Source of the DNA: Candidatus Zhuqueibacterota bacterium
GTDB taxonomy: Bacteria > Zhuqueibacterota > Zhuqueibacteria > Residuimicrobiales > Oceaniaggregativiventaceae
Direction of reading: 5' to 3'
Length of the DNA stretch: 64,000 nucleotides
Assembly (NCBI GenBank): GCA_014728085.1
Contig: WJMF01000038.1
Coordinates: 1-64,000 of the forward strand
Made by a program: the position numbers and the translations under genes. Below the pieces are notes generated by a model that had not been told where the DNA came from, searched no databases, and worked only from the letters and a program-made list of their open reading frames with translations. This document shows positions 1 through 64,000 of the stretch, piece by piece. Every line of letters begins with the position of its first letter. Position 1 is the first letter of the stretch.

Positions 1-163
1 CATTCCGCTGTACATAGTGCTCGTGCGTCGCACCTCTTGCGCGTGTTCTCTGCATTTTAAAGGCTCTGGGTAACAAAAAGGTGCGACGCACGTGAGTTAC
101 GGAAACCAATATAGCATTAAAAACATTCCGCTGTACATAGTGCTCGTGCGTCGCACCTCTTGC
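1..163. repeat. Two identical 40-bp direct repeats with an inverted partial copy between them
   Basis: Bases 1-40 recur without mismatch at 124-163. Each copy contains the odd palindrome GTGCG-T-CGCAC. The stretch 79-92 is a 14-base inverted copy of the segment around 23-36, so the region can fold either as local hairpins or as a larger stem. No coding frame is evident. The arrangement resembles REP/BIME-type interspersed palindromic repeats; the left copy may continue beyond the window. Confidence 0.8.
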
Positions 164-276
164 AGGATTTCAAAGCCGGTCAAGTCCGAACCTCACACAA
201 ATTCAACATACGAGCCACCCAGCCACCAAGTGTAAATTGAATGATGTTCTCAGTGTCTTTGTGGCTCTGTGCGAGT

Positions 277-969
277 TCAGTTTCTCAGCACCGAAATCGG
301 TTCCAGCCCGATTTTGCGAAATTCGACCTCGGATCCTTCCGCTTGCAGCGCAATTTTGCCGTTTTGAGCGGTACAATCATAACCAAAGTTAACCAGCTCA
401 GAGTTGACCCAGACCATAATGGAATCATCGAGGCATTCGATCACCATCGTATTCCATTCACCGGCGGGATGTTCAGATCCATCGGTGAGGTTGAGTATAC
501 GGCGTTTTTTACCCTCTCCGACGCCCCACTCTTCCTTTGGGCCGCGTCTTGCTTCCATATCATCAACAGTGATATCCTCCTGAATACACCAAAAATCACC
601 GGCATGCTGATGCTGCATCTGTACCTCGAGCGATTGCGGAAACATATCATAGAGCGCACGAGGTGTTGAAGCGTGGACCAGAACACCGCAGTTGCCCGGT
701 TCTTTTGGAAAGCGGTACTCGACCGTCAGCCTGTAATCCTGATAGACAGAATCGGTAATCAAATGTCCTCTGGGCGTGCCAAGAGAAACCAGCACGCCAT
801 CGCGAACGATAAAAGGCGGCTGTATCGTTTCATCTTCACCCATGGCAGGGACATCCATGTGCCAACCGTCGAGGTTCTCTCCGTTAAAAAGAGCAACGGA
901 CGCGGGTTGGGATTGGCACATCATCAAAGCCAGAACCAAAAACATGGGGATGAGCAATTTTTGAATCAT
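277..969 (-). CDS. DUF1080 (3-keto-disaccharide hydrolase-like) secreted protein
   Basis: This 230-residue protein is mostly one DUF1080 domain (PF06439), a concanavalin-like beta-sandwich found in sugar-scavenging bacteria; some members hydrolyse 3-keto-glycosides. Family hallmarks visible are LFNGENLDGWH near residue 28 and the GNCGVLVH and LEVQMQ segments further on. The N-terminus is a hydrophobic signal sequence ending in Cys18. The preceding residues (LMM) are a poor lipobox, so lipidation is possible but not certain. An AGGAGG ribosome site lies just upstream of the ATG. A second DUF1080 gene is present at 28749-29504. Substrate cannot be read from the sequence. Confidence 0.85.
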   Translation of the reverse strand: MIQKLLIPMFLVLALMMCQSQPASVALFNGENLDGWHMDVPAMGEDETIQPPFIVRDGVLVSLGTPRGHLITDSVYQDYRLTVEYRFPKEPGNCGVLVHASTPRALYDMFPQSLEVQMQHQHAGDFWCIQEDITVDDMEARRGPKEEWGVGEGKKRRILNLTDGSEHPAGEWNTMVIECLDDSIMVWVNSELVNFGYDCTAQNGKIALQAEGSEVEFRKIGLEPISVLRN

Positions 970-1038
970 CTTGTTCCTCCTGATAATCTGTTTCTTTATT
1001 AGCCCAATAATAGCAATTCTGCTTTTGAAATGGCACCG

Positions 1039-1179
1039 CTATTTTACCAGATCAACTGTTTGTGAAAAAACAGGTTTTACGATTATGGATCTATGCAACT
1101 GTTCAGCTTCGGGCCTTGTGATCGGGCGACCCTTCAGAGCATCTTTGAGAAAGAGATTAATACGTCTGTCCGCTGTCAA
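1039..1179 (-). CDS. Possible small ORF (46 aa) with TTG start
   Basis: Between the DUF1080 and SRPBCC genes the minus strand carries an open frame with protein-like composition, containing LTADRRINLFLKDAL near its start. It begins at a TTG about nine bases after an AAGGA sequence; no ATG or GTG is available in frame. I recognise no family. It could be a real small protein, the remnant of a larger gene, or chance. Confidence 0.25.
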   Translation of the reverse strand: MTADRRINLFLKDALKGRPITRPEAEQLHRSIIVKPVFSQTVDLVK

Positions 1180-1238
1180 ATCATCATTTCCTTTATAAAA
1201 GCCCGAGTCTTATATATACATCATGTTAATCCGATAAA

Positions 1239-1673
1239 TCACTTGTTTTCGGCTCTGCTCTTTAATGCCTGGTTCATTGCTTCAAATCCCTTTTCTGTCT
1301 TTGTACCAATTCCTTTCAGCAGCAGTGGTACAAAAATCCCGCGAAAGCGCTCCCGCTGTATAAAGCGTACCTCCTCTTCACTGATGGGGTCGATCTCAAA
1401 AATGTGCTCACCGTCGAACAGTCCCGGCACCATCAGATGTCCCAGCCAGCTGAAGCGGCGCTGCGGAACGACCTCCTTCACCACCGGTTTGAAGGTCATG
1501 CCCCTGCTGTCCGGCGGTTTTATAAAAACCTGCAGTTGTTCACCCTCTTGTACTCTACCCAGGGCGTTGCGAACAAAGGGATTCCAGAGGCTATAGCTCG
1601 CCAGGTCGGTCAAGACCTCCCAAACGCGTTGAGGAGATGCATTGATTTTAATATCGCTTAAAATTTCTCTCAT
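1239..1673 (-). CDS. SRPBCC (START-like) domain protein
   Basis: A 144-residue single-domain protein of the polyketide cyclase/SRPBCC superfamily, a helix-grip fold that binds small hydrophobic ligands. The N-terminal pattern INASPQRVWEVLTDLASYSLWNPF is replaced by typical SRPBCC spacing: a beta strand, then a helix ending in WNPF. Near the C-terminus a long helix closes the cavity. I chose the ATG at 1673, preceded by GAGGA, because the longer frame would run into the upstream DoxX-like gene. It is the last gene of a probable run with M16C peptidase, LysE and DoxX-like genes. Ligand unknown. Confidence 0.8.
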   Translation of the reverse strand: MREILSDIKINASPQRVWEVLTDLASYSLWNPFVRNALGRVQEGEQLQVFIKPPDSRGMTFKPVVKEVVPQRRFSWLGHLMVPGLFDGEHIFEIDPISEEEVRFIQRERFRGIFVPLLLKGIGTKTEKGFEAMNQALKSRAENK

Positions 1674-1698
1674 TTTATCCTCAAACGTGAAAACGCAT

Positions 1699-2157
1699 CT
1701 ACTTCGTCTCTTCTTTTTTGCGTAAACTACCGCCGACAACGAATGCTGCTGAAATGATCAGCAAATTTTTAACAATATATTGACCTTCCAGGGTAGGCGC
1801 CCAGGGCAGATGGCCGGTCTGAAACGTTACGGATGGCAGCATGAACAACGGCATAAATGTTCCCACCATTTGTCCTGCCAGGAGAACAATGGCAATTCGC
1901 GTCGTCTTTTTAAAAAGAAATGCAACGCCGATCAGCACTTCCCACCATCCGATAACGATCAGCCACTGTTCAGGGCTCAAGAACGGCAGAAAGCCGACGG
2001 TGGATAGAACCAGGGACTCGGCAGACGACAATCCCAATGGTTTGAGGATGCCGAACCAGATAAATATGACGGCCAGAGAAATGCGCAGAGCCACCACTCC
2101 CCAACGCTGCATAAAAGCGATAACCAAATAATCGATTCGTTCTATTGTGTTTTTCAT
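1699..2157 (-). CDS. DoxX-like integral membrane protein
   Basis: A 152-residue hydrophobic protein with about four membrane helices. The first helix contains RISLAVIFIWFGILKP, a typical opening of DoxX/DUF417-type proteins, and the motif GWWEVLIG starts a later helix. Members sit in the inner membrane; some take part in quinone-linked or detoxification systems, but no reaction can be assigned here. The ATG at 2157 follows an AAAGG sequence and is preferred over an upstream TTG. It lies 25 bases ahead of the SRPBCC gene and 46 bases after LysE, all on the minus strand, suggesting cotranscription. Confidence 0.75.
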   Translation of the reverse strand: MKNTIERIDYLVIAFMQRWGVVALRISLAVIFIWFGILKPLGLSSAESLVLSTVGFLPFLSPEQWLIVIGWWEVLIGVAFLFKKTTRIAIVLLAGQMVGTFMPLFMLPSVTFQTGHLPWAPTLEGQYIVKNLLIISAAFVVGGSLRKKEETK

Positions 2158-2203
2158 AAAACGCCTTTCTTTGAAAACGAGCAAACTGATTTTTTATCTG
2201 TTC

Positions 2204-2815
2204 CTATACTATCTTAAACCCCAACCCCAGCTGATAAATTCCGAACAAAGCCAGAGCGAGCGACGATAACCCAAGCGAAATGCGGTTTATCCGCGGACCC
2301 AGCTCTCTGGCAAAAGCAAAGACAAAGATAATGGCCGCCAGACTAACCACCATTGTGATATAAAAAGCCACGATCATAGAAATTCCATGCAGAGGCGTTT
2401 CCTGCCATCCTTTGAGAAAAATGGGTCCCATCACAAGACTCCAGCCGATATAGGGATTGGGATTGAGAAAATTGACAACCGCCGCACTGAGCCATGTTTT
2501 TTGACCGGATTCTTCCTCATCAAGCCGATTCAACTCAAAATGTCGCCACGAGTTTAGGGAAGAACAGGCCAGATACAACAAAAACAGACCACCCCCGATA
2601 TGGAGGAATTGAAAAAAACCATCTCCGATCCGGCTCAGCAAGAGCAAGACAACAACAATAATCGGTCCGTCGCTCAGCAAGGGAGCCAACGCCGCCGGCA
2701 GGGTCCGTTTCCAGCCCCGCCTCAATGTCTGTGAGATCAAAAACGTCTGAAGCGGACCGGGCTGTACGGCGGCTGCAAACGCATACGTGATGCCGAAAAG
2801 AATATAGGGAACCAT
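2204..2815 (-). CDS. LysE-family transporter
   Basis: A 203-residue membrane protein with about six helices. The first helix carries AAAVQPGPLQTF, the conserved Pro-Gly-Pro region of LysE/RhtB exporters of amino acids and related solutes. NFLNPNPYIGW in the middle matches the second conserved stretch (N-P-x-x). Length is normal for the family. It begins 24 bases after the stop of the M16C peptidase gene, so peptidase and exporter may be cotranscribed; a link between peptide breakdown and amino-acid export is inference. Exported substrate unknown. Confidence 0.85.
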   Translation of the reverse strand: MVPYILFGITYAFAAAVQPGPLQTFLISQTLRRGWKRTLPAALAPLLSDGPIIVVVLLLLSRIGDGFFQFLHIGGGLFLLYLACSSLNSWRHFELNRLDEEESGQKTWLSAAVVNFLNPNPYIGWSLVMGPIFLKGWQETPLHGISMIVAFYITMVVSLAAIIFVFAFARELGPRINRISLGLSSLALALFGIYQLGLGFKIV

Positions 2816-2839
2816 AGAACCTTGACCAGGACTTGGCAG

Positions 2840-5827
2840 CTATTTGCTGACTTTTTTCAGCTCATCAAACAGGGTTTGATTCGCTTTCAGCTTTTCCTCA
2901 TTGCCATAAACACAATAGGTGTTTTGCGACAAAAAGTCAGCAATCAATTGCCGCATGGAACGAATATCTTCAGCTGATGTTTTGAGTACAGCCTTGCGTT
3001 CCTGTTGTATATCTTTGGCAGTGGTCTTTTCAAAATAGTATTCCACCGCGCGGTTACCTTCCTGAGACGCGGTTAAAGGCCGGTCCATACGAGCAATGGT
3101 TCCGATGATGAACCGCGTCAGGGTTTCTTTATCAGCATCGAATGCGTTCAAATAATCGACCGTGCCATCGAAATTTTCCAGCGTTTCCGTCAGATTGGGA
3201 TCACGATAGGAGCCGAAAAATATCTGTCCGTTGGGTTGAATGCTGCTGAATCCGCCATAAGCGCCGCCGATCACCCGGATTTGATTGTTGAGCCAATCGC
3301 GTGAGAGTATTTGATTGAGCACTCTCATTTTGCCGTTCCATTCATATCCGAGCTCCTTAAAATCATAACCCTGCAACACATATTGCACCTTGGAAGCCGA
3401 GAGCAAACCTTCATTTTTCTCTTCAGCCGTAAAGATCCAGTCCTGTTTCTTCACCGGTTCATCCGGCAGCAGGCCGAGAAATTTCTTTGTTAAAATTGTT
3501 ACATTTTCCAGATCATCACTGCTACAGGTCACTGAAACAATCGCGTTATTGCGGTTAAACAACAGCAAAGCCGTCTTCTCGAGCATGTCGACCAAACCTT
3601 CATAACGCTCATCAAAAGAATTCACCAGATCGGTAACAAACCAGTAATAGTCGAGACCATTGGTTTTTTCCTCGAATTGACCGGCGTCGCTGAAATAGGA
3701 GCGCATGCGCGTGATGGCGATCCCGAATCCGTTGCTTTTCACATTGGCATCAAGACGCGATTGATGCCGCGTCAGCACAGCTTTGAGCCGATCTTTATCA
3801 TTGAATTTCGATTGATTGATGATTTCATCCGTCAACCGCAACATCTGGTCGACCTTGTTGTTCATGGCTTTGGCCTGAACGATGAACATGGGCATCAGCT
3901 GGTCGTCATTTTGGTCCTGCAAATAGCTGCCCAAAAACGTATTGAATCCACCCGTATGCAGGTTCAATTGTTTATCGAGTTCGCCATAATCGAAATTTTC
4001 GGTATTTAAACTCGATAAAACTTCGGACAGCAGCGCCGCATAAGGAACCAGCTCCTGTGGCAGGACCTTTGCATCGAAATAAAGGCGTGTATAGACAACG
4101 TTATTGGTAAAAGTATCATAATAGAGCAGCGGTACATTACCGACGCTTTTTTCAGCTATATCATACCACTCTGCCCGGGAATCGATATCTTCAAGATCGA
4201 GCAATGGAACGGTTGCCAGAGCTTTGGGTGTATCCTCGCGTTTTTGGTATTCGATCAGAGACCGGGTTTCTTTTATCAAATTTTCAATCTCCTGATCAGA
4301 GAGACTCGCTTTATACGCCTGTAATTCTTGTGCAATCCCGGCATTGGTTTCTTTTTCCATACCGGGTTTGGGTTCAAGTGTTAACAACACGGCATGGGAA
4401 TTATTGAGCAGATGATCTTTGATAACTTTTTCGAGATAACCTTCCTGCATATCCGCTTTTATCGCCGCAAGCGGTTTTTCCCATTCCAGACTCAGAAAGG
4501 GATCTTCTGCGAAAAACCAGCCATTGAGAACATTGAAATTATAGGTCAGCCCTTTTTGCGCATCATTGCCTTCGCGTTTGCGAAACTCCAGCCGATTCAG
4601 GGTCCCCTCGACAGCTTTCATATCGAGACCTTCTTCAATCACGCGTTTCAACGTCTTTTGCACCACCGCGCCAAAGTCGCCGGTTTGCTCCGGATCGGCA
4701 TTTTGCACCCGAATCTCAAAAACATTCTGTTTCATCGGATCCACAGAGGCGCGGACTTCTTTGCCGATCCCCGCTTCCTGTAAGGCCTTACGCACCGGCG
4801 CTGCTTCCTGGTTGATTAACACATCGCTCAGGATATCGAGGGCGAACACCAGTTTCTGATCGGTATTTCTGCCGCATACATACCCCAAAGCCAGATAGGT
4901 CTGCTCGTTGGTCTCGCTCCCTTCAGCAGCCGGATAATAAGCCGTCACCTTTTTCATCTTTTCAAAAGGCTTTTGTAACGGTATAAAGGCTTTGGCATCG
5001 GATTTCTCATAATTGGATAGATAAGCTTCATTGATAAAGGAAAGCTCTTTATCCAGGTCGGCATCGCCATATAAAAAGATATAGCTGTTTGAGGGATGAT
5101 AGTATTTTTTGTGAAAATCGATAAAGAAATCATAGGTCAGAGAAGGAATCGCCGTCGGATAACCTCCTGATGAAAAGCCATAGCCGTTGTCCGGAAATAA
5201 ATTTTTCTGCAACTGAAAGCCAAGCTCACGGGTCGGACTGGAAAAAGCACCTTTCATCTCGTTATAAACAACGCCCTTGTAAACCACCGGCGCTTCCACA
5301 TCGGTTAGTTCATAGTGCCAACCTTCCTGCTTGAGAATACGGGGATCGTCATAGATCAACGGATTAAACACAGCGTCGAGATAGACATGCATGAGGTTAA
5401 AATAATCCTTATCGTTCATGCTCGCCACCGGATAGATCGTAATATCACTGCCGGTCATGGCGTTAAGAAATGTATTGAGCGACCCCTTGGCCAATACATC
5501 AAAAGGACTTTTAACCGGAAAATTTTTGGACCCGTTCAGAACGCTATGCTCCATAATGTGTGGCGTACCTGCATCGGATTCAGGAATGGTCTTAAAAGCA
5601 ATGCTAAAGGTTTTATTGGGATCGTCGGCCGCGATTTTTAAAAGCCGGGCTCCGCTTTTGTTGTGTTCAAAGAGAAGACAATTTGCGTTGACCTCTTTGA
5701 CGAATTTCTTTTCCCTGAGCTCAAAACCGTGGTAGGATTTACCGGTTTCAAAACCGGCAAAGACGGTACTGTTAAGCAACAACACCAGTAAGATACTAAA
5801 AACCTGAAACAGCTTGAAATCTTTCAC
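2840..5827 (-). CDS. M16C-family zinc metallopeptidase (PreP/insulinase type)
   Basis: A roughly 995-residue protein with an N-terminal Sec signal sequence. The inverted zinc site HxxEH is HIMEH at about residues 90-94 and the third ligand is probably the Glu in YNEMKGAF about 80 residues later. The following NTFLNAMTGSDIT segment and the overall four-module length fit the M16C clan (presequence protease, Cym1, bacterial relatives), which degrades unstructured peptides in a closed chamber. The signal sequence implies a periplasmic or surface location. I chose the GTG at 5827 because an AGGAGG lies five bases upstream; a longer ATG frame lacks this and would bury the signal peptide. First gene of the probable run through LysE, DoxX-like and SRPBCC. 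Confidence 0.9.
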   Translation of the reverse strand: MKDFKLFQVFSILLVLLLNSTVFAGFETGKSYHGFELREKKFVKEVNANCLLFEHNKSGARLLKIAADDPNKTFSIAFKTIPESDAGTPHIMEHSVLNGSKNFPVKSPFDVLAKGSLNTFLNAMTGSDITIYPVASMNDKDYFNLMHVYLDAVFNPLIYDDPRILKQEGWHYELTDVEAPVVYKGVVYNEMKGAFSSPTRELGFQLQKNLFPDNGYGFSSGGYPTAIPSLTYDFFIDFHKKYYHPSNSYIFLYGDADLDKELSFINEAYLSNYEKSDAKAFIPLQKPFEKMKKVTAYYPAAEGSETNEQTYLALGYVCGRNTDQKLVFALDILSDVLINQEAAPVRKALQEAGIGKEVRASVDPMKQNVFEIRVQNADPEQTGDFGAVVQKTLKRVIEEGLDMKAVEGTLNRLEFRKREGNDAQKGLTYNFNVLNGWFFAEDPFLSLEWEKPLAAIKADMQEGYLEKVIKDHLLNNSHAVLLTLEPKPGMEKETNAGIAQELQAYKASLSDQEIENLIKETRSLIEYQKREDTPKALATVPLLDLEDIDSRAEWYDIAEKSVGNVPLLYYDTFTNNVVYTRLYFDAKVLPQELVPYAALLSEVLSSLNTENFDYGELDKQLNLHTGGFNTFLGSYLQDQNDDQLMPMFIVQAKAMNNKVDQMLRLTDEIINQSKFNDKDRLKAVLTRHQSRLDANVKSNGFGIAITRMRSYFSDAGQFEEKTNGLDYYWFVTDLVNSFDERYEGLVDMLEKTALLLFNRNNAIVSVTCSSDDLENVTILTKKFLGLLPDEPVKKQDWIFTAEEKNEGLLSASKVQYVLQGYDFKELGYEWNGKMRVLNQILSRDWLNNQIRVIGGAYGGFSSIQPNGQIFFGSYRDPNLTETLENFDGTVDYLNAFDADKETLTRFIIGTIARMDRPLTASQEGNRAVEYYFEKTTAKDIQQERKAVLKTSAEDIRSMRQLIADFLSQNTYCVYGNEEKLKANQTLFDELKKVSK

Positions 5828-6132
5828 AAATACCTCCTTGTTTTTAAATTTTATATAGTCGATCAAATCTATATAATGTTTGCCGGACTGCCTCGAGTGT
5901 GTGCAGCCACTAAAATCTCAAAATCATGACGGTTATCGATCATGATGTAAAAAAATGGTAATCATTAGATGCCAAACCGAACCGGGAGATTCAACCGATT
6001 TACCTGAATTCATCAACCTTTTATAAAACGCAAAAATGGAGAGAATTGTTTCATAATCTTGAGGTAGAGTCGGCTTTTGGCCAATATATCCCCTGGTTAT
6101 CAGCGGTCGTAATCGTGCCGTTATCCTCTGGT
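5828..6132. other. Intergenic region, no feature recognised
   Basis: About 300 bases between the start of the M16C peptidase gene and the stop of the MpaA-like gene. Apart from the peptidase ribosome site at its left edge I see no coding frame, strong hairpin or repeat. Confidence 0.5.
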
Positions 6133-6855
6133 TTAATCCTGAAACTTTTCCTGCATCACCTTGAGGAAAACCTGACTGTAAAGATTGCGAATTTCCTGCT
6201 GTGAGGCAACCGGCAACTCGACGGTAATAAGATGTATATCGTTTTCATTCGCCCAGGTTCCAAAGGAACCGGGAGTATCATAACCGACGTCACCGACCAA
6301 CGGCAGATTGGTTTCATCGGCAAGTCTTCGGCCATAGTCAGACAACCGCGGATCGTCGATACAGGCAAGCGGCGCGTGAAGACTGAGAATGCGCTTGGGT
6401 CGTAAACGGTCGATTAACTCGAGCAATGCAACCGTTTCAGGTTCTGAAGCCGCATGTATTCCCGGACTGAGGCGTGTGTTCTGCGGCTCTTCCGTATTGA
6501 ACCGGTACATGACAGGGTTCGGACTCCAGTCACTGCTGGGAAAATTTCGATTCAAATCCACGCCGGCAGCATTACACCGGGTTCCGCGAAAGAGTCCGTC
6601 CGGATTGATTGCCGTGATCACGCCGCACCTGAGATGTGCCGGCTTGAGCGTCCTCAGCATACTTGACAGCAATACAGTGCCCTCCGCTTCGGAGCCATGG
6701 TGTCCGGCGATAACAAGCGTATCAAAATCGGCCGGGTCCGGGGGTAAAAAGAGTTCCAGGGGCGCCCCCAGAATGCTGCGTCCATAAACCTGACTGCGAT
6801 GCCGGATAATACCGCGTTCGGAACGGTGATAAAAAAACTGGTCGGAATGAGACAT
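6133..6855 (-). CDS. M14-family zinc carboxypeptidase, MpaA-like murein peptide amidase
   Basis: A 240-residue protein with the M14 carboxypeptidase core. The first zinc site is H-x-x-E in GHHGSEAEG near residues 52-59, a second His follows in SLHAP, and the catalytic Glu is probably in TVELP near the C-terminus. AINPDGLFRGTR and VDLNRNFP are the substrate-binding Asn-Arg segments. Short length and lack of a signal peptide match MpaA, the cytosolic enzyme that removes meso-DAP from murein tripeptides, but other small M14 enzymes are possible. The ATG at 6855 is preferred to a TTG four codons earlier; neither has a strong ribosome site. It lies 55 bases downstream of the sialidase gene on the same strand. 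Confidence 0.8.
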   Translation of the reverse strand: MSHSDQFFYHRSERGIIRHRSQVYGRSILGAPLELFLPPDPADFDTLVIAGHHGSEAEGTVLLSSMLRTLKPAHLRCGVITAINPDGLFRGTRCNAAGVDLNRNFPSSDWSPNPVMYRFNTEEPQNTRLSPGIHAASEPETVALLELIDRLRPKRILSLHAPLACIDDPRLSDYGRRLADETNLPLVGDVGYDTPGSFGTWANENDIHLITVELPVASQQEIRNLYSQVFLKVMQEKFQD

Positions 6856-6910
6856 GTCGATACCCAATTAAAATTAAAAACTTGATTTTTGCTGACGGCT
6901 GATTCATTTC

Positions 6911-8023
6911 CTATTGTATAGAATCCAGTCCGAAACGAGCCAGACTGATCCGTTCATAGGGATGTCTGTCGCCGTTTTCATACAGACAGGCGACGCGACC
7001 ATCCGGCAACATGGCCAGACAAGAATAAGCAGATGCTCCTTCATATAAGCATTTTTCCCGGTCCCAGGTTCGCCCGTCGTCTTCGCTCAGGCGTACGGTC
7101 ATCTTGATTCGCTCGCTCCTGTGCGCCGGATTGCTGTGTAAAACCGGTTCATCCGGCGTTCGTTCGACGCCACGGTACTTGATCATGCTCCCCTGGCAGC
7201 GCGGACCGATGAGAACTGAATCGAACGTTGAAGACGTCCAGCTCATGCCGGCATCCGGACTGATGCTGGTAAGGCGAAACGGCTGCACGACGCCTCGCGC
7301 CCGCCGCATGCTCATGAACAAAGTACCATCCCGCCGCTCGATCATCTGACATTCATTGGAACCGTCATTGGTGCTGCCACCGATATGCCAGGTTTCTCCC
7401 CCGTCATCCGAGTAAATCACATGAGAGCGGTACTCGAGACTGTCGGTGGTCACTTTGTGATCACAGGGGATGAGCAAACGCCCCGCATGCTGCCCCTGCC
7501 GCAATTGAATACCCGCTCCGGGACCGGTGGCATACCAGCTCCATTGCGGCTTTTTCGTCATTTCCGTGATCTCTCTGGGATCACTCCAGCTCAAACCCTC
7601 GTCCCGGCTGTAAGCGATGAAAACCCGCCGGGTATCGTCGCTGCTTCCATTAACAATTTCATGTTCCGGATCATCACCGCGATTCCAGGTCATCAACAAA
7701 CAGATGGTACCGCTGTTGCGATCAATGACCGGACAGGGATTGCCGCAAACATTGACGCTGTCATCCCAAATTACCTGATAGGGGCTCCAGGTAGAGCCGT
7801 TATCGGTGGAGCGCTTGACCAGGAGATCGATATCCCCGCTATCTCCCTGGTCGTTTTTGCGGCCTTCACAAAAAGCAAGCAGGGTACCGCCCGGTGTCAG
7901 CAGCAGAGCCGGTATGCGATAGGTGTGATATCCGCCCTTTCCACTGATATAGACGGCCATATCTTCAGAGGATTGCTGACAGGCGAGAAAACTGCATAAA
8001 ATCAATAAAAAAATGTTTCGCAT
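6911..8023 (-). CDS. Exo-sialidase lipoprotein (Asp-box, GH33-like)
   Basis: A 370-residue protein with a signal sequence ending in the lipobox FLAC (Cys15), so probably membrane anchored. Five Asp-box repeats (S-x-D-x-G-x-T/S-W) are visible, the first being STDNGSTW at 72-79 and others SRDEGLSW, SDDGGETW, SPDAGMSW and SEDDGRTW. YRIP at 35-38 is the Arg-Ile-Pro motif that places one Arg of the catalytic triad. This is the six-bladed propeller of bacterial sialidases, which release terminal sialic acid from glycans. No sialic-acid catabolic genes are in the window, so the role may be release only, or a different sugar acid may be the substrate. Confidence 0.88.
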   Translation of the reverse strand: MRNIFLLILCSFLACQQSSEDMAVYISGKGGYHTYRIPALLLTPGGTLLAFCEGRKNDQGDSGDIDLLVKRSTDNGSTWSPYQVIWDDSVNVCGNPCPVIDRNSGTICLLMTWNRGDDPEHEIVNGSSDDTRRVFIAYSRDEGLSWSDPREITEMTKKPQWSWYATGPGAGIQLRQGQHAGRLLIPCDHKVTTDSLEYRSHVIYSDDGGETWHIGGSTNDGSNECQMIERRDGTLFMSMRRARGVVQPFRLTSISPDAGMSWTSSTFDSVLIGPRCQGSMIKYRGVERTPDEPVLHSNPAHRSERIKMTVRLSEDDGRTWDREKCLYEGASAYSCLAMLPDGRVACLYENGDRHPYERISLARFGLDSIQ

Positions 8024-8106
8024 TGGTTTTTTCCCTGTTTTTTAGGGTTAATAAATAGTGATTTTGAATCCCGGATCATCACGTGAGCGATCGCCTCCGA
8101 TTCGGG

Positions 8107-9597
8107 CTAAAAATCATCCAGCCTGTGTTCCATTTGCTCGATAACGGTACGGATAGCCTTGATGCGCGCATATCGCTTGCAATTGGATTCAACGATCGTC
8201 CACGGCGCATAGGTTGTACTGGTGCGCAAAAGCATCTCATCTACCGCCTCCTGATACTGGTCCCATTTTTCGCGGTTATGCCAGTCGTCTTTGGTGATTT
8301 TCCAGCGCTTGTGCGGGGTTGTTTCTCTGGCTTTAAATCGTTGCAATTGTTCTTCCTTGTCGATTTGCAGCCAAAATTTTACCAGCAATACACCAAAATC
8401 CGACCACTGTTTTTCCATTTCATTAATTTCCCGAAAAGCGCGTTGCCACTCTTCAGGGCGGGCATATCCCTCCACCCGCTCAACCAATACACGACCATAC
8501 CAGGATCGGTCGAATATTGCGATATGCCCGGCTTTGGGCATATCTATCCAAAATCGCCAGAGATAATGATGTGCTTTCTCAACGTCATTGGGTGCACCGA
8601 TGGGAATAACGGTAAATCCCCTCGGATCGAGAGTTCGGACAAGGCGTTTAATATTTCCGCCCTTGCCGGCGGCATCCCATCCCTCATAAACAATAACCAC
8701 CGGAATGCGCTTGAGGAAAATTTCATGTTCCAGTTCGACCATACGGTTCTGATAGACATCCAGATTCTTTTTATACTCCTCTTTTGACAGCGAAAGAGCA
8801 AGATCGACGTTATGCAAGGAAGAAGAGGATTCAATAACCTTTACCCTGTCATTAATCCGCGGCACGGTTACATTGGCTTTCTTTTTGCGTTGCTCGACCT
8901 GGTGCTGGAGTTGATTGATCAGGGTTTGAAAAATCTTGACAGTTGCAAAGCACCGGTCATGTGCCTCCACAATCGTCCAGGGGGCATAATCGGTATCGGT
9001 TTCAGCCAACATCTCTTCGATGGCCCGGACATACTTTTTATACTTTTTATGATGTTTCCAGTCCGTTTTGGTTACTTTCCATGCTGTGGAAGAATTTTTT
9101 TCCAGTTTTTTAAAACGCTTTTTTTGTTCTTTTTTGGAAATGTGCAGGAAAAATTTTACCAAAACATGGCCGTCATCGCAGAGTTGTCGTTCGAATTCGG
9201 TAATCTCCTCAAAAGCGCGCTTCCAGATCATAGTACGGGTCAATTGGTCGACCCGCTCAACCAATACACGGCCATACCAGGAGCGGTCATAAATCGCGAT
9301 GCGCCCCTTAACAGGCAGGGTTTTCCAAAAACGCCATAAAAAAGGATAGCGCTTTTCCGTATGGGTCGGGGGATTAACCGGATAGACGCGATAACCGCGC
9401 GGATCCAGGGCCAGCATCAGGCGGTTGATCAATGTTCCCTTACCGGCGGCGTCCCAGCCCTGAAAAACAACAACCACCGGAATCTCTTTATCCCGGGCCT
9501 GGCGTTGCAATTCGGCGAGCTTGATTTCAAGAGCCGGCATCACCTTTTTATAGTCGGCTTTGGACAGGCTTTGAGTGAGGTCAATTTTTTCAAGCAT
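8107..9597 (-). CDS. pap: Polyphosphate:AMP phosphotransferase, two-domain PPK2 family
   Basis: A 496-residue protein made of two tandem PPK2 domains. Walker A sequences are GWDAAGKG near residue 44 and again GWDAAGKG near 308; each is followed by the Walker B/lid block IYDRSWYGRVLVERV or IFDRSWYGRVLVERV. Two-domain PPK2 proteins (class II) phosphorylate AMP to ADP using polyphosphate, with the C-terminal domain catalytic. Both domains here keep the loop lysine, so which is active is not clear. The ATG at 9597 follows AAAGGAAAAAATC; a TTG-type longer start is rejected. The gene is divergent from the hybrid sensor kinase. Confidence 0.88.
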   Translation of the reverse strand: MLEKIDLTQSLSKADYKKVMPALEIKLAELQRQARDKEIPVVVVFQGWDAAGKGTLINRLMLALDPRGYRVYPVNPPTHTEKRYPFLWRFWKTLPVKGRIAIYDRSWYGRVLVERVDQLTRTMIWKRAFEEITEFERQLCDDGHVLVKFFLHISKKEQKKRFKKLEKNSSTAWKVTKTDWKHHKKYKKYVRAIEEMLAETDTDYAPWTIVEAHDRCFATVKIFQTLINQLQHQVEQRKKKANVTVPRINDRVKVIESSSSLHNVDLALSLSKEEYKKNLDVYQNRMVELEHEIFLKRIPVVIVYEGWDAAGKGGNIKRLVRTLDPRGFTVIPIGAPNDVEKAHHYLWRFWIDMPKAGHIAIFDRSWYGRVLVERVEGYARPEEWQRAFREINEMEKQWSDFGVLLVKFWLQIDKEEQLQRFKARETTPHKRWKITKDDWHNREKWDQYQEAVDEMLLRTSTTYAPWTIVESNCKRYARIKAIRTVIEQMEHRLDDF

Positions 9598-9782
9598 GAT
9601 TTTTTCCTTTTGCAAATTGTAATAAAACAAGATCGAATATACAAGGATTTTTCTTGGCTGTACATCCTCGGATTCTACCTTTTATTCAAGCCGGCCGAAA
9701 TTAAAACATTGAAAAAAAAGATGGAAACTCTTATGTTAAAAAGAGAATAATAACAAAAACACCTCAGGTGCAGGTAGACGTT

Positions 9783-12700
9783 ATGGCCCAAACAAGAGTA
9801 TTATATATAGATGACGAGCAACAACTGAGAGCAAAATTTTCGAATTTACTCCGTCAAAAAGGTTATGTGGTACACACTGCAAAAACAGGGGAAAAAGGAA
9901 TAGAGCGCTTAAAAAATCGTGATATCGATGTCGTCTTTTGCGATCTCAATATGCCCGGCATGAATGGTATGGAGGTGCTCAGAAAAATCAAAAACATCGA
10001 TGAGGATGTGCCGGTCATCATCCTGACATCCCACGGTTCAATTTCAAGGGCGGTTGAGGCGATGAAACAGGGCGCATATCATTTCATTCTCAAGCCGTTC
10101 GAAATTGATGAAATCGAGGTAACACTTGAAAATGCGATTGAATCGCGCTCGCTAAAAAAACAAATCATCAACAAAGAAAATGACCTCCTGTCGATCCGGG
10201 AACAACATGCCGGAGAACTGGAAAGCCGGGTTCAGGCGCGCACTGAACGCCTGAAATATTCAAACCGTCAACTGTTGACCTTAAATGAGGTTGCAAACCA
10301 GTTTACCGGCATTTATGACACCAAAACCCTTTATCAATATGTACCGCAAATTCTCGTCCATAAATTCGAATACGACCGCGCTCTCTGTTTTGTCTATGAG
10401 GAAAACAAACTCAAACTTGAATCCTGGAATCTAAAAACCGCGCCTGCAGAGACACTAAAATCCGATAGTAAAGCCCTTTCCCGGGATCCGCTGAAACATC
10501 TGCCGCATCTGAAAAAAATTATCAAACAACCCCAAACAATCGTTAAAGAAAAGCTGCCACCGGCAACAGGGCCATCCACCAAAAGCCGTGCCGGATTTTT
10601 GATCGCCACCCCGATTATTATTCAGGGAAATCTGAATGGAATTATACAGGGTGAGCTCTATAAAAGTGGAGCCGTGAGAGATGATTCGGACATTGCCCGT
10701 TTTGAAATGTTTGCCAGAATGGTGGGACTGGCCCTCGACAATATCCTTGCTTACCAATCTCTGGAAGCCAAAGTAAACCGTAGAACCGAATCGTTAAAAC
10801 GGGCCAACAAAGAACTTGGAGATAAAGCCAGGCAACTTGAAAAAACCACCTATAATCTTGGAAGGGCAAATGTCGATATGCTTGCCGTCCAGGAAAAGCT
10901 GGAAGAAAAAAATATAGAGATGGAAAAGCTGTTGCGGCGTCTTTCGCAGAGCAAAGATGAGTTGCAAGCCATACTGGATACGACCCTGAACCTGATCGTT
11001 ATGGTCGATCTCAACGGCAATGTGACTGCACTCAATCGTCAGATCAAAGAATATTTTGACCTGGATCGCGATAAAGTTTTACAAAAACCGTTTCGTCAAT
11101 TTATCGGTCATATCAAGGACCAATTCGAGAATCCAAATCATTTTATTGCCCTGATTAACGAACTGGAAAAAGAGCTTGGCCGAAACAAAGGGCGCGCGCA
11201 AAGTGCAAACAGTTTTTATGAACATACCCTGCGCTTATGTAAACCGGTTCCCCGTTATTTGTCTATCTTTTCCCTGCCGGTTCTGGATACACAGCAGGAT
11301 GAAAAACTGGGTAGTGTATGGATGTTTTTTGACATGACCGAGCGCATCGAGGCGGAAAAAACGCTCTCTACCCGCCTGCGCTATGAAGAGGGACTTGCTG
11401 CCTGCTCTCAGGCATTGTTAAAATACGATGACCTCAGAATGGCGCTGGAAAATGCGTTACAGGCCCTGCTCGATTCCACGGATGTCAGCCGGGTCTATAT
11501 CTATGAAAATTTCAAAGAGGGTAAGCGGAGCCTTAAAATGAAACTGGCCGCCATGGCTGATGCCGAGGACGTTCAGCCCTATACGGACGAAAAGGATCTG
11601 AGCGGATTTTCATACAAACCGGATTTTATCCGCTGGCACCGTCTGCTCTCTTCCGGCAAGGCCATTTCCGGTCCGGTGCGCAATTTTCCCGAACGTGAGC
11701 AAAAAATGCTTTCATCACATCAGGCCAAATCCATGCTTATATTACCGATATTTACCGAAAATGAGTGGTATGGATATATCGGCTTTGATGATATTCTCAA
11801 GGAACGTCAGTGGGGAGAAGAAGATATTCGCCTTCTGAGAACGGCTGCAGAAATGATCGCCGGTGCCATAACCAGAAGAAACGCAGAAATCGCTTTGCAG
11901 GTAAGCGAAAAGCGTTTTCGTTCGCTGGTGGAAAATGCTCACGATATTATTTATTCCATGAATCCGGACGGTACTTTTTCTTATCTGTCTCCTCAATTTG
12001 AAGAATATACGGGGTACTCTCCCCAGAGTTTTATCGGCAAGACATTTGAAGAGCTGATACATCCCGACGACCTGGAAAAAGACCTTTTTTCACCTGCCAA
12101 AGCCGGCGGCCGGATTCGCGAATTGGAATACCGCATCAAACATAAAGACGGAAGTTGGCGTTGGTTCGTATCGCATTCGACCAAAATTTTGGATGAAAAC
12201 GGTCATATTATTGAAATTATCGGTATCGCGCACGATGTAACCGAAATCAAAAATGTACTCAGGGATTTAGAGGCGACCAATCGCGAACTTCGCGACACAC
12301 AAACACAGCTGGTGCAGAGCGAAAAGATGGCGTCCCTTGGAAACCTGGTTGCCGGAATTGCGCATGAAATCAATACACCTGTCGGCGCTATCAACAGCAT
12401 GCACAATACCCTAATCCGCGCAGTAGCCAAACTGCGAAATCATTTGGAAGAAAAATTCACAGAGGAATTTATCAAGGACCGTCAACTGGTGGCCACCTTA
12501 AAAATTATCCAGGACGCCAACCGCGTGATTCACACCGGAACCGACCGGGTCATCAATATGGTCAAGCGCCTGCGCAGCTTTGCGAGGCTCGATGAAGCCG
12601 AACTCAAAGATGCGGATATTCATGAAGGCATAGAAGATACCCTGGTTCTCATACACCATGAGATTAAACACAATATCAAAGTTGTTAAAAAATTCGGCAC

Positions 12701-13073
12701 CCTTCCCAAAATCGCCTGCTATCCCGGCCGCTTAAACCAGGTATTTCTTAATCTTCTGATCAACGCCAAACAGGCAATCAAGGGGAGCGGACGCATTACC
12801 ATCCAAACCTATACGAAAGAGGGCTATGTTCATATCGCCTTCAGGGACAATGGTGTTGGTATCGCGCCCGAACACCTGGATAAAATATTTGATCCCGGAT
12901 TCACCACAAAAGGAGTTGGTGTTGGTACCGGCCTCGGGTTATCGATCTGTTATCAAATTATCAGGGACCACCGCGGGAAAATACTGGTTGACAGTGTTAA
13001 GGGCAAAGGCACAACCTTTACCGTTGTAATTCCTATGGATCTGGACAAGCGTATACAGCAAGTTACTGAATAA
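9783..13073 (+). CDS. Hybrid sensor histidine kinase with N-terminal receiver domain
   Basis: A cytosolic protein of about 1096 residues. Order of domains: receiver (about 5-120, phospho-acceptor Asp54 in FCDLNMPG), coiled coil, GAF-like (about 165-320), long coiled coil, PAS (about 390-520), GAF (about 535-690), PAS/PAC (about 705-820), dimerisation helix with H-box GIAHEINTP (His861), and ATPase domain with NLLINAKQAI, DNGVGI and GTGLGLSI. No membrane segment is present. It should integrate soluble signals and phosphorylate a partner regulator; none is encoded next to it. The ATG at 9783 is preferred to a GTG five codons earlier. Its TAA overlaps the next ATG (TAATG), so it is translationally coupled to the outer-membrane barrel gene. 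Confidence 0.9.
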   Translation: MAQTRVLYIDDEQQLRAKFSNLLRQKGYVVHTAKTGEKGIERLKNRDIDVVFCDLNMPGMNGMEVLRKIKNIDEDVPVIILTSHGSISRAVEAMKQGAYHFILKPFEIDEIEVTLENAIESRSLKKQIINKENDLLSIREQHAGELESRVQARTERLKYSNRQLLTLNEVANQFTGIYDTKTLYQYVPQILVHKFEYDRALCFVYEENKLKLESWNLKTAPAETLKSDSKALSRDPLKHLPHLKKIIKQPQTIVKEKLPPATGPSTKSRAGFLIATPIIIQGNLNGIIQGELYKSGAVRDDSDIARFEMFARMVGLALDNILAYQSLEAKVNRRTESLKRANKELGDKARQLEKTTYNLGRANVDMLAVQEKLEEKNIEMEKLLRRLSQSKDELQAILDTTLNLIVMVDLNGNVTALNRQIKEYFDLDRDKVLQKPFRQFIGHIKDQFENPNHFIALINELEKELGRNKGRAQSANSFYEHTLRLCKPVPRYLSIFSLPVLDTQQDEKLGSVWMFFDMTERIEAEKTLSTRLRYEEGLAACSQALLKYDDLRMALENALQALLDSTDVSRVYIYENFKEGKRSLKMKLAAMADAEDVQPYTDEKDLSGFSYKPDFIRWHRLLSSGKAISGPVRNFPEREQKMLSSHQAKSMLILPIFTENEWYGYIGFDDILKERQWGEEDIRLLRTAAEMIAGAITRRNAEIALQVSEKRFRSLVENAHDIIYSMNPDGTFSYLSPQFEEYTGYSPQSFIGKTFEELIHPDDLEKDLFSPAKAGGRIRELEYRIKHKDGSWRWFVSHSTKILDENGHIIEIIGIAHDVTEIKNVLRDLEATNRELRDTQTQLVQSEKMASLGNLVAGIAHEINTPVGAINSMHNTLIRAVAKLRNHLEEKFTEEFIKDRQLVATLKIIQDANRVIHTGTDRVINMVKRLRSFARLDEAELKDADIHEGIEDTLVLIHHEIKHNIKVVKKFGTLPKIACYPGRLNQVFLNLLINAKQAIKGSGRITIQTYTKEGYVHIAFRDNGVGIAPEHLDKIFDPGFTTKGVGVGTGLGLSICYQIIRDHRGKILVDSVKGKGTTFTVVIPMDLDKRIQQVTE

Positions 13074-14500
13074 TGATATTGAAAAAATGTGTGTTTTGCC
13101 ACTGGCGCAAAATCTTGATAAATTTCTCAATAGCCCTCTTACTCTCATCCGCATACCTGCCGGCAGCAGAAAATGCGCTTCCATCCCCGGCAGTTGTTGA
13201 TAGTCTGACGAGAGCTTCGTTTTCTTTCGAACGGCATACACCCGACAGCGCCTACAAATATGTCCGCGGACTGGAGCGGCAGGCAAAACCCGGCTTCAAG
13301 TCGGTGAACAATGCGATAATGTTTCTACCCGGCCTGGTTATCGATGGCGTCCGTTCCGCCACAGCCTTTGGAATGCACCTGGTGAATGATCCGGAAATCA
13401 GGGCCCGTATCAATTCATTTGTAGAAAGCGAAAACAAAAGCTTTCGCTGGTATCCGGTAGCCGATATCACCTCCGATTACCGGCCAAGGATTGGAGCTGA
13501 TTTTTTCATCCCCCTGCACCTGGTTGATATGGCCTTCAACTGGAATTTTGCCGGACGGGAAAAGTATAAACTTGCCGGGAATATTTCATATCATTACAAA
13601 AATCAGCCTTATACCTGGCGTTGCACTTTATCCGGACTCTTTGAACATGACGATGACAGAAAATTTTACGGAATAGGGGTAACGCCGCGTAACGACCGAC
13701 GAAACGCCATATTACCCTCTGCTGCTGCAGACTATGGTATTTATAAAGAGAAAAGGAGGAAAATCCAGCTTGTTAGCAGTATTGGATTTCATTCACATCT
13801 CAGTCTCTCTTATAGCGCTCTTTTGCAAAAACGCACTCTGCGGAATGCACCCACGTCCGAAAATGCGATAGGAAACCTGTTTAACCTGGATAAAATGAAA
13901 GAATTCAAACATCCGGTGCAACCGTTTTATCATGAACTCAGTATTCGCCTGGATAGCCGCCGGCAGGAGCGCTATCTATCCAGTGGAATCAAATTCGAAA
14001 TCTATTATGGCCGCTCCAAAGGCATCGGACAGGATTCAAGCACTTTCAGCCGCTGCGGTTTTGATTTCATGATGAATATTCCAATTCTTGATCCGGATCG
14101 ATTGCTGACCCCCCGGTTGGTCTATAACCGGATAAAAAATAATTCTCTTCAGACTGCCATACCTTTTACAGAATATCCGCAACAACCTGTCTTTCGCGGT
14201 GTCTCAGGCCTTTATATGTTGCGTACAGACAATCATTCTTTTGTTCCCTCACTGGAATATCATTGGCCGCTAACCTATTATCTCGGTGCTCATTTGTTCA
14301 TCGATTATCTCCTGGTCAGCGACCAGCTGTCGCATTTATCCTGGACACGGGTTCCCTGGGCAATCGGACTCGGCGCTGATATTCATGCGAAAAACAAAGA
14401 GCTGGCAAGGGGGTATATCGCTGCCGGCTCGGAAGGTTTCCACCTGACCTTTACGATCGGACTGGATTCCGTTGTCAATAGCCGGTCGGCCTGGGAGTAA
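13073..14500 (+). CDS. Outer-membrane beta-barrel protein (Omp85/surface-antigen-like)
   Basis: A 475-residue secreted protein with an N-terminal signal sequence. The C-terminal two thirds alternate hydrophobic and polar residues with many aromatic strand ends, and motifs such as GIGVTPRND and VSGLYMLRTDN resemble the barrel half of Omp85-type surface antigens. No POTRA domains are visible and the usual C-terminal aromatic residue is absent (it ends in Trp-Glu). The start codon overlaps the stop of the hybrid kinase, and the lipoprotein gene follows after two bases, so three genes form one operon. Function unknown; secretion or insertion of a partner is conceivable but unproven. Confidence 0.7.
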   Translation: MILKKCVFCHWRKILINFSIALLLSSAYLPAAENALPSPAVVDSLTRASFSFERHTPDSAYKYVRGLERQAKPGFKSVNNAIMFLPGLVIDGVRSATAFGMHLVNDPEIRARINSFVESENKSFRWYPVADITSDYRPRIGADFFIPLHLVDMAFNWNFAGREKYKLAGNISYHYKNQPYTWRCTLSGLFEHDDDRKFYGIGVTPRNDRRNAILPSAAADYGIYKEKRRKIQLVSSIGFHSHLSLSYSALLQKRTLRNAPTSENAIGNLFNLDKMKEFKHPVQPFYHELSIRLDSRRQERYLSSGIKFEIYYGRSKGIGQDSSTFSRCGFDFMMNIPILDPDRLLTPRLVYNRIKNNSLQTAIPFTEYPQQPVFRGVSGLYMLRTDNHSFVPSLEYHWPLTYYLGAHLFIDYLLVSDQLSHLSWTRVPWAIGLGADIHAKNKELARGYIAAGSEGFHLTFTIGLDSVVNSRSAWE

Positions 14501-14502
14501 CA

Positions 14503-16074
14503 ATGCTGAAAAGTGCAACAACAACTTTGTCAGTATTACTGGCGGCAATGATACTGCTTTGGAATTGCGCTCCGACGCCGGCGACGTTTACAGATGGTGA
14601 CCCCGTATACCATCTGAACGACAAAAAACCGATTCCAATACCGAAAAATCCCCGCAGCGTCCGGTCCCTGCGGGCGGACAAGAACGCCAGAGACGTCAAT
14701 CGCCTGGACGATGTACCGGCATCGAGCTGGTACAGTCCCAGATTGGGGTATCAAAATATATCCCCTGCAGAGCTGGTAAACGGTCCCGCCGAGACTGGTT
14801 TGCCGGTGGTACCCATAACCATAATCGCGATCAAACATCACCGGCGTCACTCATCGCTTGTTGTCCGCGATAGCCGCGGTATTCAGTATCTGCTTAAATT
14901 CGCTCCTCATGATTTAAATGCCATGTTCACAACCACCTCATTTATCGTAAATCGCCTCTTTTGGAGCTTTGGTTATTTTGTACCGGAAGAGCATATTTTT
15001 CAATTCAGTCGCGGGGATTATAAAGTTGATATCCCAAATAAAGATAACATTAAAAACATTCGGGATTTGCTCGATACGAGTACAACGTCAAACCAGAAAC
15101 AATACCGATGCATTGCCAGTCGTTTTGTGCGCGGTTATCCCCTGGGTCCGGCCGCACAACAGGGGGTGCGTAAAGAGGATCCCAATGACTGGTTCCCGCA
15201 CCAGGACCGCCGGGTGTTGCGGGCGTTGCGCGTATTCGCTGCGTTTACCAATATGGCTGATATGGGTCCCCATCATACACTGGATGTCTATATGGGAAAA
15301 CCAGACCAGGGGCACATCAGACATTATCTCATTGATTTTGGCGATGCATTTGGAGTTATCGCATCAGGAAAAAATCGCGGCTGGGCTGGTTTTCATCACA
15401 TTTTTAGCCTGGCGGATATCCTGACCAATCTGGCAACTCTGGGATTCTATCGCCAGGAATGGGAAAAGAAAAGTAAAACACCTTGGAAATCCGTGGGCCC
15501 TTTTGAATCGACACTTTTCAACCCGGAAAAATGGAAAGAAATCTATCCCTACGCGCCGATTCGCAAAAGTCAACCTGCAGACAATTATTGGGCTGTCAAA
15601 ATTCTGGCCGGATTGACGGAGGCCCACATCTCTGCGCTGGTTCGGGCTGCCGGTTATATAAACAGTAAAGCGCGGGATTATATGATCCGCACTCTTGTTG
15701 AACGTCGGAAAAAATTGTTGCAATACCATTTCAACCAGGTCACCCCTCTCGAATATATCGATATGAAAGAGGATACCCTCTATCTAAAAGATATCTGCCG
15801 AGGTCTTTTTACAGAAAAAAAAACAGAGTATTACAGAATAAAATTTTATGATCAGAGGAACCGGCAAGTTCATCCGGCTACAACGCTGGGTTGTGACGAG
15901 TCGGTGGTAAAGATTGCGGCATTCTGCACCCTCATCGATAAAGCCAAAGGGTATCTCAGGCTGGAAATCAATAAACTGACCAAAACCCGGCCACCGGTAA
16001 CTCGTTTTCATTTTTCACGTCAAAAAAATGGCACCATAAAGCTCATCGGCGTGGTTCACGATAACCCTGTGTGA
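14503..16074 (+). CDS. Putative lipoprotein with an atypical kinase-like fold
   Basis: A 523-residue protein with a signal sequence ending LLWNC (Cys22), a likely lipidation site. Residues from about 115 onward show an order of motifs reminiscent of HipA/CotH/PI-kinase-type folds: a strand with Lys (YLLKFAP), a helix followed by GYFVPEEHIF, a loop NMADMGPHHTLDVY, and YLIDFGDAFG, which looks like a metal-binding DFG loop. The C-terminal 120 residues form a separate beta-rich domain. If the fold assignment is right this would be an extracytoplasmic kinase-like protein; that is inference from motif order only. It is the last gene after the hybrid kinase and barrel genes. Confidence 0.55.
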   Translation: MLKSATTTLSVLLAAMILLWNCAPTPATFTDGDPVYHLNDKKPIPIPKNPRSVRSLRADKNARDVNRLDDVPASSWYSPRLGYQNISPAELVNGPAETGLPVVPITIIAIKHHRRHSSLVVRDSRGIQYLLKFAPHDLNAMFTTTSFIVNRLFWSFGYFVPEEHIFQFSRGDYKVDIPNKDNIKNIRDLLDTSTTSNQKQYRCIASRFVRGYPLGPAAQQGVRKEDPNDWFPHQDRRVLRALRVFAAFTNMADMGPHHTLDVYMGKPDQGHIRHYLIDFGDAFGVIASGKNRGWAGFHHIFSLADILTNLATLGFYRQEWEKKSKTPWKSVGPFESTLFNPEKWKEIYPYAPIRKSQPADNYWAVKILAGLTEAHISALVRAAGYINSKARDYMIRTLVERRKKLLQYHFNQVTPLEYIDMKEDTLYLKDICRGLFTEKKTEYYRIKFYDQRNRQVHPATTLGCDESVVKIAAFCTLIDKAKGYLRLEINKLTKTRPPVTRFHFSRQKNGTIKLIGVVHDNPV

Positions 16075-16278
16075 AAATCACGGATAAAATTTTACTTGCA
16101 TAGCGGTAATGAATAAAATAAATTGATCCAATCGCTCTTTATGGCGAATAGCTCATCCGCTCAATACCGGTTTCAAGCCGGGCAATACAGCTCTGCATCA
16201 CCTTCCCGGTGAACAAAGTGGTTCGGTTCGGAATGGATACAGTAATGATCGGAAATTTGATTTCTGCAATTATTTTTC

Positions 16279-16322
16279 AATTCAGGATTAACCGAATCGG
16301 TTGAAAAATCCTGAATTTTTTA
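16279..16322. terminator. Nested inverted repeat, probable bidirectional terminator
   Basis: The 11-base arm AATTCAGGATT (16279-16289) pairs perfectly with AATCCTGAATT (16307-16317). Inside, AACCGA (16290-16295) pairs with TCGGTT (16297-16302). A T-run follows on the plus strand and an A/T-rich tract precedes it. It lies about 200 bases after the lipoprotein gene and before the metallophosphoesterase operon. The rest of the 16075-16407 gap shows nothing else recognisable. Confidence 0.65.
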
Positions 16323-16407
16323 TGAAAAAGGATTGTTTAAAAACATATAAAACCATAATGACAAGGTAACACTGAAATAATACAAGTTAATCCTGGAGAG
16401 CGAGAGG

Positions 16408-17661
16408 ATCATCATCAAAAGAGGCAACCCTTTAAAAATTCTTCTGACGTTCATTTTTTTGCTTTTTTTCTCCGGTTGCGCCCAGCGCGGTCTGATCAGT
16501 GAAAAATCCGATAAAATCTACGACATACCCGATCTTTCAGCCACCATCGACCATAACCAAAACCCGGTTTTTCTCGTTTACGGCGACACCCAAACCGGCT
16601 GGCGACTGGCGGAAAAATTTATCTGGAGTAAAAATTGGCTAACCTGGAAAATGCTATGCTTTCCGTTTTATGAGCTATACTGGTTATCCAACGGCTTTAT
16701 CGGAACAATTAATTTTCTTCGCTATCAACCCGATTATGGCATCGAACAGCAGCGCCGGGTTCGCGATGCCATTCTGCAATATCATCGAGATAATGACCTG
16801 GATTTTATCATGCAACTCGGAGATAAAGTTGCTGACGGTCGTTATCCATCTCACTGGCAGCCGTTTTTAACGCTTAATCATATCGAAACCTCTCTGCTCT
16901 CCACACTCCCCTATTTTACGGTTCTGGGAAATCATGAAGTCACAAACGATACGGTTTACGGAAAACCGAATCATCGTACACTGTTCGATCAACCAGGATT
17001 TTATACCCTTGACTTTCCCGGCTTGCGCTTGATCGTGGTCAATTCCAACTTTATTCTGGACCAGGACGGCTTGTTTGATACGGAAAAACAAAATGCACTT
17101 TTCAAACAGTGGTTTATCAGCAATAATCCCGACACACCGGCCTGGTTGCAAAAGCAGCTCTCTAGCCATCATACCTTCAAAATTATTTTTATGCATCACC
17201 CCCTAGCCTCTTTCGGCAAGCATCATTCAAACTGGTATAACAAAGCCTACGGACAATCACTGCGACAAAAACGCCTGGCTCTGCTCAGATTATTCGACAA
17301 CCATGATGTTGATATTGTTTTCAGCGGTCACGAACATTACTACGCCCATAACCTGATTCGTACCGGCAATAGCAAAGACACTCTGCACCAGATCATTGCC
17401 TCGGCAGGGGGAGTACCACTACGAGATTTACCCGGCGAGCAAAAAATAGCATCGGCATGTAAAAGATACAAAGCCGATAATATTCATGTACGCGTTATGA
17501 AACAGGAAAAAAAATATCATTACTGTATCGTTAAGGTCGGAAATACCAACCTGACTGTAGACGTTTACGCTATTGATGACGATTCATCCGTATATCCTGT
17601 TGATAAAATTGTACTGAAAAACAAACAAGTTTTTCATTCACCTATATCGGAGCAAGAATGA
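16408..17661 (+). CDS. Calcineurin-like metallophosphoesterase lipoprotein, start codon not canonical
   Basis: A lipoprotein of about 415 residues with all metal-binding blocks of the calcineurin-like phosphoesterase fold: GDTQTG, LGDKVADG, GNHE, MHHPL and GHEHY. The signal peptide (KRGNPLKILLTFIF then LLFFSGC) extends upstream of the only in-frame ATG/GTG/TTG, a TTG at 16459 that would leave just six residues before the lipid Cys. The frame is open back to a TAA at 16378, and after a GAGAGG sequence come three successive ATC codons at 16408, 16411 and 16414; initiation at ATC, or a lost ATG, is the simplest reading. The stop overlaps the next start (ATGA). The substrate is unknown; nucleotides are attractive given the downstream carriers. 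Confidence 0.82.
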   Translation: MIIKRGNPLKILLTFIFLLFFSGCAQRGLISEKSDKIYDIPDLSATIDHNQNPVFLVYGDTQTGWRLAEKFIWSKNWLTWKMLCFPFYELYWLSNGFIGTINFLRYQPDYGIEQQRRVRDAILQYHRDNDLDFIMQLGDKVADGRYPSHWQPFLTLNHIETSLLSTLPYFTVLGNHEVTNDTVYGKPNHRTLFDQPGFYTLDFPGLRLIVVNSNFILDQDGLFDTEKQNALFKQWFISNNPDTPAWLQKQLSSHHTFKIIFMHHPLASFGKHHSNWYNKAYGQSLRQKRLALLRLFDNHDVDIVFSGHEHYYAHNLIRTGNSKDTLHQIIASAGGVPLRDLPGEQKIASACKRYKADNIHVRVMKQEKKYHYCIVKVGNTNLTVDVYAIDDDSSVYPVDKIVLKNKQVFHSPISEQE

Positions 17662-19013
17662 AAAAGAACAAGAGTATTCTCGATAAATTTTTAAATATTT
17701 TCACCGATGTGCGCGCCGGGGAGGGGATAAACGCATTACTGCTTTTCTTTAATCTTTTTATTATCCTGACTGCCTACTATATCATCAAACCGGTTCGGGA
17801 AGCATTGATTCTGTCGGGAAGCGGAGCCGAAGTGAAGAGCTATGCCGCCGCCGGACAGGCGATTCTATTGCTGGGATACGTTCCCCTCTATGCCTTGCTG
17901 GCCGGTACATTTCCCAGAAAGCGGCTGATTAATGTGGTCACCACCTTCTTTGCCCTCTGTCTGGGCGGTTTTTATTTCCTCGCCCTGATTAACAATTCAT
18001 CAGCGCTGACGCTGAATATCCCTCTGGATATTATTTTTTATTTATGGGTGGGTATCTTCAATATATCCGTTATTGCACAATTTTGGTCGTTCGCCAATGA
18101 CCTCTACACTCCGGAAGCGGGAAAACGCCTCTTTGTCATTGTCGCCTTTGGTGCATCGCTGGGTGCGGCCATGGGCAGCGGAATCACCACTCTTCTCATA
18201 GAACCTCTGGGTGTATATCAATTGTTGCTCCTGGCCGGTGCCCTGTTAATCGTCAGTCTGTTCATTACCAATATTGTCGATGCGCGACAAAAACAGCAGT
18301 TGCTGATGACAAATCACGAGCAAGTCGAGAAATTCTCAAAACCGCTGGATAAAAGCGGAGCCTTTCGCCTCGTCCTCAAGCATAAATATCTTCTGCTGAT
18401 CGCCTTGCTTATGCTGTTTATTAATTGGGTAAACACCACAGGGGAATATATTCTCGGCCGTATTGTAACCGAAACCGCAAAAGAGGCGGTCTCGATGGGC
18501 ACAGCCGGGGGACTAACAGTGGGTGAATATATCGGTCGTTTTTATGCGGTCTTTTTTAATATTGTCAACTGGACCGCAATTCTACTGCAACTATTTCTGG
18601 TTTCCCGCATCATAAAATATTTGGGAATTCGCATTGCGATTCTTATTTTACCCATAATTGCTCTGGGTGGCTATATCTTTATTGCGATCGTTCCCGTTTT
18701 GGCGATCATTCGTTGGATTAAAACAGCAGAAAACGCAACAGACTATTCGCTTCAAAACACCGTGCGAAATATTCTGTTTCTGCCGACCACAAGAGAAGAA
18801 AAATACAAAGCCAAACAGGCAATCGATACCTTCTTTGTCAGGGCAGGTGACGTGCTCTCGGCCGTGTTGGTATATGTCGGTACTGCTATACTGACTTTTG
18901 GCATCAAAGAATTCGCCCTGGTGAATACGATATTGGTATTCGTATTGCTGCTAATTTCATTCATCATCGGGAAAATGAACAAAAACCTGGTCAAGGTCGA
19001 TAAACCTATATGA
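17658..19013 (+). CDS. ATP/ADP translocase-like (NTT/AAA family) carrier
   Basis: A 451-residue membrane protein with about twelve helices. The opening DVRAGEGINALLLFF followed by YYIIKPVREALIL is the signature of bacterial proteins related to the nucleotide transporters of Rickettsiae, Chlamydiae and plastids (TC 2.A.12). FWSFANDLYTPEAGKRLF in the loop after helix 4 is also shared. Free-living bacteria carry divergent members whose substrates are unknown, so nucleotide transport is a family-level inference. It overlaps the phosphoesterase stop by four bases and the second carrier's start by four bases (ATGA both times), giving a tightly coupled operon. Confidence 0.82.
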   Translation: MKKNKSILDKFLNIFTDVRAGEGINALLLFFNLFIILTAYYIIKPVREALILSGSGAEVKSYAAAGQAILLLGYVPLYALLAGTFPRKRLINVVTTFFALCLGGFYFLALINNSSALTLNIPLDIIFYLWVGIFNISVIAQFWSFANDLYTPEAGKRLFVIVAFGASLGAAMGSGITTLLIEPLGVYQLLLLAGALLIVSLFITNIVDARQKQQLLMTNHEQVEKFSKPLDKSGAFRLVLKHKYLLLIALLMLFINWVNTTGEYILGRIVTETAKEAVSMGTAGGLTVGEYIGRFYAVFFNIVNWTAILLQLFLVSRIIKYLGIRIAILILPIIALGGYIFIAIVPVLAIIRWIKTAENATDYSLQNTVRNILFLPTTREEKYKAKQAIDTFFVRAGDVLSAVLVYVGTAILTFGIKEFALVNTILVFVLLLISFIIGKMNKNLVKVDKPI

Positions 19014-21814
19014 AAAATCTATTCAGAGAACTATTTGATATCAGAGAAGGTGAAGACCGGCGTGCAGCACTGATGTTCAGCTATATTTTTTTGGTTATTT
19101 GCTCGCTGCTTATCGTCAAACCGGTACGGAATTCTCTGTTCCTGACTCATATCGGCATAGAACAATTGCCGGTGGCTTTTATTCTCGTTGCCATTGTAGC
19201 GGCCCTGGTGTCCAATATCTATTCCAGACTATCGAAATCGATTCGGCTTGATCAGCTTATCATCAGCACCTTTTTCGCCTCCATCGTATTGCTTTTCTTT
19301 TTCCGCTATTTTTTGTATCTGAAATACCAACAGGACTGGTTTTATTATGCGCTTTATGTATGGGTGGCTATTTTCGGGGTCATTACCACCTCACAATTCT
19401 GGTTGCTGGCCAATTATGTTTTCAACGCCCGTGAAGCCAAACGCCTTTTTGGCCTTATTGGGGCTGGAGGAATTTCCGGTGGTATTTTTGGCGGTTACCT
19501 GACCAAATTTCTTGCACCGGTTGTGGGCACACATAATTTAATATTATTTTGCATCTTGTTTCTAAGCCTCTGCGCTCTGATTGCAGCACATATCTGGCAG
19601 CTCTGCGGCAAACAAAATTATTCCGAACGCATCAGACAACAACTGCGTCTGTCCCGTAAGGTCAGAGAAGATAATCCTTATAAACGCTTGTTTCAATCCA
19701 AACACTTTCTCTTTCTCGCTGCTCTGGTGGGAACCGGCGTATTGGTGGCCAATATTGTTGATTTCCAGTTCAGCGCCGTTGCCAGTAATATCATCAAAGA
19801 TGAGGACAAGCTTACCGCTTTTTTTGGATTCTGGCTCTCCAATCTCAGTATTCTCTCGCTTTTTATCCAACTCTTTCTAACCGCCCGCATTTTGAGCCGT
19901 TTCGGTATCACCACTTCCCTCTTCTTCCTGCCGGTAGGTATTTTAGCGGGAGCGATCGCGATCTTGTTTCAACCGGCATTGTGGTCCGCCATCCTGGTCA
20001 AAGTCAGCGATGGCAGTTTTAAACAGTCAATCAATAAAGCCGCACTCGAACTCCTGGTTGTCCCGCTTCCGCCGGACATCAAAAACCAGGGAAAAACCTT
20101 TATAGATGTATTCGTGGACAGCCTTGCAACCGGATTGGGCGGTGTTCTTTTGCTGATTTTTACGATCACATTGGGATTGAGTGTGCAGCAAATCAGTCTC
20201 TTTGTTATCGCCATGATCGTGTTCTGGTTTTATCTCATCGTGCGGGTGAAAAAAGAGTACATCAACTCGTTCCGGCTGGCTCTTGAAAAACGCTCTATCG
20301 ACCTCGATGAACAGACGATAAATATTAAAGATGCATCCGTCTATAACAGCCTGGTCAAATTGCTGGAAACGGGCAATGAGCGCAAAATACTCTACGTATT
20401 GCAATTGATAGAGAATATCCAATATGATAAATTTATTCCCTATTTGCGAAAGTTGCTCTCGCATCCGTCTGATGAAATCAAATTACAGGTGTTACAGCTG
20501 ATTAAAAACTATAGTTCGGAGGATTTTTCACCCTCTGTTAAAAAATTGTTGTTTCATAATAATTTCGACATTCAGGTCGCAGCGATGCGCTACCTTTATC
20601 ATCAACAACCCGATCCGGAATCTCTTAAAACCTACTTTGAATATAAAGAGATCTCTATCCGCACTGCTGCTCTCATGTGTGCGGCAATGGAAAACCGGGA
20701 TGACAAAGAATTCAGAAAAACAGGAAAATTCAAGGAAATTTTCGACGCCTACATAGAGACCGATAGCAACAGCATCAACGAACCAAGATTTCGCGCCCGC
20801 GTTGCTCAGGTCATCGGTATTGCCCGTGATGAAGAGTTGTACCCGTTTTTGAGAAACCTGCTCAGAGATCAAAACACCACGGTACTACGGGCAGCCATCA
20901 TTGCCGCCGGCCAGACCCGGAATCCTGTTTTTATCAAACTATTGATCAATCATCTCAACACCAAAAGAGTAAGGCGTTATGCCCGACACGCATTGGCAGC
21001 ATATGGTGAAACCATTATCGACCAACTCGAAAACTGTTTAAAAGAGAGCGATAAAGACCCCCGCATCCGGCAGGAGATTCCAAAAGTTTTGGCCCTTATC
21101 GGTACCCAGACCTCTGTTAACACGTTATTTACATACCTCGATTTGAATGACCTGAGAATACGCTATGAAATCATTCGGGCGCTTAACCGATTGCGCATCA
21201 ATTTTCCCATCCTGCGCTTTGATGCTTCACGAGTGAAAAAGAGAATTCTCCTGGAAACTGACCGCTACCTGAATACGCTCACCCTGCTGAGACTTCAGGA
21301 CCGCATTATCGGTACATACGAAAATCGCGATATAGGCGATAAGAACGTCAGGCAGGCCAGATATCTGCTCAACCGTGCCCTCGAAGAACGCCTGGAAGAT
21401 AATCTGGAGCGAATTTTCCGCCTTTTGGCTCTTGTTTATCCCGCCAAAGATATGCATAATGCTTATCAGGCCATCATCAGCAGCCAGAGCCACATTGGTG
21501 CCAATGCGATTGAATTTTTGGAAAATATCCTCGACCCGGATCTCAAAAAGCATATTATACCTATTGTCGACAGATTCCCGACATTGGAAAAAATTGATGA
21601 AAAAATCAACCGGAATCTGCATCAATCATTTGAATTTGAAGCCTTTAAACGGATTCTACAGTCCGATGACAACTGGCTCAAAGCCTGCGTCCTCTACCTC
21701 ATGGCGGAATCGCTGACCAGTGAGCCGGAATGGATTATCAGGGAGCTGACATTCGACCCGGATCCCATCGTGCAGGAAACCGCGCGGTTTGCTGTGAATA
21801 AAATTAAAAAATGA
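19010..21814 (+). CDS. NTT-like carrier fused to a HEAT-repeat domain
   Basis: A 934-residue protein. Residues 1 to about 410 are a second ATP/ADP-translocase-like carrier (DIREGEDRRAALMFSY, VKPVRNSLFL, and FNAREAKRLFGLIGAGG in the helix 4-5 loop). From about 430 to 790 the chain is a row of roughly 30-40-residue alpha-helical HEAT repeats, e.g. FIPYLRKLLSHPSDEIKLQV and FLRNLLRDQNTTVLRAAI, probably cytosolic and protein-binding. A helical tail follows. Homologues of this architecture often continue into a cyclic-nucleotide-binding domain; here that domain is a separate gene 30 bases downstream. Confidence 0.85.
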   Translation: MKNLFRELFDIREGEDRRAALMFSYIFLVICSLLIVKPVRNSLFLTHIGIEQLPVAFILVAIVAALVSNIYSRLSKSIRLDQLIISTFFASIVLLFFFRYFLYLKYQQDWFYYALYVWVAIFGVITTSQFWLLANYVFNAREAKRLFGLIGAGGISGGIFGGYLTKFLAPVVGTHNLILFCILFLSLCALIAAHIWQLCGKQNYSERIRQQLRLSRKVREDNPYKRLFQSKHFLFLAALVGTGVLVANIVDFQFSAVASNIIKDEDKLTAFFGFWLSNLSILSLFIQLFLTARILSRFGITTSLFFLPVGILAGAIAILFQPALWSAILVKVSDGSFKQSINKAALELLVVPLPPDIKNQGKTFIDVFVDSLATGLGGVLLLIFTITLGLSVQQISLFVIAMIVFWFYLIVRVKKEYINSFRLALEKRSIDLDEQTINIKDASVYNSLVKLLETGNERKILYVLQLIENIQYDKFIPYLRKLLSHPSDEIKLQVLQLIKNYSSEDFSPSVKKLLFHNNFDIQVAAMRYLYHQQPDPESLKTYFEYKEISIRTAALMCAAMENRDDKEFRKTGKFKEIFDAYIETDSNSINEPRFRARVAQVIGIARDEELYPFLRNLLRDQNTTVLRAAIIAAGQTRNPVFIKLLINHLNTKRVRRYARHALAAYGETIIDQLENCLKESDKDPRIRQEIPKVLALIGTQTSVNTLFTYLDLNDLRIRYEIIRALNRLRINFPILRFDASRVKKRILLETDRYLNTLTLLRLQDRIIGTYENRDIGDKNVRQARYLLNRALEERLEDNLERIFRLLALVYPAKDMHNAYQAIISSQSHIGANAIEFLENILDPDLKKHIIPIVDRFPTLEKIDEKINRNLHQSFEFEAFKRILQSDDNWLKACVLYLMAESLTSEPEWIIRELTFDPDPIVQETARFAVNKIKK

Positions 21815-21844
21815 ACAGCCGGATTGTTTCAAGAGGAAAAAATC

Positions 21845-22285
21845 ATGCTAACATCCATCGAAAAAGTACTCTTCTTACAGGATATTGATATTTTTGAAAA
21901 CACCGCAACCGAAGACCTCGCCTTTATCGCAGCGATAACAGAAGAGATTGAAGCCAAAGCGAATACGGTGCTCTATAAAGAAGAAGAAAAAGCCGATTCC
22001 ATGTATCTGGTTATCGAAGGATCAGTAAAGCTGCATCAAAAAGAAAGAGAGGTCATGACCGCCAAACCAAAGGACTTTTTCGGTACCTGGGCTTTGTTTG
22101 ATGATGAACCTCGCGTGGTCAGTGCGACAACACTGGAAGAATGCCGTCTGTTAAAAATCGACCGTGAAGAATTCTATGATCTTCTGGCAGACCATACCAA
22201 AATCACCCAGGGTGTTTTAAAAACCCTTTCCAAACGCCTGCGCAGCCTGCTGAACAAAGTCAGAGTTGATGTTGAATCAACCTGA
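21845..22285 (+). CDS. Cyclic-nucleotide-binding domain protein
   Basis: A 146-residue protein consisting of one cNMP-binding beta-roll and C-terminal helices. LVIEGSVKLHQ is the first conserved turn, DFFGTWALFDDEPRVVSATT corresponds to the phosphate-binding cassette region (the usual G-E-x-A-L is G-T-W-A-L, and the Arg after Pro is kept). There is no helix-turn-helix, so it is a sensor or regulatory subunit rather than a Crp-type repressor. ATG at 21845 follows AAGAGGAAAAAATC; an upstream TTG is rejected. The gene closes the phosphoesterase/carrier operon and may gate the HEAT-fused carrier, which is inference. Confidence 0.85.
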   Translation: MLTSIEKVLFLQDIDIFENTATEDLAFIAAITEEIEAKANTVLYKEEEKADSMYLVIEGSVKLHQKEREVMTAKPKDFFGTWALFDDEPRVVSATTLEECRLLKIDREEFYDLLADHTKITQGVLKTLSKRLRSLLNKVRVDVEST

Positions 22286-22327
22286 TTTGCATGTCTGCAG
22301 GCTCGCATTAAAATTTCTCTCTTGAGC

Positions 22328-22356
22328 TTGATAAAAAAGTTTATTATCTTTATAAA
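22328..22356 (+). promoter_or_regulatory. Sigma-70-like promoter of the response regulator gene
   Basis: TTGATA (22328-22333), 17 bases, TATAAA (22351-22356), about 36 bases before the ATG at 22392. Confidence 0.6.
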
Positions 22357-22391
22357 ATAATGTCCTGTTGAGCTTAATTCAGGAGTGCTTC

Positions 22392-22874
22392 ATGTCAGGT
22401 GAACAATCACCTTCGGATATTGTTATCGTTGATGACGAAGAAATGGTATTAACCAGCCTCAGTTCTTTTCTGAATCTGGAGACCGATTATAACGTTCATA
22501 CCTTTCTATCCGCCAAAAAAGCGCTTGACTATATCAAAAAAAACAATGTCGATTTGGTGATCTCCGACTATTTAATGCCGGAAATGGACGGTATTACGTT
22601 CCTGGCCAAAGTACGGGACTGCAAGCCGGAAATACCCCGCATCATTCTAACAGGGTACGCGGATAAAGAGAATGCCATCAAAGCCATTAATGAAGTGGGC
22701 CTGTTCCAGTATATAGAGAAACCCTGGGATAATGATGATCTGCTCATCATCCTCAGAAATGGCCTTGAAAAACAAAAATTGATGAAAAAATTGCAGGAAA
22801 AAATCAGCGAAATCAATTCCGCCTACTCTGAGCTCAAGAGTATTCAGGACGAAATTGTGAAAACCTTTATCTAA
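22392..22874 (+). CDS. Stand-alone response regulator with C-terminal coiled coil
   Basis: A 160-residue protein. Residues 8-125 form a receiver domain: acidic pair VDDEE near 14-17, phospho-acceptor Asp59 in LVISDYLMPEMDG, Thr in LTGYAD and Lys in IEKPWDND. The last 35 residues are a predicted coiled coil without DNA-binding or enzymatic domain. It probably signals through protein contact. The ATG at 22392 follows CAGGAG; the longer TTG frame is rejected. It has its own promoter and could be a partner of the hybrid kinase at 9783, which lacks an adjacent regulator; this is inference. Confidence 0.88.
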   Translation: MSGEQSPSDIVIVDDEEMVLTSLSSFLNLETDYNVHTFLSAKKALDYIKKNNVDLVISDYLMPEMDGITFLAKVRDCKPEIPRIILTGYADKENAIKAINEVGLFQYIEKPWDNDDLLIILRNGLEKQKLMKKLQEKISEINSAYSELKSIQDEIVKTFI

Positions 22875-22904
22875 ATTATAGCGATAACTTGAAGGACCCA
22901 CCAG

Positions 22905-23717
22905 CTACAGTTTTATCACCCTTTTAATTTCTGCCTCAACTTGACCAAAACCTGAAACATTGTCCATTCTCAGGATAATGGCTTTTTGCGGACAAACTTC
23001 TACACAACGCCCGCAACCGCGGCACCGGTCGCTGATGACGGCTTTGCCGTTTACCATTCTGATGGCATTGACAAAACAAATCTGCTGCAAACAGCGGCCG
23101 CAACCGTTACATGTTGCGAGCACCTCTACATGTACTCCCGGCGCTTTGGTGATTTTGGATTGTATGTGCGGTGCCAAATCGGGTATCATTTTCCACAAAC
23201 AACAACACGGACAGCAATTACAAATTGTCAGCAACTTGTCTCCGGGACCGATGTCAAGCCATACCGTATCCAGACGATTTTTCCCGATCAGATGAACCAG
23301 CCCGGCCTGCTGACACGTTTGTACATACTCCAGCGCTTCCTCCTGAGAAACCAGACGACCCAGAGAAGCATCGATGCGAAGAACCGCTTCACCGAGAAAC
23401 AGACAACCGAATTCTATGGGATAATCCGTACACTGGCTCGCCTTCCGGCAAATACAAAAATTCATAATAAAACGATACGGTGTCTGACGGATAAACTGTT
23501 CTATAATCCGGCCGGGTAAGACAATATTTTCCGGTTTTTCGAGCTTTTCACCGATGCTAATGGTTTGAACACGGGGAAGATAATAGATGCGATCACCGCG
23601 AAAAAAGAGATAATCGATTACTCTACCCAGCAAAGGAAGCCGTGATAAACGGGCGAGGGAAAAGCGCTGTGAAAAAAATCTCGTCGCTGCCCTGATGTTC
23701 CAATCCGCAAGAGACAT
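22905..23717 (-). CDS. 4Fe-4S ferredoxin-domain protein
   Basis: A 270-residue cytosolic protein with many cysteines. The C-terminal third has two ferredoxin clusters, CNGCGRCLQQIC and CRGCGRCVEVCP. A central block holds MNFCICRKASQC and TICNCCPCCC, which may bind another cluster. Similar proteins accompany electron-transfer or reductive enzymes, but no specific reaction can be named. The ATG at 23717 follows a GGAG sequence; the longer frame would overlap the preceding gene. It begins 22 bases after the stop of the flavin-reductase-like gene on the same strand, so the two probably act together in electron transfer. Confidence 0.8.
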   Translation of the reverse strand: MSLADWNIRAATRFFSQRFSLARLSRLPLLGRVIDYLFFRGDRIYYLPRVQTISIGEKLEKPENIVLPGRIIEQFIRQTPYRFIMNFCICRKASQCTDYPIEFGCLFLGEAVLRIDASLGRLVSQEEALEYVQTCQQAGLVHLIGKNRLDTVWLDIGPGDKLLTICNCCPCCCLWKMIPDLAPHIQSKITKAPGVHVEVLATCNGCGRCLQQICFVNAIRMVNGKAVISDRCRGCGRCVEVCPQKAIILRMDNVSGFGQVEAEIKRVIKL

Positions 23718-23739
23718 TAAAAATATATCTCCACCATTA

Positions 23740-24261
23740 TCAGCTCCCCTCTTTTTTCCTGATCGTCTCGATTTCACCAAAATAGACACGGTGATAATCC
23801 TTCAGCGGATATTGCTTTTCGATATCATCGCTGGTGAAATTCTGCGGTTTAAAATCGTCGTAATATATTTTTCGGCACTCGACGATCAGCTCCGCCTCGT
23901 CAAAGCCCGGTGCGTCCACCTTATCGGACGCGATGGGAGTCAGCCCGGATTCGGCGATTTTGTCGCTGTCGCGACCGGATTTGCTACCCAATAGCTGCAA
24001 TGCAGGCCGGTATCGTTCAGAAAAAGCACAAAGGGTAAAAGTGTCATATTTCTCGGTAAATTCCCAGGTATAACGACTCGGCCGTACCACGATCTGTGCA
24101 AACGGTTTTTTCCACATGGTGCCAAAGCTGCCCCAGGCAACCGTCATGGTATTGAAATGCCGCCCGGCATAATTCCCTGATGTCAGCAATAACCATTGAT
24201 TATTCCACAAATCATGCGGCTTTACCATCCAGTCGCTTATTGAAATTTTTCGAAAAGACAT
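23740..24261 (-). CDS. Flavin reductase-like (FMN-binding split barrel) protein
   Basis: A 173-residue protein with the flavin-reductase-like split-barrel pattern. LLLTSGNYAGRHFNTMTVAWGSFG at the N-terminus is replaced in form by the typical strand, loop, then N-x-M-T-x-x-W-G segment that contacts FMN. VRPSRYTWEF and FTLCAFSERY are further family matches. The ATG at 24261 follows GGAGAAG. It precedes the 4Fe-4S protein gene by 22 bases and may deliver or receive electrons from it. Reaction unknown. Confidence 0.8.
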   Translation of the reverse strand: MSFRKISISDWMVKPHDLWNNQWLLLTSGNYAGRHFNTMTVAWGSFGTMWKKPFAQIVVRPSRYTWEFTEKYDTFTLCAFSERYRPALQLLGSKSGRDSDKIAESGLTPIASDKVDAPGFDEAELIVECRKIYYDDFKPQNFTSDDIEKQYPLKDYHRVYFGEIETIRKKEGS

Positions 24262-24613
24262 GTTCTTCTCCCAGACTCGTGAGCATGCTGTTTTTAACTG
24301 TTCTGTTTCGTTGCAGATTATTAATAAAATAACAAAATTATTTCTGCTGTGCAAAATAAAAGTAAACAAATCTGTTACCGGAAACGTATATAAAATCTGA
24401 ATTGACAAGTGCTATCCGGCTATGACCATTGCTTTGTATGACATGTTGATAAAAGACGGAGATAAAAAATCCGTTTCGTACCGGGATAAAGTAACACAAA
24501 GCACTCGCGACTAGATTGCTGCACACCAGGAGCCATGTCATACAGCCAAATTAAGTTTAGTTCTAAACACAACTACAATCATCATCATTTAACCAAACAT
24601 AAAGAGCAGGGTC
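24262..24613. other. Intergenic region between divergent genes
   Basis: About 350 bases holding the promoters of the flavin-reductase-like gene (minus) and the methyltransferase-like gene (plus). A small GTTTAG/CTAAAC hairpin lies near 24560. I see no RNA gene or convincing open frame. Confidence 0.4.
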
Positions 24614-25597
24614 ATGCAAAATAAAATCTTTCGGCTTTCCGGACTCTTTTTGCTGGCGGTTATTTTTTCGACCGGGCTTATGTTTGCCTTTACCGAATTG
24701 CCCAGATTGGCCGACCAATGGTTGCAGACAAATATAGAAACGCCGCACTCGGATCCCGCCTATGACGCCGTGCGTCATGAGCTGTTCTTTGACGCCTATG
24801 CGATCAGCCTGATCGGTTTTATCTGTCTCGGCGTCATCCTTTTCTTTATTATTCTTGGATTCGCGACGCATAAAACCGGCTGGGCATTGGCGGGGAGTGT
24901 GGGCCTCTTTCTTCCCGTTTTCGCCACTTTTGCTCATAGCATGTTTTACCTCGCCGGTTTGGGACTCTTTAATGTCATCCTTTTCCCTTTTCTGGATATC
25001 TCACTGGCGCTGGTGGACCTCGGCAAGGTCGTGCTGGTTCCCTACTGGATTTTGATATGGCTTTTGGGGCTCTTCAACTGGTATGCTCATGATTTTATCG
25101 TCTATGCGTTCATGTTGATTGGAGCCTTTATATTTATTCTGGGAGTATTCACCTGGTTCCAGACACGCTACAGTAAAACAAACGTCGCCACCAGTTGGAT
25201 ATACAGGTACTCCAGACATCCCCAGTATCTGGGTTGGATTATCTGGAGCTATGGGCTTATGCTCTATGGTCCCTCGCTAAATCAGATGAAGAGAAGCTGG
25301 GGATGGAACGGCACCCTACCCTGGCTACTATCCACTCTGGTGATCATCGGCATCTGCTTGCTGGAAGAGATAAAAATGCAGAAAAAAGCCGGTAAAACTT
25401 GTAGAGTATACAGAAACCGTACCCCTTTTCTTGTCCCGCTTCCGGCTTTGCTAAATAAAATCATTAGCGCCCCCATGAGACTGGTTATTCGCAAACAGCA
25501 TCCCGAAACAAAAAAACAGGCCGGAGTGGTGGTCGCGCTCTATGCCATTATTTTTATGGGATTATCGTTGTTTTGGGTAGACTTAGCCTGCCAATGA
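24614..25597 (+). CDS. Integral membrane protein of the isoprenylcysteine carboxyl methyltransferase type
   Basis: A 327-residue protein with about eight membrane helices. The C-terminal part has IYRYSRHPQYLGWIIWSYGL followed about 70 residues later by EEIKMQKKAG and a Tyr-rich strand with TPFLVP. R-H-P-x-Y-x-G and the downstream E-E are the S-adenosylmethionine-binding pattern of ICMT/PEMT-like enzymes. Bacterial members are broadly distributed and their substrates (lipids or small molecules) are mostly unknown. AGCAGGG precedes the ATG. Confidence 0.7.
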   Translation: MQNKIFRLSGLFLLAVIFSTGLMFAFTELPRLADQWLQTNIETPHSDPAYDAVRHELFFDAYAISLIGFICLGVILFFIILGFATHKTGWALAGSVGLFLPVFATFAHSMFYLAGLGLFNVILFPFLDISLALVDLGKVVLVPYWILIWLLGLFNWYAHDFIVYAFMLIGAFIFILGVFTWFQTRYSKTNVATSWIYRYSRHPQYLGWIIWSYGLMLYGPSLNQMKRSWGWNGTLPWLLSTLVIIGICLLEEIKMQKKAGKTCRVYRNRTPFLVPLPALLNKIISAPMRLVIRKQHPETKKQAGVVVALYAIIFMGLSLFWVDLACQ

Positions 25598-25607
25598 GGA
25601 GGCCACT

Positions 25608-25931
25608 CTGATCAATAACCCCTATTCGCAGCAAAAAGCAGACTCTTTGGTTACGGAGATCCGCAAACCGAAACCACGACGCTATCGGACCCTCGAACCC
25701 TTTAGCCAATTGGTGGCTATGGGAAAAAAAGCTACACCAGCCCTGATTAAATTAATTGAAGATCCCGATATTGATGTCAGAGCTATGGCAGTACAGGCTG
25801 TTTACAAATATAATATCAGACAAGCTATACCCTTTTTGATCACAGCTCTACATGATCCTGAATTTAAAGTTGCGCAATCTGCAATCCGAACCGGGTACGG
25901 TAAAGGCTGTAACGTCCGCCGGCAATCATAG
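25608..25931 (+). pseudogene. HEAT-repeat protein fragment without normal start, truncated at its 3' end
   Basis: The frame encodes one to two HEAT repeats (VAMGKKATPALIKLIEDP, FLITALHDPEFKV) and then turns into unrelated sequence at about 25865, where an opposite-strand receptor fragment begins. A strong GGAGG sits at 25598-25602, but the first in-frame codons at a suitable distance are CTG (25608) and ATC (25611); the first conventional start is a TTG at 25647. It directly follows the methyltransferase-like gene. The N-terminal part may still be translated, but the 3' end is clearly not native. Confidence 0.6.
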
Positions 25932-26073
25932 CCCATTGCGGATTCAGGGGATATTCATCGCGCAAATAAAAACCGGTGCTATTGTATTCAGCGCCATCCG
26001 GATAACGGCCTCGAATATCCTTTCGGGCAATGCCGCCCCTGACGCGAAAACGCTCGCTGAAAACATTGTGATA
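25864..26073 (-). pseudogene. TonB-dependent receptor fragment
   Basis: On the minus strand, 69 codons between two stops read like a piece of a TonB-dependent receptor barrel: RGRYPDGAEYNSTGFYLRDE and WAMIAGGRYSLY match the recurring family pattern of a G-x-F/Y-x-Q/R-D-E strand followed by a G-G-R-Y-S strand. There is no start, no plug domain and no C-terminus. It abuts the truncated HEAT fragment head on, so the pair marks an old recombination or deletion joint. Confidence 0.6.
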
Positions 26074-26304
26074 TCAGATCATTTGATTCTTGCAGCGATT
26101 GAAAAAAAAAAAAGAGTCGTTGTCCGTTATGACTTGAGCACATCTGTGTAATATGGATGTCCTCGTTGACGCTTCATTTATCCGAAAAGGGGATAGCGTT
26201 ATAAACTAAAAGTAAAAATGTAACGCAAAATAGCAATAATAATATTTCTTACTGGCATTTTATATTTTTTTTTGCTATCTTGCAGAAATTTAAGGAGGAT
26301 ATTT

Positions 26305-27321
26305 ATGTTACGCAAATCACTATTCATTGTTATTATCGGACTCTTATTTGCATGCGGTGGTCAGGATAAATCAGGTGTTACATTAACGCCGGATACACCG
26401 GTTTATTCTTTTGCCCGGCAATTATCGGAAAAATTACCCTATCTGGATCCGGACGAGAATAATCCACTCATCAAAGCAGATAATTTTACCATCTCCACGG
26501 GTGAAGTTATACAGGCAATCTTTTCGTCCATGGGAAATCGCATTAATCAGTTTGAAAATCTCGATGCCGGCCGTCTGGAACAGATCATCGGACAAAATGC
26601 AACTTTACTGGCGGAACGAAAATTGATTATGGCTCAAGCCGAAAAAGCAGGCTTTACCGTCACCCAGGCGGAGGTTGACAGCGTTATTCAGATGCAGTTC
26701 AACCGTGGCGGAGAGGAAAATGGTTTTCAACAGTGGTTAAATCAGAATGGACTGAATGAGGACTTTGTCCGCAACGATATCCGCAGGGGATTGATCATCA
26801 ATCAATTTCTGGAGTCAAAGCTGGACGAAAAAACAGAGATCACAGAAGCGGATATACAAGAAGCATACGAGGCAGACAAAACCGCTACCGTTCGCCACAT
26901 TCTTTTCAATACCACGGGCAAAAGCGATTCCGCCCAACAGGCAATCGAGGACCAGGCACAAGAGGTACTCGAAAAAGCACGGGAAGGTGCTGACTTTGCC
27001 GAACTGGCCAAAAAATATTCAGATGATCCCGGTTCTAAAGAAAAGGGCGGCCTGTATGAAAATTTTGGTCGCGGACGCATGGTTAAAGCTTTCGAAGAAG
27101 CCGCCTTTAATCTTCCGATTGGATCGATTAGCGATCTTGTAGAAACCCAATATGGCTATCATATCATCAAAGTCATTGATCGCGAAAAAGAGGATCGACC
27201 TTTGGAAGAAGTGCGAACCCAGCTGCAGGCGCAGCTCAAACAAGCCAAGGAAAAAGAGGCTTACCAGGCGTATATCGACAGCCTTAAAGAAAAGGCAAAT
27301 ATGGAAGAGGTCGAATTTTAG
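26305..27321 (+). CDS. SurA/PrsA-like peptidyl-prolyl isomerase lipoprotein
   Basis: A 338-residue lipoprotein (lipobox LLFAC, Cys about 18) with an N-terminal SurA-type chaperone helix bundle and one parvulin rotamase domain: VRHILFNTTG opens the domain, FAELAKKYSDDPGSKEKGG and YGYHIIKVID are the standard later blocks. Such proteins assist folding of exported proteins in the periplasm. The ATG at 26305 has a strong AAGGAGG; the longer frame is rejected. The short helical C-terminal tail is charged. It stands alone, convergent with the nucleotidyltransferase gene. Confidence 0.9.
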   Translation: MLRKSLFIVIIGLLFACGGQDKSGVTLTPDTPVYSFARQLSEKLPYLDPDENNPLIKADNFTISTGEVIQAIFSSMGNRINQFENLDAGRLEQIIGQNATLLAERKLIMAQAEKAGFTVTQAEVDSVIQMQFNRGGEENGFQQWLNQNGLNEDFVRNDIRRGLIINQFLESKLDEKTEITEADIQEAYEADKTATVRHILFNTTGKSDSAQQAIEDQAQEVLEKAREGADFAELAKKYSDDPGSKEKGGLYENFGRGRMVKAFEEAAFNLPIGSISDLVETQYGYHIIKVIDREKEDRPLEEVRTQLQAQLKQAKEKEAYQAYIDSLKEKANMEEVEF

Positions 27322-27334
27322 GAATAAAAACGCG

Positions 27335-27427
27335 TTAGCTTTTCACCCCAAGCTCAATTTCAAAGGTTGTTGCTGATTCTCCGTATACGCGTTCTTTCAT
27401 GATCCCCGAACCGACTCGATACATCAT
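27335..27427 (-). CDS. Possible 30-residue ORF
   Basis: Downstream of the nucleotidyltransferase gene the minus strand holds a short frame opening ATG ATG and containing MKERVYGESATTFEIE. Codon composition looks protein-like but no ribosome site is evident. It may be a remnant of a longer gene. No family assigned. Confidence 0.2.
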   Translation of the reverse strand: MMYRVGSGIMKERVYGESATTFEIELGVKS

Positions 27428-27440
27428 CACGACCAACCTT

Positions 27441-27475
27441 GTCAACGTCCGGAACCGGTGGTTCCGGACGTTGAC
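27441..27475. repeat. Perfect 16-bp inverted repeat overlapping the nucleotidyltransferase stop codon
   Basis: GTCAACGTCCGGAACC (27441-27456) and its exact complement (27460-27475) are separated by three bases. It covers the last codons and the stop of the minus-strand gene. There is no T-run on either side, so it is not a standard intrinsic terminator; it may stabilise the 3' end of the message or bind a protein. Confidence 0.8.
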
Positions 27476-28677
27476 CGTTTATAAAGCAACGAAAACAGAT
27501 ATTTCAGGTACACCCGCGAAAGACGGAATATTCGCACGAAAAAATAGAGAAAATGCAACGCTGCGGGCAACGGGATACATTTTCGATCGCGTTCGTTTGG
27601 CAGGAAAAATTCCGCAATAAGCTTGTCGCCGAATCGCTCCCGTGAAATAATGATAAAGAGATAATTCAACAGATTGTCGCTCAGAGCCAATCGTTGTGAA
27701 GAGTGGGTAAAAATATTGGAAAATGCCATTTTTTCGAGTATATATACCGGTCGCGTACGGCATTTTTCCATCACCGGATACGGCACCTCAGCCTGTAACA
27801 GATCAAAAGCGAGAGCCAAACCGGTCTGCAAAATTCGGTAAATATGATAGCGCTTCGATAACCCGATCAAATGCGACCATTGCTGTGATTCGATGTCCTT
27901 AACCATCTCCGAGATGTCGCAAATCCATTTTAACGACGCAAAAGAGTGCTTGGCGCTGTGCATACAACTGAACAGAAGCAGATGAGAAAGATCAAAATTT
28001 TTAAACTTGATTCCGTCTATTTCAACCTGCTGAAGATTATCCCAGTGCTCTTCAAGGTGAAAAGCGTGTTTCAGGCGTTTTTGTTTTACCAAATCCCAGT
28101 GCAATTCAACCCGGTACTTTTTTTCGCCATGATAGTATGACCAGTGAACATCATATTTAAAACTGTGAGCGAGTTCCTCGTCCGGTTTCTTCATCAACGT
28201 AAAACCATACTCCAGCAAAACTTGATGAGCCTCTAAAAAATCATCCTTACATACCAAAATATCCAGATCGCAATACTGCCGGTAAACCGGATCGCCGTAA
28301 AATTGCCGTGTGAAAACAGGGCCTTTATAGGGGATCGCTCTCAGGGATGCTTTCTGCAGGAGCTGAATCAACTCCAGATGCTCTTTGAGTAAAACGGTCG
28401 AGGTATAGACGTAAGTATAGAATCGCAATCTGAGATCCCTGACCCCCGATTGGGGCCACACAGAAGAATCTATGGAATTGATATTTTTGTAAAAAAGCGG
28501 GAAAATACCCTGATGTTGTGCCAGCTGAACCAGAGTCTGCCAATCAATCCGGTTATTGAGTAGCGAAGATATGCTTTGACGTTGTTTATCGCTCAATCGG
28601 CTATGTGCTGATGCCAGCAACATGCGGATTTCGGGATTAAAATCAAATGACGGTTTTCTCTTTATAAGGTTAATCAT
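27442..28677 (-). CDS. Nucleotidyltransferase-family protein (PF14907-like)
   Basis: A 411-residue protein. The core motif is AIPYKGPVFTRQFYGDP followed by QYCDLDILV near residue 138, where D-x-D should bind metal as in the NTP_transf_5 group. EYGF, VELHWDL and HLLLFSCMHSAKH are further typical blocks. Members are common near peptide-modification and surface-polysaccharide genes, but their reaction is unknown. ATG at 28677 is the only convincing start. The C-terminal tail (STSGTTGSGR) is encoded by the inverted repeat and looks non-native, so the 3' end may have been replaced. Confidence 0.75.
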   Translation of the reverse strand: MINLIKRKPSFDFNPEIRMLLASAHSRLSDKQRQSISSLLNNRIDWQTLVQLAQHQGIFPLFYKNINSIDSSVWPQSGVRDLRLRFYTYVYTSTVLLKEHLELIQLLQKASLRAIPYKGPVFTRQFYGDPVYRQYCDLDILVCKDDFLEAHQVLLEYGFTLMKKPDEELAHSFKYDVHWSYYHGEKKYRVELHWDLVKQKRLKHAFHLEEHWDNLQQVEIDGIKFKNFDLSHLLLFSCMHSAKHSFASLKWICDISEMVKDIESQQWSHLIGLSKRYHIYRILQTGLALAFDLLQAEVPYPVMEKCRTRPVYILEKMAFSNIFTHSSQRLALSDNLLNYLFIIISRERFGDKLIAEFFLPNERDRKCIPLPAALHFLYFFVRIFRLSRVYLKYLFSLLYKRSTSGTTGSGR

Positions 28678-28748
28678 AGAGACGATTCTCTGCGCAAAAG
28701 CAATTTTTATTGTTTTTGGATAAATTCATTTGCTCCGACCCGGCTGTA

Positions 28749-29504
28749 TCAGAGTTCCCGGATCCAGATATTGCGATAGCTTACCGGATCGCCGTGATCC
28801 TGTAGCATCAAGGGTTCCCGGTCGCTGTGAGGTTTATATTCGGGCTCTCCCTTATAAACAGTGGAACCCCTGAGCTCTGAATGGTTTTGAATCAATACAC
28901 CGTTATGCAACACGGTCATAACCGCCGGAGAAACAACCTTGCCACCGGCATCAAAGCGGGGCGCCGTATAGATAATATCAAAAGTTTGCCATTCTCCGGG
29001 TTTTCGGCATGCATTGACCAAAGGGATATATTGTTTGTAAATACTTCCTGCCTGGCCGTTGGAATAGGTGCGGTTTTCATAAGAATCGAGAACCTGCAAT
29101 TCATAACGGTTTTGCAGAAAGATGCCGCTATTTCCGCGACCCTGTCCGTTTCCTGAAATATTTGCCGGTGTACGCCACTCTACATGCAACTGGCAATCTC
29201 CGAATCCCTGCCGGGTATAGATAGAGCCTGTCTCGTCTACCACCGTCATGGCACCATCTTTCAACTCCCATTTGACCGGCTCGCCATCTTTATGCTGCCA
29301 GTGAGAGAAATCCTTGCCATCGAACAGGATAATGGCATCGGAGGGCGGTGCGGTGAGTTTTCCCGGTATAACCACAACCGGTTCGGGTTGCCAAACCTCG
29401 GTCGCTTTGGGATCCGGCCCCTGATCATCCTGTGCGCAATGGGTCACAAAAATTCCCCCCAACAATAACAGTGACCATTGCAGCAAAATCGGTTTTCGTC
29501 TCAT
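28749..29504 (-). CDS. DUF1080 (3-keto-disaccharide hydrolase-like) lipoprotein
   Basis: A 251-residue lipoprotein (signal ending VTHC). The single DUF1080 domain shows [16 protein letters not shown], a central [21 protein letters not shown] segment and the terminal YRNIWIREL. This is a closer match to the family consensus than the copy at 277-969. Expected role: surface or periplasmic glycan processing. ATG at 29504 follows AAGGAG; two upstream in-frame Met codons are less well placed. Confidence 0.88.
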
Positions 29505-29635
29505 TTCATTCTCCTTTCTCACGCTCATCGATTCTCTTTTTCCGCTTTCATTATGATTTATAGTAACCATACAAGAGAAAAAAAGCAATGTAAAAAAGCG
29601 AACAGGCGGAATTTATAAAAGGAAAATTAAAAAAA

Positions 29636-29651
29636 TGGCATCTTTATTGCT
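29636..29651 (+). promoter_or_regulatory. Sigma-54-type promoter of the secreted-protein gene
   Basis: TGGCATCTTTATTGCT has the invariant GG (29637-29638) and GC (29649-29650) separated by ten bases, with the TGGCA and TTGCT context of the -24/-12 consensus. It lies about 165 bases before the ATG at 29815, leaving a long leader. Confidence 0.6.
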
Positions 29652-29814
29652 ACTTTTACACAAAGTGCAAGCACCGACATTTTGCTGTATATTTTATAAT
29701 GTATTTTAACGACTTGGCCCGTCAAAAATATTGTGCCGGTGGAATATTGTAACAAAATCATGACAGTTGTCCCATTATATTGTAAAAAAAAGGCCATTAC
29801 AAAGGGAGGATAAA

Positions 29815-30687
29815 ATGAAACGAATCGGAACGACTTTTCTTGTTTTGCTGGTCACATATACCCTCACCACGGCACAACTAATTATCAAGGATGAGGCAGG
29901 TAATGTGGTGATGCAAATCGACAACAATGCAAACATGGTTGTCGGTTCTGCGACCAAAAGCGGTAAATTGACCACCAATACCCTCACCATACTAGACGGT
30001 GCCGGAGACGGTTTGGTGTTAAAATCGAATGCACTGGGATTGGCCGGCTGGGATACGGATAACGTGGACGACGCCGATGCGAATCCAAACAACGAACGGC
30101 AACGATTGTCCTATGAGGTAGAATCCGGAAGATTGACCATCAATAACGGTGGTGCAACGAGTGGAAACTATGTCGATATTCCGAAGAATATCTATGAATT
30201 CGCCATCGGCGGCATGCAAAGCATTTCTGTTCTTTTTAGCGGAGAAACAGTTAATGAGGTTTGGTATAAACAGGGAAATGCCGAAGGATGGGCGGCACCG
30301 AGTTCGGGACAAGGCTGGTCGCTGGCTAGCGAAGGTGCTGAATATACTGTCGCCACCTCTCAATATGGTTCAAGCGACGCAATTGGTATTATCGCCAGAC
30401 CAGCGCTTTCCGGCATCAGCGGCGATCCTGAAATAAGACTGCTTCAAATGCGAGTAGGCGGCGTCATTCCTGCTACGGAGGAATGGGGAACGTATTATAT
30501 TGCGAATTCGGCATTAGCGCTTGAAAAGCAAATCGGAGACAACGGACCCGGAGACACAATACCCGAAACCAGCGGTCTGATTCTCCTGGAAAACAACCAA
30601 AATTTCTTCGCCATGTCGCAGTATCAGGGCAATGCAAACCGTCAATTATCCCATATCGTAATCACCATATTTTTCGGCGTTCGCTAG
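29815..30687 (+). CDS. Secreted protein of unknown function (paralogue of the 54353 gene at the N-terminus)
   Basis: A 290-residue protein with a signal peptide ending near TTAQ. The mature start LIIKDEAGNVVMQIDNNANM matches LEVKNNSGTTVMTVDANGKL in the protein at 54353-55513, so the two share an N-terminal module. After this come a Gly/Asn-rich repeat-like stretch and a beta-rich C-terminal region without a known domain. A GGGAGG precedes the ATG at 29815. It has a sigma-54-type promoter and a structured terminator, so it is a monocistronic unit. It is presumably exported to the surface or medium. Confidence 0.75.
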   Translation: MKRIGTTFLVLLVTYTLTTAQLIIKDEAGNVVMQIDNNANMVVGSATKSGKLTTNTLTILDGAGDGLVLKSNALGLAGWDTDNVDDADANPNNERQRLSYEVESGRLTINNGGATSGNYVDIPKNIYEFAIGGMQSISVLFSGETVNEVWYKQGNAEGWAAPSSGQGWSLASEGAEYTVATSQYGSSDAIGIIARPALSGISGDPEIRLLQMRVGGVIPATEEWGTYYIANSALALEKQIGDNGPGDTIPETSGLILLENNQNFFAMSQYQGNANRQLSHIVITIFFGVR

Positions 30688-30722
30688 ACCATCATACCGG
30701 TAAAAGCAACAGGCTAACGAAA

Positions 30723-30769
30723 GACTCTTCACTCACCTCCTGAAAGAAGAGTCGGGAGGTGAGTTTTTT
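30723..30769 (+). terminator. Terminator with interleaved (pseudoknot-type) stems
   Basis: ACTCACCTCC (30731-30740) pairs with GGAGGTGAGT (30755-30764) followed by a T-run, an intrinsic terminator 44 bases after the secreted-protein gene. A second perfect pair, GACTCTTC (30723-30730) with GAAGAGTC (30746-30753), interleaves with the first. Confidence 0.75.
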
Positions 30770-31010
30770 CTTTTTGTTTTCCACGTTCATCCCTCCCGGG
30801 TTAAAAGGCTTCAATTGGGTCTCACTTCGGGCTTGCTTATTACAACACAAATCCTTGGATAAAGCTGAAATGATAAAATAAAAACTTTATTTATTTAGAG
30901 TGATTTTCTATATTCAAACAATAATATCATGTGTGCGGGCAGGAATGATTCAGACCTCATCATCTCCGCCTTGATGGAAAAAGAGAATTCTGTTAAAAAA
31001 GGAGGCGATC
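30770..31010. other. Intergenic leader of the nucleoside transporter gene
   Basis: No open frame or RNA gene is apparent. The region is A/T-rich toward the transporter start and must contain its promoter, which I cannot place with confidence. Confidence 0.4.
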
Positions 31011-32243
31011 GTGAAAAGCAAAATCTATACGCAACTCAGCGTCATGATGTTCCTCGAGTTTTTTATCTGGGGGTCCTGGTTCGTCACCCTGGGCACATAT
31101 CTCAATTCACTCAACTTTAGCGGTGCCATGGTCGGTTACACCTATCTCATGAACAACATTGCGGCCATCATCTCACCCTTTTTTGTCGGTATGATTGCTG
31201 ACCGCTACTTTTCATCACAAAAAGTGATGGCAGTTTTGCATTTGCTCGGTGGCGTGGTGCTTTTTTTTGTTGCCGATATTGTTACCGCCGGATCACTCAT
31301 TTTCGGACTATTGATTTATAACGTCCTCTACATGCCGACCATTGCCCTGGCAAATACAGTATCCTTCCAACAAATGGAAAATCCGGACGCCCAGTTTCCG
31401 CGCGTGCGCGTCTGGGGAACCCTCGGCTGGATCATTGCCGGGCTGGCCATCAGCCTGGTTCTGGCCAGATATTACACCAATGTCGAAGCCACCGCAATTC
31501 CATTAAAAATGGGGGCCATAGCCTCCCTGATCCTCGGCATATACTGCTTTTCATTGCCGGATACCCCTCCGAAAAACATCGGACAGGATATCACCATCGG
31601 AGATGTCCTGGGCGTCAAAGCACTCCGGCTTTTAAAAAACAAAAACTTTTTGGTATTCGTGCTCGCATCGCTGATGATCTGTATTCCGCTCGCCTTTTAT
31701 TACAATTTTACCAACATGTTTCTCAACGAGCTTGGAATGAAAGGAACGGCCGGAAAGCAGAGCATGGGACAAATGTCGGAAGTCATCTTTATGTTGCTGA
31801 TGCCCTGGTTTTTTGTACGCCTGGGTGTTAAAAGAATGCTGCTCGTAGGTATGTTGAGCTGGGTGCTGCGCTATATCCTGTTTGCTCACGGTAACCTCGG
31901 CGCATCGATCTGGATGCTCTATCTCGGTATTTTGCTGCACGGCATCTGTTACGATTTTTTCTTTGTTACCGGCATGATCTATGTCGACAAAAAAGCGGGA
32001 ACAGAAATCCGGGCGCAGGCGCAGGGATTTATCTCGCTGGTAACCTATGGCGTCGGTATTGGACTGGGATCGGTAATATCAGGCCAGATTGTCGATTACC
32101 TGACATCCTCAGGTGTGAAAAACTGGACCAGCATCTGGTGGGTACCGGCAATATTCGCACTCCTGGTCTCCATTCTCTTTGCCCTGCTCTTTACAGATGA
32201 TCGTGTTGACAAGGCAAAAAAAGAGGATATCAAAACCATTTGA
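31011..32243 (+). CDS. Nucleoside:H+ symporter-like MFS permease (NupG/XapB family)
   Basis: A 410-residue permease with twelve membrane helices. MMFLEFFIWGSWFVTLGTYL in helix 1, PTIALANTVSFQQM after helix 4 and RVWGTLGWIIAGL at helix 5 are the landmarks of the nucleoside:H+ symporter family. FPRVRVWGT is the conserved loop. It should import nucleosides into the cytoplasm. A GTG start at 31011 with AAGGAGG upstream is preferred to a longer frame with no support. It ends at a bidirectional terminator shared with the convergent hsp20 operon. With the phosphoesterase and NTT-like carriers, it makes nucleotide/nucleoside salvage a recurrent theme. Confidence 0.88.
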   Translation: MKSKIYTQLSVMMFLEFFIWGSWFVTLGTYLNSLNFSGAMVGYTYLMNNIAAIISPFFVGMIADRYFSSQKVMAVLHLLGGVVLFFVADIVTAGSLIFGLLIYNVLYMPTIALANTVSFQQMENPDAQFPRVRVWGTLGWIIAGLAISLVLARYYTNVEATAIPLKMGAIASLILGIYCFSLPDTPPKNIGQDITIGDVLGVKALRLLKNKNFLVFVLASLMICIPLAFYYNFTNMFLNELGMKGTAGKQSMGQMSEVIFMLLMPWFFVRLGVKRMLLVGMLSWVLRYILFAHGNLGASIWMLYLGILLHGICYDFFFVTGMIYVDKKAGTEIRAQAQGFISLVTYGVGIGLGSVISGQIVDYLTSSGVKNWTSIWWVPAIFALLVSILFALLFTDDRVDKAKKEDIKTI

Positions 32244-32307
32244 GGGTGAAAGCACCCCTTCATTCAAATTCACCCCCCATGAATTATACATCCGTTCATT
32301 TGGTCAT

Positions 32308-32338
32308 AAAAAAAAGGCGGCGAATTGCCGCCTTTTCC
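32308..32338. terminator. Bidirectional intrinsic terminator
   Basis: AAAAGGCGGC (32312-32321) and GCCGCCTTTT (32327-32336) form a perfect stem with loop GAATT, with A-runs on the left and T-runs on the right. It serves both the nucleoside permease gene and the convergent hsp20 operon. Confidence 0.9.
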
Positions 32339-32353
32339 GGTCAGGCACTTGCA

Positions 32354-32854
32354 TTAAGCGGATTTTATTTCAATATGCTTTCTGTTTTCCAGAGCTCGTC
32401 CTGTTTTGGGCAATTTGACATAGAGTACACCTTTTTTAAACTCTGCCGAGACCTTTTCCGTATCGATTTCTTCGGTAAACGGAATCTCACGGCGAAAACG
32501 GCCGAAATGGCGTTCAACCCGGTGATAATTGTCCTTCTTTTCTTCTTTTTCCTCTTTCTTCTCGCCGGAAATAATCAACCGGTCCTGCGCAAGCTCTAAA
32601 TCTATATCGTTTTCTTCGAGACCGGGGAGTTCCGCTTCCAGAACAAACTCCTTGTCGGTTTCTTTAATATCCAGACACGGTGTAAATCCTTCGCACCGTT
32701 CATTAAACGGTGTTACCGAACCGCCTCTGAAAAAATCATCGAAGAGCTGGTTCATCTCGCGCTGCAAGCGCTGAAAGGGGCTCGCCCACTCCTCAGAACT
32801 TAAAGAGCCCTCTTTACGGCCCCGCATTGTAGGAATCAAATCACGAATGGGCAT
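32354..32854 (-). CDS. Hsp20/alpha-crystallin small heat-shock protein
   Basis: A 166-residue protein with the alpha-crystallin domain from about 58 to 155. FVLEAELPGLEENDIDLEL and GVLYVKLPKT are the standard first and last blocks; the C-terminal tail HIEIKSA provides an I-x-I motif (IEIK) for oligomer contacts. RLQREMNQLFDDFF near residue 30 is the usual N-terminal helix. A chaperone that holds unfolded proteins in the cytoplasm. Third gene of a three-gene hsp20 operon; it differs clearly from its neighbours and carries an unusual Lys/Glu-rich insertion (KKEEKEEKKD). Confidence 0.93.
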   Translation of the reverse strand: MPIRDLIPTMRGRKEGSLSSEEWASPFQRLQREMNQLFDDFFRGGSVTPFNERCEGFTPCLDIKETDKEFVLEAELPGLEENDIDLELAQDRLIISGEKKEEKEEKKDNYHRVERHFGRFRREIPFTEEIDTEKVSAEFKKGVLYVKLPKTGRALENRKHIEIKSA

Positions 32855-32884
32855 AACTTATCCCTCCTTTCATTTATATAAGAG

Positions 32885-33289
32885 CTATTCCAAATTAACC
32901 TTGATCTTTTTGGGCTTGGCCGGTTCGGTCTTGGCAAAGATAATCTTTAAAACGCCATCCGTAACCCTGGCATTGACTTTACTCTGATCGATGTTATCGG
33001 ATAAATTAAAGGATCTGAAATAATCACCGGTACCATATTCAGACCAAACAAGCTCATACCCTTCCGGGGTCTTGCTCTCTATGCTACCCTCGATGGTCAG
33101 TACGTCATTTTCAAGGGTGATATCCACGTTTTTCTGTTCAACTCCCGGCATATCTGCGAGCAAAACCACCTCGTCATCGGTCTCATAGATATCTACCGGT
33201 GGCACAAACACATTTTGCGACCGGGATCGTTCCGTGGTTTGCATCTGATCGCTCTGTGTTTTCTCTATATTCGTTTGTTTATCAGCCAT
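32885..33289 (-). CDS. Hsp20/alpha-crystallin small heat-shock protein
   Basis: A 134-residue protein of which residues 28-130 are the alpha-crystallin domain (VDIYETDDEVVLLADMPG, GVLKIIFAKTEPAKPKKI). The N-terminal arm is short, polar and Gln/Ser/Thr-rich rather than helical, as in the divergent HspC-type partners of classic Hsp20 proteins. The ending KKIKVNLE supplies I-x-V. Middle gene of the operon, 20 bases after the first gene and 30 before the third. Confidence 0.92.
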   Translation of the reverse strand: MADKQTNIEKTQSDQMQTTERSRSQNVFVPPVDIYETDDEVVLLADMPGVEQKNVDITLENDVLTIEGSIESKTPEGYELVWSEYGTGDYFRSFNLSDNIDQSKVNARVTDGVLKIIFAKTEPAKPKKIKVNLE

Positions 33290-33309
33290 TTTTTACACCT
33301 CCTCATTCA

Positions 33310-33726
33310 TTATGTACTTTTAATTTCAATTTTTCGTGGTTTATCCGCTTCGGCGCGAGGAAGGGTTATACTTAAAATACCATTATCGAAACTCGCCTTT
33401 ACCTTATCCACCTCAACGGGAAATGGCAGCTCAAACGAACGCTCAAATTCACCGCTCATACGCTCCTGACGATGCCAGGTCGCCTTTTCTCCGTCGATCT
33501 CGCGTTTGCCCTTGAGCATAACCGTTTTGTCCAGAATAGAAATATCGATATCCTTGCTGCTGAATCCGGGAAGTTCCGCTGTCACAACAGCCGAACGGTC
33601 ATTGGTCCACATATTGACAGCAGGATAGCGAAATCTATCCGACCGGTAAGAATCATCAAACAACTGATTCATCTCTCTCTGTATACGGTCCATTACACTC
33701 CAGGGTGAATATGTTCTGATTAACAT
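33310..33726 (-). CDS. Hsp20/alpha-crystallin small heat-shock protein
   Basis: A 138-residue classic Hsp20: N-terminal helix MDRIQREMNQLFDD, alpha-crystallin domain from about 35 with VVTAELPGFSSKDIDISI and GILSITLPRAEADKPRKI, then the I-x-I end IEIKST. First gene of the operon; GGGAGG precedes its ATG and a sigma-54-type promoter lies about 50 bases upstream. Confidence 0.94.
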   Translation of the reverse strand: MLIRTYSPWSVMDRIQREMNQLFDDSYRSDRFRYPAVNMWTNDRSAVVTAELPGFSSKDIDISILDKTVMLKGKREIDGEKATWHRQERMSGEFERSFELPFPVEVDKVKASFDNGILSITLPRAEADKPRKIEIKST

Positions 33727-33777
33727 GATGACAACCTCCCTTCAAGGTTACTTTTTCTTAATTTCACCTTAATTATT

Positions 33778-33794
33778 TGCAAGCATTATGCCAA
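33778..33794 (-). promoter_or_regulatory. Sigma-54-type promoter of the hsp20 operon
   Basis: Read on the minus strand, TTGGCATAATGCTTGCA has GG and GC exactly ten bases apart and matches the -24/-12 consensus at nearly all conserved positions. The predicted start leaves a leader of about 40 bases before the first hsp20 ATG. The rest of 33795-33900 shows nothing more. Confidence 0.72.
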
Positions 33795-33909
33795 AACAAT
33801 CAGGGAAATTAAAACTATTTAAAAACAAAACCTTAAAGCCTGGTCGCGCCATCAATAACAATATGACAAAATGACAGAAGGTGGGGAATAATAACAATTG
33901 CTTGCCAAT

Positions 33910-34083
33910 ATGACAGATAGCTGGCGCTATCTTTATACCTTGATTGGGATCGTTGCAATACCATTCGGTATTTCACAGCATCTTTCTGTTAAAATGAGGT
34001 TCGGTAAGAATGAAGGCTTGATCTTTGTGACGGGCACAATTTTCATCTGGTTGATCAGCTATAAAACCGCTGAAAATGAATAA
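33910..34083 (+). CDS. Possible small membrane protein (57 aa)
   Basis: A short frame with two hydrophobic stretches (LYTLIGIVAIPFGI and LIFVTGTIFIWLI) separated by a basic segment. It lies directly upstream of a decayed permease and could be a remnant of the same locus. The ATG has no good ribosome site; GGTGGGG is about 20 bases upstream. No family recognised. Confidence 0.3.
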   Translation: MTDSWRYLYTLIGIVAIPFGISQHLSVKMRFGKNEGLIFVTGTIFIWLISYKTAENE

Positions 34084-34086
34084 AAT

Positions 34087-34422
34087 ATGAACAATTCCAG
34101 AAATCATCTACAGCGAAAGCTCGGCCTCTTTCCGGTTACCAATATTGTCATTGCCAATATGATCGGCGCCGGTATTTTTACCATCACCGGCCTGTTGATG
34201 GCCGATTTGCACAATCCCCTTCTCATGCTTTTCTTGTAGCTGCCGGGCGGGGTTATCGCCCCGGGCGGCGCCCTTTGCTATGGCACCCCGGGCGCTGTGA
34301 TGCCGAAGGCCGGCGGGAAGTATATCTTTCTCTTCAAATTGTACCATCCCCTGCTCGGTTTTCTCAGCGGCTGGGTCTCCTTTATCGTTGGCTTTTCAGC
34401 TCCGATTGCCGCCGCTGCAATT
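34087..34422 (+). pseudogene. APC-superfamily amino-acid permease, truncated and interrupted
   Basis: The frame starts LGLFPVTNIVIANMIGAGIF, the first helix of APC permeases, and runs into a TAG at 34237 where the family normally continues. The same frame then resumes with GGVIAPGGALCYGTPGAVMP and LLGFLSGWVSFIVGFSAPIA, i.e. helices 2 and 3, with several unusual Pro and Lys substitutions, and ends abruptly at about 34422 where it meets the 3' end of the response regulator gene. Roughly three quarters of the permease is missing. Confidence 0.85.
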
Positions 34423-35118
34423 GACCCGAAACATATATCCGGCACTGCGGATGCTGATAAAATATACCGGTTGAGACGGATTGGGTTCGAAATATCTGCG
34501 CAGCCGCATTATAAAATTATCCACAGTCCTGGTATCAATTTCCGCATCAAGCTGCCAGACGTGTTTCAGCAATTCCTGGCGGGAAACCACTTTGTTCTTA
34601 TGTTCGATCAGATAGCGCAACAGCATGGCTTCGCGCTGAGTAAGACGAAAATTTTGCTTCCCTGAACTTGCGGTCAGATCAGCAAAATTAACGCGATTGT
34701 TGCCAAATTTAACAACAGGTTCGGAATCACTCGCCGACTGGTACCAGGCTTTGCGCTTGAGCATACCGCGTACCCGAAGCAACAACTCTTTAAGATGAAA
34801 CGGCTTTGTCAGATAATCATCGGCGCCGATCTCCAGGCCTTTTATCCGGTCTTCCGCGCTGGTGCGGGCGGTCAACATCAAAACAGGCATTTGCGGCTCA
34901 TCGCCCAGTATTTGTTCAGCCACCTGAAATCCATCGATATAGGGAAGCATAATATCGAGTATAATAAGATCGAATCGATTGGTGCGGTAAAGCTCCAGCG
35001 CCTTGCGGCCGTCTTCCGCCCTCATGACGTCATACCCCTCCTCACCCAAATTGAATAAAAGCCCGGTTGCCAGGCTCTCTTCGTCTTCGACGACGAGAAT
35101 TTTATGTTGCGGTGTCAT
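34396..35118 (-). CDS. OmpR-family response regulator
   Basis: A 240-residue regulator: receiver domain 1-120 (acidic EDEE, phospho-acceptor Asp55 in LIILDIMLPY, Lys in LTKPFHL) and a winged-helix DNA-binding domain from about 130 (LTQREAMLLRYLIEHKNKVV, DTRTVDNFIMRLRRYF, IRSAGYMFRV). The last eight residues after GYMFRV are encoded by the edge of the neighbouring permease pseudogene and are probably acquired. AGAGGAG precedes the ATG. Its start overlaps the end of the sensor kinase gene? The order is kinase first, regulator second, overlapping by 17 bases. Confidence 0.92.
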   Translation of the reverse strand: MTPQHKILVVEDEESLATGLLFNLGEEGYDVMRAEDGRKALELYRTNRFDLIILDIMLPYIDGFQVAEQILGDEPQMPVLMLTARTSAEDRIKGLEIGADDYLTKPFHLKELLLRVRGMLKRKAWYQSASDSEPVVKFGNNRVNFADLTASSGKQNFRLTQREAMLLRYLIEHKNKVVSRQELLKHVWQLDAEIDTRTVDNFIMRLRRYFEPNPSQPVYFISIRSAGYMFRVNCSGGNRS

Positions 35119-36145
35119 ACTGCTCCTCTCTTTCCTGACCAGACGACTGGCGCAATTTATGGGTCAGCTTTAGCAGTCTTTTGATATAACGCCGTTTGGT
35201 TGCCGGATAGACAGGTAGTTCGATAGTGAATTTAGTCCCCAGGTCTTTTCCTTCGCTATGCACTGAAATATTGCCGCCATGGTATTTTATAATTTCCCGA
35301 ACCCAATAAAGACCAAGACCTGTGCCTTTGACACTGGGGCTGCGGGCATCGTGCAGCCGATAAAATTTGTTGAATATTTTTTTCTGCTTTTTCAAAGAAA
35401 TCCCGATTCCATGATCGACAAAACAAACCGTAAAATTTTTGTCACTGGAGGAGAGAATGACGTCGATAGCAGGATACCCGACGCTATATTTAATTGCATT
35501 ATCCATAAGATTATTAAAAACAATCAACATGGCCTGTTTATCAACCACAACCCGACACTTCCCCGTTCCCCGCAAAGATATAGCGTCAGCAGGCAGTTTG
35601 GATTGCTGCCGCGCCTCCTCGACAATATCGCCGATAAGTTTATCTGCATTATAAATATGAAAATCATGAGCGACCTTTTTCTGTTCGAGTTTGGCAATCT
35701 CAAGAATGGAATTGATGAGATTGTTAAGACGTATTGCATCTTTGCGCATCAACCGTAAAAATTCTTTTTGTTTTGTCTTTGATATATCTCGCTCACTCAT
35801 GGTTTCGAGATAAAGCTGCATAGAGGCAAGTGGTGATTTGAGCTCATGCGTAACATTGGCGATAAAATTATCATAAAACCGGTTCAAATTAAGCTGAACA
35901 TTGAGATTCCGAAAAATAAGCGACATTGCGAAAGAGATCGCCACCAGAAGCACCAACCCGCCGACAAAAACAGCAATGTTCGAAGTCCTTGACAGGGTGC
36001 GCGGGGAGATCCATTCACTGACCTGACTAAAAACGATGTGATTGGAGACATACCAGTAAATCCACAATCCGACCAGGGAGAGCCAGGCAACCTGGGCCAG
36101 TACAAAGACCAAAATGTGCCGAAAAAGAGACGTTTTTTTCTTCAT
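35102..36145 (-). CDS. Membrane sensor histidine kinase
   Basis: A 347-residue kinase with two membrane helices (about 8-30 and 55-78) enclosing a short extracytoplasmic loop of about 25 residues, too small for a typical ligand domain. The H-box is VTHELKSPLA with His100; the ATPase domain has NNLMDNAIKYS, VDHGIGI and GTGLGLYWV. The tail is basic. It is cotranscribed with and overlaps the downstream response regulator gene by 17 bases, so they form a cognate pair. The signal may be sensed in or near the membrane. Confidence 0.92.
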   Translation of the reverse strand: MKKKTSLFRHILVFVLAQVAWLSLVGLWIYWYVSNHIVFSQVSEWISPRTLSRTSNIAVFVGGLVLLVAISFAMSLIFRNLNVQLNLNRFYDNFIANVTHELKSPLASMQLYLETMSERDISKTKQKEFLRLMRKDAIRLNNLINSILEIAKLEQKKVAHDFHIYNADKLIGDIVEEARQQSKLPADAISLRGTGKCRVVVDKQAMLIVFNNLMDNAIKYSVGYPAIDVILSSSDKNFTVCFVDHGIGISLKKQKKIFNKFYRLHDARSPSVKGTGLGLYWVREIIKYHGGNISVHSEGKDLGTKFTIELPVYPATKRRYIKRLLKLTHKLRQSSGQEREEQYDTAT

Positions 36146-36257
36146 CCGTTCAATCGGGTTTTACAATAGTTTTACAAATCTCTATAGATAAATTTCTTAT
36201 ATTAAGTTAGCAGAGTTTTTTAAAATTCAAAAATAAAAACCCAATGTTGAGGTAAAA

Positions 36258-37739
36258 ATGAAAAAAATTCTTCTGGTCAACCCCGAAACCCCTTCCACTT
36301 TTTGGAGTTTCAAGAACGCGATCCAGTTTATCTCCAAAAAAGCATCTGATATCCCTCTTGGGCTTTTAACGGTGGCATCGATGTTACCGCAGTCCTGGGA
36401 AAAAATATTTATTGATTTAAACATTGAAAAATTACATGATAAAGATATTGAATGGGCTGATTATGTTTTTCTCGGCGGTATGAGTATACAGCTTGACTCA
36501 TTTAAAAAGGTAGCAAGACGGTGTAACGGACTGGAAACGCCTGTCATCGCCGGCGGTCCCCTGGTGACCACGGAACATGAAAGGCTGGTCGGCATCGATC
36601 ATCTCGTACTGGGTGAGGCGGAAAGCATCCTGCCAAAACTCGTTGAGGACATTGAACATGACAACGTCAAAGCCGTCTATCAATGCGCTGATTTTCCGCT
36701 TCTCCACACCACACCGGCACCCATGTGGAGCTTGCTGAAGCAAAATAAATATGCCCAGATGAGCATTCAATATTCACGGGGATGCCCGTTCGATTGTGAA
36801 TTTTGCAGCATCGTATTGCTTAACGGCCGTAACCCCCGCACCAAGAGCAAAGCACAGCTGCTGGCGGAACTGCAGTCACTTTACGACTCCGGCTGGCGCG
36901 GAAATGTCTTTATCGTGGATGATAATTTTATCGGTAAAAAGCAAAAACTGAAAAAAGAAGTCCTGCCCGCTCTCATCGACTGGTCGCAACAGCATCAATA
37001 TCCCTTTCAGTTTACCACCGAAGCATCGATCAATCTGGCGGACGATATTGACTTGCTAAAACTCATGGTCAAAGCCGGATTTACACATATCTTTATCGGC
37101 ATCGAAACGCCGAATCATGAGAGTCTGGCCGAATGCGGCAAAGCACAAAATCAGAAACTCGATATGATCGATGCCGTAAAGCTGCTGCAAAAAGAGGGCT
37201 TGAGAGTATCCGGAGGCTTTATCGTCGGATTTGACCACGATCCCCCCTCTATTTTTGAACAACAGATCAGCTTTATTCAGAAAAGCGGTATCGTTACCGC
37301 CATGGTCGGCTTGCTGAATGCGCCCACCGGCACAAAACTGTTTAACCGCCTCAAATCGGAAGACCGCCTGCTCAATCTGATGAGCGGAGATAATATGGAT
37401 GGATCGATCAATTTCATACCCAAAATGAAATATCAGGAGCTCATCAAAGGCTATAAACAAATCGTCACCACCATCTATTCACCAAAAGCCTATTACGAAC
37501 GGGTAAAACTCTTCCTCAAAGAGTATAAAATGCCGGTAAAAATCCCGCTACGCATCAAGCCGGAAGAGCTGCATGCCTTTTTTCGCTCAATCTGGAAACT
37601 GGGTATTTTGGAAAATGGCCGGCGCTATTACTGGAAGCTCGTTTTTTATACGCTCTTTAACCATCCCAAAAAATTCCCTACCGCCATTACCATGGCGATC
37701 TATGGATTCCATTTTCGCAAAGTCATTCAGGGAATCTGA
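36258..37739 (+). CDS. B12-binding-domain radical SAM protein (DUF4070-type)
   Basis: A 493-residue protein. Residues 1-140 form a cobalamin-binding-like Rossmann domain (ILLVNPETPSTFWSFK, VFLGGMSIQL, IAGGPLVTTEHE). The radical SAM domain begins with SRGCPFDCEFCSIV near residue 173 (C-x3-C-x2-C for the 4Fe-4S cluster) and contains FVDDNFIG-like VDDNFIG and FIGIETPN. The C-terminal 130 residues resemble DUF4070. The family includes the hopanoid methylase HpnR, but many members have unknown substrates; methylation or another radical reaction on a lipid-like substrate is possible. Monocistronic. Confidence 0.85.
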   Translation: MKKILLVNPETPSTFWSFKNAIQFISKKASDIPLGLLTVASMLPQSWEKIFIDLNIEKLHDKDIEWADYVFLGGMSIQLDSFKKVARRCNGLETPVIAGGPLVTTEHERLVGIDHLVLGEAESILPKLVEDIEHDNVKAVYQCADFPLLHTTPAPMWSLLKQNKYAQMSIQYSRGCPFDCEFCSIVLLNGRNPRTKSKAQLLAELQSLYDSGWRGNVFIVDDNFIGKKQKLKKEVLPALIDWSQQHQYPFQFTTEASINLADDIDLLKLMVKAGFTHIFIGIETPNHESLAECGKAQNQKLDMIDAVKLLQKEGLRVSGGFIVGFDHDPPSIFEQQISFIQKSGIVTAMVGLLNAPTGTKLFNRLKSEDRLLNLMSGDNMDGSINFIPKMKYQELIKGYKQIVTTIYSPKAYYERVKLFLKEYKMPVKIPLRIKPEELHAFFRSIWKLGILENGRRYYWKLVFYTLFNHPKKFPTAITMAIYGFHFRKVIQGI

Positions 37740-38139
37740 ATCGACAGTGAATCGATTTTTGACCCGTAGTTTATTTCCCCGGTCTGCCGGAGCGGTCAGC
37801 GTTCCGGCAGTCATCTTTTTCCCTCTGGGCAGAGGGTAAAAGAGCAGGAATTGGAAACAGAGTCCCTTTCACATTGTGGTTGTTTAATTCCTGCCAGCAG
37901 ATAGTTGTTTTTTCCCTTTTATTATACTTTTACACAACCTTATCGCTTGCTGTAATGATGAAATCACCCAACATTCCACAGCAAAAATATTGAGCGAAAG
38001 AGAAAAAAAGCGTATCTTTAGATGAAAAGGAGAACGGCAAAAGCCGTTGTGAAAAATGCCAATAACCACCATTGTCATAACCGTTCCGATGGTTCCGGAT
38101 TTATGCATCGCGGTCGTATAACCAGGAGGAGAAAACGCT
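37740..38139. other. Intergenic region with a possible terminator
   Basis: CTGCCGGA (37784-37791) pairs with TCCGGCAG (37803-37810), followed by TCATCTTTTT, a plausible terminator for the radical SAM gene. Further right is a small AACGGC/GCCGTT hairpin near 38035. No open frame convinces; an AGGAGG at about 38123-38129 belongs to the next gene. Confidence 0.5.
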
Positions 38140-38859
38140 ATGAACGCCGTCGAACTCTACCATGATTTAAAATCTTACTGTGAGCAACATGCGGATGCGG
38201 CTGTGGTAAAAAAATATTCCCGATTTTTCAAAGAGGGCTATGATGCCCATGGTGTTCGGGATAACCTGCTCCACAGCAAAGTCGATTTGCTTCTGACAAA
38301 AGAGGATATCGATCTGCCGTTGATTTACGAAACCGCCCGTTTGCTGGTCAGGAGTGGAAAATATGAAGAGACCTTTCTGGCGGTGATGTTACTGCGACCC
38401 CACCCGAAAAAATTTTCAACCACCCTCTTTGCAGAACTCACCCAATGGTTCGAAACCGGCATCCACAACTGGGCGCATACGGATGTCATTTGCCGTGACC
38501 TCTCCTCCCCGCTGCTGCTAAAAAAAATTATCGACCTGAACGATTTGGCACCGTGGCGGAAAGCGGAAAACAAATACCAACGCCGCGCCGTGCCGGTGTC
38601 ACTGATTCCGCTGCTGAAACAAAGCGATGATTACCAACCGTTCTTCAAGTGTATAGAACCACTCATGCAGGATCCGGAACGCTGCGTACAACAGGGACTG
38701 GGCTGGTTTTTACGGGAAGCCTGGAAACTGAAACGGGATGAAACCGAAACGTTTTTGCTGAAATGGAAGGAAACCGCTCCGCGTGTGATTTATCAGTACG
38801 CCACCGAGAAAATGACCAGGGAAGAAAAACAACGGTTCAGAAGAGAGAAAAAAAAATAA
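38140..38859 (+). CDS. AlkD-like DNA alkylation repair family protein
   Basis: A 239-residue all-helical protein of the DNA alkylation repair family (HEAT-like repeats, PF08713). YETARLLVRSGKYEETFLAV and the block FETGIHNWAHTDVICRDL followed later by QGLGWFLREAWKLKRDE are characteristic. AlkD homologues excise alkylated purines; the catalytic Trp/Asp/Trp region appears as NWAHTD and the GWFLRE helix. An AGGAGG lies upstream. Substrate preference is unknown, and some members are non-enzymatic. Confidence 0.85.
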   Translation: MNAVELYHDLKSYCEQHADAAVVKKYSRFFKEGYDAHGVRDNLLHSKVDLLLTKEDIDLPLIYETARLLVRSGKYEETFLAVMLLRPHPKKFSTTLFAELTQWFETGIHNWAHTDVICRDLSSPLLLKKIIDLNDLAPWRKAENKYQRRAVPVSLIPLLKQSDDYQPFFKCIEPLMQDPERCVQQGLGWFLREAWKLKRDETETFLLKWKETAPRVIYQYATEKMTREEKQRFRREKKK

Positions 38860-38885
38860 ATCCGGTTCTGCTGCAGGGCTACTAT

Positions 38886-39143
38886 ATGCCTTCGATCGTG
38901 GATATATATGAGCGATATAAAGAGAGCATCAAAGTTCTGTGCATCCTTCCTGACTTGGTCCGATACAGAAAACGACTATTTAAAAAGAACGGCGAAATTG
39001 TATTAAAAGCGATGCAGGCGGATCAGGTGAATCCCTATAAACAAAACCTGGCGGAGGAAATTGCAGACAATATCGAACATTACCTCCTGCCGGAGGTGTT
39101 TGCCTCAGACTCGTCCTATCAAACGTTTACCGATAAAGTCTGA
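38886..39143 (+). CDS. Small hypothetical protein (85 aa)
   Basis: An 85-residue charged, helical protein beginning MPSIVDIYERYKESIKVL, 27 bases after the AlkD-like gene. Composition is protein-like; a weak AGGG precedes the ATG by about ten bases. I recognise no domain. It could be cotranscribed with the AlkD-like gene. Confidence 0.45.
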   Translation: MPSIVDIYERYKESIKVLCILPDLVRYRKRLFKKNGEIVLKAMQADQVNPYKQNLAEEIADNIEHYLLPEVFASDSSYQTFTDKV

Positions 39144-39195
39144 AAACACGCCGGGCGATCTGCCTCCGTCATGATTGGCCTGAGCGCTGCTGGTT

Positions 39196-39525
39196 CTACT
39201 TTGTCTTTCCGCTGTTTCTGAATGTATAGCGCAAATGGATAATTCGATTATAAATTGTACCGATGATCCAACCGGTAATTGCACCATAGACAAAGCCCCA
39301 GATAAAGCCGATCAGGCTACCGCCCCATGAGACCGAATAACCGAAAAAAAACTGGCTCAACAGTCTCAGATGCGGCCCCACGGTTTCACCACCTTTGATC
39401 AGCAGCCAGGCAGTCATGAGAAAAATAACACCACCGCCGACCAGGCCACAGATGACGGCGAGTATCGTGGCGTGTATATGCGCCACGGTGGATAGAATAA
39501 TTTCATCTTCATCCGTTTTTTTCAT
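39196..39525 (-). CDS. Small membrane protein, homologous to the tail of the FAD oxidoreductase
   Basis: A 109-residue protein with two long membrane helices. The core FLMTAWLLIKGG, then LRLLSQFFFGYSVSWGG and a G-x3-G-x3-G-rich second helix aligns with the C-terminal 85 residues of the neighbouring FAD-dependent oxidoreductase (FMVTLVAWLVHE, LSLLNNYLVGYRVSPFG). The two are therefore stand-alone and fused versions of one membrane module. It ends the minus-strand half of the polymer cluster. Function unknown. Confidence 0.65.
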   Translation of the reverse strand: MKKTDEDEIILSTVAHIHATILAVICGLVGGGVIFLMTAWLLIKGGETVGPHLRLLSQFFFGYSVSWGGSLIGFIWGFVYGAITGWIIGTIYNRIIHLRYTFRNSGKTK

Positions 39526-39543
39526 ATTATTCTCCTGAATGAA

Positions 39544-41343
39544 TTAACTCAGAATATCCTTGTGTTGCAAGGATTCGAAATATTTTTTTGTTCTCTTTGC
39601 GTATAGTTTAATACCCAGATTTCGAAGTCCGGCAAAAATATAGCCCAATACAAATCCCAGGATACCCGTTTCAATACCTCCCAATACCGCACCAAAGGGG
39701 GACACCCGGTAACCGACAAGATAATTGTTCAATAAAGAAAGCGCTGATATCAGTGGCTTTTCATGCACCAGCCAGGCAACCAAGGTGACCATAAAAACAA
39801 GGAATGCAAATACAACAGCAATGGAAATTCCCAAAGCGGGGGCATCGAGATAGGCGAACTCTTGTTTTAAAAAGTCTTCCATCAACCGATCCGCAGAGTC
39901 TTTACGCTCACTCTCTTCCAGATAACTTTTTTCCGTATTGACTTTCCAAATGTTATGGGTAGCCCCATACAAATTACGAGCAGCATATATTCCGGTCAAC
40001 ATAGAGTGATCCTGATTATTGTACCGGTGCAGACCATTGCGTCCGATTGTTTGCAGATTTTCGAAACTTGAAAGATAATTACGAATAATGTCGAGATTAT
40101 CATCGTATTTTGCATCATAAACCGGATAGGCTTTTTCCATTCGCACGAGGGTACCATCTAAAATATCCTCAGGAGCGACCAGGCCGATTTTAACGCATTC
40201 CGACATTCCCAGTTGAATCAATTCAGCGTCGGGTTTGTTCCACAGGGGGTCATCTTTCCAGAGAAAGTATTCCAGTCCCAGTGAAGTCTTTGAAGCGTCC
40301 GGCACCATGTCGGGACTCCAGTTTTTATAATTTTGAACTCTGCCCATCAGTACATCCGCAGAATGAATATAAAGCCAGTTATCCTCAAAAATATGAGGTT
40401 TGTTGATGATTAAAATCACCGTAAAATAGTCGCGATAGCGCAATTCGCTCGCGGCTTTTAACACCTGATCCGAAGGCGGTGGATCGAGCGCAAAAATGAG
40501 ATGCCGCAATGGCATAGAGTTGATGAGGTGAGAAACACAGTGCTCGAAAGTTTCACCACTGTTCGAAACAGACTGAACCCCCCTGATTTTCAGATGCTCA
40601 TGGTAAATTCTGTTGACCCGGTGATCCGGTTCGACGCGGCTGTTGTTTTTCTCGAGCTTTTCCCGGCATCGCTGCCATATCATACCCGGACCGTAGCGCG
40701 GGTAAAAGAATTCCTCGATCAATGAAGTGATAACCTCTCCGCTTTTATCGGTGGAGCGATTGAAAATGGCATTTTTCAACGCTTCGCTCAGTGATAAATT
40801 TTTAATGCGCTGGGCAGCCCAATGTGAAGATAACTGATCGCAGGGAATTCCCCATACCTTTTCCGTATACGTTTTGAAAAAAATTTCGTACAACCTTTTC
40901 CCGAACCGGTTGCTCACCCACTGCTCAAAATTGTCTTCCCGGCGGTGCGGAAATCCTTTGGCAGCCAGATAGCTCGCAAAAATTCTAACGCTTTCCGCGA
41001 TGCCGAGATTATGCAAGGCGTTGCGATAGGTCAGAGGATAGTCAAAAAAACGGCCGTTATAAAAAATACGCGATTTTCGCTGCCGGGTTAAAAATTCCTC
41101 TCCCAAAATTTCCCGCCATATGTTCTGAATATAGGGAACTTTGGTAAAAAAACGATGGCCGCCGATATCAAATCGAAATCCATCGTATTCCACTGTTCGC
41201 GAAATACCGCCGACGATATGATCGCTTTCAAGAATAACACACGTGTTACCATGCTTTGACAATTCATAGGCGCAGGTGAGGCCTGCGGGACCGGCACCGA
41301 TGATTACAATATTTTGTTTACCTTCGATGGCATCTTCTCCCAA
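39544..41343 (-). CDS. FAD/NAD(P)-dependent oxidoreductase with C-terminal membrane module
   Basis: A 599-residue protein. The N-terminus has the dinucleotide-binding GAGPAGLTCAYELSKHG, then VGGISRTVEYDGFRFDIGGH as in amine-oxidase/UDP-galactopyranose-mutase-like enzymes. A glutamine/Arg-rich region and TGIYAARNLYG near residue 455 close the FAD site. From about 505 the chain has two membrane helices that match the neighbouring 109-residue protein. Such oxidoreductases occur in surface-polysaccharide loci and may isomerise or oxidise a nucleotide- or lipid-linked sugar. No ATG is available; a TTG immediately after the stop of the glycosyltransferase is the best start, so initiation is probably coupled. 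Confidence 0.8.
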   Translation of the reverse strand: MGEDAIEGKQNIVIIGAGPAGLTCAYELSKHGNTCVILESDHIVGGISRTVEYDGFRFDIGGHRFFTKVPYIQNIWREILGEEFLTRQRKSRIFYNGRFFDYPLTYRNALHNLGIAESVRIFASYLAAKGFPHRREDNFEQWVSNRFGKRLYEIFFKTYTEKVWGIPCDQLSSHWAAQRIKNLSLSEALKNAIFNRSTDKSGEVITSLIEEFFYPRYGPGMIWQRCREKLEKNNSRVEPDHRVNRIYHEHLKIRGVQSVSNSGETFEHCVSHLINSMPLRHLIFALDPPPSDQVLKAASELRYRDYFTVILIINKPHIFEDNWLYIHSADVLMGRVQNYKNWSPDMVPDASKTSLGLEYFLWKDDPLWNKPDAELIQLGMSECVKIGLVAPEDILDGTLVRMEKAYPVYDAKYDDNLDIIRNYLSSFENLQTIGRNGLHRYNNQDHSMLTGIYAARNLYGATHNIWKVNTEKSYLEESERKDSADRLMEDFLKQEFAYLDAPALGISIAVVFAFLVFMVTLVAWLVHEKPLISALSLLNNYLVGYRVSPFGAVLGGIETGILGFVLGYIFAGLRNLGIKLYAKRTKKYFESLQHKDILS

Positions 41344-42354
41344 TTAATGTCGTCTCAGGATATGATACTGCACATTGCCGATAAGAAAGGATATTCCGCT
41401 GTAGAGATAATATAACAGGTGCAGGAAAAGGGCTTTTATCGAAAAAACCATACCGCGTTTATTAAGAAAAAAACGATACAGCTTGAGATTGAACAGGATA
41501 ACAGCTAAAATGACGAAAAAGGCATAGAACAGTCCACAGAGGGGCGGAAGAAAAAAGAGCAGAACGAGTGAGAACACCAGAGAGACACAAAGCCGTTGCC
41601 CTTTGCTGACATTGAGATCATTTTGAAACCGGCGGTTCTGTAACATGAGAACCGTCCATGGTATACCCCTCTGAAACACATCGGTTTTTATCAGTTGAAT
41701 CAAAGTCCACTTTTTCAGGTGTTTTACCTGTAACGCCTTGACCAGACGAATGGAATACCCCGCTTTTGTCAAACGATATCCGAGTTCGATATCCTCTATC
41801 ATCGGTTTTCGGTATTTTGTATTAAAACCATCCATGTTGAGAAAAACTTCGCGCCTGACGGCACCACACCCGGCCCAAAAGGTATGTGCCTCTTCACGGG
41901 CTGTCTGGTGGGTAAAGTGATGATACAGATTTTTAAATTGGCTGACCATACCATTGTGCGCGGGTTCATCGTCGTAAGATCCAAAGACGGCATCAACATT
42001 ATCGCGTTGAAACGCCTGATAAACTTTTTCCAGCGTATCCTGATGGCACAGCACATCGGCATCTATGAAAAAGAGAATCCTGCCCCCGGCTTTACGCACG
42101 CCATGGTTTCGGGCGGCAGCAGGACCGGAGTTGCTGATCTGAATCAATTTGACATCATGACAACGGGCCACAGCAGCGGAATCATCCGTCGACCCGTCGT
42201 CGATGACGATACATTCAAAATCGTCAAACGCCGACAAGAACAAATGGTTCAAACAGCGATCGAGATTACGTGCGTCATTATAAACCGGAATAATCACAGA
42301 GATAGCGGCAACGGAATCTTTATCGCTCATCATATGCTGTTCTTTGTTATTCAA
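41344..42354 (-). CDS. Family 2 glycosyltransferase, membrane-anchored
   Basis: A 336-residue glycosyltransferase with the GT-A core ISVIIPVYNDARNLDRCL, the acidic motif FIDADV (D-x-D equivalent) and the acceptor block IEDIELGYRLTKAG. Two or three C-terminal helices (LVFSLVLLFFLPPL and following) anchor it in the inner membrane. It should add a sugar to a lipid-linked acceptor in the polymer pathway. It lies 21 bases after the GNAT-type gene and abuts the FAD oxidoreductase gene. Confidence 0.9.
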   Translation of the reverse strand: MNNKEQHMMSDKDSVAAISVIIPVYNDARNLDRCLNHLFLSAFDDFECIVIDDGSTDDSAAVARCHDVKLIQISNSGPAAARNHGVRKAGGRILFFIDADVLCHQDTLEKVYQAFQRDNVDAVFGSYDDEPAHNGMVSQFKNLYHHFTHQTAREEAHTFWAGCGAVRREVFLNMDGFNTKYRKPMIEDIELGYRLTKAGYSIRLVKALQVKHLKKWTLIQLIKTDVFQRGIPWTVLMLQNRRFQNDLNVSKGQRLCVSLVFSLVLLFFLPPLCGLFYAFFVILAVILFNLKLYRFFLNKRGMVFSIKALFLHLLYYLYSGISFLIGNVQYHILRRH

Positions 42355-42375
42355 ACCTTCTCCAAAAAGAGAACC

Positions 42376-43329
42376 TTATAATAATTCGTTTAATGTCAAA
42401 AAGCGACGATGCCGCCATATCAATAACGGATGCAACGCTTTCGGAACCGCACAATCTTCCGGCAGTAAAAGCGTCCAGCAGGTATGCGGCCAGGGGTCAC
42501 GACAAGGCTGAGCACCCCATTTTTTTTTATGGTTATAGACGCCATCGTTCACAAAAGGCCTGCTACGTAAAAGATCGAGCACGGTAAAGTCATTCTCTTG
42601 AGCCCATTTGTCCAGTAAATAATATCCCGCCGAAAGCGCACCGCGATGCAAATGTCTTTTGAAATCCCCTGCCATACCCAGAGCCAGTATTGTAAGTTGA
42701 GCGGCATTGCGCACGCAAAAAATCGCTGCCACCCAGACACCGGATGTTTCTACCTTGAAAAGAAGTCCTTTTCCCTGCTGCAAAAGATTTTGCAGGCACG
42801 CTTTTGTTCTCACGTGACTCAGATTGCCATATCGCCAGTAGATGTAGGGCAAATAATAATTCTCGTAAAAAATATCGACTTGCTCCGGCTCCCGACTGCA
42901 TGTGAATGTATACCCATACTTTCTGGCCTTGCGGCCATAATTATCTTCAATGGACCTGCGCCTGGCGCGATAATGTTCGCCGCCGAGTTCAACTTTTTGA
43001 CGTATCCAGGGATAAGTGATCCATTGTGAACGGCAAAGACCTTTTAAAAAACGGTTGATCTCAATAATGGTGATACCGTCATAACGGCAATATCTTTTCA
43101 GTTGCCAGGGCGCGATGGTAGCTTTCCTCTCAAAATGATGATCTTTAAACACAGTGTTTCTCAGATAGTCCAGACTCTCCCCCTCTCCGATATATCTGAC
43201 CCTGGTCTTTTGCTCATCATGAGTCCAGCTAAACACCTTCAGACGCAGCGTTCGGGGCAGCAGGGCAAATCGCTTGAAAATACTCATCACTGCCAGGTGG
43301 TGGTTTTGAAAAGGTTCAGAGACATTCAT
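42376..43329 (-). CDS. GNAT-type (FemAB/BioF2-like) acyl or aminoacyl transferase
   Basis: A 317-residue protein of the GNAT_acetyltransf_6 type. The middle part has HYRARRRSIEDNYGRKARKYG, a helical Arg/Lys-rich block, then VWVAAIFCVRNAAQLTILALG and LLDKWAQENDFTVLDL, matching the second GNAT lobe of FemAB-like proteins. Relatives in polysaccharide loci transfer acyl groups or aminoacyl groups from tRNA. Its start overlaps the radical SAM stop (ATGA), so it is coupled to that protein. Donor unknown. Confidence 0.75.
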   Translation of the reverse strand: MNVSEPFQNHHLAVMSIFKRFALLPRTLRLKVFSWTHDEQKTRVRYIGEGESLDYLRNTVFKDHHFERKATIAPWQLKRYCRYDGITIIEINRFLKGLCRSQWITYPWIRQKVELGGEHYRARRRSIEDNYGRKARKYGYTFTCSREPEQVDIFYENYYLPYIYWRYGNLSHVRTKACLQNLLQQGKGLLFKVETSGVWVAAIFCVRNAAQLTILALGMAGDFKRHLHRGALSAGYYLLDKWAQENDFTVLDLLRSRPFVNDGVYNHKKKWGAQPCRDPWPHTCWTLLLPEDCAVPKALHPLLIWRHRRFLTLNELL

Positions 43330-44423
43330 GGAGACCAGTCATCCCATTTACCTTTTTGGCAACTCTTTTCCTTCATCATTTCAGCCCAACATCCCCCCTT
43401 GCAGCTATTCACAAGAGCACAGTTTTTACAATCGGATAAAAAGGGTTCGCTGCGGCGAATGGCTTGAAAACCATCTCTCCAGATTTGCGAAAACGGCTTT
43501 TGGCGGATATTTCCCTCTGTATATCTGCGGTCATAGATTTGCTGACAGGCGAGCACATCTCCGTTGGCCATAATGGCACACCGCGTCAGGCCGGCGCCGC
43601 AAAAGGGCGGTTTACCAAAAGGTTTGTCTGCCAGCAGTTTTAAATAATAGTGTGATTCACCGAGATCGATATCCAGTTCCCGGCGATGCTGTTGAATGAA
43701 CTCGATCAGGTATGCCTGCTGTTCGGCATTGAGGTAAAAACGGGAATCATCCTCTGCCCGGCCGACGTTTGTAATGGGACAGAGATGCCAGGCATTGGCC
43801 CCGGATTGTTTGACGACAGGTAATAATTCAGGTAAAGCATTCAGGCTTTTGCCATACACAGCCGTGTTGATCATCCGAACCGGAGCAACAGCGGTGAACA
43901 ACTCGAGCGCTTTCAGGGCTTTGGAAAAAGCTCGTTCATTTCCCCGTATTTTATTGTGAAAGGGCTCCGGTCCATCCAGACTGGTAAAATATAAAAAATA
44001 GTTAAAAGCTTTTATGTCACTCCACAGCTCTTCTACATGATAGCCATTGGTTACCAGTCCAATTTTCAGAGATCTGGAATTTGCATAATCCATCAATTCG
44101 ACGATATCCGGCCGGGTGAGTGGTTCGCCACCGGAAAAAAGCAGGCGTTTTACGCCCATTTGTGCCAAATCATCGATGAGAGATTTTGCTTCTGATGTAT
44201 CCAGTTCATTGGCCTCCGGTTGTCCGGATGAGGATTCACAAAAAGGACACTTCATATTGCAGCGATTGGTGACCAGCCACTGGACAAACGTATAGGGTAC
44301 AAGCCATCCCATTCTATTCATAAAGAGTGCTGTATTCTTTTTCAGGCGAGCAGCGCGTTTGAAATAATAGGGATAAATGAGTGGTATTTTTTCCAGCCAC
44401 CGGTCTAAAGCATCGATAATCAT
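43326..44423 (-). CDS. Radical SAM/SPASM protein
   Basis: A 365-residue protein. The radical SAM cluster motif is TNRCNMKCPFC near residue 57 with SGGEPL 50 residues later. The C-terminal SPASM region has CGAGLTRCAIMANGDVLACQ and CKNCALVNSCKGGCW, enough for one or two auxiliary 4Fe-4S clusters. Such enzymes often modify peptides or sugars. ATG at 44423 is preferred (CAGGAAATCG upstream, 14 bases after the Mur-ligase-like stop). Overlaps the GNAT-type gene by four bases. Confidence 0.88.
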   Translation of the reverse strand: MIIDALDRWLEKIPLIYPYYFKRAARLKKNTALFMNRMGWLVPYTFVQWLVTNRCNMKCPFCESSSGQPEANELDTSEAKSLIDDLAQMGVKRLLFSGGEPLTRPDIVELMDYANSRSLKIGLVTNGYHVEELWSDIKAFNYFLYFTSLDGPEPFHNKIRGNERAFSKALKALELFTAVAPVRMINTAVYGKSLNALPELLPVVKQSGANAWHLCPITNVGRAEDDSRFYLNAEQQAYLIEFIQQHRRELDIDLGESHYYLKLLADKPFGKPPFCGAGLTRCAIMANGDVLACQQIYDRRYTEGNIRQKPFSQIWRDGFQAIRRSEPFLSDCKNCALVNSCKGGCWAEMMKEKSCQKGKWDDWSP

Positions 44424-44436
44424 AACGATTTCCTGT

Positions 44437-45732
44437 TTAGATAACGACTTTACTTTTCCATCCTGTTTCCAGCATGGGGCAGGTATCACAGCGATGCGGC
44501 CGGGCATCACAGGATTTTATATCGCATTTGACGTCTCGCCCCATCAAAGAGAGGGAGATACGTTCGAGCCTCTGGGTATTACGCCCTTTCATAAAAACAA
44601 CATCACCATTTTGAAGGTGGTTTTTGAGAAAAAGGATCGCCCCCATGATGGAAGTACCGGCATCAAAAATCTGTTCTCTGGCCAATCCGGCTGCTGTGGC
44701 TCCGGCAGCATAACGTTGATAATTCACGCCAACGATGACAATTTGATGGAAAATAGCTGCCATTTTGCTGCCGATATCACGATAGATTGGTCCCTGACTT
44801 CCCGGCGGTTCCGACACCTCGCCCATGACAACGATCTTTCGTTCTCCCCCCATCTTTTTAAGAACTTTAAACGCTCTCAGAATAGTTTCCAGAGAGGATT
44901 TAAACTCATCCCTGATCAATACAATATTATTTTTTAATTCAACCATTTCCATCCTGCCCGGTGTCGGATCCAGAGTGCCCAGTCTTTTGATCGCACTCTG
45001 ATGAGGGATGCCCAGTACATGAGCAACAGCAAGGGCCGAAAGGTTGGGATAAACCATATGTCTGCCTAAAAGCCGGGATTTTACCGGAACGTCCAATTCG
45101 TCCAGTAAACAGCGGAATTGCATTCCTTTCACAGAGGCCGCATAAACCGCAACAGCGCGAACATCATTATGCGGATGAAAGCCAAAAGTCACCACCTGTG
45201 CACGAGTATGTTGACGCATCCAGCGAACATTGGAATCATCGCCGTTTAAAAAGACGGTTGCCCGGGAAGAGAGCTGACGGATCATCTGACTTTTTTCAGC
45301 ACGAGTCTGTTCTAAATTACCCAGCGAACGATGGTGCTCACTACCTATCGACGTCACCACAACCAATTGCGGTTTCACCAATCCGGCATATTTTGACATC
45401 TGTCCTTTGCCGTCAATGCCGATCTCGATTGCTTCATACTTTTCTCCCGGACGTATGCGCAAAACAGCCGCAGCGACATAACTCCAGCAGTTCCCCTGAT
45501 AAAATCTTGACAGCGGTCTCCGGAGCACCGTCTTTATAGCGCGAAGAGTGGTGGTCTTGCCGTAAGAACCGATTACGACGATGATCTTGACTTTTCTCAA
45601 GAAGAGACGACGATAGAGAAAAGCAATCATCCACAGAACCGGCCAGGAGCGCTGGAATATCCCATGAAAAAATTGTATTCTTCCGACAGGTGTTTTCCAC
45701 AAATAATATAAATCTGAAATCGTATAACGCAT
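44437..45732 (-). CDS. Mur-ligase-family ATP-dependent amide ligase-like protein with N-terminal membrane helix
   Basis: A 431-residue protein. After a hydrophobic segment (WPVLWMIAFLYRRLFL) comes the Mur P-loop VVIGSYGKTTT, then TSIGSEHHRSLGNLEQTRAEK, LNGDDSNVRWM and the C-terminal domain opening DPTPGRMEMVE. These match MurF/MurE central and C-terminal domains, which join an amino acid or peptide to a carboxylate using ATP. The usual MurF D-x-Y-N-A-N-P motif is replaced by RDEFKSSLE and there is no N-terminal UDP-sugar domain, so the acceptor is probably not a muramyl peptide. The tail holds four cysteines (CDIKSC, CDTC) that may bind metal. Start chosen at 45732 with a weak AGG site. Confidence 0.78.
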   Translation of the reverse strand: MRYTISDLYYLWKTPVGRIQFFHGIFQRSWPVLWMIAFLYRRLFLRKVKIIVVIGSYGKTTTLRAIKTVLRRPLSRFYQGNCWSYVAAAVLRIRPGEKYEAIEIGIDGKGQMSKYAGLVKPQLVVVTSIGSEHHRSLGNLEQTRAEKSQMIRQLSSRATVFLNGDDSNVRWMRQHTRAQVVTFGFHPHNDVRAVAVYAASVKGMQFRCLLDELDVPVKSRLLGRHMVYPNLSALAVAHVLGIPHQSAIKRLGTLDPTPGRMEMVELKNNIVLIRDEFKSSLETILRAFKVLKKMGGERKIVVMGEVSEPPGSQGPIYRDIGSKMAAIFHQIVIVGVNYQRYAAGATAAGLAREQIFDAGTSIMGAILFLKNHLQNGDVVFMKGRNTQRLERISLSLMGRDVKCDIKSCDARPHRCDTCPMLETGWKSKVVI

Positions 45733-45749
45733 ATCGGCCTGTATAATTT

Positions 45750-46538
45750 TCAATGTTTTACAGCTTTTACAACCACATAATATCCGGTATAATCGCGGGT
45801 TGGCAATTTTTCCAGTTTTTCGAAATGACGCAACAATTTTAAAAACCACGTATGTCCCATATTAAACCGGCATATTAATCTGGCCAGCCAGATAAACAGG
45901 ATTCTGGGAGCATGCAAAAGGGTCGTATGGTTGCGAATTTTAAAATCATGGCGTTCGAGTAGACGTACCAGTTGTTTACGGTTCAGCGTCTTACCCATAA
46001 AATATGGAATAAAACCCAGTTTGCGGACAATTTTAAAAGGCAGCAGGTTGCGCAAAAAAATCAGGGGATTCACCGGATTATCGAGAGTGATGATCAACAT
46101 TCCACCCGATTTTAAACAGAGTGCCAATTGTTGCAGGGCCTGATGCAACTCCCTCTTGCTGGAAAAATGATCCAGAGTCGAGTTGGAAAAAACCATATCT
46201 ATGCTTTGCTCTCTGAAACCCGGGGCAAGGGCATCCGTAACCACAGCCATACTCCAGTCAGGTCGTTGTTTTTGGATATTCTCTATCCCCTCTCTTGCCA
46301 CGGGCCATGACAGATCCATTGCTACGGCATACTCGCTGTTTTTGATAAATGCCGGAAGCAATCCTTCTTCACTGATAGCTTCGTCGTAGAGATCAGACTT
46401 TAGCAAGATTTGAAACTTTTTACCTTTGGTATATTCTCGAAAATACGCAAGATAGAGCCACTGCATGTGTTTTCGCCATAATGATTCGTATTCGCTCTGA
46501 TGCTTAACCAGACTTTGTTGCCAGTGTTCTTCTTTCAT
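45750..46538 (-). CDS. Class I SAM-dependent methyltransferase
   Basis: A 262-residue protein. The Rossmann core begins YAVAMDLSWPVA (an unusual motif I lacking the G-x-G-x-G) and continues with VVTDALAPGFREQSIDMVFSNSTLDHF and LKSGGMLIITLDNP, which are motifs II-III of class I methyltransferases. It probably methylates a sugar or a peptide of the surface polymer. The ATG at 46538 is preferred to an upstream GTG, though neither has a strong ribosome site. First gene of the minus-strand half of the cluster, divergent from the flippase gene. Confidence 0.8.
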   Translation of the reverse strand: MKEEHWQQSLVKHQSEYESLWRKHMQWLYLAYFREYTKGKKFQILLKSDLYDEAISEEGLLPAFIKNSEYAVAMDLSWPVAREGIENIQKQRPDWSMAVVTDALAPGFREQSIDMVFSNSTLDHFSSKRELHQALQQLALCLKSGGMLIITLDNPVNPLIFLRNLLPFKIVRKLGFIPYFMGKTLNRKQLVRLLERHDFKIRNHTTLLHAPRILFIWLARLICRFNMGHTWFLKLLRHFEKLEKLPTRDYTGYYVVVKAVKH

Positions 46539-46730
46539 TATTGCAACCGGACGGGATTTGGAACGCAGTTCATTCGATTCACCCCTCACAACTTGAGAAA
46601 AACAAACCGAAACAGAATTAAATCAGCCTAAGATACAAATTATTGTTTATAAATAGTAAAAAAATATTTAGATTTAGCGGTAAAACCATAATATTGGCGA
46701 TTGTGGTGCATGCACAATAAATCGCCGTGC

Positions 46731-48227
46731 ATGAAGAATACGGAATTATCAGTGGTTGAACAGAGAAAATACGCTTTTTGGGGTGCCCTGGCTTCACTTG
46801 CAGTGAACACAATCGTACCGTTTGCAGGTTTTATCACCTCGGTCTACCTTATCCGCGTGCTCGGAGCTGATCAGTATGGTCTTTATGCACTGGTCACCAT
46901 CGTAATCATATGGACGGAAACAGCTATTGCTGCCATGACCACTCCGGCAACGATAAAACTCATATCCGAACACGATTCCTTTGAACGCACCGGTTCACTG
47001 GCTTTTCAAATTCATCTGGGCCTGGCACTTGTTTCAACCCTGGTCATAAATCTTATCGCTCCCCGGCTTGCCGACTTTTTGCAGGAAGCAATGGTTACAC
47101 TGTTGCTGCGGCTCTTTTCAATTGAAGTTTTCCTTTTTTGCCTTTCCCATGTGTATTATACCGCCCTGACGGGGCTGGAAAAATATCATCGCCGCGCCGC
47201 CGTGCGAGCAGTACGCTGGATTTCCCGGGTCATTCTCATCGTCATTTTCGTAGAAGCGGGGTGGGCAATATGGGGCGCTATTCTCGGAAATATTACCTCG
47301 GTGCTGCTGGAACTGATCAGCGGACGCATCAATATTAAAATTCCTCTAAAATTGAAAGCAACCCATTTACCGATAAAACCCTATTTTATCTGGAGCATGC
47401 CGGCTTTTCTCTTTGATATTTCTCATGAAATCGGCTATAAACTCGATCTTTTGGTTCTCAAATCCGCAGGTGCTTCTCTACAGCAGGCCAGTTACTACGC
47501 CGCGGCTCAAAATCTGGCTTATTTTCCAAATTACATCGTCGGTGCCACCTGGCTCTTTTTTTTCTCCACATTGTTGAGATTCATAAAAAAAGGAGAGAAA
47601 AAAAAGGCCGACTCGCTTGTCACCGCCATATACAAAATTTGGCTTGTACTCCTCCCCGTCTGTGCAATCATATCAGCCAACGCAGAAGATATCTGTATGA
47701 TGGTCTATGGTGCAGCATTTCGTAGCAGCGGAACGTTTTTATCCATTCTGGTCTTTAATTCGGTATTCATTATACTGTTGAAATTCTCTGCGGCGATCTT
47801 TATGGCGCATAACCGCCCTTGGTGGGCGGGGCTGTCTCTGATGCCGCTATTGCCGCTTTTATTTATCGCGATTTCAATACTCGTTCCCCGTTACGGGCCC
47901 CTGGCGGCAGCATGGGCAACATTTGCCGCTTTTGCAATTGCATCCACCGTAAATGCTTGTGGTCTTATAAAACGGCTGCAAATAAAAATTCCGTGCAAAC
48001 CTTTTGTTTTGAATTTGATGCTGGCGATTTGTGCTTATTGGCTCATGATCCACATAAAACCGAGAGGATGGTACGTACTGGTAGAAATATCTGTTGTTTT
48101 GTTATTAATTATTGGTTTTTATGTGAAAAGTGGTATATTGGATAAAAACACTGCCCTCTTTTTGCAAAATCAGTTTAGACAATTACGCAGCTTTCGATCG
48201 AAAAGCAAGACAGATCGATTCGATTGA
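46731..48227 (+). CDS. Polysaccharide flippase (Wzx/MATE-like)
   Basis: A 498-residue membrane protein with about fourteen helices. FITSVYLIRVLGADQYGLYALV is the conserved opening of oligosaccharide flippases of the polysaccharide-transport family; the remaining part keeps the paired 12-14 helix pattern (e.g. YYAAAQNLAYFPNYIVGA). It moves a lipid-linked oligosaccharide across the inner membrane. ATG at 46731 is preferred (after a short leader); an upstream frame has no support. First gene of the plus-strand half of the cluster. Confidence 0.88.
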   Translation: MKNTELSVVEQRKYAFWGALASLAVNTIVPFAGFITSVYLIRVLGADQYGLYALVTIVIIWTETAIAAMTTPATIKLISEHDSFERTGSLAFQIHLGLALVSTLVINLIAPRLADFLQEAMVTLLLRLFSIEVFLFCLSHVYYTALTGLEKYHRRAAVRAVRWISRVILIVIFVEAGWAIWGAILGNITSVLLELISGRINIKIPLKLKATHLPIKPYFIWSMPAFLFDISHEIGYKLDLLVLKSAGASLQQASYYAAAQNLAYFPNYIVGATWLFFFSTLLRFIKKGEKKKADSLVTAIYKIWLVLLPVCAIISANAEDICMMVYGAAFRSSGTFLSILVFNSVFIILLKFSAAIFMAHNRPWWAGLSLMPLLPLLFIAISILVPRYGPLAAAWATFAAFAIASTVNACGLIKRLQIKIPCKPFVLNLMLAICAYWLMIHIKPRGWYVLVEISVVLLLIIGFYVKSGILDKNTALFLQNQFRQLRSFRSKSKTDRFD

Positions 48228-48301
48228 AATCAGAAATGCCATCCAGGACAGGATTCAGCCAGTGCATCCAGTAGGAAAATGTTCAAACATCAAGGATAGA
48301 A

Positions 48302-49384
48302 ATGCAAGCGCCTTACAGCAAAATAAAACTCTTCTCAGGCCTCCTGCACGGAAAAAAAGCCTTTGTGGGGCCCTACTGGCTTACCATTTGCATCTCATCA
48401 TTTTGCAACCTCTCTTGTATCAATTGTTTTTATCATTCTCCCTCCGTCCGATCAAAGGGTAATCGTCCAAAACAGTTTATAGATCCTCAACCCCTGTTCG
48501 ATTTGTGCCAAAGCGCAGCTACTATGGGTACACAGGAAGTCATGATATCCGGTGCCGGAGAACCCCTCATGCACCCCAAACTCGATTCGATTCTATCAGC
48601 CACCCATATCGCAGGATTGAAAACCACCCTCTTTACCAATGGCACGCTCATTAATGATAAATTGATCGATCTGTTGTTTAAATACAATACTAATCGCATT
48701 CGTATAAGCTTGTGGGCAAAATCCATCCAGGAGTATAAAAAGAACTACCCGGGAACGGATCCGGGTATGTTTACTCAAACGCTAAAAAATATAGAGCTCA
48801 TACAGGGACGCAAACAAAAGGAGGATCGGCATCTTCCCATTGTACAGCTGCACCAGCCTCTCAACCGCCATAATATCGAAAACCTGGACCAGGTAGAATC
48901 CTTTATTCGATCGACCGGGATCGACCGCGTCTCTTTTTCACCGTTAAAAATAATCGATGACGATTTAGAGTCTTATTATCTTTCCGAAACTCAAAAATCG
49001 GGATTGATCGCCGAGTTAAAAAAGCTCGCCGGCAGGCTTGAAAAAACCGGTATCGGTCATAATATTCCGGAGACGCTCACGCGCTACCGGGTCGGAAAAG
49101 ATGTCTGTAATGCCTTACCCTGTTACATCGGATTTATTCACGCTTGTATATCGGAAGATCTCTCGGTGATGCCCTGCCAGGGAGCAAAAACGCCGATTGG
49201 TCATTTGAGAAAGGAGACATTTACAGAAATTTGGAACAGTAAAATCCTTGCCGAGTTCCGGCAACAGACGAAAACCTGTGCAGGCATGAAAAAAATAATC
49301 GTCAAAAATCGCTGTAATTATTGTTGTCACACATATCATAATTATAAAATCAATCGATTAATGAAATTTTTTCCGGCCAGATGA
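48302..49384 (+). CDS. Radical SAM protein with SPASM-like C-terminus
   Basis: A 360-residue protein. SSFCNLSCINCFYH near residue 34 supplies the three radical SAM cysteines; SGAGEPLMHP follows and FTNGTLIND is the next conserved strand. In the C-terminal third, CYIGFIHACISEDLSVMPC and NRCNYCC give cysteines for an auxiliary cluster. It begins about 75 bases after the flippase. It is different in sequence from the two neighbouring radical SAM proteins, so three separate reactions or substrates are likely. ATG has a weak AAGGAT upstream. Confidence 0.85.
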   Translation: MQAPYSKIKLFSGLLHGKKAFVGPYWLTICISSFCNLSCINCFYHSPSVRSKGNRPKQFIDPQPLFDLCQSAATMGTQEVMISGAGEPLMHPKLDSILSATHIAGLKTTLFTNGTLINDKLIDLLFKYNTNRIRISLWAKSIQEYKKNYPGTDPGMFTQTLKNIELIQGRKQKEDRHLPIVQLHQPLNRHNIENLDQVESFIRSTGIDRVSFSPLKIIDDDLESYYLSETQKSGLIAELKKLAGRLEKTGIGHNIPETLTRYRVGKDVCNALPCYIGFIHACISEDLSVMPCQGAKTPIGHLRKETFTEIWNSKILAEFRQQTKTCAGMKKIIVKNRCNYCCHTYHNYKINRLMKFFPAR

Positions 49385-49437
49385 ATTAATAAACAGTAAA
49401 AATAGCTCTACCTGTCAATAAAAACCGGGTTCGTTTT

Positions 49438-50610
49438 TTGTTCACTCTAAAACATATTAAAATCGGTCTGGAAAAATCGTTTCTGGCCATAAAATCGCTC
49501 CTGCATCGCAAGGTGACAATATACTCCGATGGTATTCCTTTTACCTTTAAAAACGTACCGTTTCACAAGCTCCTGAATTGGCTGCGCCTGGAAACCGGCA
49601 TTGCGCTGAAACGAAAAAAGGTATGGGGATTGCCGACACACAGTCAGATAGAACCCACCAACCTCTGTAACCTGCGCTGCGCCCTCTGCCCGGTTACCGA
49701 CGGATTTGAGCGGCCCACAGGAAAGATGTCTTTAAACACCTTTACATCCTTTATTGATCAGGTCGGTGACTATCTCTTTATCATTTTATTATGGGATTGG
49801 GGTGAGCCTTTTCTCAATCCAGACGTCTATAAGATGATCGAGTATGCAGTGAAAAAAGATATTGCCGTGATCTCCAGCACCAACGGCCATCCCTTTGCCA
49901 ATGAACGGGAAGCTGAAAAACTGGTAAAAAGCGGTCTGAGCAGTCTTATTTTTGCCGTAGACGGAACCACCCAGGAGAGCTACGAGCGCTACCGAAAAGG
50001 AGGCAATCTTGAAACCGTAATGCGAGGCATCGAAAATCTGGTCGCAATAAAGAAAAGGTTATCGTGCGATAAACCCTTTATCAACTTGCGCTTTATCGTC
50101 ATGCATGATAATGAACATGAAATACCAGCGGTTATTGAAATGGGACGTAAACTGGGGGTAGATGCCGTTAGTCTGAAAACGCTGAATCCTCACGGTGATA
50201 TCATTAATGATCACGAATTGGGTAATGTCTATTTGCCTGAAAATCCTCACTTTCGAAGATTCATTTACGAATCCAACAAAGAGAAAAGAATTAAACTCAA
50301 AACCAATCCCTGTAAAGCCATGTGGAACTGTCCGATCCTCCATTTTAACGGTACTGTTTCCGTTTGTACCTTCGATCCCAATGACCGTCGGGTAATGGGC
50401 AATATTCACGAGACGAAATTCGAAAAAATCTGGAAAAACAGACAATACAGGCAACAGCGAAATCAGTTTCGCAGCGATTACACACAGCTGAAATCCTGTG
50501 ACTGTTGTACAAACGCCTTTAAAGGCGGATTGTTGAGCGAGGAAACCATCTCAGAGGTTTATTTTATAAACGGCAAAACACATCCCGGGTTGATATGCGG
50601 GGACGTGTAA
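49438..50610 (+). CDS. Radical SAM/SPASM-like protein, TTG start
   Basis: A 390-residue protein. The cluster motif is EPTNLCNLRCALCPVTDG near residue 73, followed by LWDWGEPFLNP (the GGEP-equivalent) and AVDGTTQESYERYR. C-terminal cysteines in CPILHFNGTVSVC and SCDCC support a SPASM/twitch cluster. The first 60 residues are basic with a hydrophobic patch, unlike the neighbouring enzymes. No ATG or GTG is available before the conserved core; a TTG at 49438 is the best start. Downstream gene overlaps its 3' end. Confidence 0.85.
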   Translation: MFTLKHIKIGLEKSFLAIKSLLHRKVTIYSDGIPFTFKNVPFHKLLNWLRLETGIALKRKKVWGLPTHSQIEPTNLCNLRCALCPVTDGFERPTGKMSLNTFTSFIDQVGDYLFIILLWDWGEPFLNPDVYKMIEYAVKKDIAVISSTNGHPFANEREAEKLVKSGLSSLIFAVDGTTQESYERYRKGGNLETVMRGIENLVAIKKRLSCDKPFINLRFIVMHDNEHEIPAVIEMGRKLGVDAVSLKTLNPHGDIINDHELGNVYLPENPHFRRFIYESNKEKRIKLKTNPCKAMWNCPILHFNGTVSVCTFDPNDRRVMGNIHETKFEKIWKNRQYRQQRNQFRSDYTQLKSCDCCTNAFKGGLLSEETISEVYFINGKTHPGLICGDV

Positions 50611-51504
50611 AAATTACCGTCATTATCAGCACCTACAGAGCGGTTGACACTGGGACAATGCCTTGAATCTCTCCAGGCGCAAAAAACCGACTCTTCCTTT
50701 GAAATTCTGGTCATCGACAGCTCCGATGACCTTACCGGTGATCGGATCAAAGAGCGTTTTCCGCATGTGCGACTGTTCCACTTTGACGAGCGAATGTACT
50801 GCGGCGAAGCGCGTAATTATGGAATAACAAAGGCAAGAGGTGATATTATCGCATTTATAGACGCGGACTGCATTGCCTCTAAAAGCTGGATCGATGCTAT
50901 TTCCAGGTCGCATCAGGGAAACTATGACGCTATCGGCGGCACAATCGCAAACCAGCAACCCAGCACATCGCAAGGATGGGCATCATATTTCTGTGAATTC
51001 AGTCAGTGGATGCCGGGGCGGAGAAAACAAACCATGTCCGATATTGCCGCCGCCAATATCTCCTATAAAAAATCGTGTTTGCAGACAATCGGACCCTATA
51101 TTACCGATACCTATTGCTCCGATACCCATTTTCACTGGCGCATGCATGATTACGGCCTTAAACTGCTGTTCGATCCGGCCATACGTATAGAACATCGATC
51201 TCTTCAAGACCTGAATACCCTGTTGCGGCATGAATTTTCTCATGGCCGCAATTTCGGCCGTGTCCGTCTGTCAAAGCAGGATTTTACCGGCTTTCGGCGC
51301 CTTTTGCTTATCGTTTTCTGGTTTCTCATAGCTCTGAAAAAAATCCTTCAAATCCGGCTCGCTATATATCGTTTCCCGCTTTATAAAAAATACTTTTATC
51401 GCTCCCTCCCCTTTATTATCCTGGCCTGTCTCGGTTGGGCTTTTGGAGAATGTGTCGGTTATTGCCATCAAAGGAAAAAGTTGCCAAAACAATGGAAGTG
51501 TTGA
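50595..51504 (+). pseudogene. Family 2 glycosyltransferase with a frameshift near its start
   Basis: The ATG at 50595 (overlapping the radical SAM stop) opens RVKITVIISTYRA, the first GT-A strand. That frame ends at a TGA; the next frame, from about 50644, resumes exactly where expected with LGQCLESLQ, then FIDADCIASKSW and the C-terminal helices. One extra base around 50640-50644 (the GCGG run) explains the break. Either the gene is recently inactivated, the base is an assembly error, or frameshifting restores it. A restored protein would be about 300 residues. Confidence 0.8.
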
Positions 51505-51520
51505 TACAGGAGAAAACAAA

Positions 51521-52576
51521 ATGAAAACACTGGATATCGGCTTTATCGGATGCGGCGGCGTCTTTAACAAGCGTCATTATCCCACACTGAAACGTCTTCC
51601 CCGGTACCGTATCGTTGCCTGCTGCGATACGAACAGGATAAAGCTCGATAAGCTTGAAAGAGACTATGGCATCAAATCAACCTTTACCGATTATCGCGAC
51701 ATGTTGCAAAAAGTACCCATGGACATTGCTGCGGTTTCTAGTCCGGTAACCACGCATACACAAATCGCCATGGACATCCTCGATGCCGGACTGCATCTTT
51801 TTCTCGAAAAACCCGCAACCTTTACCATAGAAGAATGCGATCGCCTTATCGAAAAAGCAAAATCATCTCCGGGCAAATTGATCATAGGCTATAATAAACG
51901 CTATATGCCCAATATACGAAAGGCCAAACAAGCTTTGGAGCGTGGTGAACTCGGTCAAATTGAAGCGGTACAATTTCTATTTTCCACCGGCCACCGGGTT
52001 GCAGAGTTGCCAGATTGGCGCAAAGAAAGAGCACTCGGAGGAGGAAGCTTTATCGAGGAGAGCTGTCACATCCTCGACTTTTGGAACTGGTATTCGGATA
52101 AACCGTTCAACCGGGTTTGCAGTGCAACAAGCAGGCTGGGCGGCTGTGATGATAATCCGGTTGCCTTTATGGCGGAAAATCAGGACGGTGCTCTGTTTCA
52201 GGCTCTGGTATCCGATACCCTTCCTGACCAGAATCGCTTTACCATCCTGGGAAAAGATAAAGTAATGAGGCTGTACACGCATCAATTTGACGGTTTTGAG
52301 ATACAACCCCGGGGTGTTTATGACGGAGATTTGAAACAGCGGCTGCAAAATGGCGTAAAATTTATCCGCTACCTGCCACAAATCGGGACATTATGGAAAG
52401 TGGGCGGCGTTTATCACCTTTCATATTATTATATGTGGAAAAATTTCCATGAGGCGATAACAAACAATGTCCCGGTTCTCAACAGCCTCGAGGAGACCCG
52501 CAATGTCCAGATTCTGATAAAAGCTCTGGTCGACTCTGCGGATCAAAACAAATGGATAGAAATAAACCGGTACTAG
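51521..52576 (+). CDS. Gfo/Idh/MocA-family oxidoreductase
   Basis: A 351-residue NAD(P)-dependent sugar dehydrogenase. The Rossmann domain starts DIGFIGCGGVFNKRHYPTL and contains the consensus EKPATFTIEECD (E-K-P) near residue 95. The C-terminal domain has GGGSFIEESCHILDF, the place of the substrate-binding His and Asp. AGGAG precedes ATG 51521, 17 bases after the glycosyltransferase stop. It likely makes a modified nucleotide or free sugar for the polymer cluster and overlaps the convergent Tat-type relative by four bases at a CTAG. Confidence 0.88.
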   Translation: MKTLDIGFIGCGGVFNKRHYPTLKRLPRYRIVACCDTNRIKLDKLERDYGIKSTFTDYRDMLQKVPMDIAAVSSPVTTHTQIAMDILDAGLHLFLEKPATFTIEECDRLIEKAKSSPGKLIIGYNKRYMPNIRKAKQALERGELGQIEAVQFLFSTGHRVAELPDWRKERALGGGSFIEESCHILDFWNWYSDKPFNRVCSATSRLGGCDDNPVAFMAENQDGALFQALVSDTLPDQNRFTILGKDKVMRLYTHQFDGFEIQPRGVYDGDLKQRLQNGVKFIRYLPQIGTLWKVGGVYHLSYYYMWKNFHEAITNNVPVLNSLEETRNVQILIKALVDSADQNKWIEINRY

Positions 52577-54039
52577 ACCTCTTCAGGCAGGCAAAAGGGA
52601 TAACGATAGAGCTCCCGGCCGCTCAGCGCATTTGCCCGGCCGGCATATGCACCGTTAAAGCATCCCGATTTATCATCAAAGGTCAACCATGGCCCAAGCC
52701 GTACCGTATTCTTGTCTGCATTAACACTGTTTTTCTGTAAATGCTGTCCAAATCGCTCAGCGGCATGCTGAACAGCCGAATCGGCAGGGAGCGCCTGCTG
52801 AAGCTCCGAGATATGAATATCATCACCGAGTTTATAAGAGATATTGGCAATATGGCAGCACATCGATGAAATATGACCCTGCATCAGCGGGGCGTGCATC
52901 CGTCCCGGATCATTGTTCTGCAGAGCATCGATAAAATTCGCCTGATGCAATCCCCCTCCATCGCCGGGGAAGGGTTTCTGTTTTTTGCCGCTGTTGTCGT
53001 AAATCCAGCCGCCGCCACGACCGCCGACAAAATAACCCTTTTCACCCTGAATCACATTGCCCATTCGCGTACCGCGAAAATGATCCATAGAATTGACACC
53101 GGTTGCCGTCGGTAAATTGCGCAAGTCGATAACGAGATAAAAATCGTCATAATCCAGCAACGCAATATGCGTATTCGGCGTTTCACCGCAATCATTCCAA
53201 GCGTAGCGGCCGCCGAAACTCATAATGCGGCGGGGATAGCCCTGCAGTCCGAGGGCAAAACGGCAATCGTCGATCTGGTGCACACCCAGGTTGCCCATTT
53301 CACCGGTCCCATAATCCCAAAACCAGTGCCAGTCATAATGAACCCTGCTGCGCGTCAACGGCTTTAGCGGCGCAGGACCGCTCCACAAGTTATAGTCAAT
53401 GTATGGTGGTACGGGTTGTGGCCTGGAAAAAGTGTCTAGACAATCACGATCCTTATACCAAATCCCCTGCGCCCATTTTATGGCCCCGATATTTCCGGAT
53501 TTTATATAGTCCACCGCCTGACGAAAGCCGACGTCGGAACGGTTTTGTGTACCAGCCTGCACGATACAGTTGTATTTTTGTGCCGCCTGTACCAGTTTGT
53601 GGCTCTCATCAATAAAAAGCGATACCGGTTTTTCAATATAAAGATGTTTACCTGCCTGACACGTCCAGATTCCCATCAAAACATGCCAATGGTCCGGTGT
53701 CGCAACCGCCACGGCATCGATGTCTTTATCGTCAAGAAGACGACGAACATCTCTGTAGATTTTTACCGGTTCGTTTCGTTTGCTGAATTTTTCCTTCTCC
53801 CGATTCAACACCTCTTCATCGACATCACAGAGGGCGACCACCCTGGCATTTGGATGTTGATGAAATTTTTCGATGTGTTGGCGTCCCTTGGAGTGAAAGC
53901 CGACCACAGCCATATGAATGGTTTGATTAGACCCCGAAACCTGAGAAAAAAGCGGCTTGATTATTGAAGACATCGAACCGGCGGTAACCGTCGCCCCTAT
54001 ACTATTTTTCATAAAATCTCTTCGCGAAATTCCGGACAT
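52573..54039 (-). CDS. Tat-exported Gfo/Idh/MocA-family oxidoreductase
   Basis: A 488-residue protein with the twin-arginine motif SRRDFMKNSI and hydrophobic h-region at the N-terminus, so it is exported folded with its cofactor. The Rossmann domain has AVVGFHSKGRQHI and YIEKPVSLFIDES (E-K-P). The C-terminal domain is of the GFO_IDH_MocA_C2 type with DYGTGEMGNLGVHQIDD. Periplasmic members act on glycosides as oxidised intermediates, and in such bacteria they pair with DUF1080 proteins, two of which are elsewhere in this window. Convergent with the cytosolic Gfo/Idh/MocA gene. Confidence 0.88.
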   Translation of the reverse strand: MSGISRRDFMKNSIGATVTAGSMSSIIKPLFSQVSGSNQTIHMAVVGFHSKGRQHIEKFHQHPNARVVALCDVDEEVLNREKEKFSKRNEPVKIYRDVRRLLDDKDIDAVAVATPDHWHVLMGIWTCQAGKHLYIEKPVSLFIDESHKLVQAAQKYNCIVQAGTQNRSDVGFRQAVDYIKSGNIGAIKWAQGIWYKDRDCLDTFSRPQPVPPYIDYNLWSGPAPLKPLTRSRVHYDWHWFWDYGTGEMGNLGVHQIDDCRFALGLQGYPRRIMSFGGRYAWNDCGETPNTHIALLDYDDFYLVIDLRNLPTATGVNSMDHFRGTRMGNVIQGEKGYFVGGRGGGWIYDNSGKKQKPFPGDGGGLHQANFIDALQNNDPGRMHAPLMQGHISSMCCHIANISYKLGDDIHISELQQALPADSAVQHAAERFGQHLQKNSVNADKNTVRLGPWLTFDDKSGCFNGAYAGRANALSGRELYRYPFCLPEEV

Positions 54040-54165
54040 CTCTTCAGTACCTATATTGTTTTACATTATCGTGTTTGAAAAAAACTATGCATTATTTACA
54101 ATAAATCAAAGTAAAAATTTGCTTTGTCCTGAATTTTAGTTTAAAAATGGCAGATGACTATTTTT

Positions 54166-54181
54166 CGGCATAAATATTGCT
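54166..54181 (+). promoter_or_regulatory. Sigma-54-type promoter of the second secreted-protein gene
   Basis: CGGCATAAATATTGCT has GG (54167-54168) and GC (54179-54180) separated by ten bases, with the GGCAT and TTGCT context found at the other two sites. It lies about 170 bases before the ATG at 54353. The -24 T is replaced by C, a mild deviation. The 54040-54352 region holds nothing else convincing beyond an inverted TGACA/TGTCA near 54262-54275. Confidence 0.6.
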
Positions 54182-54352
54182 TGTATATAAAAAAAGTGTG
54201 CTGATAGTGGCTAACCAGCTGTAGTTAAGCAACTTTATCCATCAAAATACGTGTCGAATCTGTGACAACCCTGTCATATGCCCTACATATTGGTTAAAAT
54301 TGGCTATATCACGAATTTACTGCAATTGATAATCTACAATTGGAGGCTTAAA

Positions 54353-55513
54353 ATGAAAGCATATCAAATTTTTTCAATTATTTTGGTGCTGATGGTATTC
54401 AACAGTGTCCTGGCTCAGTTGGAAGTTAAAAACAACAGCGGAACCACGGTTATGACTGTTGATGCAAACGGTAAGCTTACAGCAGAAACCCTAAAGCTGA
54501 ATGGCAACAGTCCTGCAACCGGGAAGGTATTGTACATGGACGACAACAGCGGCAATGTGGTGTTATCGGAACAGCCATCAACCGGTGAATTCTTGAAATG
54601 GAACGGCAGCCAAACAGGATGGGTTACCGATGTCCCCCCCGCCTTTTGGAACGGTACGGTAAACACCAGTTCGGTTATTCAGCGAGGCGGTGATGTAAAA
54701 ATCGGCGGTTCGGGCACAACGATGATCGGAAAACTGGATCTTCCGGAATCGCAATCAAAAAAAACCATACGAACGGTTGGCAACAAAAATCTCAGCCACA
54801 GAACAAATTGCTGGATAATTAATAATAACAATGATGATATCTCCCTTGGCAACTTTGGCCTTATGTCGCAAGTCAAAGAACCGGAGTCATCAATCGGTTA
54901 TTTTAACGGTGCTATAGCCGGTAGAGTTGAATACGGGGGCAATATCCTGGCCCAAGGTGAAGTCGGAAAAGTACAGATGGTAAAAAGTTCTGATGAGAAA
55001 GCTCATGGCTGGCTTTCCGCTGTTATGGGAACTATAAATGCGAGTAATGCGCAACCCTGGATGGATGATCAGCCCGGCGGCGGTGCTGCTGCTGCAGTCA
55101 GAGGGTATGTGGTGGGAGGCAGCGATCCCCATGTTTATGCAGGTGTTTTTCAAGGCGGAACAACGATTATTGAGGAAATGGCTTCGTCTGGCGGAGATTA
55201 TGCCGAATGGATCGAAAAAGAGGAAGCAACAAAAGCGGGAGATTTGATCGGCATTAATCTCGACACCGGTAAATCGCGAAAATACAGAGAAGGTGACCTT
55301 TTTGTGGGTATTCATTCCGAAAATCCAGCCGTTATCGGAAATCGTCTGAAAAACGATATGCAAGATACACACTGTCTGGTTGCACTTGTCGGTCAGGTCA
55401 ACATCGACCCGTCCCAAGTAACCATCCGCAACCGAGTCGTCAGAACCAAAGATGATAAAATGGTAGGCGTGTTATTGAACAATGACAAAATCCTTCTCAA
55501 ACAGCATCTGTAG
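54353..55513 (+). CDS. Secreted protein with Peptidase_G2-like C-terminal domain
   Basis: A 386-residue protein with a signal peptide ending near VLAQ. Its mature start is a paralogous module shared with the protein at 29815. The region from about 280 on has SGGDYAEWIEKEE, GDLIGINLDTGKSRK, GDLFVGIHSENPAVIGN and a closing beta strand, the pattern of phage-type IMC/Peptidase_G2 domains (neck appendage and tailspike autoproteases) and related bacterial surface proteins. Autoproteolysis is not shown by sequence alone. ATG 54353 follows TGGAGG. Long 5' leader and sigma-54-type promoter as for its paralogue. Confidence 0.72.
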   Translation: MKAYQIFSIILVLMVFNSVLAQLEVKNNSGTTVMTVDANGKLTAETLKLNGNSPATGKVLYMDDNSGNVVLSEQPSTGEFLKWNGSQTGWVTDVPPAFWNGTVNTSSVIQRGGDVKIGGSGTTMIGKLDLPESQSKKTIRTVGNKNLSHRTNCWIINNNNDDISLGNFGLMSQVKEPESSIGYFNGAIAGRVEYGGNILAQGEVGKVQMVKSSDEKAHGWLSAVMGTINASNAQPWMDDQPGGGAAAAVRGYVVGGSDPHVYAGVFQGGTTIIEEMASSGGDYAEWIEKEEATKAGDLIGINLDTGKSRKYREGDLFVGIHSENPAVIGNRLKNDMQDTHCLVALVGQVNIDPSQVTIRNRVVRTKDDKMVGVLLNNDKILLKQHL

Positions 55514-55537
55514 CCAGGTCTTTCAGCAACAAAAGCG

Positions 55538-55810
55538 TTACTTTGCATGCACATCCACACCCAACCGCTGCGCCATAGCGCGCATTTTGCCATCCAGCGC
55601 CTCAGCCAGTCCATCGATATTGGGCGTACGGATGACCGGATGTCCATAGCATTGAAGATCGCCATAACCCAGGTCATCTGCAAAAAAGAGAACGATATTG
55701 GGTGGCTTTGCGGATTTCATCCGGGTACACCCCATGCCAATGAGGGACAACAAAGCCAATTCTCTGGCAGCCAGATCCAAAAAATGACGACGGTTGATCG
55801 AACGGGACAT
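55538..55810 (-). pseudogene. Sulfatase remnant with a large internal deletion
   Basis: The 90-residue frame starts with a Tat/lipoprotein signal ([13 protein letters not shown], then SLIGMGC) and the sulfatase N-terminus [28 protein letters not shown]. Immediately afterwards it becomes [19 protein letters not shown], which resembles the extreme C-terminus of sulfatases. The catalytic C/S-x-P-x-R motif and about 400 residues are missing without disturbing the frame. It cannot be an active sulfatase. Confidence 0.8.
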
Positions 55811-55896
55811 ATAAACTCCGGGCTCTTGAAGATTATCTAACTGAGGATGATTCTCCTGCACGCTACGCAAATGATAAAAACACCTTTTACATCGCC

Positions 55897-56259
55897 CTAG
55901 GGATAGATGAGCAACAGATAAAGCATGATAAAAATATTGACCACCACCCCGACTTTGGCTTGCGGAGATCCGAGCAGGGTAATGATAAACGAAAAAAGCG
56001 TAACAACAATAGCAGCTGATTTCCACCAGTGTGGATGAAAGAAAAACGCGATCCCGACAACGACAAAACTGATCGCCGCCAGCAGCCAGGCTATGCCGAA
56101 CCAAAATATTCCGCTGTCACCAAGCCTGATCTTGTCGAAAAACAGCGTTGTTTTATAGGGTAATCCTTCCACATCATGAATACGACAATAGACAAGAAAT
56201 CCCAGGATATGAATCAAGCCATGAATCTGCAACAAAACGGCCATTGCGATTGAAAGCAT
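55897..56259 (-). CDS. Small four-helix membrane protein
   Basis: A 120-residue hydrophobic protein with four membrane helices and His residues in the first ([11 protein letters not shown]). AGGAG precedes the ATG. It lies 12 bases after the ferritin-like/VIT fusion gene, so it is probably cotranscribed with it. No specific family recognised; the paired His residues may bind metal or haem. Confidence 0.7.
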
Positions 56260-56271
56260 ATCAATCTCCTT

Positions 56272-57144
56272 TTAAAGATCTACACCTAAAAATTGACGCA
56301 TAACAAATCCAATCAAAAAACTGAACGCGGCAACGCTGAGACTTAGAATCGCCATTTCCCAAAAGCGCTTTTTAAAAGATTCATCCTTGGCAACGGAAAT
56401 ATAATAATTGAAAAAAGCGATAACCAAAACGGCAATAAACAGGGTCATGGCCAGACAAAAATAGTAATTCTCCAGGACGAGATAGGGCAATATCAAAAGA
56501 ATGACGGTAATAATATAAGCCGTACCGGTGTAAACCGACGCTTTGACCGGATTTTTAATCGTTTTCTCGGATTTGGTCGACAGATATTCCGACGCGCCCA
56601 TGGAAAGGGCTGCGGCAATTCCGGTGATCAGCCCGCTGAGTGCGATCAATTGCGTGTTTTGCAATGCCAGGGTCAACCCGGCAAGGACGCCGGTGAGCTC
56701 CACCAATGCATCATTGAGACCGAGAACCATGGAACCGGCGTACTGAAGCCTCTCTTCCTCCAGCATATCGATCAGCATCTCCTCGTGCTTGTTCTCCTCG
56801 TCAATGATAGAATCGATGTTCTCGACCTTATCGGCCAGCTTTTCATAATCGTTTTCTGCTTCTTCTTCACCGCGTTCCATCAGTTTGATGGCAAAGGTGT
56901 ATCCCAAAAGCCGGCTGACGATCACAAAAAACCAGATCTTCAATTTTGCCGGTTTGACGTTTTTTTGAGTGTACTCTTTCCAGACTTTGGAATGGGACAA
57001 TTCATCTTTGGCGATTTGATTTAAAACATCTCTGTTGTCCTTTTTACGGGCCATTCGGGCGAGCCGCCGATAGATATGATATTCAGTAATTTCGTTGCGC
57101 TGAAAGGTAAGCATTTTCTTTTGCAATTGTCGATCAATACGCAT
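56272..57144 (-). CDS. Ferritin-like domain fused to a VIT1/CCC1-type transporter
   Basis: A 290-residue protein. Residues 1 to about 135 are a rubrerythrin/ferritin-like helical bundle with paired E-x2-H type motifs (RNEITEYHIYRRL, AKDELSHSKVW, DEENKHEEMLIDML). Residues from about 140 are five membrane helices of the VIT/CCC1 family (GLNDALVELTGVLAG, GITAALSMGASEYLS). Such membrane-bound ferritins (MbfA type) move iron or manganese out of the cytoplasm. The ATG at 57144 follows GGAGGAACGG and is preferred to a longer frame. Upstream is the DUF2914 gene on the same strand. Confidence 0.88.
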   Translation of the reverse strand: MRIDRQLQKKMLTFQRNEITEYHIYRRLARMARKKDNRDVLNQIAKDELSHSKVWKEYTQKNVKPAKLKIWFFVIVSRLLGYTFAIKLMERGEEEAENDYEKLADKVENIDSIIDEENKHEEMLIDMLEEERLQYAGSMVLGLNDALVELTGVLAGLTLALQNTQLIALSGLITGIAAALSMGASEYLSTKSEKTIKNPVKASVYTGTAYIITVILLILPYLVLENYYFCLAMTLFIAVLVIAFFNYYISVAKDESFKKRFWEMAILSLSVAAFSFLIGFVMRQFLGVDL

Positions 57145-57179
57145 TCCGTTCCTCCACAGGATTGCCGGCAAAAAGCAGG

Positions 57180-57578
57180 TTATTCCGTTGCCTCAATTTC
57201 AAACCCAACCGATTTGAGTACGGTACCATCCGGAGCGATGATATCCACCTTCCACTCCCCTGTCCATTCTTTCATGATCCGCTTCGAACTCCACGTACGC
57301 CAGGCTCCCGGTTGAACCGCCAGGGGGACGGCAGCCATCTCGTGGTCTCCACGAATCCACTTGTGCGTGATGAGCAGCGAATCTTCAGCACCTTCGATAA
57401 TGCTGAAACAGTAAATCTGTCCGACTGTATCGGCAAAAACCGCAGCCGCTTCAACCGGTTGGCGATCCTCAACATCGAGGCAGATTTCCGCTTTGGCAAC
57501 AACCAGCGAATCTTGTTGCGCCAAAGCCGCTGTTGCTAAAACCAGCAAAAGAAATAAACATCCAAAGCATGCTTTCAT
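57180..57578 (-). CDS. DUF2914-domain secreted protein
   Basis: A 132-residue protein with a signal peptide ending ALAQ. The rest is a compact beta domain of the DUF2914 type (VEAAAVFADTVGQIYCFSII, HKWIRGDHEMAAVPL, WKVDIIAPDG). It is probably periplasmic. The gene precedes the VIT fusion by 35 bases on the same strand. Function unknown. Confidence 0.75.
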   Translation of the reverse strand: MKACFGCLFLLLVLATAALAQQDSLVVAKAEICLDVEDRQPVEAAAVFADTVGQIYCFSIIEGAEDSLLITHKWIRGDHEMAAVPLAVQPGAWRTWSSKRIMKEWTGEWKVDIIAPDGTVLKSVGFEIEATE

Positions 57579-57675
57579 TTTGCTTACCTCCTGATTATAT
57601 TGACCTTACTTTTATCCCTGATCTTGCAGGGCACATCACATTTTTTCGCTGAATGGTTGTATAATAGTAACGATA

Positions 57676-57692
57676 TATGTATATTATACATA
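57676..57692. promoter_or_regulatory. Perfect 17-bp palindrome upstream of the aldo/keto reductase gene
   Basis: TATGTATA-T-TATACATA is an exact odd palindrome about 100 bases before the ATG at 57789, between the divergent DUF2914 and reductase genes. It could be an operator; its A/T richness also suits a -10 region. Confidence 0.4.
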
Positions 57693-57788
57693 GAAATTAG
57701 CACTATTCAAAATGATAACGGCCAAAAACGAGCGCATTTTTCCCGTTGGAAACGCTTAAATCGAGTGCAAACCAAAATGGAGTATATT

Positions 57789-58769
57789 ATGATATCCCGG
57801 CGTAAATTTATCAAAGAGAGTGTCGCTGCATCGGCAGCGATTACCGTGGGAGCAGGTCTTGGATGTTCCAAAGCCAAAACGCCCTCCCCGTACGATGCCA
57901 AAGGATTGCCCACCATGACGTTGGGTAAAACCGGTGTAACCGTACCGCGCATGGTGATGGGAACCGGTAGCCGCTTTTGTTCCGTCCAGGAAGAGGGAAA
58001 AGGTCTGGAAATGCTGAACTATGCCCTGGATCACGGTCTTTATTATTGGGATACCGCTTCGAGTTATCAGGTGGATAAAGTGGTCAGCGAAGAGCGGTTG
58101 GGTAAAATTCTCAAGGATCGGCGACAGGAAGTATTTCTGGCAACCAAGACCAGAGAACGCAACGGTGAAGACGCCAAACGTGAAATCGAGAGAAGTCTAA
58201 AGCGCCTGAATACCGACCATCTCGATCTCTTGCAAATCCACACGATTCAATCGTTGGAGGATGTCGAACGAATCGAACAGGATGACTCTGTTTACAAGGT
58301 GATCTCTCAGCTCAAGGACGAAGGTGTTGTGCGTTTTATCGGCTTTACCGGCCACACCGACGCCGCCGCCATGAAAGCCATGACCGAACGATTCGACTTT
58401 GATACCATGCTGATTGCCCTGAATCACTATAAAAAGGGAAATCAGCCCTTTGAAGAGCAGGCCGTGCCGGCTGCGGCTGAAAAGGGAATGGGCGTTATCG
58501 GCATGAAAGTGATCCGGCCGCGCGAAACCATTGAGAGTCTGGATCCGAAAAAACTGATTCGTTATGCCCTGACGCTGGAGCACATCGATACTGCGGTCGT
58601 CGGTATCGACAGCATGAAGGTATTGAAAGAAAATATCGCTCTGCTCAAGAGTTTTGAACCTCTGAATCAGGAGGAGATGGAAGAACTGAATATGGCGCTG
58701 GCACCGTTTCACCGCCACGAAAACCTGGCCTGGATGCAGCCCGGCTATAAAGACGGAATGCTGGTATAA
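57789..58769 (+). CDS. Tat-type aldo/keto reductase
   Basis: A 326-residue protein with SRRKFIKESVAAS at the N-terminus and GAGLGC after the h-region, so a Tat substrate that may be lipidated. The (beta/alpha)8 core has LGKTGVTVPRMVMGTG, YYWDTASSYQ (catalytic Asp/Tyr region), LATKTR and LLQIHTIQ (Lys and His of the tetrad). Exported reductases of this class in FCB bacteria are linked to sugar turnover; substrate unknown. Start chosen at 57789, after TGGAG; the longer frame is rejected. Confidence 0.85.
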   Translation: MISRRKFIKESVAASAAITVGAGLGCSKAKTPSPYDAKGLPTMTLGKTGVTVPRMVMGTGSRFCSVQEEGKGLEMLNYALDHGLYYWDTASSYQVDKVVSEERLGKILKDRRQEVFLATKTRERNGEDAKREIERSLKRLNTDHLDLLQIHTIQSLEDVERIEQDDSVYKVISQLKDEGVVRFIGFTGHTDAAAMKAMTERFDFDTMLIALNHYKKGNQPFEEQAVPAAAEKGMGVIGMKVIRPRETIESLDPKKLIRYALTLEHIDTAVVGIDSMKVLKENIALLKSFEPLNQEEMEELNMALAPFHRHENLAWMQPGYKDGMLV

Positions 58770-58779
58770 GAAAAAAATT

Positions 58780-58821
58780 CAAACCCCGGGTGTTGCGCGT
58801 CAGCGCATCCCCGGGTGTTTG
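58780..58821. repeat. Imperfect 42-bp inverted repeat
   Basis: CAAAC-CCCGGG at 58780-58790 pairs with CCCGGG-TGTTTG at 58810-58821 with one bulged base; inside, TGCGC (58793-58797) pairs with GCGCA. A run of A lies just to its left, which on the minus strand is a T-run after the stem. It could be a terminator for the reductase gene or a mobile palindrome. Confidence 0.6.
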
Positions 58822-58960
58822 AACGAGCAGGATGTAACGAAAACACCGAATATAAAAACCCACCTCTATTAACGTTATAATTGCTTTTCCTTCGTATCCT
58901 TCCAGAGTTTTGTGGTTCGCAACCAGCCGTTTACACACTGCTATCGATAATATATAAGGG

Positions 58961-59176
58961 GCCGTTCCGTTTTTCCCGGCGTTTCTTTGCGGGCTTTGCG
59001 GTTTGAGTTATAAACATGTCGTCCCTAACGGGACTTGAATTGTCCGTCGACATTCCGTTATGATTCTGAATGTATGCCCCGCGGTGAAAGAAAAGAACAA
59101 GACGCAGAGATCAAGACCCGGAACCCGGAGATCAAAACATCCAACTTTTAAAAATTCAACCGTTGACCTCCAGTCT
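58961..59176. repeat. Direct repeat, left copy (216 bp)
   Basis: This copy and the one at 60097-60312 differ at only about seven positions. Each contains the hairpin GTCCC-TAAC-GGGAC and the pair ACATTC/GAATGT, and neither has a convincing gene. The two copies bracket the VapBC pair. The rest of 58822-58960 and 59177-59271 shows nothing more. Confidence 0.9.
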
Positions 59177-59271
59177 GTTACCTCTGATCTCCGTTCCTTT
59201 GCGCCAGATAATCATTCGCAACATGCCCACACCGTCGTAACCATAAAAATGACACTTGATAGATAAAAGCC

Positions 59272-59300
59272 TTGACAAACAATACATTTTGAACTAAATT
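59272..59300 (+). promoter_or_regulatory. Promoter of the toxin-antitoxin operon
   Basis: TTGACA (59272-59277), 17 bases, TAAATT (59295-59300), about 44 bases ahead of the antitoxin ATG. The esterase gene at 60498 has the same two hexamers at the same spacing. Confidence 0.7.
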
Positions 59301-59343
59301 ATAGTTGAATTTGAACCAAAATTATGAATCATATGGAGACAAA

Positions 59344-59598
59344 ATGAAATCCATCACCATTCATAACCTCGATGACCGGGCGGCAGAAAAGCTGGAATCG
59401 TTGTCGCAATCGCAGGGATCGAGTTTGAATAAAACCATTAAAAAATTGCTCAACAGAGCCCTTGGACTGGACCATAACGGCGGCGACCATCGCCGGGAGT
59501 TTGAGGAATTTTCAGGCATCTGGTCGACAGAGGAGGCGGAAACCTTTGCCGAAAACACCGTACAACTGCAGCAGATCGATGCCGGGGATTGGCAATGA
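59344..59598 (+). CDS. Ribbon-helix-helix antitoxin (FitA/VapB-like)
   Basis: An 84-residue protein. The N-terminal 45 residues, KSITIHNLDDRAAEKLESLS then SLNKTIKKLLNRALG, form a ribbon-helix-helix DNA-binding unit; the acidic tail (EFEEFSGIWSTEEAETF) should wrap the PIN toxin. GGAGAC precedes the ATG. Its TGA overlaps the toxin ATG (ATGA). It likely represses its own promoter. Confidence 0.85.
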   Translation: MKSITIHNLDDRAAEKLESLSQSQGSSLNKTIKKLLNRALGLDHNGGDHRREFEEFSGIWSTEEAETFAENTVQLQQIDAGDWQ

Positions 59599-59990
59599 AA
59601 AAAATTTTGCTCGACACCAACGCCTTCACACGGCTCTTTCTCGGTGACGACAGGGTCCTCGAGGCACTCTCAGGTGCCGAAACGGTTTACCTCTCGGTAA
59701 TCGTTCTCGCAGAGCTGTATACCGGCTTTACGGGCGGCCGCCGGGAAGCGGAAAACCGGCGCTTGTTACAGCGTTTTATGAGCAAACCAACGGTTCAATT
59801 TCTGCCGGCAGGTGAAGAAACCGCATCCTGTTTCGCGTTTATAAAACAGCAACTAAAATCCTCCGGCACCCCTATTCCCCTCAACGATGTCTGGATTGCC
59901 GCGCACAGCATGGAAACCGGATCCGTCCTTATAACCTTTGATCACCATTTTTCCAACGTACATGGATTGCGCATGTGGAGTGAAGGGTAA
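59595..59990 (+). CDS. vapC: VapC-type PIN-domain toxin
   Basis: A 131-residue PIN endonuclease with the four acidic metal ligands visible: Asp7 (LLDTNAF), Glu40 (LAELYTG), Asp98 (LNDVWIAA) and Asp116 (ITFDHHF). PIN toxins of this group cut tRNA or rRNA. Overlaps the antitoxin gene by four bases, so translation is coupled. Confidence 0.9.
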   Translation: MKKILLDTNAFTRLFLGDDRVLEALSGAETVYLSVIVLAELYTGFTGGRREAENRRLLQRFMSKPTVQFLPAGEETASCFAFIKQQLKSSGTPIPLNDVWIAAHSMETGSVLITFDHHFSNVHGLRMWSEG

Positions 59991-60096
59991 CTCGCCGTAT
60001 TCGGGTTACAACAATATTACGACCCGGCCGGCTTGAATATCCGCAAAGAATATAAAGTTTGGCTACCAGGGTTGAAAAAATGAAAATAAGGTAAAA

Positions 60097-60312
60097 GCCA
60101 TTCCATTTTTCCCGGCGTTTCTTTGCGAGCTCGGCGGTTTGAGTTATAAACATGTCGTCCCTAACGGGACTTGAATTGTCCGTCGACATTCCGTTATGAT
60201 TCTGAATGTATGCCCCGCGGTGAAAGAAAAGAACAAGACGCAGAGATCAAGATCCGGAACCCGGAGATCAAAACATCAAACTTTTAAAAATTCAACCGTT
60301 GACCTCCAGTCT
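60097..60312. repeat. Direct repeat, right copy (216 bp)
   Basis: Right copy of the 58961-59176 repeat, displaced by 1136 bases, with small hairpins conserved. The remainder of 59991-60497 contains the esterase promoter near its right end and otherwise nothing recognisable. Confidence 0.9.
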
Positions 60313-60352
60313 CTGCCCGCTGACATCTGCCCTCCGGCCTCTGACTTATACC

Positions 60353-60381
60353 TTGACAATTCGAAAAATTTAAGCTAAATT
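60353..60381 (+). promoter_or_regulatory. Promoter of the esterase gene
   Basis: TTGACA (60353-60358), 17 bases, TAAATT (60376-60381), about 115 bases before the ATG. Same hexamers and spacing as the promoter of the toxin-antitoxin operon. Confidence 0.7.
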
Positions 60382-60497
60382 ACCCGCATCTTTTTACATC
60401 CTGAATACACCAACAGTAAAATTATCGCCGGCAAAAGTGTAACAACAATTCCAGCGATGCCAAAACTAAGGTCAAACGAATAGTGAGGCGACGAGCC

Positions 60498-62024
60498 ATG
60501 AAAAGATTTTTGCTGATTTTTCTGCTGACGTTCATTCCAACCCTGCTTGCAGGCCAGACAACATACCGCTATACCGATTCCCTCTTTACCGCGGTGCAGA
60601 CGCATACCGACCTGGGGTACGCAACCGCTCCGGAGCTCAACAGCCCCTATATGGGGGAAAGCGCAACCCATAAAGCCGGTCTGACCATGCATATTTTTCA
60701 ACCCGCGGATGATGAATTGGCTCTGAGACCCATGCTGATATGCGCACATGGCGGCGCCTTTGTCACCGGCAACAAAGAGCACGACGACATGATGGCGTTT
60801 TGCCGCGAGTTTGCCTCGCGCGGTTATGTCACCGCCACCATGCAATACCGATTGGGCATGAACCCGGCCAGCCGGGTCAGCGGTGAACGGGCGGTCTATC
60901 GTGCCCTGCAGGACAGCCGCACTGCGATTCGCTTTATCAGGGAAAAAGCCGCTGAATTCGGCGTCGATACCAGCCGCGTCTATTTTCTCGGCAGCAGCGC
61001 CGGTGCCTTTATCGGGTTGCACAATCTCTTCATGAATGAAACGGCAGAAAGACCCGCATCAACCGGAGCCATAAGTACATTCCCGCCCACATCGGACAAC
61101 GGTCCCGACCTCGGCGGCTATGATGCCATCAAGAGCCAGTATAACCATAACGCTCACCCAAACGCCGTCATCGCTTTATGGGGGGCGTTGAAAGATACAA
61201 CTCTGATCAAAAAAGACGACGAGAAAATCCCGGTTTTCCTGGTCCACGGCACCGACGATATCATCGTCCCCTTTGGCCTCGGTCATCCCTTTCAGGCACC
61301 GGCATTACCCGGTACTTTTGGCAGCAAAACCATTGCAGAAAAATTCAAAACCATCGGTTATCCCCACGAAACCTATTTTGTCAAAGGCGTCGGCCACGAG
61401 TTTTACGGCGTTCACAACGGCCAGTGGCATCCGACACCCAATGCCTACTGGGATAGCGTGCTGACCAAAAGCAGCCATTTTCTCTATCAACAGCACAAAC
61501 CACAGGCCGCATTCGAATTCACAACAGACAGCTATACGGTTCACTTTACCGACCAGAGCAGCGAAGGTACGCTCTCCCGGTACTGGACGTTTGGCGATGG
61601 CGAAACGAGTACAGAACAACATCCGATCCACAACTATTCTCAGAGCGGTACCTACCGGGTACGGCTTTATATAGAAAATGAAATTTCGAGCTGGGACACC
61701 ACTTCAACGCTGGTAAGCATCACTGAAACCGCCGTTCAAACAGCCCCGACTCTTCCCGTAAAAACAGAGCTGATAAACAATTTTCCAAATCCCTTTAACG
61801 CCTCGACGACCATCACCTATTCCCTGGCAAAAGCGGGGTATGTGGGATTGAATATTTACAATATCACCGGCCGAAGGGTAAAAAGCCTGGTCAATGAATA
61901 CCAAACACCGGGACGTTATTCTCTTCATTTTAACGCAGAACACCTGCCCAGTGGTCTCTATTTTTATCGGTTAAGGATCAACGATCAAATCGTATCGAGT
62001 AAAAAAATGGGCTTGCTGAAATAG
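60498..62024 (+). CDS. Secreted alpha/beta-hydrolase (esterase-like) with PKD and C-terminal sorting domain
   Basis: A 508-residue protein with a signal peptide ending LLAGQ. The hydrolase part (about 30-330) has CAHGGAFVTGNK (oxyanion HGG), nucleophile elbow GSSAG (Ser167), VHGTDDIIVPF for the acid and VGHEFYG for the His. It is followed by a PKD-like domain (about 335-405, YWTFGDGETST, the usual F-G-D-G) and by a C-terminal domain with NNFPNPFNASTTITYSL, GLNIYNITGRRVKSL and GLYFYRLR, the sorting domain used for secretion in FCB bacteria. ATG 60498 is chosen over GTG 60483. The C39-like gene follows after four bases. Confidence 0.88.
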   Translation: MKRFLLIFLLTFIPTLLAGQTTYRYTDSLFTAVQTHTDLGYATAPELNSPYMGESATHKAGLTMHIFQPADDELALRPMLICAHGGAFVTGNKEHDDMMAFCREFASRGYVTATMQYRLGMNPASRVSGERAVYRALQDSRTAIRFIREKAAEFGVDTSRVYFLGSSAGAFIGLHNLFMNETAERPASTGAISTFPPTSDNGPDLGGYDAIKSQYNHNAHPNAVIALWGALKDTTLIKKDDEKIPVFLVHGTDDIIVPFGLGHPFQAPALPGTFGSKTIAEKFKTIGYPHETYFVKGVGHEFYGVHNGQWHPTPNAYWDSVLTKSSHFLYQQHKPQAAFEFTTDSYTVHFTDQSSEGTLSRYWTFGDGETSTEQHPIHNYSQSGTYRVRLYIENEISSWDTTSTLVSITETAVQTAPTLPVKTELINNFPNPFNASTTITYSLAKAGYVGLNIYNITGRRVKSLVNEYQTPGRYSLHFNAEHLPSGLYFYRLRINDQIVSSKKMGLLK

Positions 62025-62028
62025 AAAA

Positions 62029-63384
62029 ATGACACGACTGAACTCCTATATAACGCTCTTTGTCTGTCTGTTTGTCGTCAGCCTGTCGGCGCAGCCCTAT
62101 CCGGACCAGCATTACGTCCTGGAATACGACTCTTTGTGCGCTCATAGTAAAACCAGCAGCGGCGTCGTTAAATCGAATGACGGGAAAAGATTGATCCTGG
62201 AAGAGGGCCGGACCTCCGGTTTTGTGATTTTATCCGTCCAGACCACCCGGTATCCCTTTAACCGCGGTCTACCCTCCTGGAATGGCACCGCGTCAGGTAG
62301 CGATAACGGTTTTATGATTCAGATGCGTTTTCCCTGGGGCGACGGCTGGTCGCCCTGGCTCACCGCCGGATATTGGAAGGATTACATCTGGAGTTCCTAC
62401 GGCCGCACCAGCTATGGACAGGGCAAAATCGACTATGATTACGTGCTGCTCGACGCCTGTCAAAACAAATTTCAATTTAAAATAATCATGAATCGCGACA
62501 ACGCACAGGCTCCCTCCCCCACCCTGCACAAGCTCTCTTTTTTCGTCAGCGATTCACGTACAACCTCGGCCATCAATATAAGCGTCATTGTCGCAGACAA
62601 CCCCGATCCCATCTTTATCGCCACCGACTTTTACTACCAATACGGTCTCGATCCGCAAATCGGCGGCAGCATCTGCTCGCCGACCAGCGTCTCCATGATT
62701 TTGCGCAGCTATGATATCGGGGTAGAGCCGGTGCCCTTTGCCCGCGATACCTATGATCCCTACTGGGGAATTTTCGGCATGTGGCCACGGGTGGTACAGA
62801 ATGCGTCTCAATACGGCCTCGACGGTGCGGTAACGCGGTACCGCAGCTGGAGCGAGGCGCGTGAAACGCTGGCAGCCGGCGGCCGTATTGCCATGTCGGT
62901 CGGTCCGCCGCTCTATGGCGGACACCTGATAATGCTGGCCGGCTTTACCGACGACGGCCGTCCCATCGTGCACGACCCGGCAAAATCCAACGGCTATGCC
63001 TATGTTTTCGACAAGACCCGTTTGTCGCGTTCCTGGTTCGACAAGGGCGGCATTGCCTATACCTTTTATCCGGCTGAAACACCTGCCCTGGTGGCCACAT
63101 CGCCACAACAGGTACAACCAGCTGCTTTTCAGCTGCAGCAAAACTATCCCAACCCCTTTAATGCCTCGACAACAATCAGTTACACTCTTGGCAAAGAGGC
63201 ACATATTCTGCTGTCCGTTTATGATATAAACGGCCGGCAGGTCACAACCCTGGTCAATAATCAAATGCCGGCAGGCGAACATGTCAGCATCTGGGATGCC
63301 ACCCGATTACCGTCCGGAACCTATTTCATTCGCCTGGTTTCCCCCGACGCTCAGCAAGTGATCAAATGCGTCCTGGCAAAATAA
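62029..63384 (+). CDS. Secreted C39-like cysteine peptidase with C-terminal sorting domain
   Basis: A 451-residue protein with a signal peptide ending SLSAQ, an N-terminal beta-sandwich-like part (about 40-190) and a papain-like core: nucleophile Cys216 in GGSICSPTSVSMIL, His near 300 in GGHLIMLAGFTDDGRPIVHDP. This is the Peptidase_C39_2 pattern. The last 85 residues are another sorting domain (QNYPNPFNASTTISYTL, LLSVYDINGRQVTTL, PSGTYFIRLV), homologous to that of the upstream esterase. Substrate unknown; action on peptides at the cell surface is plausible. It is in operon with the esterase. Confidence 0.85.
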   Translation: MTRLNSYITLFVCLFVVSLSAQPYPDQHYVLEYDSLCAHSKTSSGVVKSNDGKRLILEEGRTSGFVILSVQTTRYPFNRGLPSWNGTASGSDNGFMIQMRFPWGDGWSPWLTAGYWKDYIWSSYGRTSYGQGKIDYDYVLLDACQNKFQFKIIMNRDNAQAPSPTLHKLSFFVSDSRTTSAINISVIVADNPDPIFIATDFYYQYGLDPQIGGSICSPTSVSMILRSYDIGVEPVPFARDTYDPYWGIFGMWPRVVQNASQYGLDGAVTRYRSWSEARETLAAGGRIAMSVGPPLYGGHLIMLAGFTDDGRPIVHDPAKSNGYAYVFDKTRLSRSWFDKGGIAYTFYPAETPALVATSPQQVQPAAFQLQQNYPNPFNASTTISYTLGKEAHILLSVYDINGRQVTTLVNNQMPAGEHVSIWDATRLPSGTYFIRLVSPDAQQVIKCVLAK

Positions 63385-63581
63385 AAATTACCCGAAAAAT
63401 GCAACTAAATGCTTTTCCTGCTTTTCCGTCCGATATATCTCCGCACTACTCTGATTTTCAACAGGATTACATTTTTTAGCCCCGTTACTCTTGTATATGG
63501 CAGATACCCATACGCATGTCCTTGCGGAAGATGACCGGTATACATTCAACCCGGACATAAAAAAGCGAAAATCCAAACTCT

Positions 63582-64000
63582 CTAGTCTCTCGCCAGTACC
63601 ATAAATTCTCTTTCCGCTCTGTTGCCATATTCGTCTACAAGGGTAAGAAGATGGCTGCCGGCATCAGGCGCAAAAGCCATCTGATGAATATCTGTGGTCG
63701 TGCCCATATAGGCTTTATCCAGATGCCAGTGCACGGTTGTGCTCGCCTTGCGGTGCGCCGCTTCAAAGACGACGCGGCCGAGCCGACCATCCATTTCCCT
63801 GGGCACAAAAATTTTCCCCTTTCTGTCGGGATAAAGAATGGACATAAAAGCGACGTGATCCGTACTCATATTATGAATACAGTCCGGGTGATAGGGCGGC
63901 AACGGCTCATAGTCCGAGTGATATTGCTTGTAAAACCACTCCATCGCAGGCGGCAGGACAAAGCGGTTTTGTGAAATCATATCGGCAACAGACGCGCAAT
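63582..64000 (-). CDS. pbpC: Penicillin-binding protein 1C, C-terminal part (partial)
   Basis: The last 139 residues of a PbpC-type protein; the frame stays open to the window edge, and the gene continues to the right. Visible is the end of the transpeptidase region (FVLPPAMEWFYKQYHSDY) and the BiPBP_C beta domain (KIFVPREMDGRLGRVVFEAA, TTVHWHLDKAYMGTT, HLLTLVDEYGN). PBP1C is a bifunctional peptidoglycan transglycosylase/transpeptidase in the inner membrane. The catalytic parts lie outside the window. Confidence 0.88.
   Translation of the reverse strand, partial: CASVADMISQNRFVLPPAMEWFYKQYHSDYEPLPPYHPDCIHNMSTDHVAFMSILYPDRKGKIFVPREMDGRLGRVVFEAAHRKASTTVHWHLDKAYMGTTTDIHQMAFAPDAGSHLLTLVDEYGNRAEREFMVLARD

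Follow-up and report, generated by a model that had tools for sequence, protein, structure and literature searches.

The locus analysed here raises the question of which genes of an apparent operon form a conserved unit, and what kind of protein this unit would place in the cell envelope. Within the window, that is the whole stretch of 64,000 nucleotides, three genes on the + strand follow each other almost without spacing. The first gene (9783..13073; ATG at 9783, stop codon at 13071-13073) encodes a hybrid histidine kinase with the Pfam domain order REC-GAF-PAS-GAF-PAS-HisKA-HATPase and shares one base, in the sequence TAATG, with an outer-membrane barrel gene that starts with the ATG at 13073 (13073..14500). 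The gene of a 523-aa lipoprotein (14503..16074) begins with an ATG at 14503, two bases after the barrel stop codon, which ends at 14500. Both junctions had been described in the initial annotation of this DNA and were found at these positions. The initial annotation had further interpreted the three genes as a cytosolic sensor tied to an outer-membrane pair that includes a possible envelope kinase.

Genetic composition of the barrel/lipoprotein unit

Gene adjacency was counted with trimmed ORF starts. A barrel gene is located directly upstream and on the same strand for 79 of the 85 lipoproteins, corresponding to 76 of the 80 loci, with a median gap of 2 bp, whereas a histidine kinase directly precedes only 7 of the 86 evaluable barrels. 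These seven cases represent five distinct organisms, as two organisms are present in both collections (L035 is identical with L061, and L039 with L078). The counts indicate that the barrel and the lipoprotein represent the unit, to which the sensor kinase has been added locally. The hybrid sensor kinase was accordingly ruled out as a core part, so that the interpretation given in the initial annotation holds for the pair, which is conserved without the kinase, and for the kinase-like fold described below, but not for a conserved sensor kinase partner, this association being local to the window.

The lipoproteins without an adjacent barrel are located at contig ends (L063, L120), represent the second of two tandem copies (L072, L116) or belong to a fused reading frame (L071), with L089 remaining as a real exception. 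The fusion of barrel and lipoprotein in L071, a single frame of 910 aa, was set aside; since the end of the barrel and the start of the lipoprotein are missing, it apparently results from a deletion or an assembly fault.

Predicted fold and export of the lipoprotein

The lipoprotein yielded no significant match in Pfam, NCBIfam or the PDB sequences. Among 29 members scanned, the kinase families of Pfam (HipA, Fam20, CotH, PI3-PI4 kinase) also gave no significant match, the best kinase-type scores being E 0.13 for HipA_C and E 0.2 for HipA_2, in one member each. The AlphaFold model deduced from 80 aligned sequences (pLDDT 94.0, pTM 0.92) contains a bilobal kinase fold at residues ~84-413, followed by an Ig-like sandwich at residues ~412-520. 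Foldseek alone returned weak and mixed matches with low TM-scores; the four matches at E <= 0.001, three MBP-monobody fusions and mTOR, are read as hits to the C-terminal Ig-like domain along with a distant kinase match. When the Foldseek candidates were aligned by VIA-align, the kinase CtkA ranked first (Z 15.3, 234 aligned residues, 3.8 A), followed by DrFam20C1 (Z 13.7), Fam20A (12.8), the Golgi casein kinase (12.6), PI4KII-alpha (12.2), the actin-fragmin kinase (12.0), MavQ (11.1) and HipT (10.7), with PI3K-like kinases then at about 8. Residues 415-510 match Ig-like sandwiches with Z of about 7. The comparison with HipA, CotH and Fam20 folds that had been proposed along with the kinase reading produced counterparts of the HipA and Fam20 type, and no CotH fold occurred among the VIA-align matches listed. 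The assignment of the lipoprotein to a predicted kinase fold is supported by the VIA-align Z scores together with the conservation of the active site.

As noted initially, the motifs YLLKF (residues 129-133), NMADMGPHHT (250-259) and YLIDFGDAFG (275-284) occur in kinase-like order. Lys132 (codon 14896..14898, + strand), at the position of the beta-3 lysine, ends the predicted strand 128-132. The catalytic-Asp position Asp253 (15259..15261, +) and the metal-binding position 258 (15274..15276, +), occupied by His in the window, are found just before strand 259-264, and Asp278 (15334..15336, +), corresponding to the DFG aspartate, follows strand 270-276. These equivalences were derived from the motifs, their order and the predicted secondary structure and not from superposed coordinates. 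The N-terminus of the window protein shows a lipobox with Cys22 after a predicted helix at residues 2-20. The respective alignment column contains Cys in 45 of 80 rows and lacks it in the other 35, and lipid anchoring is therefore not universal in the family.

Distribution of the lipoprotein family and conservation of the active site

A single-protein query of the genome contigs detected no confirmed relative of the lipoprotein, whereas a profile search with an alignment as query confirmed 246 relatives, of which the best 80 were examined. Among these 80, members were found in KSB1/Calditrichota, Acidobacteria, Myxococcales/Polyangiaceae, Gemmatimonadetes, Zixibacteria, Krumholzibacteria, Eisenbacteria, Omnitrophica, Fibrobacteria, Bacteroidetes and a few doubtful bins. 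Since the 80 loci are the best of 246, the family counts lean to the closer relatives. In the phylum of the window organism, the lipoprotein is present in 15 of the 82 genomes searched (16 with the profile), and the window's genome carries one copy only.

Two lipoprotein alignments were used. The first (A1) comprised 29 of 30 cluster members, leaving out L038, the frame of which is run together with a barrel end, and the second (A3) consisted of 79 of the 85 lipoproteins plus the window protein, resulting in 80 rows. In A3 the lysine at position 132 and the aspartate at position 278 are invariant (80/80 each), D253 is present in 78 and N258 in 79 rows. Moreover, R223, D226, D229, R237, R240 and H274 are each found in all 80 rows. 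The conservation of K132, D253 and D278, together with the recurrent barrel/lipoprotein adjacency, indicates that the motifs and the gene order do not merely reflect chance. To our knowledge, the first five of these additional invariant residues (R223, D226, D229, R237 and R240), located between the hinge and the catalytic loop, are not a feature of classical kinases; this invariant polar stretch suggests that the family acts on a single conserved substrate and not on a range of them.

Outside the window clade, none of the 72 rows of A3 deviates from the complete active-site set, and judged by its residues the family looks active. The window copy retains Lys132, Asp253 and Asp278 but, alone among the rows, has His at position 258, where the family keeps an Asn located five positions downstream of the catalytic Asp. 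As the metal-binding Asn is replaced, the activity of this particular copy is doubtful. The other deviants all belong to the window clade as well, namely D253N (L062, on the same contig as L036), D253G (the second copy of L066) and D278E (L038). Active-site deviants account for 3 of 8 window-clade rows of A3 versus 0 of 72 others (Fisher 7e-4), and for 4 of 11 distinct organisms of this clade when the G-only sequences are included. The window clade may therefore be drifting towards pseudokinases or an altered metal use.

The partner protein as an Omp85-type barrel

The AlphaFold model of the window barrel (pLDDT 83.9) shows 16 strands, preceded by a low-confidence segment at residues 30-73 and helices at residues 75-117. 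TamA and BamA were the best Foldseek matches (E 5e-10), and the barrel-family profile likewise matches BamA/TamA chains. While the window barrel itself matched no Pfam family, PF01103 (Omp85) included, and no NCBIfam family, PF01103 was matched by 21 of the 26 relatives scanned. For the alignments, 26 of 29 barrels (A2) and 61 barrels of 380-520 aa scoring over 120 bits plus that of the window (A4) were used; R375 and G376 of the RG motif are nearly invariant among the aligned barrels. POTRA domains were neither seen in the barrel model nor represented among the Pfam matches of the 26 members. According to these predictions, the barrel belongs to the Omp85 superfamily and fits the 'noNterm' type without POTRA named in PMC4104836. 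The Omp85 type of the barrel and its lack of POTRA domains had been overlooked in the initial annotation.

NTT transporters and further neighbouring genes

The initial annotation had likewise passed over the downstream partners at 16459-22874. After a gap of ~0.4 kb, the window pair is followed on the + strand by a calcineurin-like metallophosphoesterase (PF00149) with the lipobox LLFFSGC (16459..17661, start approximate), an NTT/TLC transporter of the ATP/ADP carrier family (17658..19013), an NTT/TLC transporter fused to HEAT repeats (19010..21814), a cyclic-nucleotide-binding-domain protein (PF00027; 21824..22285) and a single-domain response regulator (PF00072; 22368..22874). Both transporter genes (17658-21814) scored above the PF03219 profile cut-off, and the first of them gave a profile match to solved ADP,ATP carriers (E 5e-38).

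An NTT gene within 5 kb of the lipoprotein was detected in 39 of 80 rows. Among the 46 rows that have 5 kb or more of flank on either side, 28 show such a gene and 18 do not. Mapped on the family tree, the NTT label requires at least 21 changes, compared with a mean of 27.3 for shuffled labels; 5 of 500 shuffles gave so low a number. Within the phylum of the window organism, NTT genes lie within 5 kb of 15 of 33 lipoprotein places versus 0.18 expected from random placement, a test based on 33 of 34 lipoprotein places (the 42-position fragment G027:C36:57547 was excluded), 45 NTT places and rounded genome sizes. NTT genes occur in 15 of the 16 lipoprotein genomes of this phylum versus 7 of the 66 others, the genomes being related, so that the Fisher p-value is optimistic.

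An ordered block of barrel, lipoprotein, optional metallophosphoesterase, NTT, cyclic-nucleotide-binding protein and response regulator, the latter at the block's end, recurs in L061, L066, L078, L096, L107, L112, L119 and L130, with a weak metallophosphoesterase match located after the response regulator in L066. Of 79 loci, 15 contain a member of the PF00149 family and 10 a member of the PAP2 family, and a Na/Pi cotransporter and PhoU are encoded near the pair in L042, L050 and L051. Overall, the barrel/lipoprotein pair represents a kinase-fold/Omp85 family with recurrent NTT neighbours that is new and widespread.

A proposed role outside the cytoplasm

ATP is normally thought to be scarce outside the bacterial cytoplasm. 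With a probability of about 0.5, we propose that the lipoprotein is an exported ATP-using kinase on an Omp85 platform that is fed with ATP by the NTT carriers. The lipoprotein would be a secreted member of an unnamed atypical-kinase family, often lipid-anchored in the envelope, and the POTRA-less barrel would contact it and either hold it at the outer membrane or carry it, or its product, through. There the lipoprotein would bind ATP and phosphorylate a conserved small or envelope-bound substrate. The neighbouring inner-membrane NTT carriers might supply the periplasm with ATP and take up ADP in return, and the neighbouring phosphatases and phosphate carriers could complete a phosphate cycle. 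The kinase fold and the export signal of this proposal are supported by prediction, the active-site set, the Omp85 pairing and the NTT linkage by conservation. The combination of a kinase-shaped protein, a barrel and neighbours of the ATP-carrier type suggests that many poorly studied bacteria may phosphorylate something outside the cytoplasm. A narrower version is put forward more tentatively, namely a didermal outer-envelope phosphorylation system in which NTT proteins export ATP and the Omp85-coupled kinase lipoprotein phosphorylates an envelope lipid, glycan or protein. If true, bacteria would possess an equivalent of the Fam20 secretory pathway that draws on an ATP supply of its own.

Several other explanations have to be weighed against this proposal. 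The Omp85 barrels characterised so far serve in assembly or translocation and are not known as nutrient porins, which speaks against a scavenging of nucleotides or organophosphates in which the barrel and an ATP-binding, non-phosphorylating lipoprotein would capture external nucleotides, a metallophosphoesterase or PAP2 protein would trim them, and NTT and Na/Pi carriers would import the products. Mere binding would likewise preserve the Lys and Asp residues, and phosphatases, the Na/Pi cotransporter and PhoU recur nearby; the conservation of the catalytic Asp253 nevertheless goes beyond the needs of binding, and neither PF00149 nor PAP2 reaches one fifth of the loci. Although the characterised NTTs, which according to PMC5381601 are importers or exchangers of parasites and plastids, serve uptake or exchange, we consider scavenging quite unlikely. 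A purely structural role of the lipoprotein as partner of the barrel in outer-membrane assembly or export, with vestigial ATP chemistry, would account for the near-obligatory and tight pairing and for the N258H, D253N, D253G and D278E variants of the window clade, and lipoprotein partners of Omp85 barrels are described as common in PMC4104836. The intact active-site set of every row outside this clade argues against such a pseudokinase or scaffold, which we regard as unlikely.

Some kinase-fold proteins, such as SelO and SidJ, use ATP for other transfers, of which AMPylation is an example. The lipoprotein could thus be an active enzyme with a different ATP chemistry, and the invariant arginines and aspartates ahead of the catalytic loop, unfamiliar from classical kinases, would agree with this; as nothing in the lipoprotein family points positively to such a chemistry, it appears very doubtful. 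Under the preferred reading of an exported kinase, an active family would represent a widespread ATP-dependent phosphorylation route outside the bacterial cytoplasm and would assign a concrete job to the NTT/ATP-carrier homologues of free-living bacteria, while the POTRA-less Omp85 barrels gain a defined partner.

Relation to known systems

In a literature search by title and abstract, which covered few subscription papers and no preprints, no prior description of the barrel/lipoprotein pair was found; the search for NTT structure papers gave no result, and PMC7948968 contained no catalytic residue numbers of use for Fam20. The predicted fold is shared with the atypical kinases HipA/CtkA, Fam20, PI4KII and actin-fragmin kinase (Z 10.7-15.3), and the set of Lys, Asp-x4-Asn and Asp-Phe-Gly occurs in the same order in the lipoprotein family. 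In contrast to these kinases, the lipoprotein is without a Pfam kinase match, exported, equipped with the C-terminal Ig-like domain and characterised by its own invariant loop motif. With the Fam20 secretory-pathway kinases of animals it has the fold (Z 12.3-13.7) and an extracytoplasmic location, here predicted, in common, but it is bacterial, often lipid-anchored and paired with a barrel, and no Fam20 Pfam match was obtained among the 29 members.

Among the Omp85 subfamilies presented in the main text of PMC4104836, in which the word 'kinase' is absent, the 'Metallo' subfamily contains the PF00149 domain that here belongs to a recurrent neighbour; in contrast to these subfamilies, the enzyme partner of the present barrels is a separate kinase-fold protein. 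Operons of NTT-HEAT and cyclic-nucleotide-binding-domain genes without known function were described in PMC5381601, the main text of which states the function of NTT homologues of free-living bacteria as unknown and does not mention kinases, the outer membrane, the periplasm or export. The NTT-HEAT and cyclic-nucleotide-binding genes of the window show the same arrangement as these operons; unlike them, the NTT block is tied here to an outer-membrane kinase-fold/Omp85 pair.

Active-site residues of the kinase-fold lipoprotein

In the window lipoprotein (14503-16074, + strand), the conserved metal-binding asparagine of the catalytic loop is replaced at residue 258 by a histidine (codon at 15274-15276), the sole case of this exchange, and other members of its clade carry D253N or D253G at the catalytic aspartate position or D278E at that of the DFG motif. 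Judged from these residues, the pattern in the clade looks as if activity were being lost.

Gene arrangement and neighbouring genes

The kinase-fold gene is duplicated in tandem after one Omp85-type barrel gene in the loci L116 (9767-13079) and L072 (8355-11548), and at L071:1236-3968 a barrel without its C-terminal part and a lipoprotein without its N-terminal part are read as a single open frame, most likely owing to a deletion or an assembly fault. The pair also occurs in records titled Haloarculaceae archaeon (L098) and Arcobacter (L133), the respective contigs being probably misbinned.

Two sister genomes contain a gene immediately 5' of the barrel (L036:12122-14524 and L058:5594-7996) that belongs to the penicillin-amidase family, as identified for L036 only and assigned through clustering for L058. 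Na/Pi cotransporter and PhoU genes are located close to the kinase-fold gene and the ATP/ADP-carrier-type transporter genes in L042, L050 and L051. The metallophosphoesterase (PF00149) encoded at 16459-17661 of the window plainly possesses a signal and the lipobox LLFFSGC; its start codon or a base call is doubtful, no in-frame ATG, GTG or TTG being present between the preceding stop codon and this region.

Follow-up and report, generated by a model that had tools for sequence, protein, structure and literature searches.

In the lipid II isoglutaminyl synthase MurT/GatD, the Mur ligase MurT has a truncated N-domain and a Cys4 ribbon, and its substrate is lipid II (PMC6113224). GNAT proteins of the FemX type act in antibiotic pathways (PMC12945691), and in Rubrivivax there are exopolysaccharide (EPS) clusters that contain genes for CapK, an asparagine synthase (wbpS) and a FemAB-related protein (PMC3684757).

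The gene cluster considered here belongs to an uncultured KSB1-type bacterium and spans positions 39196–52576 of the window, that is, the whole 64,000-nt stretch of DNA analysed (WJMF01000038.1, positions 1–64,000; assembly GCA_014728085.1, Candidatus Zhuqueibacterota bacterium; genome G000). The original prediction had described it as one composite locus for an aminoacylated or peptidylated surface glycan or lipid, and all genes that it listed are present there as open reading frames (ORFs; Pfam and NCBIfam matches).

Two separable modules

The gene set consists of two neighbouring, separable modules. The ligase module, A, encodes a methyltransferase (MT), a Mur ligase (Mur), a radical SAM protein (rSAM1) and a GNAT protein, to which the cassette of one relative adds an AsnB amidotransferase; module B, for glycan synthesis and export, comprises an FAD enzyme, the glycosyltransferases GT2a and GT2b, a Wzx flippase and the radical SAM proteins rSAM2 and rSAM3, and a Gfo/Idh/MocA enzyme probably belongs with it. 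The two transcription units are separated by a divergent intergenic region (46590–46700), in which a simple scan found no sigma-70-like promoter. With homologue-guided starts for Mur (45732, yielding 431 aa) and rSAM1 (44423), the gaps in module A are 13–17 bp, and the reading frames of GNAT and rSAM1 share 4 bp. The long overlap of Mur and MT disappears with the revised Mur start.

Two further members of the phylum, G001 (whose cassette is the one with AsnB) and G008, share the order MT-(AsnB)-Mur-rSAM1-GNAT with the window, and rSAM2, rSAM3 and GT2b occur together in G078, G015 and G008, which argues against a chance neighbourhood and provides the co-occurrence in conserved order that had been proposed as a test of the cluster. 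G001 carries module A on its own, next to genes that by eye are of the arsenic-resistance type, and no glycosyltransferase or flippase was detected within about 7 kb of it; conversely, G078, from another family, has module B without module A. The idea of a single composite unit was therefore abandoned, and the three radical SAM enzymes, rather than forming one set, are divided between the modules: rSAM1 goes with Mur, and the glycan genes are accompanied by rSAM2 and rSAM3. Consequently, the predicted product survives in part: a surface polymer fits module B, but for module A we can only infer it. The partners of module A do have a glycan link, since the gene for the FAD enzyme and/or GT2a lies beside that for MT in the window, G022 and two further loci (L038 and L039). 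Its presence in many phyla makes the ligase module look like a real and so far uncharacterised pathway.

The Cys4-tail Mur ligase

The Mur ligase (44437–45732, minus strand) matches Mur_ligase_M (1.8e-21) and Mur_ligase_C (3.3e-8), and MurF is the best Foldseek fold match of its AF2 model (pLDDT 91.8; 3.8e-28). Like MurF, it has the middle and C-terminal domains, a P-loop (G-x-x-G-K) and the catalytic Glu, His and Lys, all of these residues being invariant in the family alignment, so that the predicted Mur-ligase-like protein is a true MurF-type fold with its active site kept. Unlike MurF, it is devoid of domain 1, which binds UDP-MurNAc-tripeptide: PDB alignments start at about MurF residue 92–106, and model residues 1–44 form three hydrophobic and cationic helices in place of the UDP-binding domain. 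The DDSYNAN-type motif of MurF is changed to (D/E)FKSSLET in the family, and the C-terminal tail, a further difference from MurF, contains four cysteines that are invariant in 21/21 aligned members (C403, C408, C415 and C418 of 431 in the window copy). The NCBIfam MurF model gives a score of 162.6 bits, below the curated cutoff of 288.6, and canonical Mur homologues are also encoded elsewhere in the genome. Judged by these sequence features, the protein belongs to an undescribed MurF-derived subfamily that is devoid of the UDP-binding domain and carries a Cys4 tail. The missing UDP-sugar-binding domain, together with the helices, suggests that the acceptor is probably membrane-bound or otherwise a non-UDP compound, in analogy to the action of MurT on lipid II.

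The window's Mur type was found in 3/63 genomes of the class (the window's own, G001 and G008), and relatives exist in at least ten phyla, with a sporadic distribution that leaves them rare inside each clade. Across phyla, the loci share neighbours that encode AsnB, PaaK/AMP-ligases, a FemX-like GNAT and the same MT family; it should be noted that the underlying Pfam census of 109 neighbouring proteins is descriptive, its counts having no background control for neighbour frequencies. Two to four Cys4-tail ligases stand in tandem at L051, L044/L032, L068 and L073, and at L051 four of them lie beside acyl-CoA-ligase types, with no glycan genes seen. In other loci a flippase gene is present, adjoining Mur at L042 and within the locus at L041, and a relative from a cultured organism, HYN69_RS18080 on a plasmid of Gemmobacter aquarius HYN0069, resides in a cluster of glycosyltransferase, pyruvyltransferase and formyltransferase genes. 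One distant member, from an exosortase A cluster (L184) that also encodes a FemAB-type GNAT, carries a fused peptidyl-tRNA hydrolase (2.6e-42).

Partners of the ligase

The GNAT protein (42376–43329, minus strand) matches Acetyltransf_6 below the cutoff (0.00064). Its AF2 model (pLDDT 84) has a double-GNAT fold, and the top Foldseek matches were FemX and the aminoacyl-tRNA-dependent peptide synthases Sbb17/Sba18 (9wqx, 9wqy), with E values of 1e-9 to 1e-8 and modest TM-scores of about 0.45. The motif K268xxWG is invariant, and in a weak alignment K268 pairs with the Lys of Sba18 FKLGFGG; the conserved Lys in the catalytic region of FemABX-type transferases is K305 in FemX and K329 in DhpH. The modelled fold makes aminoacyl transfer, as had been proposed for a FemAB-like GNAT, plausible. 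Module A probably uses aminoacyl-tRNA, to which the peptidyl-tRNA hydrolase fusion of the distant Mur relative is an indirect pointer.

The radical SAM protein of module A, rSAM1 (43326–44423, minus strand; alternative upstream start at 44510), matches Radical_SAM (2e-23) and SPASM (3e-9), and its CxxxCxxC core and seven SPASM cysteines are invariant in the rSAM1 alignment. Orthologues with 53% and 47% identity occupy the same cassette position in the relatives, and the 3/82 genomes of the phylum with rSAM1 are exactly those with the window's Mur type. Beyond the phylum, the single find was a distant rSAM1-GNAT pair in one Bryobacteraceae genome; searches of 256 other genomes of that order and of plasmids yielded no rSAM1.

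MT (45750–46589, minus strand), a class I SAM methyltransferase (Methyltransf_11, 5.8e-8), likely starts at an ATG 17 codons into the frame, and the cross-phylum alignment of its family shows the motif L-K-(T/S)-D-(L/M)-(F/Y)-(D/E)-E-A. An AsnB with 67% identity to that of the relative's cassette is encoded in the window's genome, unlinked to the cluster, and the best copies in G002, G003, G004, G006, G007 and G008 reach only 34–41%. G008 has the order of module A but no close AsnB. Because near relatives devoid of Mur have at best 34–41% copies (G002, G003, G004, G006 and G007), the view that the 67% protein is a mere housekeeping enzyme was rejected, and it appears, by sequence comparison, to be cassette-specific.

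The glycan module

The FAD enzyme (39544–41343, minus strand), a PRK07208-family protein resembling UDP-galactopyranose mutase and amine oxidases (NCBIfam 674.6 bits, cutoff 389), has a hydrophobic C-terminal membrane tail. Directly downstream lies an ORF for a 109-aa protein (39196–39525, minus strand) that is of membrane type by eye and for which the Pfam scan gave no family. GT2a (41344–42354, minus strand; Glycos_transf_2, 1.2e-34) has a hydrophobic C-terminus. Relatives of the FAD enzyme lie beside GT2a or MT in G078, G022, L038 and L039, and those of GT2a accompany the FAD enzyme or MT in G078, G022 and L039.

On the plus strand, a Wzx/MOP-type flippase (46701–48227; Polysacc_synt_3, 1.5e-15), with relatives in G078 and at L041, is followed by rSAM2 (48302–49384) and rSAM3 (49438–50610), both assigned by Pfam, which detects a SPASM domain in all three radical SAM proteins. 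rSAM2 is present in 4/82 genomes of the phylum and in every case shares its contig with rSAM3, and rSAM3 adjoins GT2b in G008, G015 and G078. GT2b (50611–51504; Glycos_transf_2, 4.3e-20, matched from profile position 12) is apparently frameshifted at its N-terminus, near 50630, with the first strand of the fold, KITVIISTYR, in one frame and the remainder in the next, which looks like either a MAG error or a genuine lesion. The Gfo/Idh/MocA sugar dehydrogenase (51521–52576, plus strand; ORF open from 51443, ATG at 51521; GFO_IDH_MocA, 7e-22) has weak matches to inositol and UDP-GlcNAc 3-dehydrogenase models.

Discussion

The data show which genes are present, how the modules are conserved, and which folds, conserved motifs and co-occurrences they have; from these we infer every reaction, the acceptor, membrane binding and tRNA use. 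The best explanation, put forward with somewhat less than even confidence, is that an exported glycan or glycolipid receives amide decorations in an ATP-dependent and probably aminoacyl-tRNA-dependent manner, together with SAM-dependent tailoring. Module B, probably including the Gfo/Idh/MocA enzyme, would make and export a lipid-linked glycan, whose sugars may be radically modified, and module A, together with the AsnB encoded elsewhere in the genome, would build an amide or peptide-like group, most likely placed on this glycan or on its lipid carrier before export; the groups added by the ligase module are probably modified amino acids. Mur would phosphorylate a carboxylate with ATP and couple it to an amine, the GNAT protein would transfer an aminoacyl group from aminoacyl-tRNA, AsnB would amidate a carboxylate, MT would methylate and rSAM1 would introduce a radical modification. 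Counting against this explanation are the stand-alone module of G001, the tandem ligases of L051, the missing close AsnB in G008, the lack of Wzy, Wzz and an initiating transferase, and the modest TM-scores of the GNAT model.

Alternatively, module A might be a self-contained non-NRPS amide-ligase pathway for a small molecule, a natural product or cofactor, that lies beside glycan genes by chance or on shared mobile segments. The operon of G001, the tandem ligases, the acyl-CoA and PaaK-type ligases, BKACE, arginine-deiminase-type and racemase-like genes in tandem-ligase and other loci, the sporadic distribution and the antibiotic precedent for FemX-type GNATs are in accord with such a pathway, and we consider it a serious possibility, though not the expected one; it leaves unexplained why FAD mutase-like, GT2, flippase or other glycan neighbours recur (window, G008, L038, L039, L041, L042, G022 and the Gemmobacter plasmid). 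Another view takes the cluster for a common O-antigen/EPS locus of the strain-variable kind: the Mur-like protein and AsnB would do no more than join amino acids or ammonia to uronic acids as amides, and the GNAT protein would be a plain N-acyltransferase. This would suit the typical GT2, Wzx and Gfo/Idh/MocA genes and the Rubrivivax precedent with CapK, wbpS and a FemAB-related gene. However, the Cys4-tail ligase, its fixed partners and rSAM1 were found in no described locus, and module A occurs without glycan genes in G001, making this view improbable.

A RiPP-type cluster, with a ribosomal precursor as the substrate of the SPASM enzymes, is hardly credible: rSAM1 does come closest to peptide maturases (161 bits with the mycofactocin maturase model, below cutoff), but the gaps in module A leave no space for a precursor gene, the Pfam scans reported no leader-binding (RRE) domain, and a search next to rSAM1 and downstream of the FAD gene gave no small ORF that is conserved in relatives.

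The loci might also represent a horizontally spread cross-phylum system, with the Cys4-tail Mur as its hallmark, in which peptide-like chains are assembled on a carrier, lipid or glycan, other than that of peptidoglycan, and in which aminoacyl- or peptidyl-tRNA takes part in the chemistry. It would follow the logic of lipid II maturation (a Mur-type ligase, an amidotransferase, a FemX-type tRNA-dependent transferase and a MOP flippase) with an added radical SAM step; this wider reading is speculative and rather unlikely.

The ligase subfamily, which is defined by its sequence and has fixed partners, offers a testable handle on an uncharacterised amide-building pathway of at least ten phyla. 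Should the product be a peptidylated glycan, Mur/Fem-type chemistry would be at work outside peptidoglycan and pseudomurein; should it be a free metabolite, a new NRPS-independent class of natural products with a radical SAM step would emerge. Either outcome would correct the generic annotations now in use, such as 'Mur ligase family protein', 'GNAT' and 'radical SAM'.

Among known surface-polymer systems, Wzx/Wzy O-antigen and capsule clusters share a Wzx flippase, GT2 enzymes and a sugar dehydrogenase with the window, which differs in that it encodes an amide-ligase module along with three SPASM enzymes and has, among ORFs of at least 120 aa in 39196–52576, no Wzy, Wzz or initiating phosphoglycosyltransferase. 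In agreement with the original prediction, a description of the gene set as an O-antigen or EPS locus was not found in the open literature (subscription papers lay outside its coverage). Exosortase A (XrtA/PEP-CTERM) and CapK/WbpS/FemAB EPS loci are similar in their AsnB, AMP-ligase or CapK and FemAB-like GNAT, and the XrtA cluster at L184, with TIGR03098-03101 type genes, even contains the distant Cys4-tail Mur. Nevertheless, membership of the window in the XrtA type was rejected, as TIGR03098-03101 are absent from the first ten cluster proteins and the Gfo/Idh/MocA enzyme; the cassette AsnB scores 472 versus 817 with the XrtA amidotransferase model.

With FemABX, Sbb17/Sba18 and PacB-type proteins, the GNAT protein shares the modelled double-GNAT fold, and the invariant Lys of its K-x-x-(W/F)-G motif may correspond to that of Sba18, but it lies below the Pfam cutoff, its N-terminal half is distinct and its neighbourhoods are of the module A type. 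MurT/GatD resembles the Mur family in combining a Mur ligase devoid of the UDP-binding domain, a Cys4 site and, in many loci, a nearby amidotransferase partner. However, Mur was not assigned to MurT, because Pfam gives Mur_ligase_C only and not the MurT C-terminal domain (MurT model score 19 bits versus 800), and because its cysteines are C-terminal (403–418 of 431), whereas those of MurT lie in the middle domain; moreover, the partner of MurT is GatD, while that of the Mur family is of the AsnB type.

Results

Domain scans of the cluster at 39196-52576 of the window bore out the whole gene list of the original prediction, which had proposed a composite surface-polymer cluster: a PRK07208-type FAD enzyme, two GT2 glycosyltransferases (GT2a and GT2b), a weakly matching GNAT, a class I methyltransferase (MT), a Wzx/MOP flippase, a Mur ligase (middle and C-terminal domains), three radical SAM/SPASM proteins (rSAM1 to rSAM3) and a Gfo/Idh/MocA enzyme. 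Downstream of the FAD gene lies one for a 109-aa membrane protein (39196-39525). Comparison with relatives places the starts of Mur and rSAM1 at 45732 and 44423, respectively, so that the minus-strand unit is tight. The N-terminus of GT2b (50611-51504) is apparently frameshifted, with the strand KITVIISTYR in one frame and the remainder in the next. A fourth radical SAM gene (B12-binding, DUF4070; 36258-37739) lies near the cluster without being part of it, and a gene standing alone encodes a secreted-looking protein (54278-55513) with a weak match to the Peptidase_G2 / IMC autoproteolytic domain, a fold also encountered in phage tail proteins.

Four genes of the minus-strand unit, transcribed in the order MT, Mur, rSAM1, GNAT, make up module A; module B comprises the genes for the FAD enzyme, GT2a, GT2b, the flippase, rSAM2 and rSAM3, and probably that for the Gfo/Idh/MocA enzyme. 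The expected co-occurrence held for module A, the order of which is kept in genomes G001 (MT-AsnB-Mur-rSAM1-GNAT, AsnB being an amidotransferase) and G008 (rSAM3-GT2b-MT-Mur-rSAM1-GNAT). G078 has module B without module A (FAD, GT2, SPASM, GT2b-like, rSAM2, Wzx, GT2b, rSAM2-like, GT2a, with an rSAM3 match within the same stretch). G015 likewise has part of module B (rSAM2, rSAM3, GT2b), and both modules are present in the window and G008. All four genomes with rSAM2 carry rSAM3 on the same contig. In G008 (contig C132, L159:7247-12605), three more consecutive radical SAM genes lie upstream of rSAM2, adjoining a small GNAT-like gene.

The ligase, with its four-cysteine (Cys4) tail, was found in 3 of 63 class genomes (E below 1e-45), and the same three genomes are the only ones with rSAM1 among 82 of the phylum (E below 1e-55). 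The methyltransferase occurs in six phylum genomes, including all three with Mur; it sits in an FAD-MT-GT2a group in G022 and in MT-PaaK-GNAT groups in G039 and G045. The window cluster is without AsnB; its genome encodes one on another contig, among unrelated neighbours, that is 67% identical to that of the G001 cassette, while AsnBs of the Mur-less sister genomes G002 and G003, and of others, reach only 34-41%, and the one in G008 only 35%. Therefore, the parts of the cluster recombine, yet are drawn from one repertoire.

The P-loop and catalytic residues are invariant among 21 aligned ligases, as are four cysteines at the C-terminal end (C403, C408, C415, C418; spacing C-x4-C-x(4-9)-C-x2-C). 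The predicted structure (pLDDT 91.8) matches MurF from domain 2 onward, but in place of MurF domain 1 it has three N-terminal helices, the hydrophobic character and net positive charge of which are compatible with membrane contact. This subfamily is not covered by any curated model in Pfam or NCBIfam.

A genome-collection scan revealed about 40 close relatives, nearly all from metagenome bins, in Betaproteobacteria, Verrucomicrobiota, Planctomycetota, Myxococcota, Thermodesulfobacteriota, Nitrospirota, Nitrospinota, Acidobacteriota, Gemmatimonadota and Actinomycetota (phylum assignments based on record titles). The family is rare within clades: in a Burkholderiales-type order, two of 399 genomes beyond the query's own contain it, and one newly recovered locus there again shows MT-GNAT-AsnB-Mur. 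Recurring partners, from neighbour clustering and Pfam in a descriptive census without background control, are AsnB, PaaK/AMP-ligases, FemX-like GNAT, window-type MT, a small GNAT and BKACE. The three rSAM1-linked ligases cluster in the tree with support of 87/95, under its starred threshold. Tandems of two to four ligases occur in loci L032/L044, L051, L068 and L073. At L051:5878-13003, four ligases alternate with PaaK-type genes, AsnB and an acyl-CoA ligase are close by, and no glycan genes were seen, making this locus a candidate stand-alone amide pathway. Cultured Gemmobacter aquarius carries a Cys4-tail ligase, HYN69_RS18080 (L160:13890-15215), on plasmid NZ_CP028919.1, where it is clustered with genes of the GT25, GT4, pyruvyl transferase and formyltransferase types.

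The GNAT family is kept beside Cys4-tail ligases in ten loci. The nearest matches to its model (pLDDT 84) are Sbb17/Sba18, peptide synthases that depend on aminoacyl-tRNA, as well as FemX, followed by MprF domains; this likeness rests on fold, the sequence E-values being poor. In a weak alignment, the invariant K268xxWG falls opposite the FKLGFGG lysine of Sba18; DhpH has a critical Lys, and in FemX a Lys has been placed in the active site (PMC12945691). In G550, a distant Cys4-tail ligase (L184:8702-10729, minus strand) continues at its C-terminus into a peptidyl-tRNA hydrolase domain (Pfam, 2.6e-42), inside an exosortase A (XrtA) cluster that also holds a FemAB-type GNAT. The fusion points to tRNA-linked substrates, although, occurring in one genome, it could be an accident.

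Discussion

From the observed gene content, folds, motifs and co-occurrence we infer all of the reaction steps. The Mur ligase would activate a carboxylate and couple an amine to it, the GNAT would add an aminoacyl group, AsnB would amidate, the methyltransferase would methylate and rSAM1 would carry out a radical modification, and module B would make and then flip a lipid-linked glycan. A product that is a free small molecule rather than glycan-bound remains a strong rival, because the G001 cassette stands alone: it is isolated, with arsenic-resistance-type genes on one side (translations read by eye) and no glycosyltransferase detected nearby.

This gene set is undescribed in the open-access literature searched. 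The type of chemistry is known, from Mur-type and Fem-type amide ligation and from EPS clusters with AsnB, CapK and FemAB. A close parallel to the proposed glycan-bound pathway is the maturation of lipid II, in which MurT bears a Cys4 zinc ribbon and no longer has the UDP-binding domain, and Fem enzymes lengthen the peptide prior to flipping by a MOP-family protein (PMC6113224; PMC2922099 for the roles of Fem and Mur enzymes).
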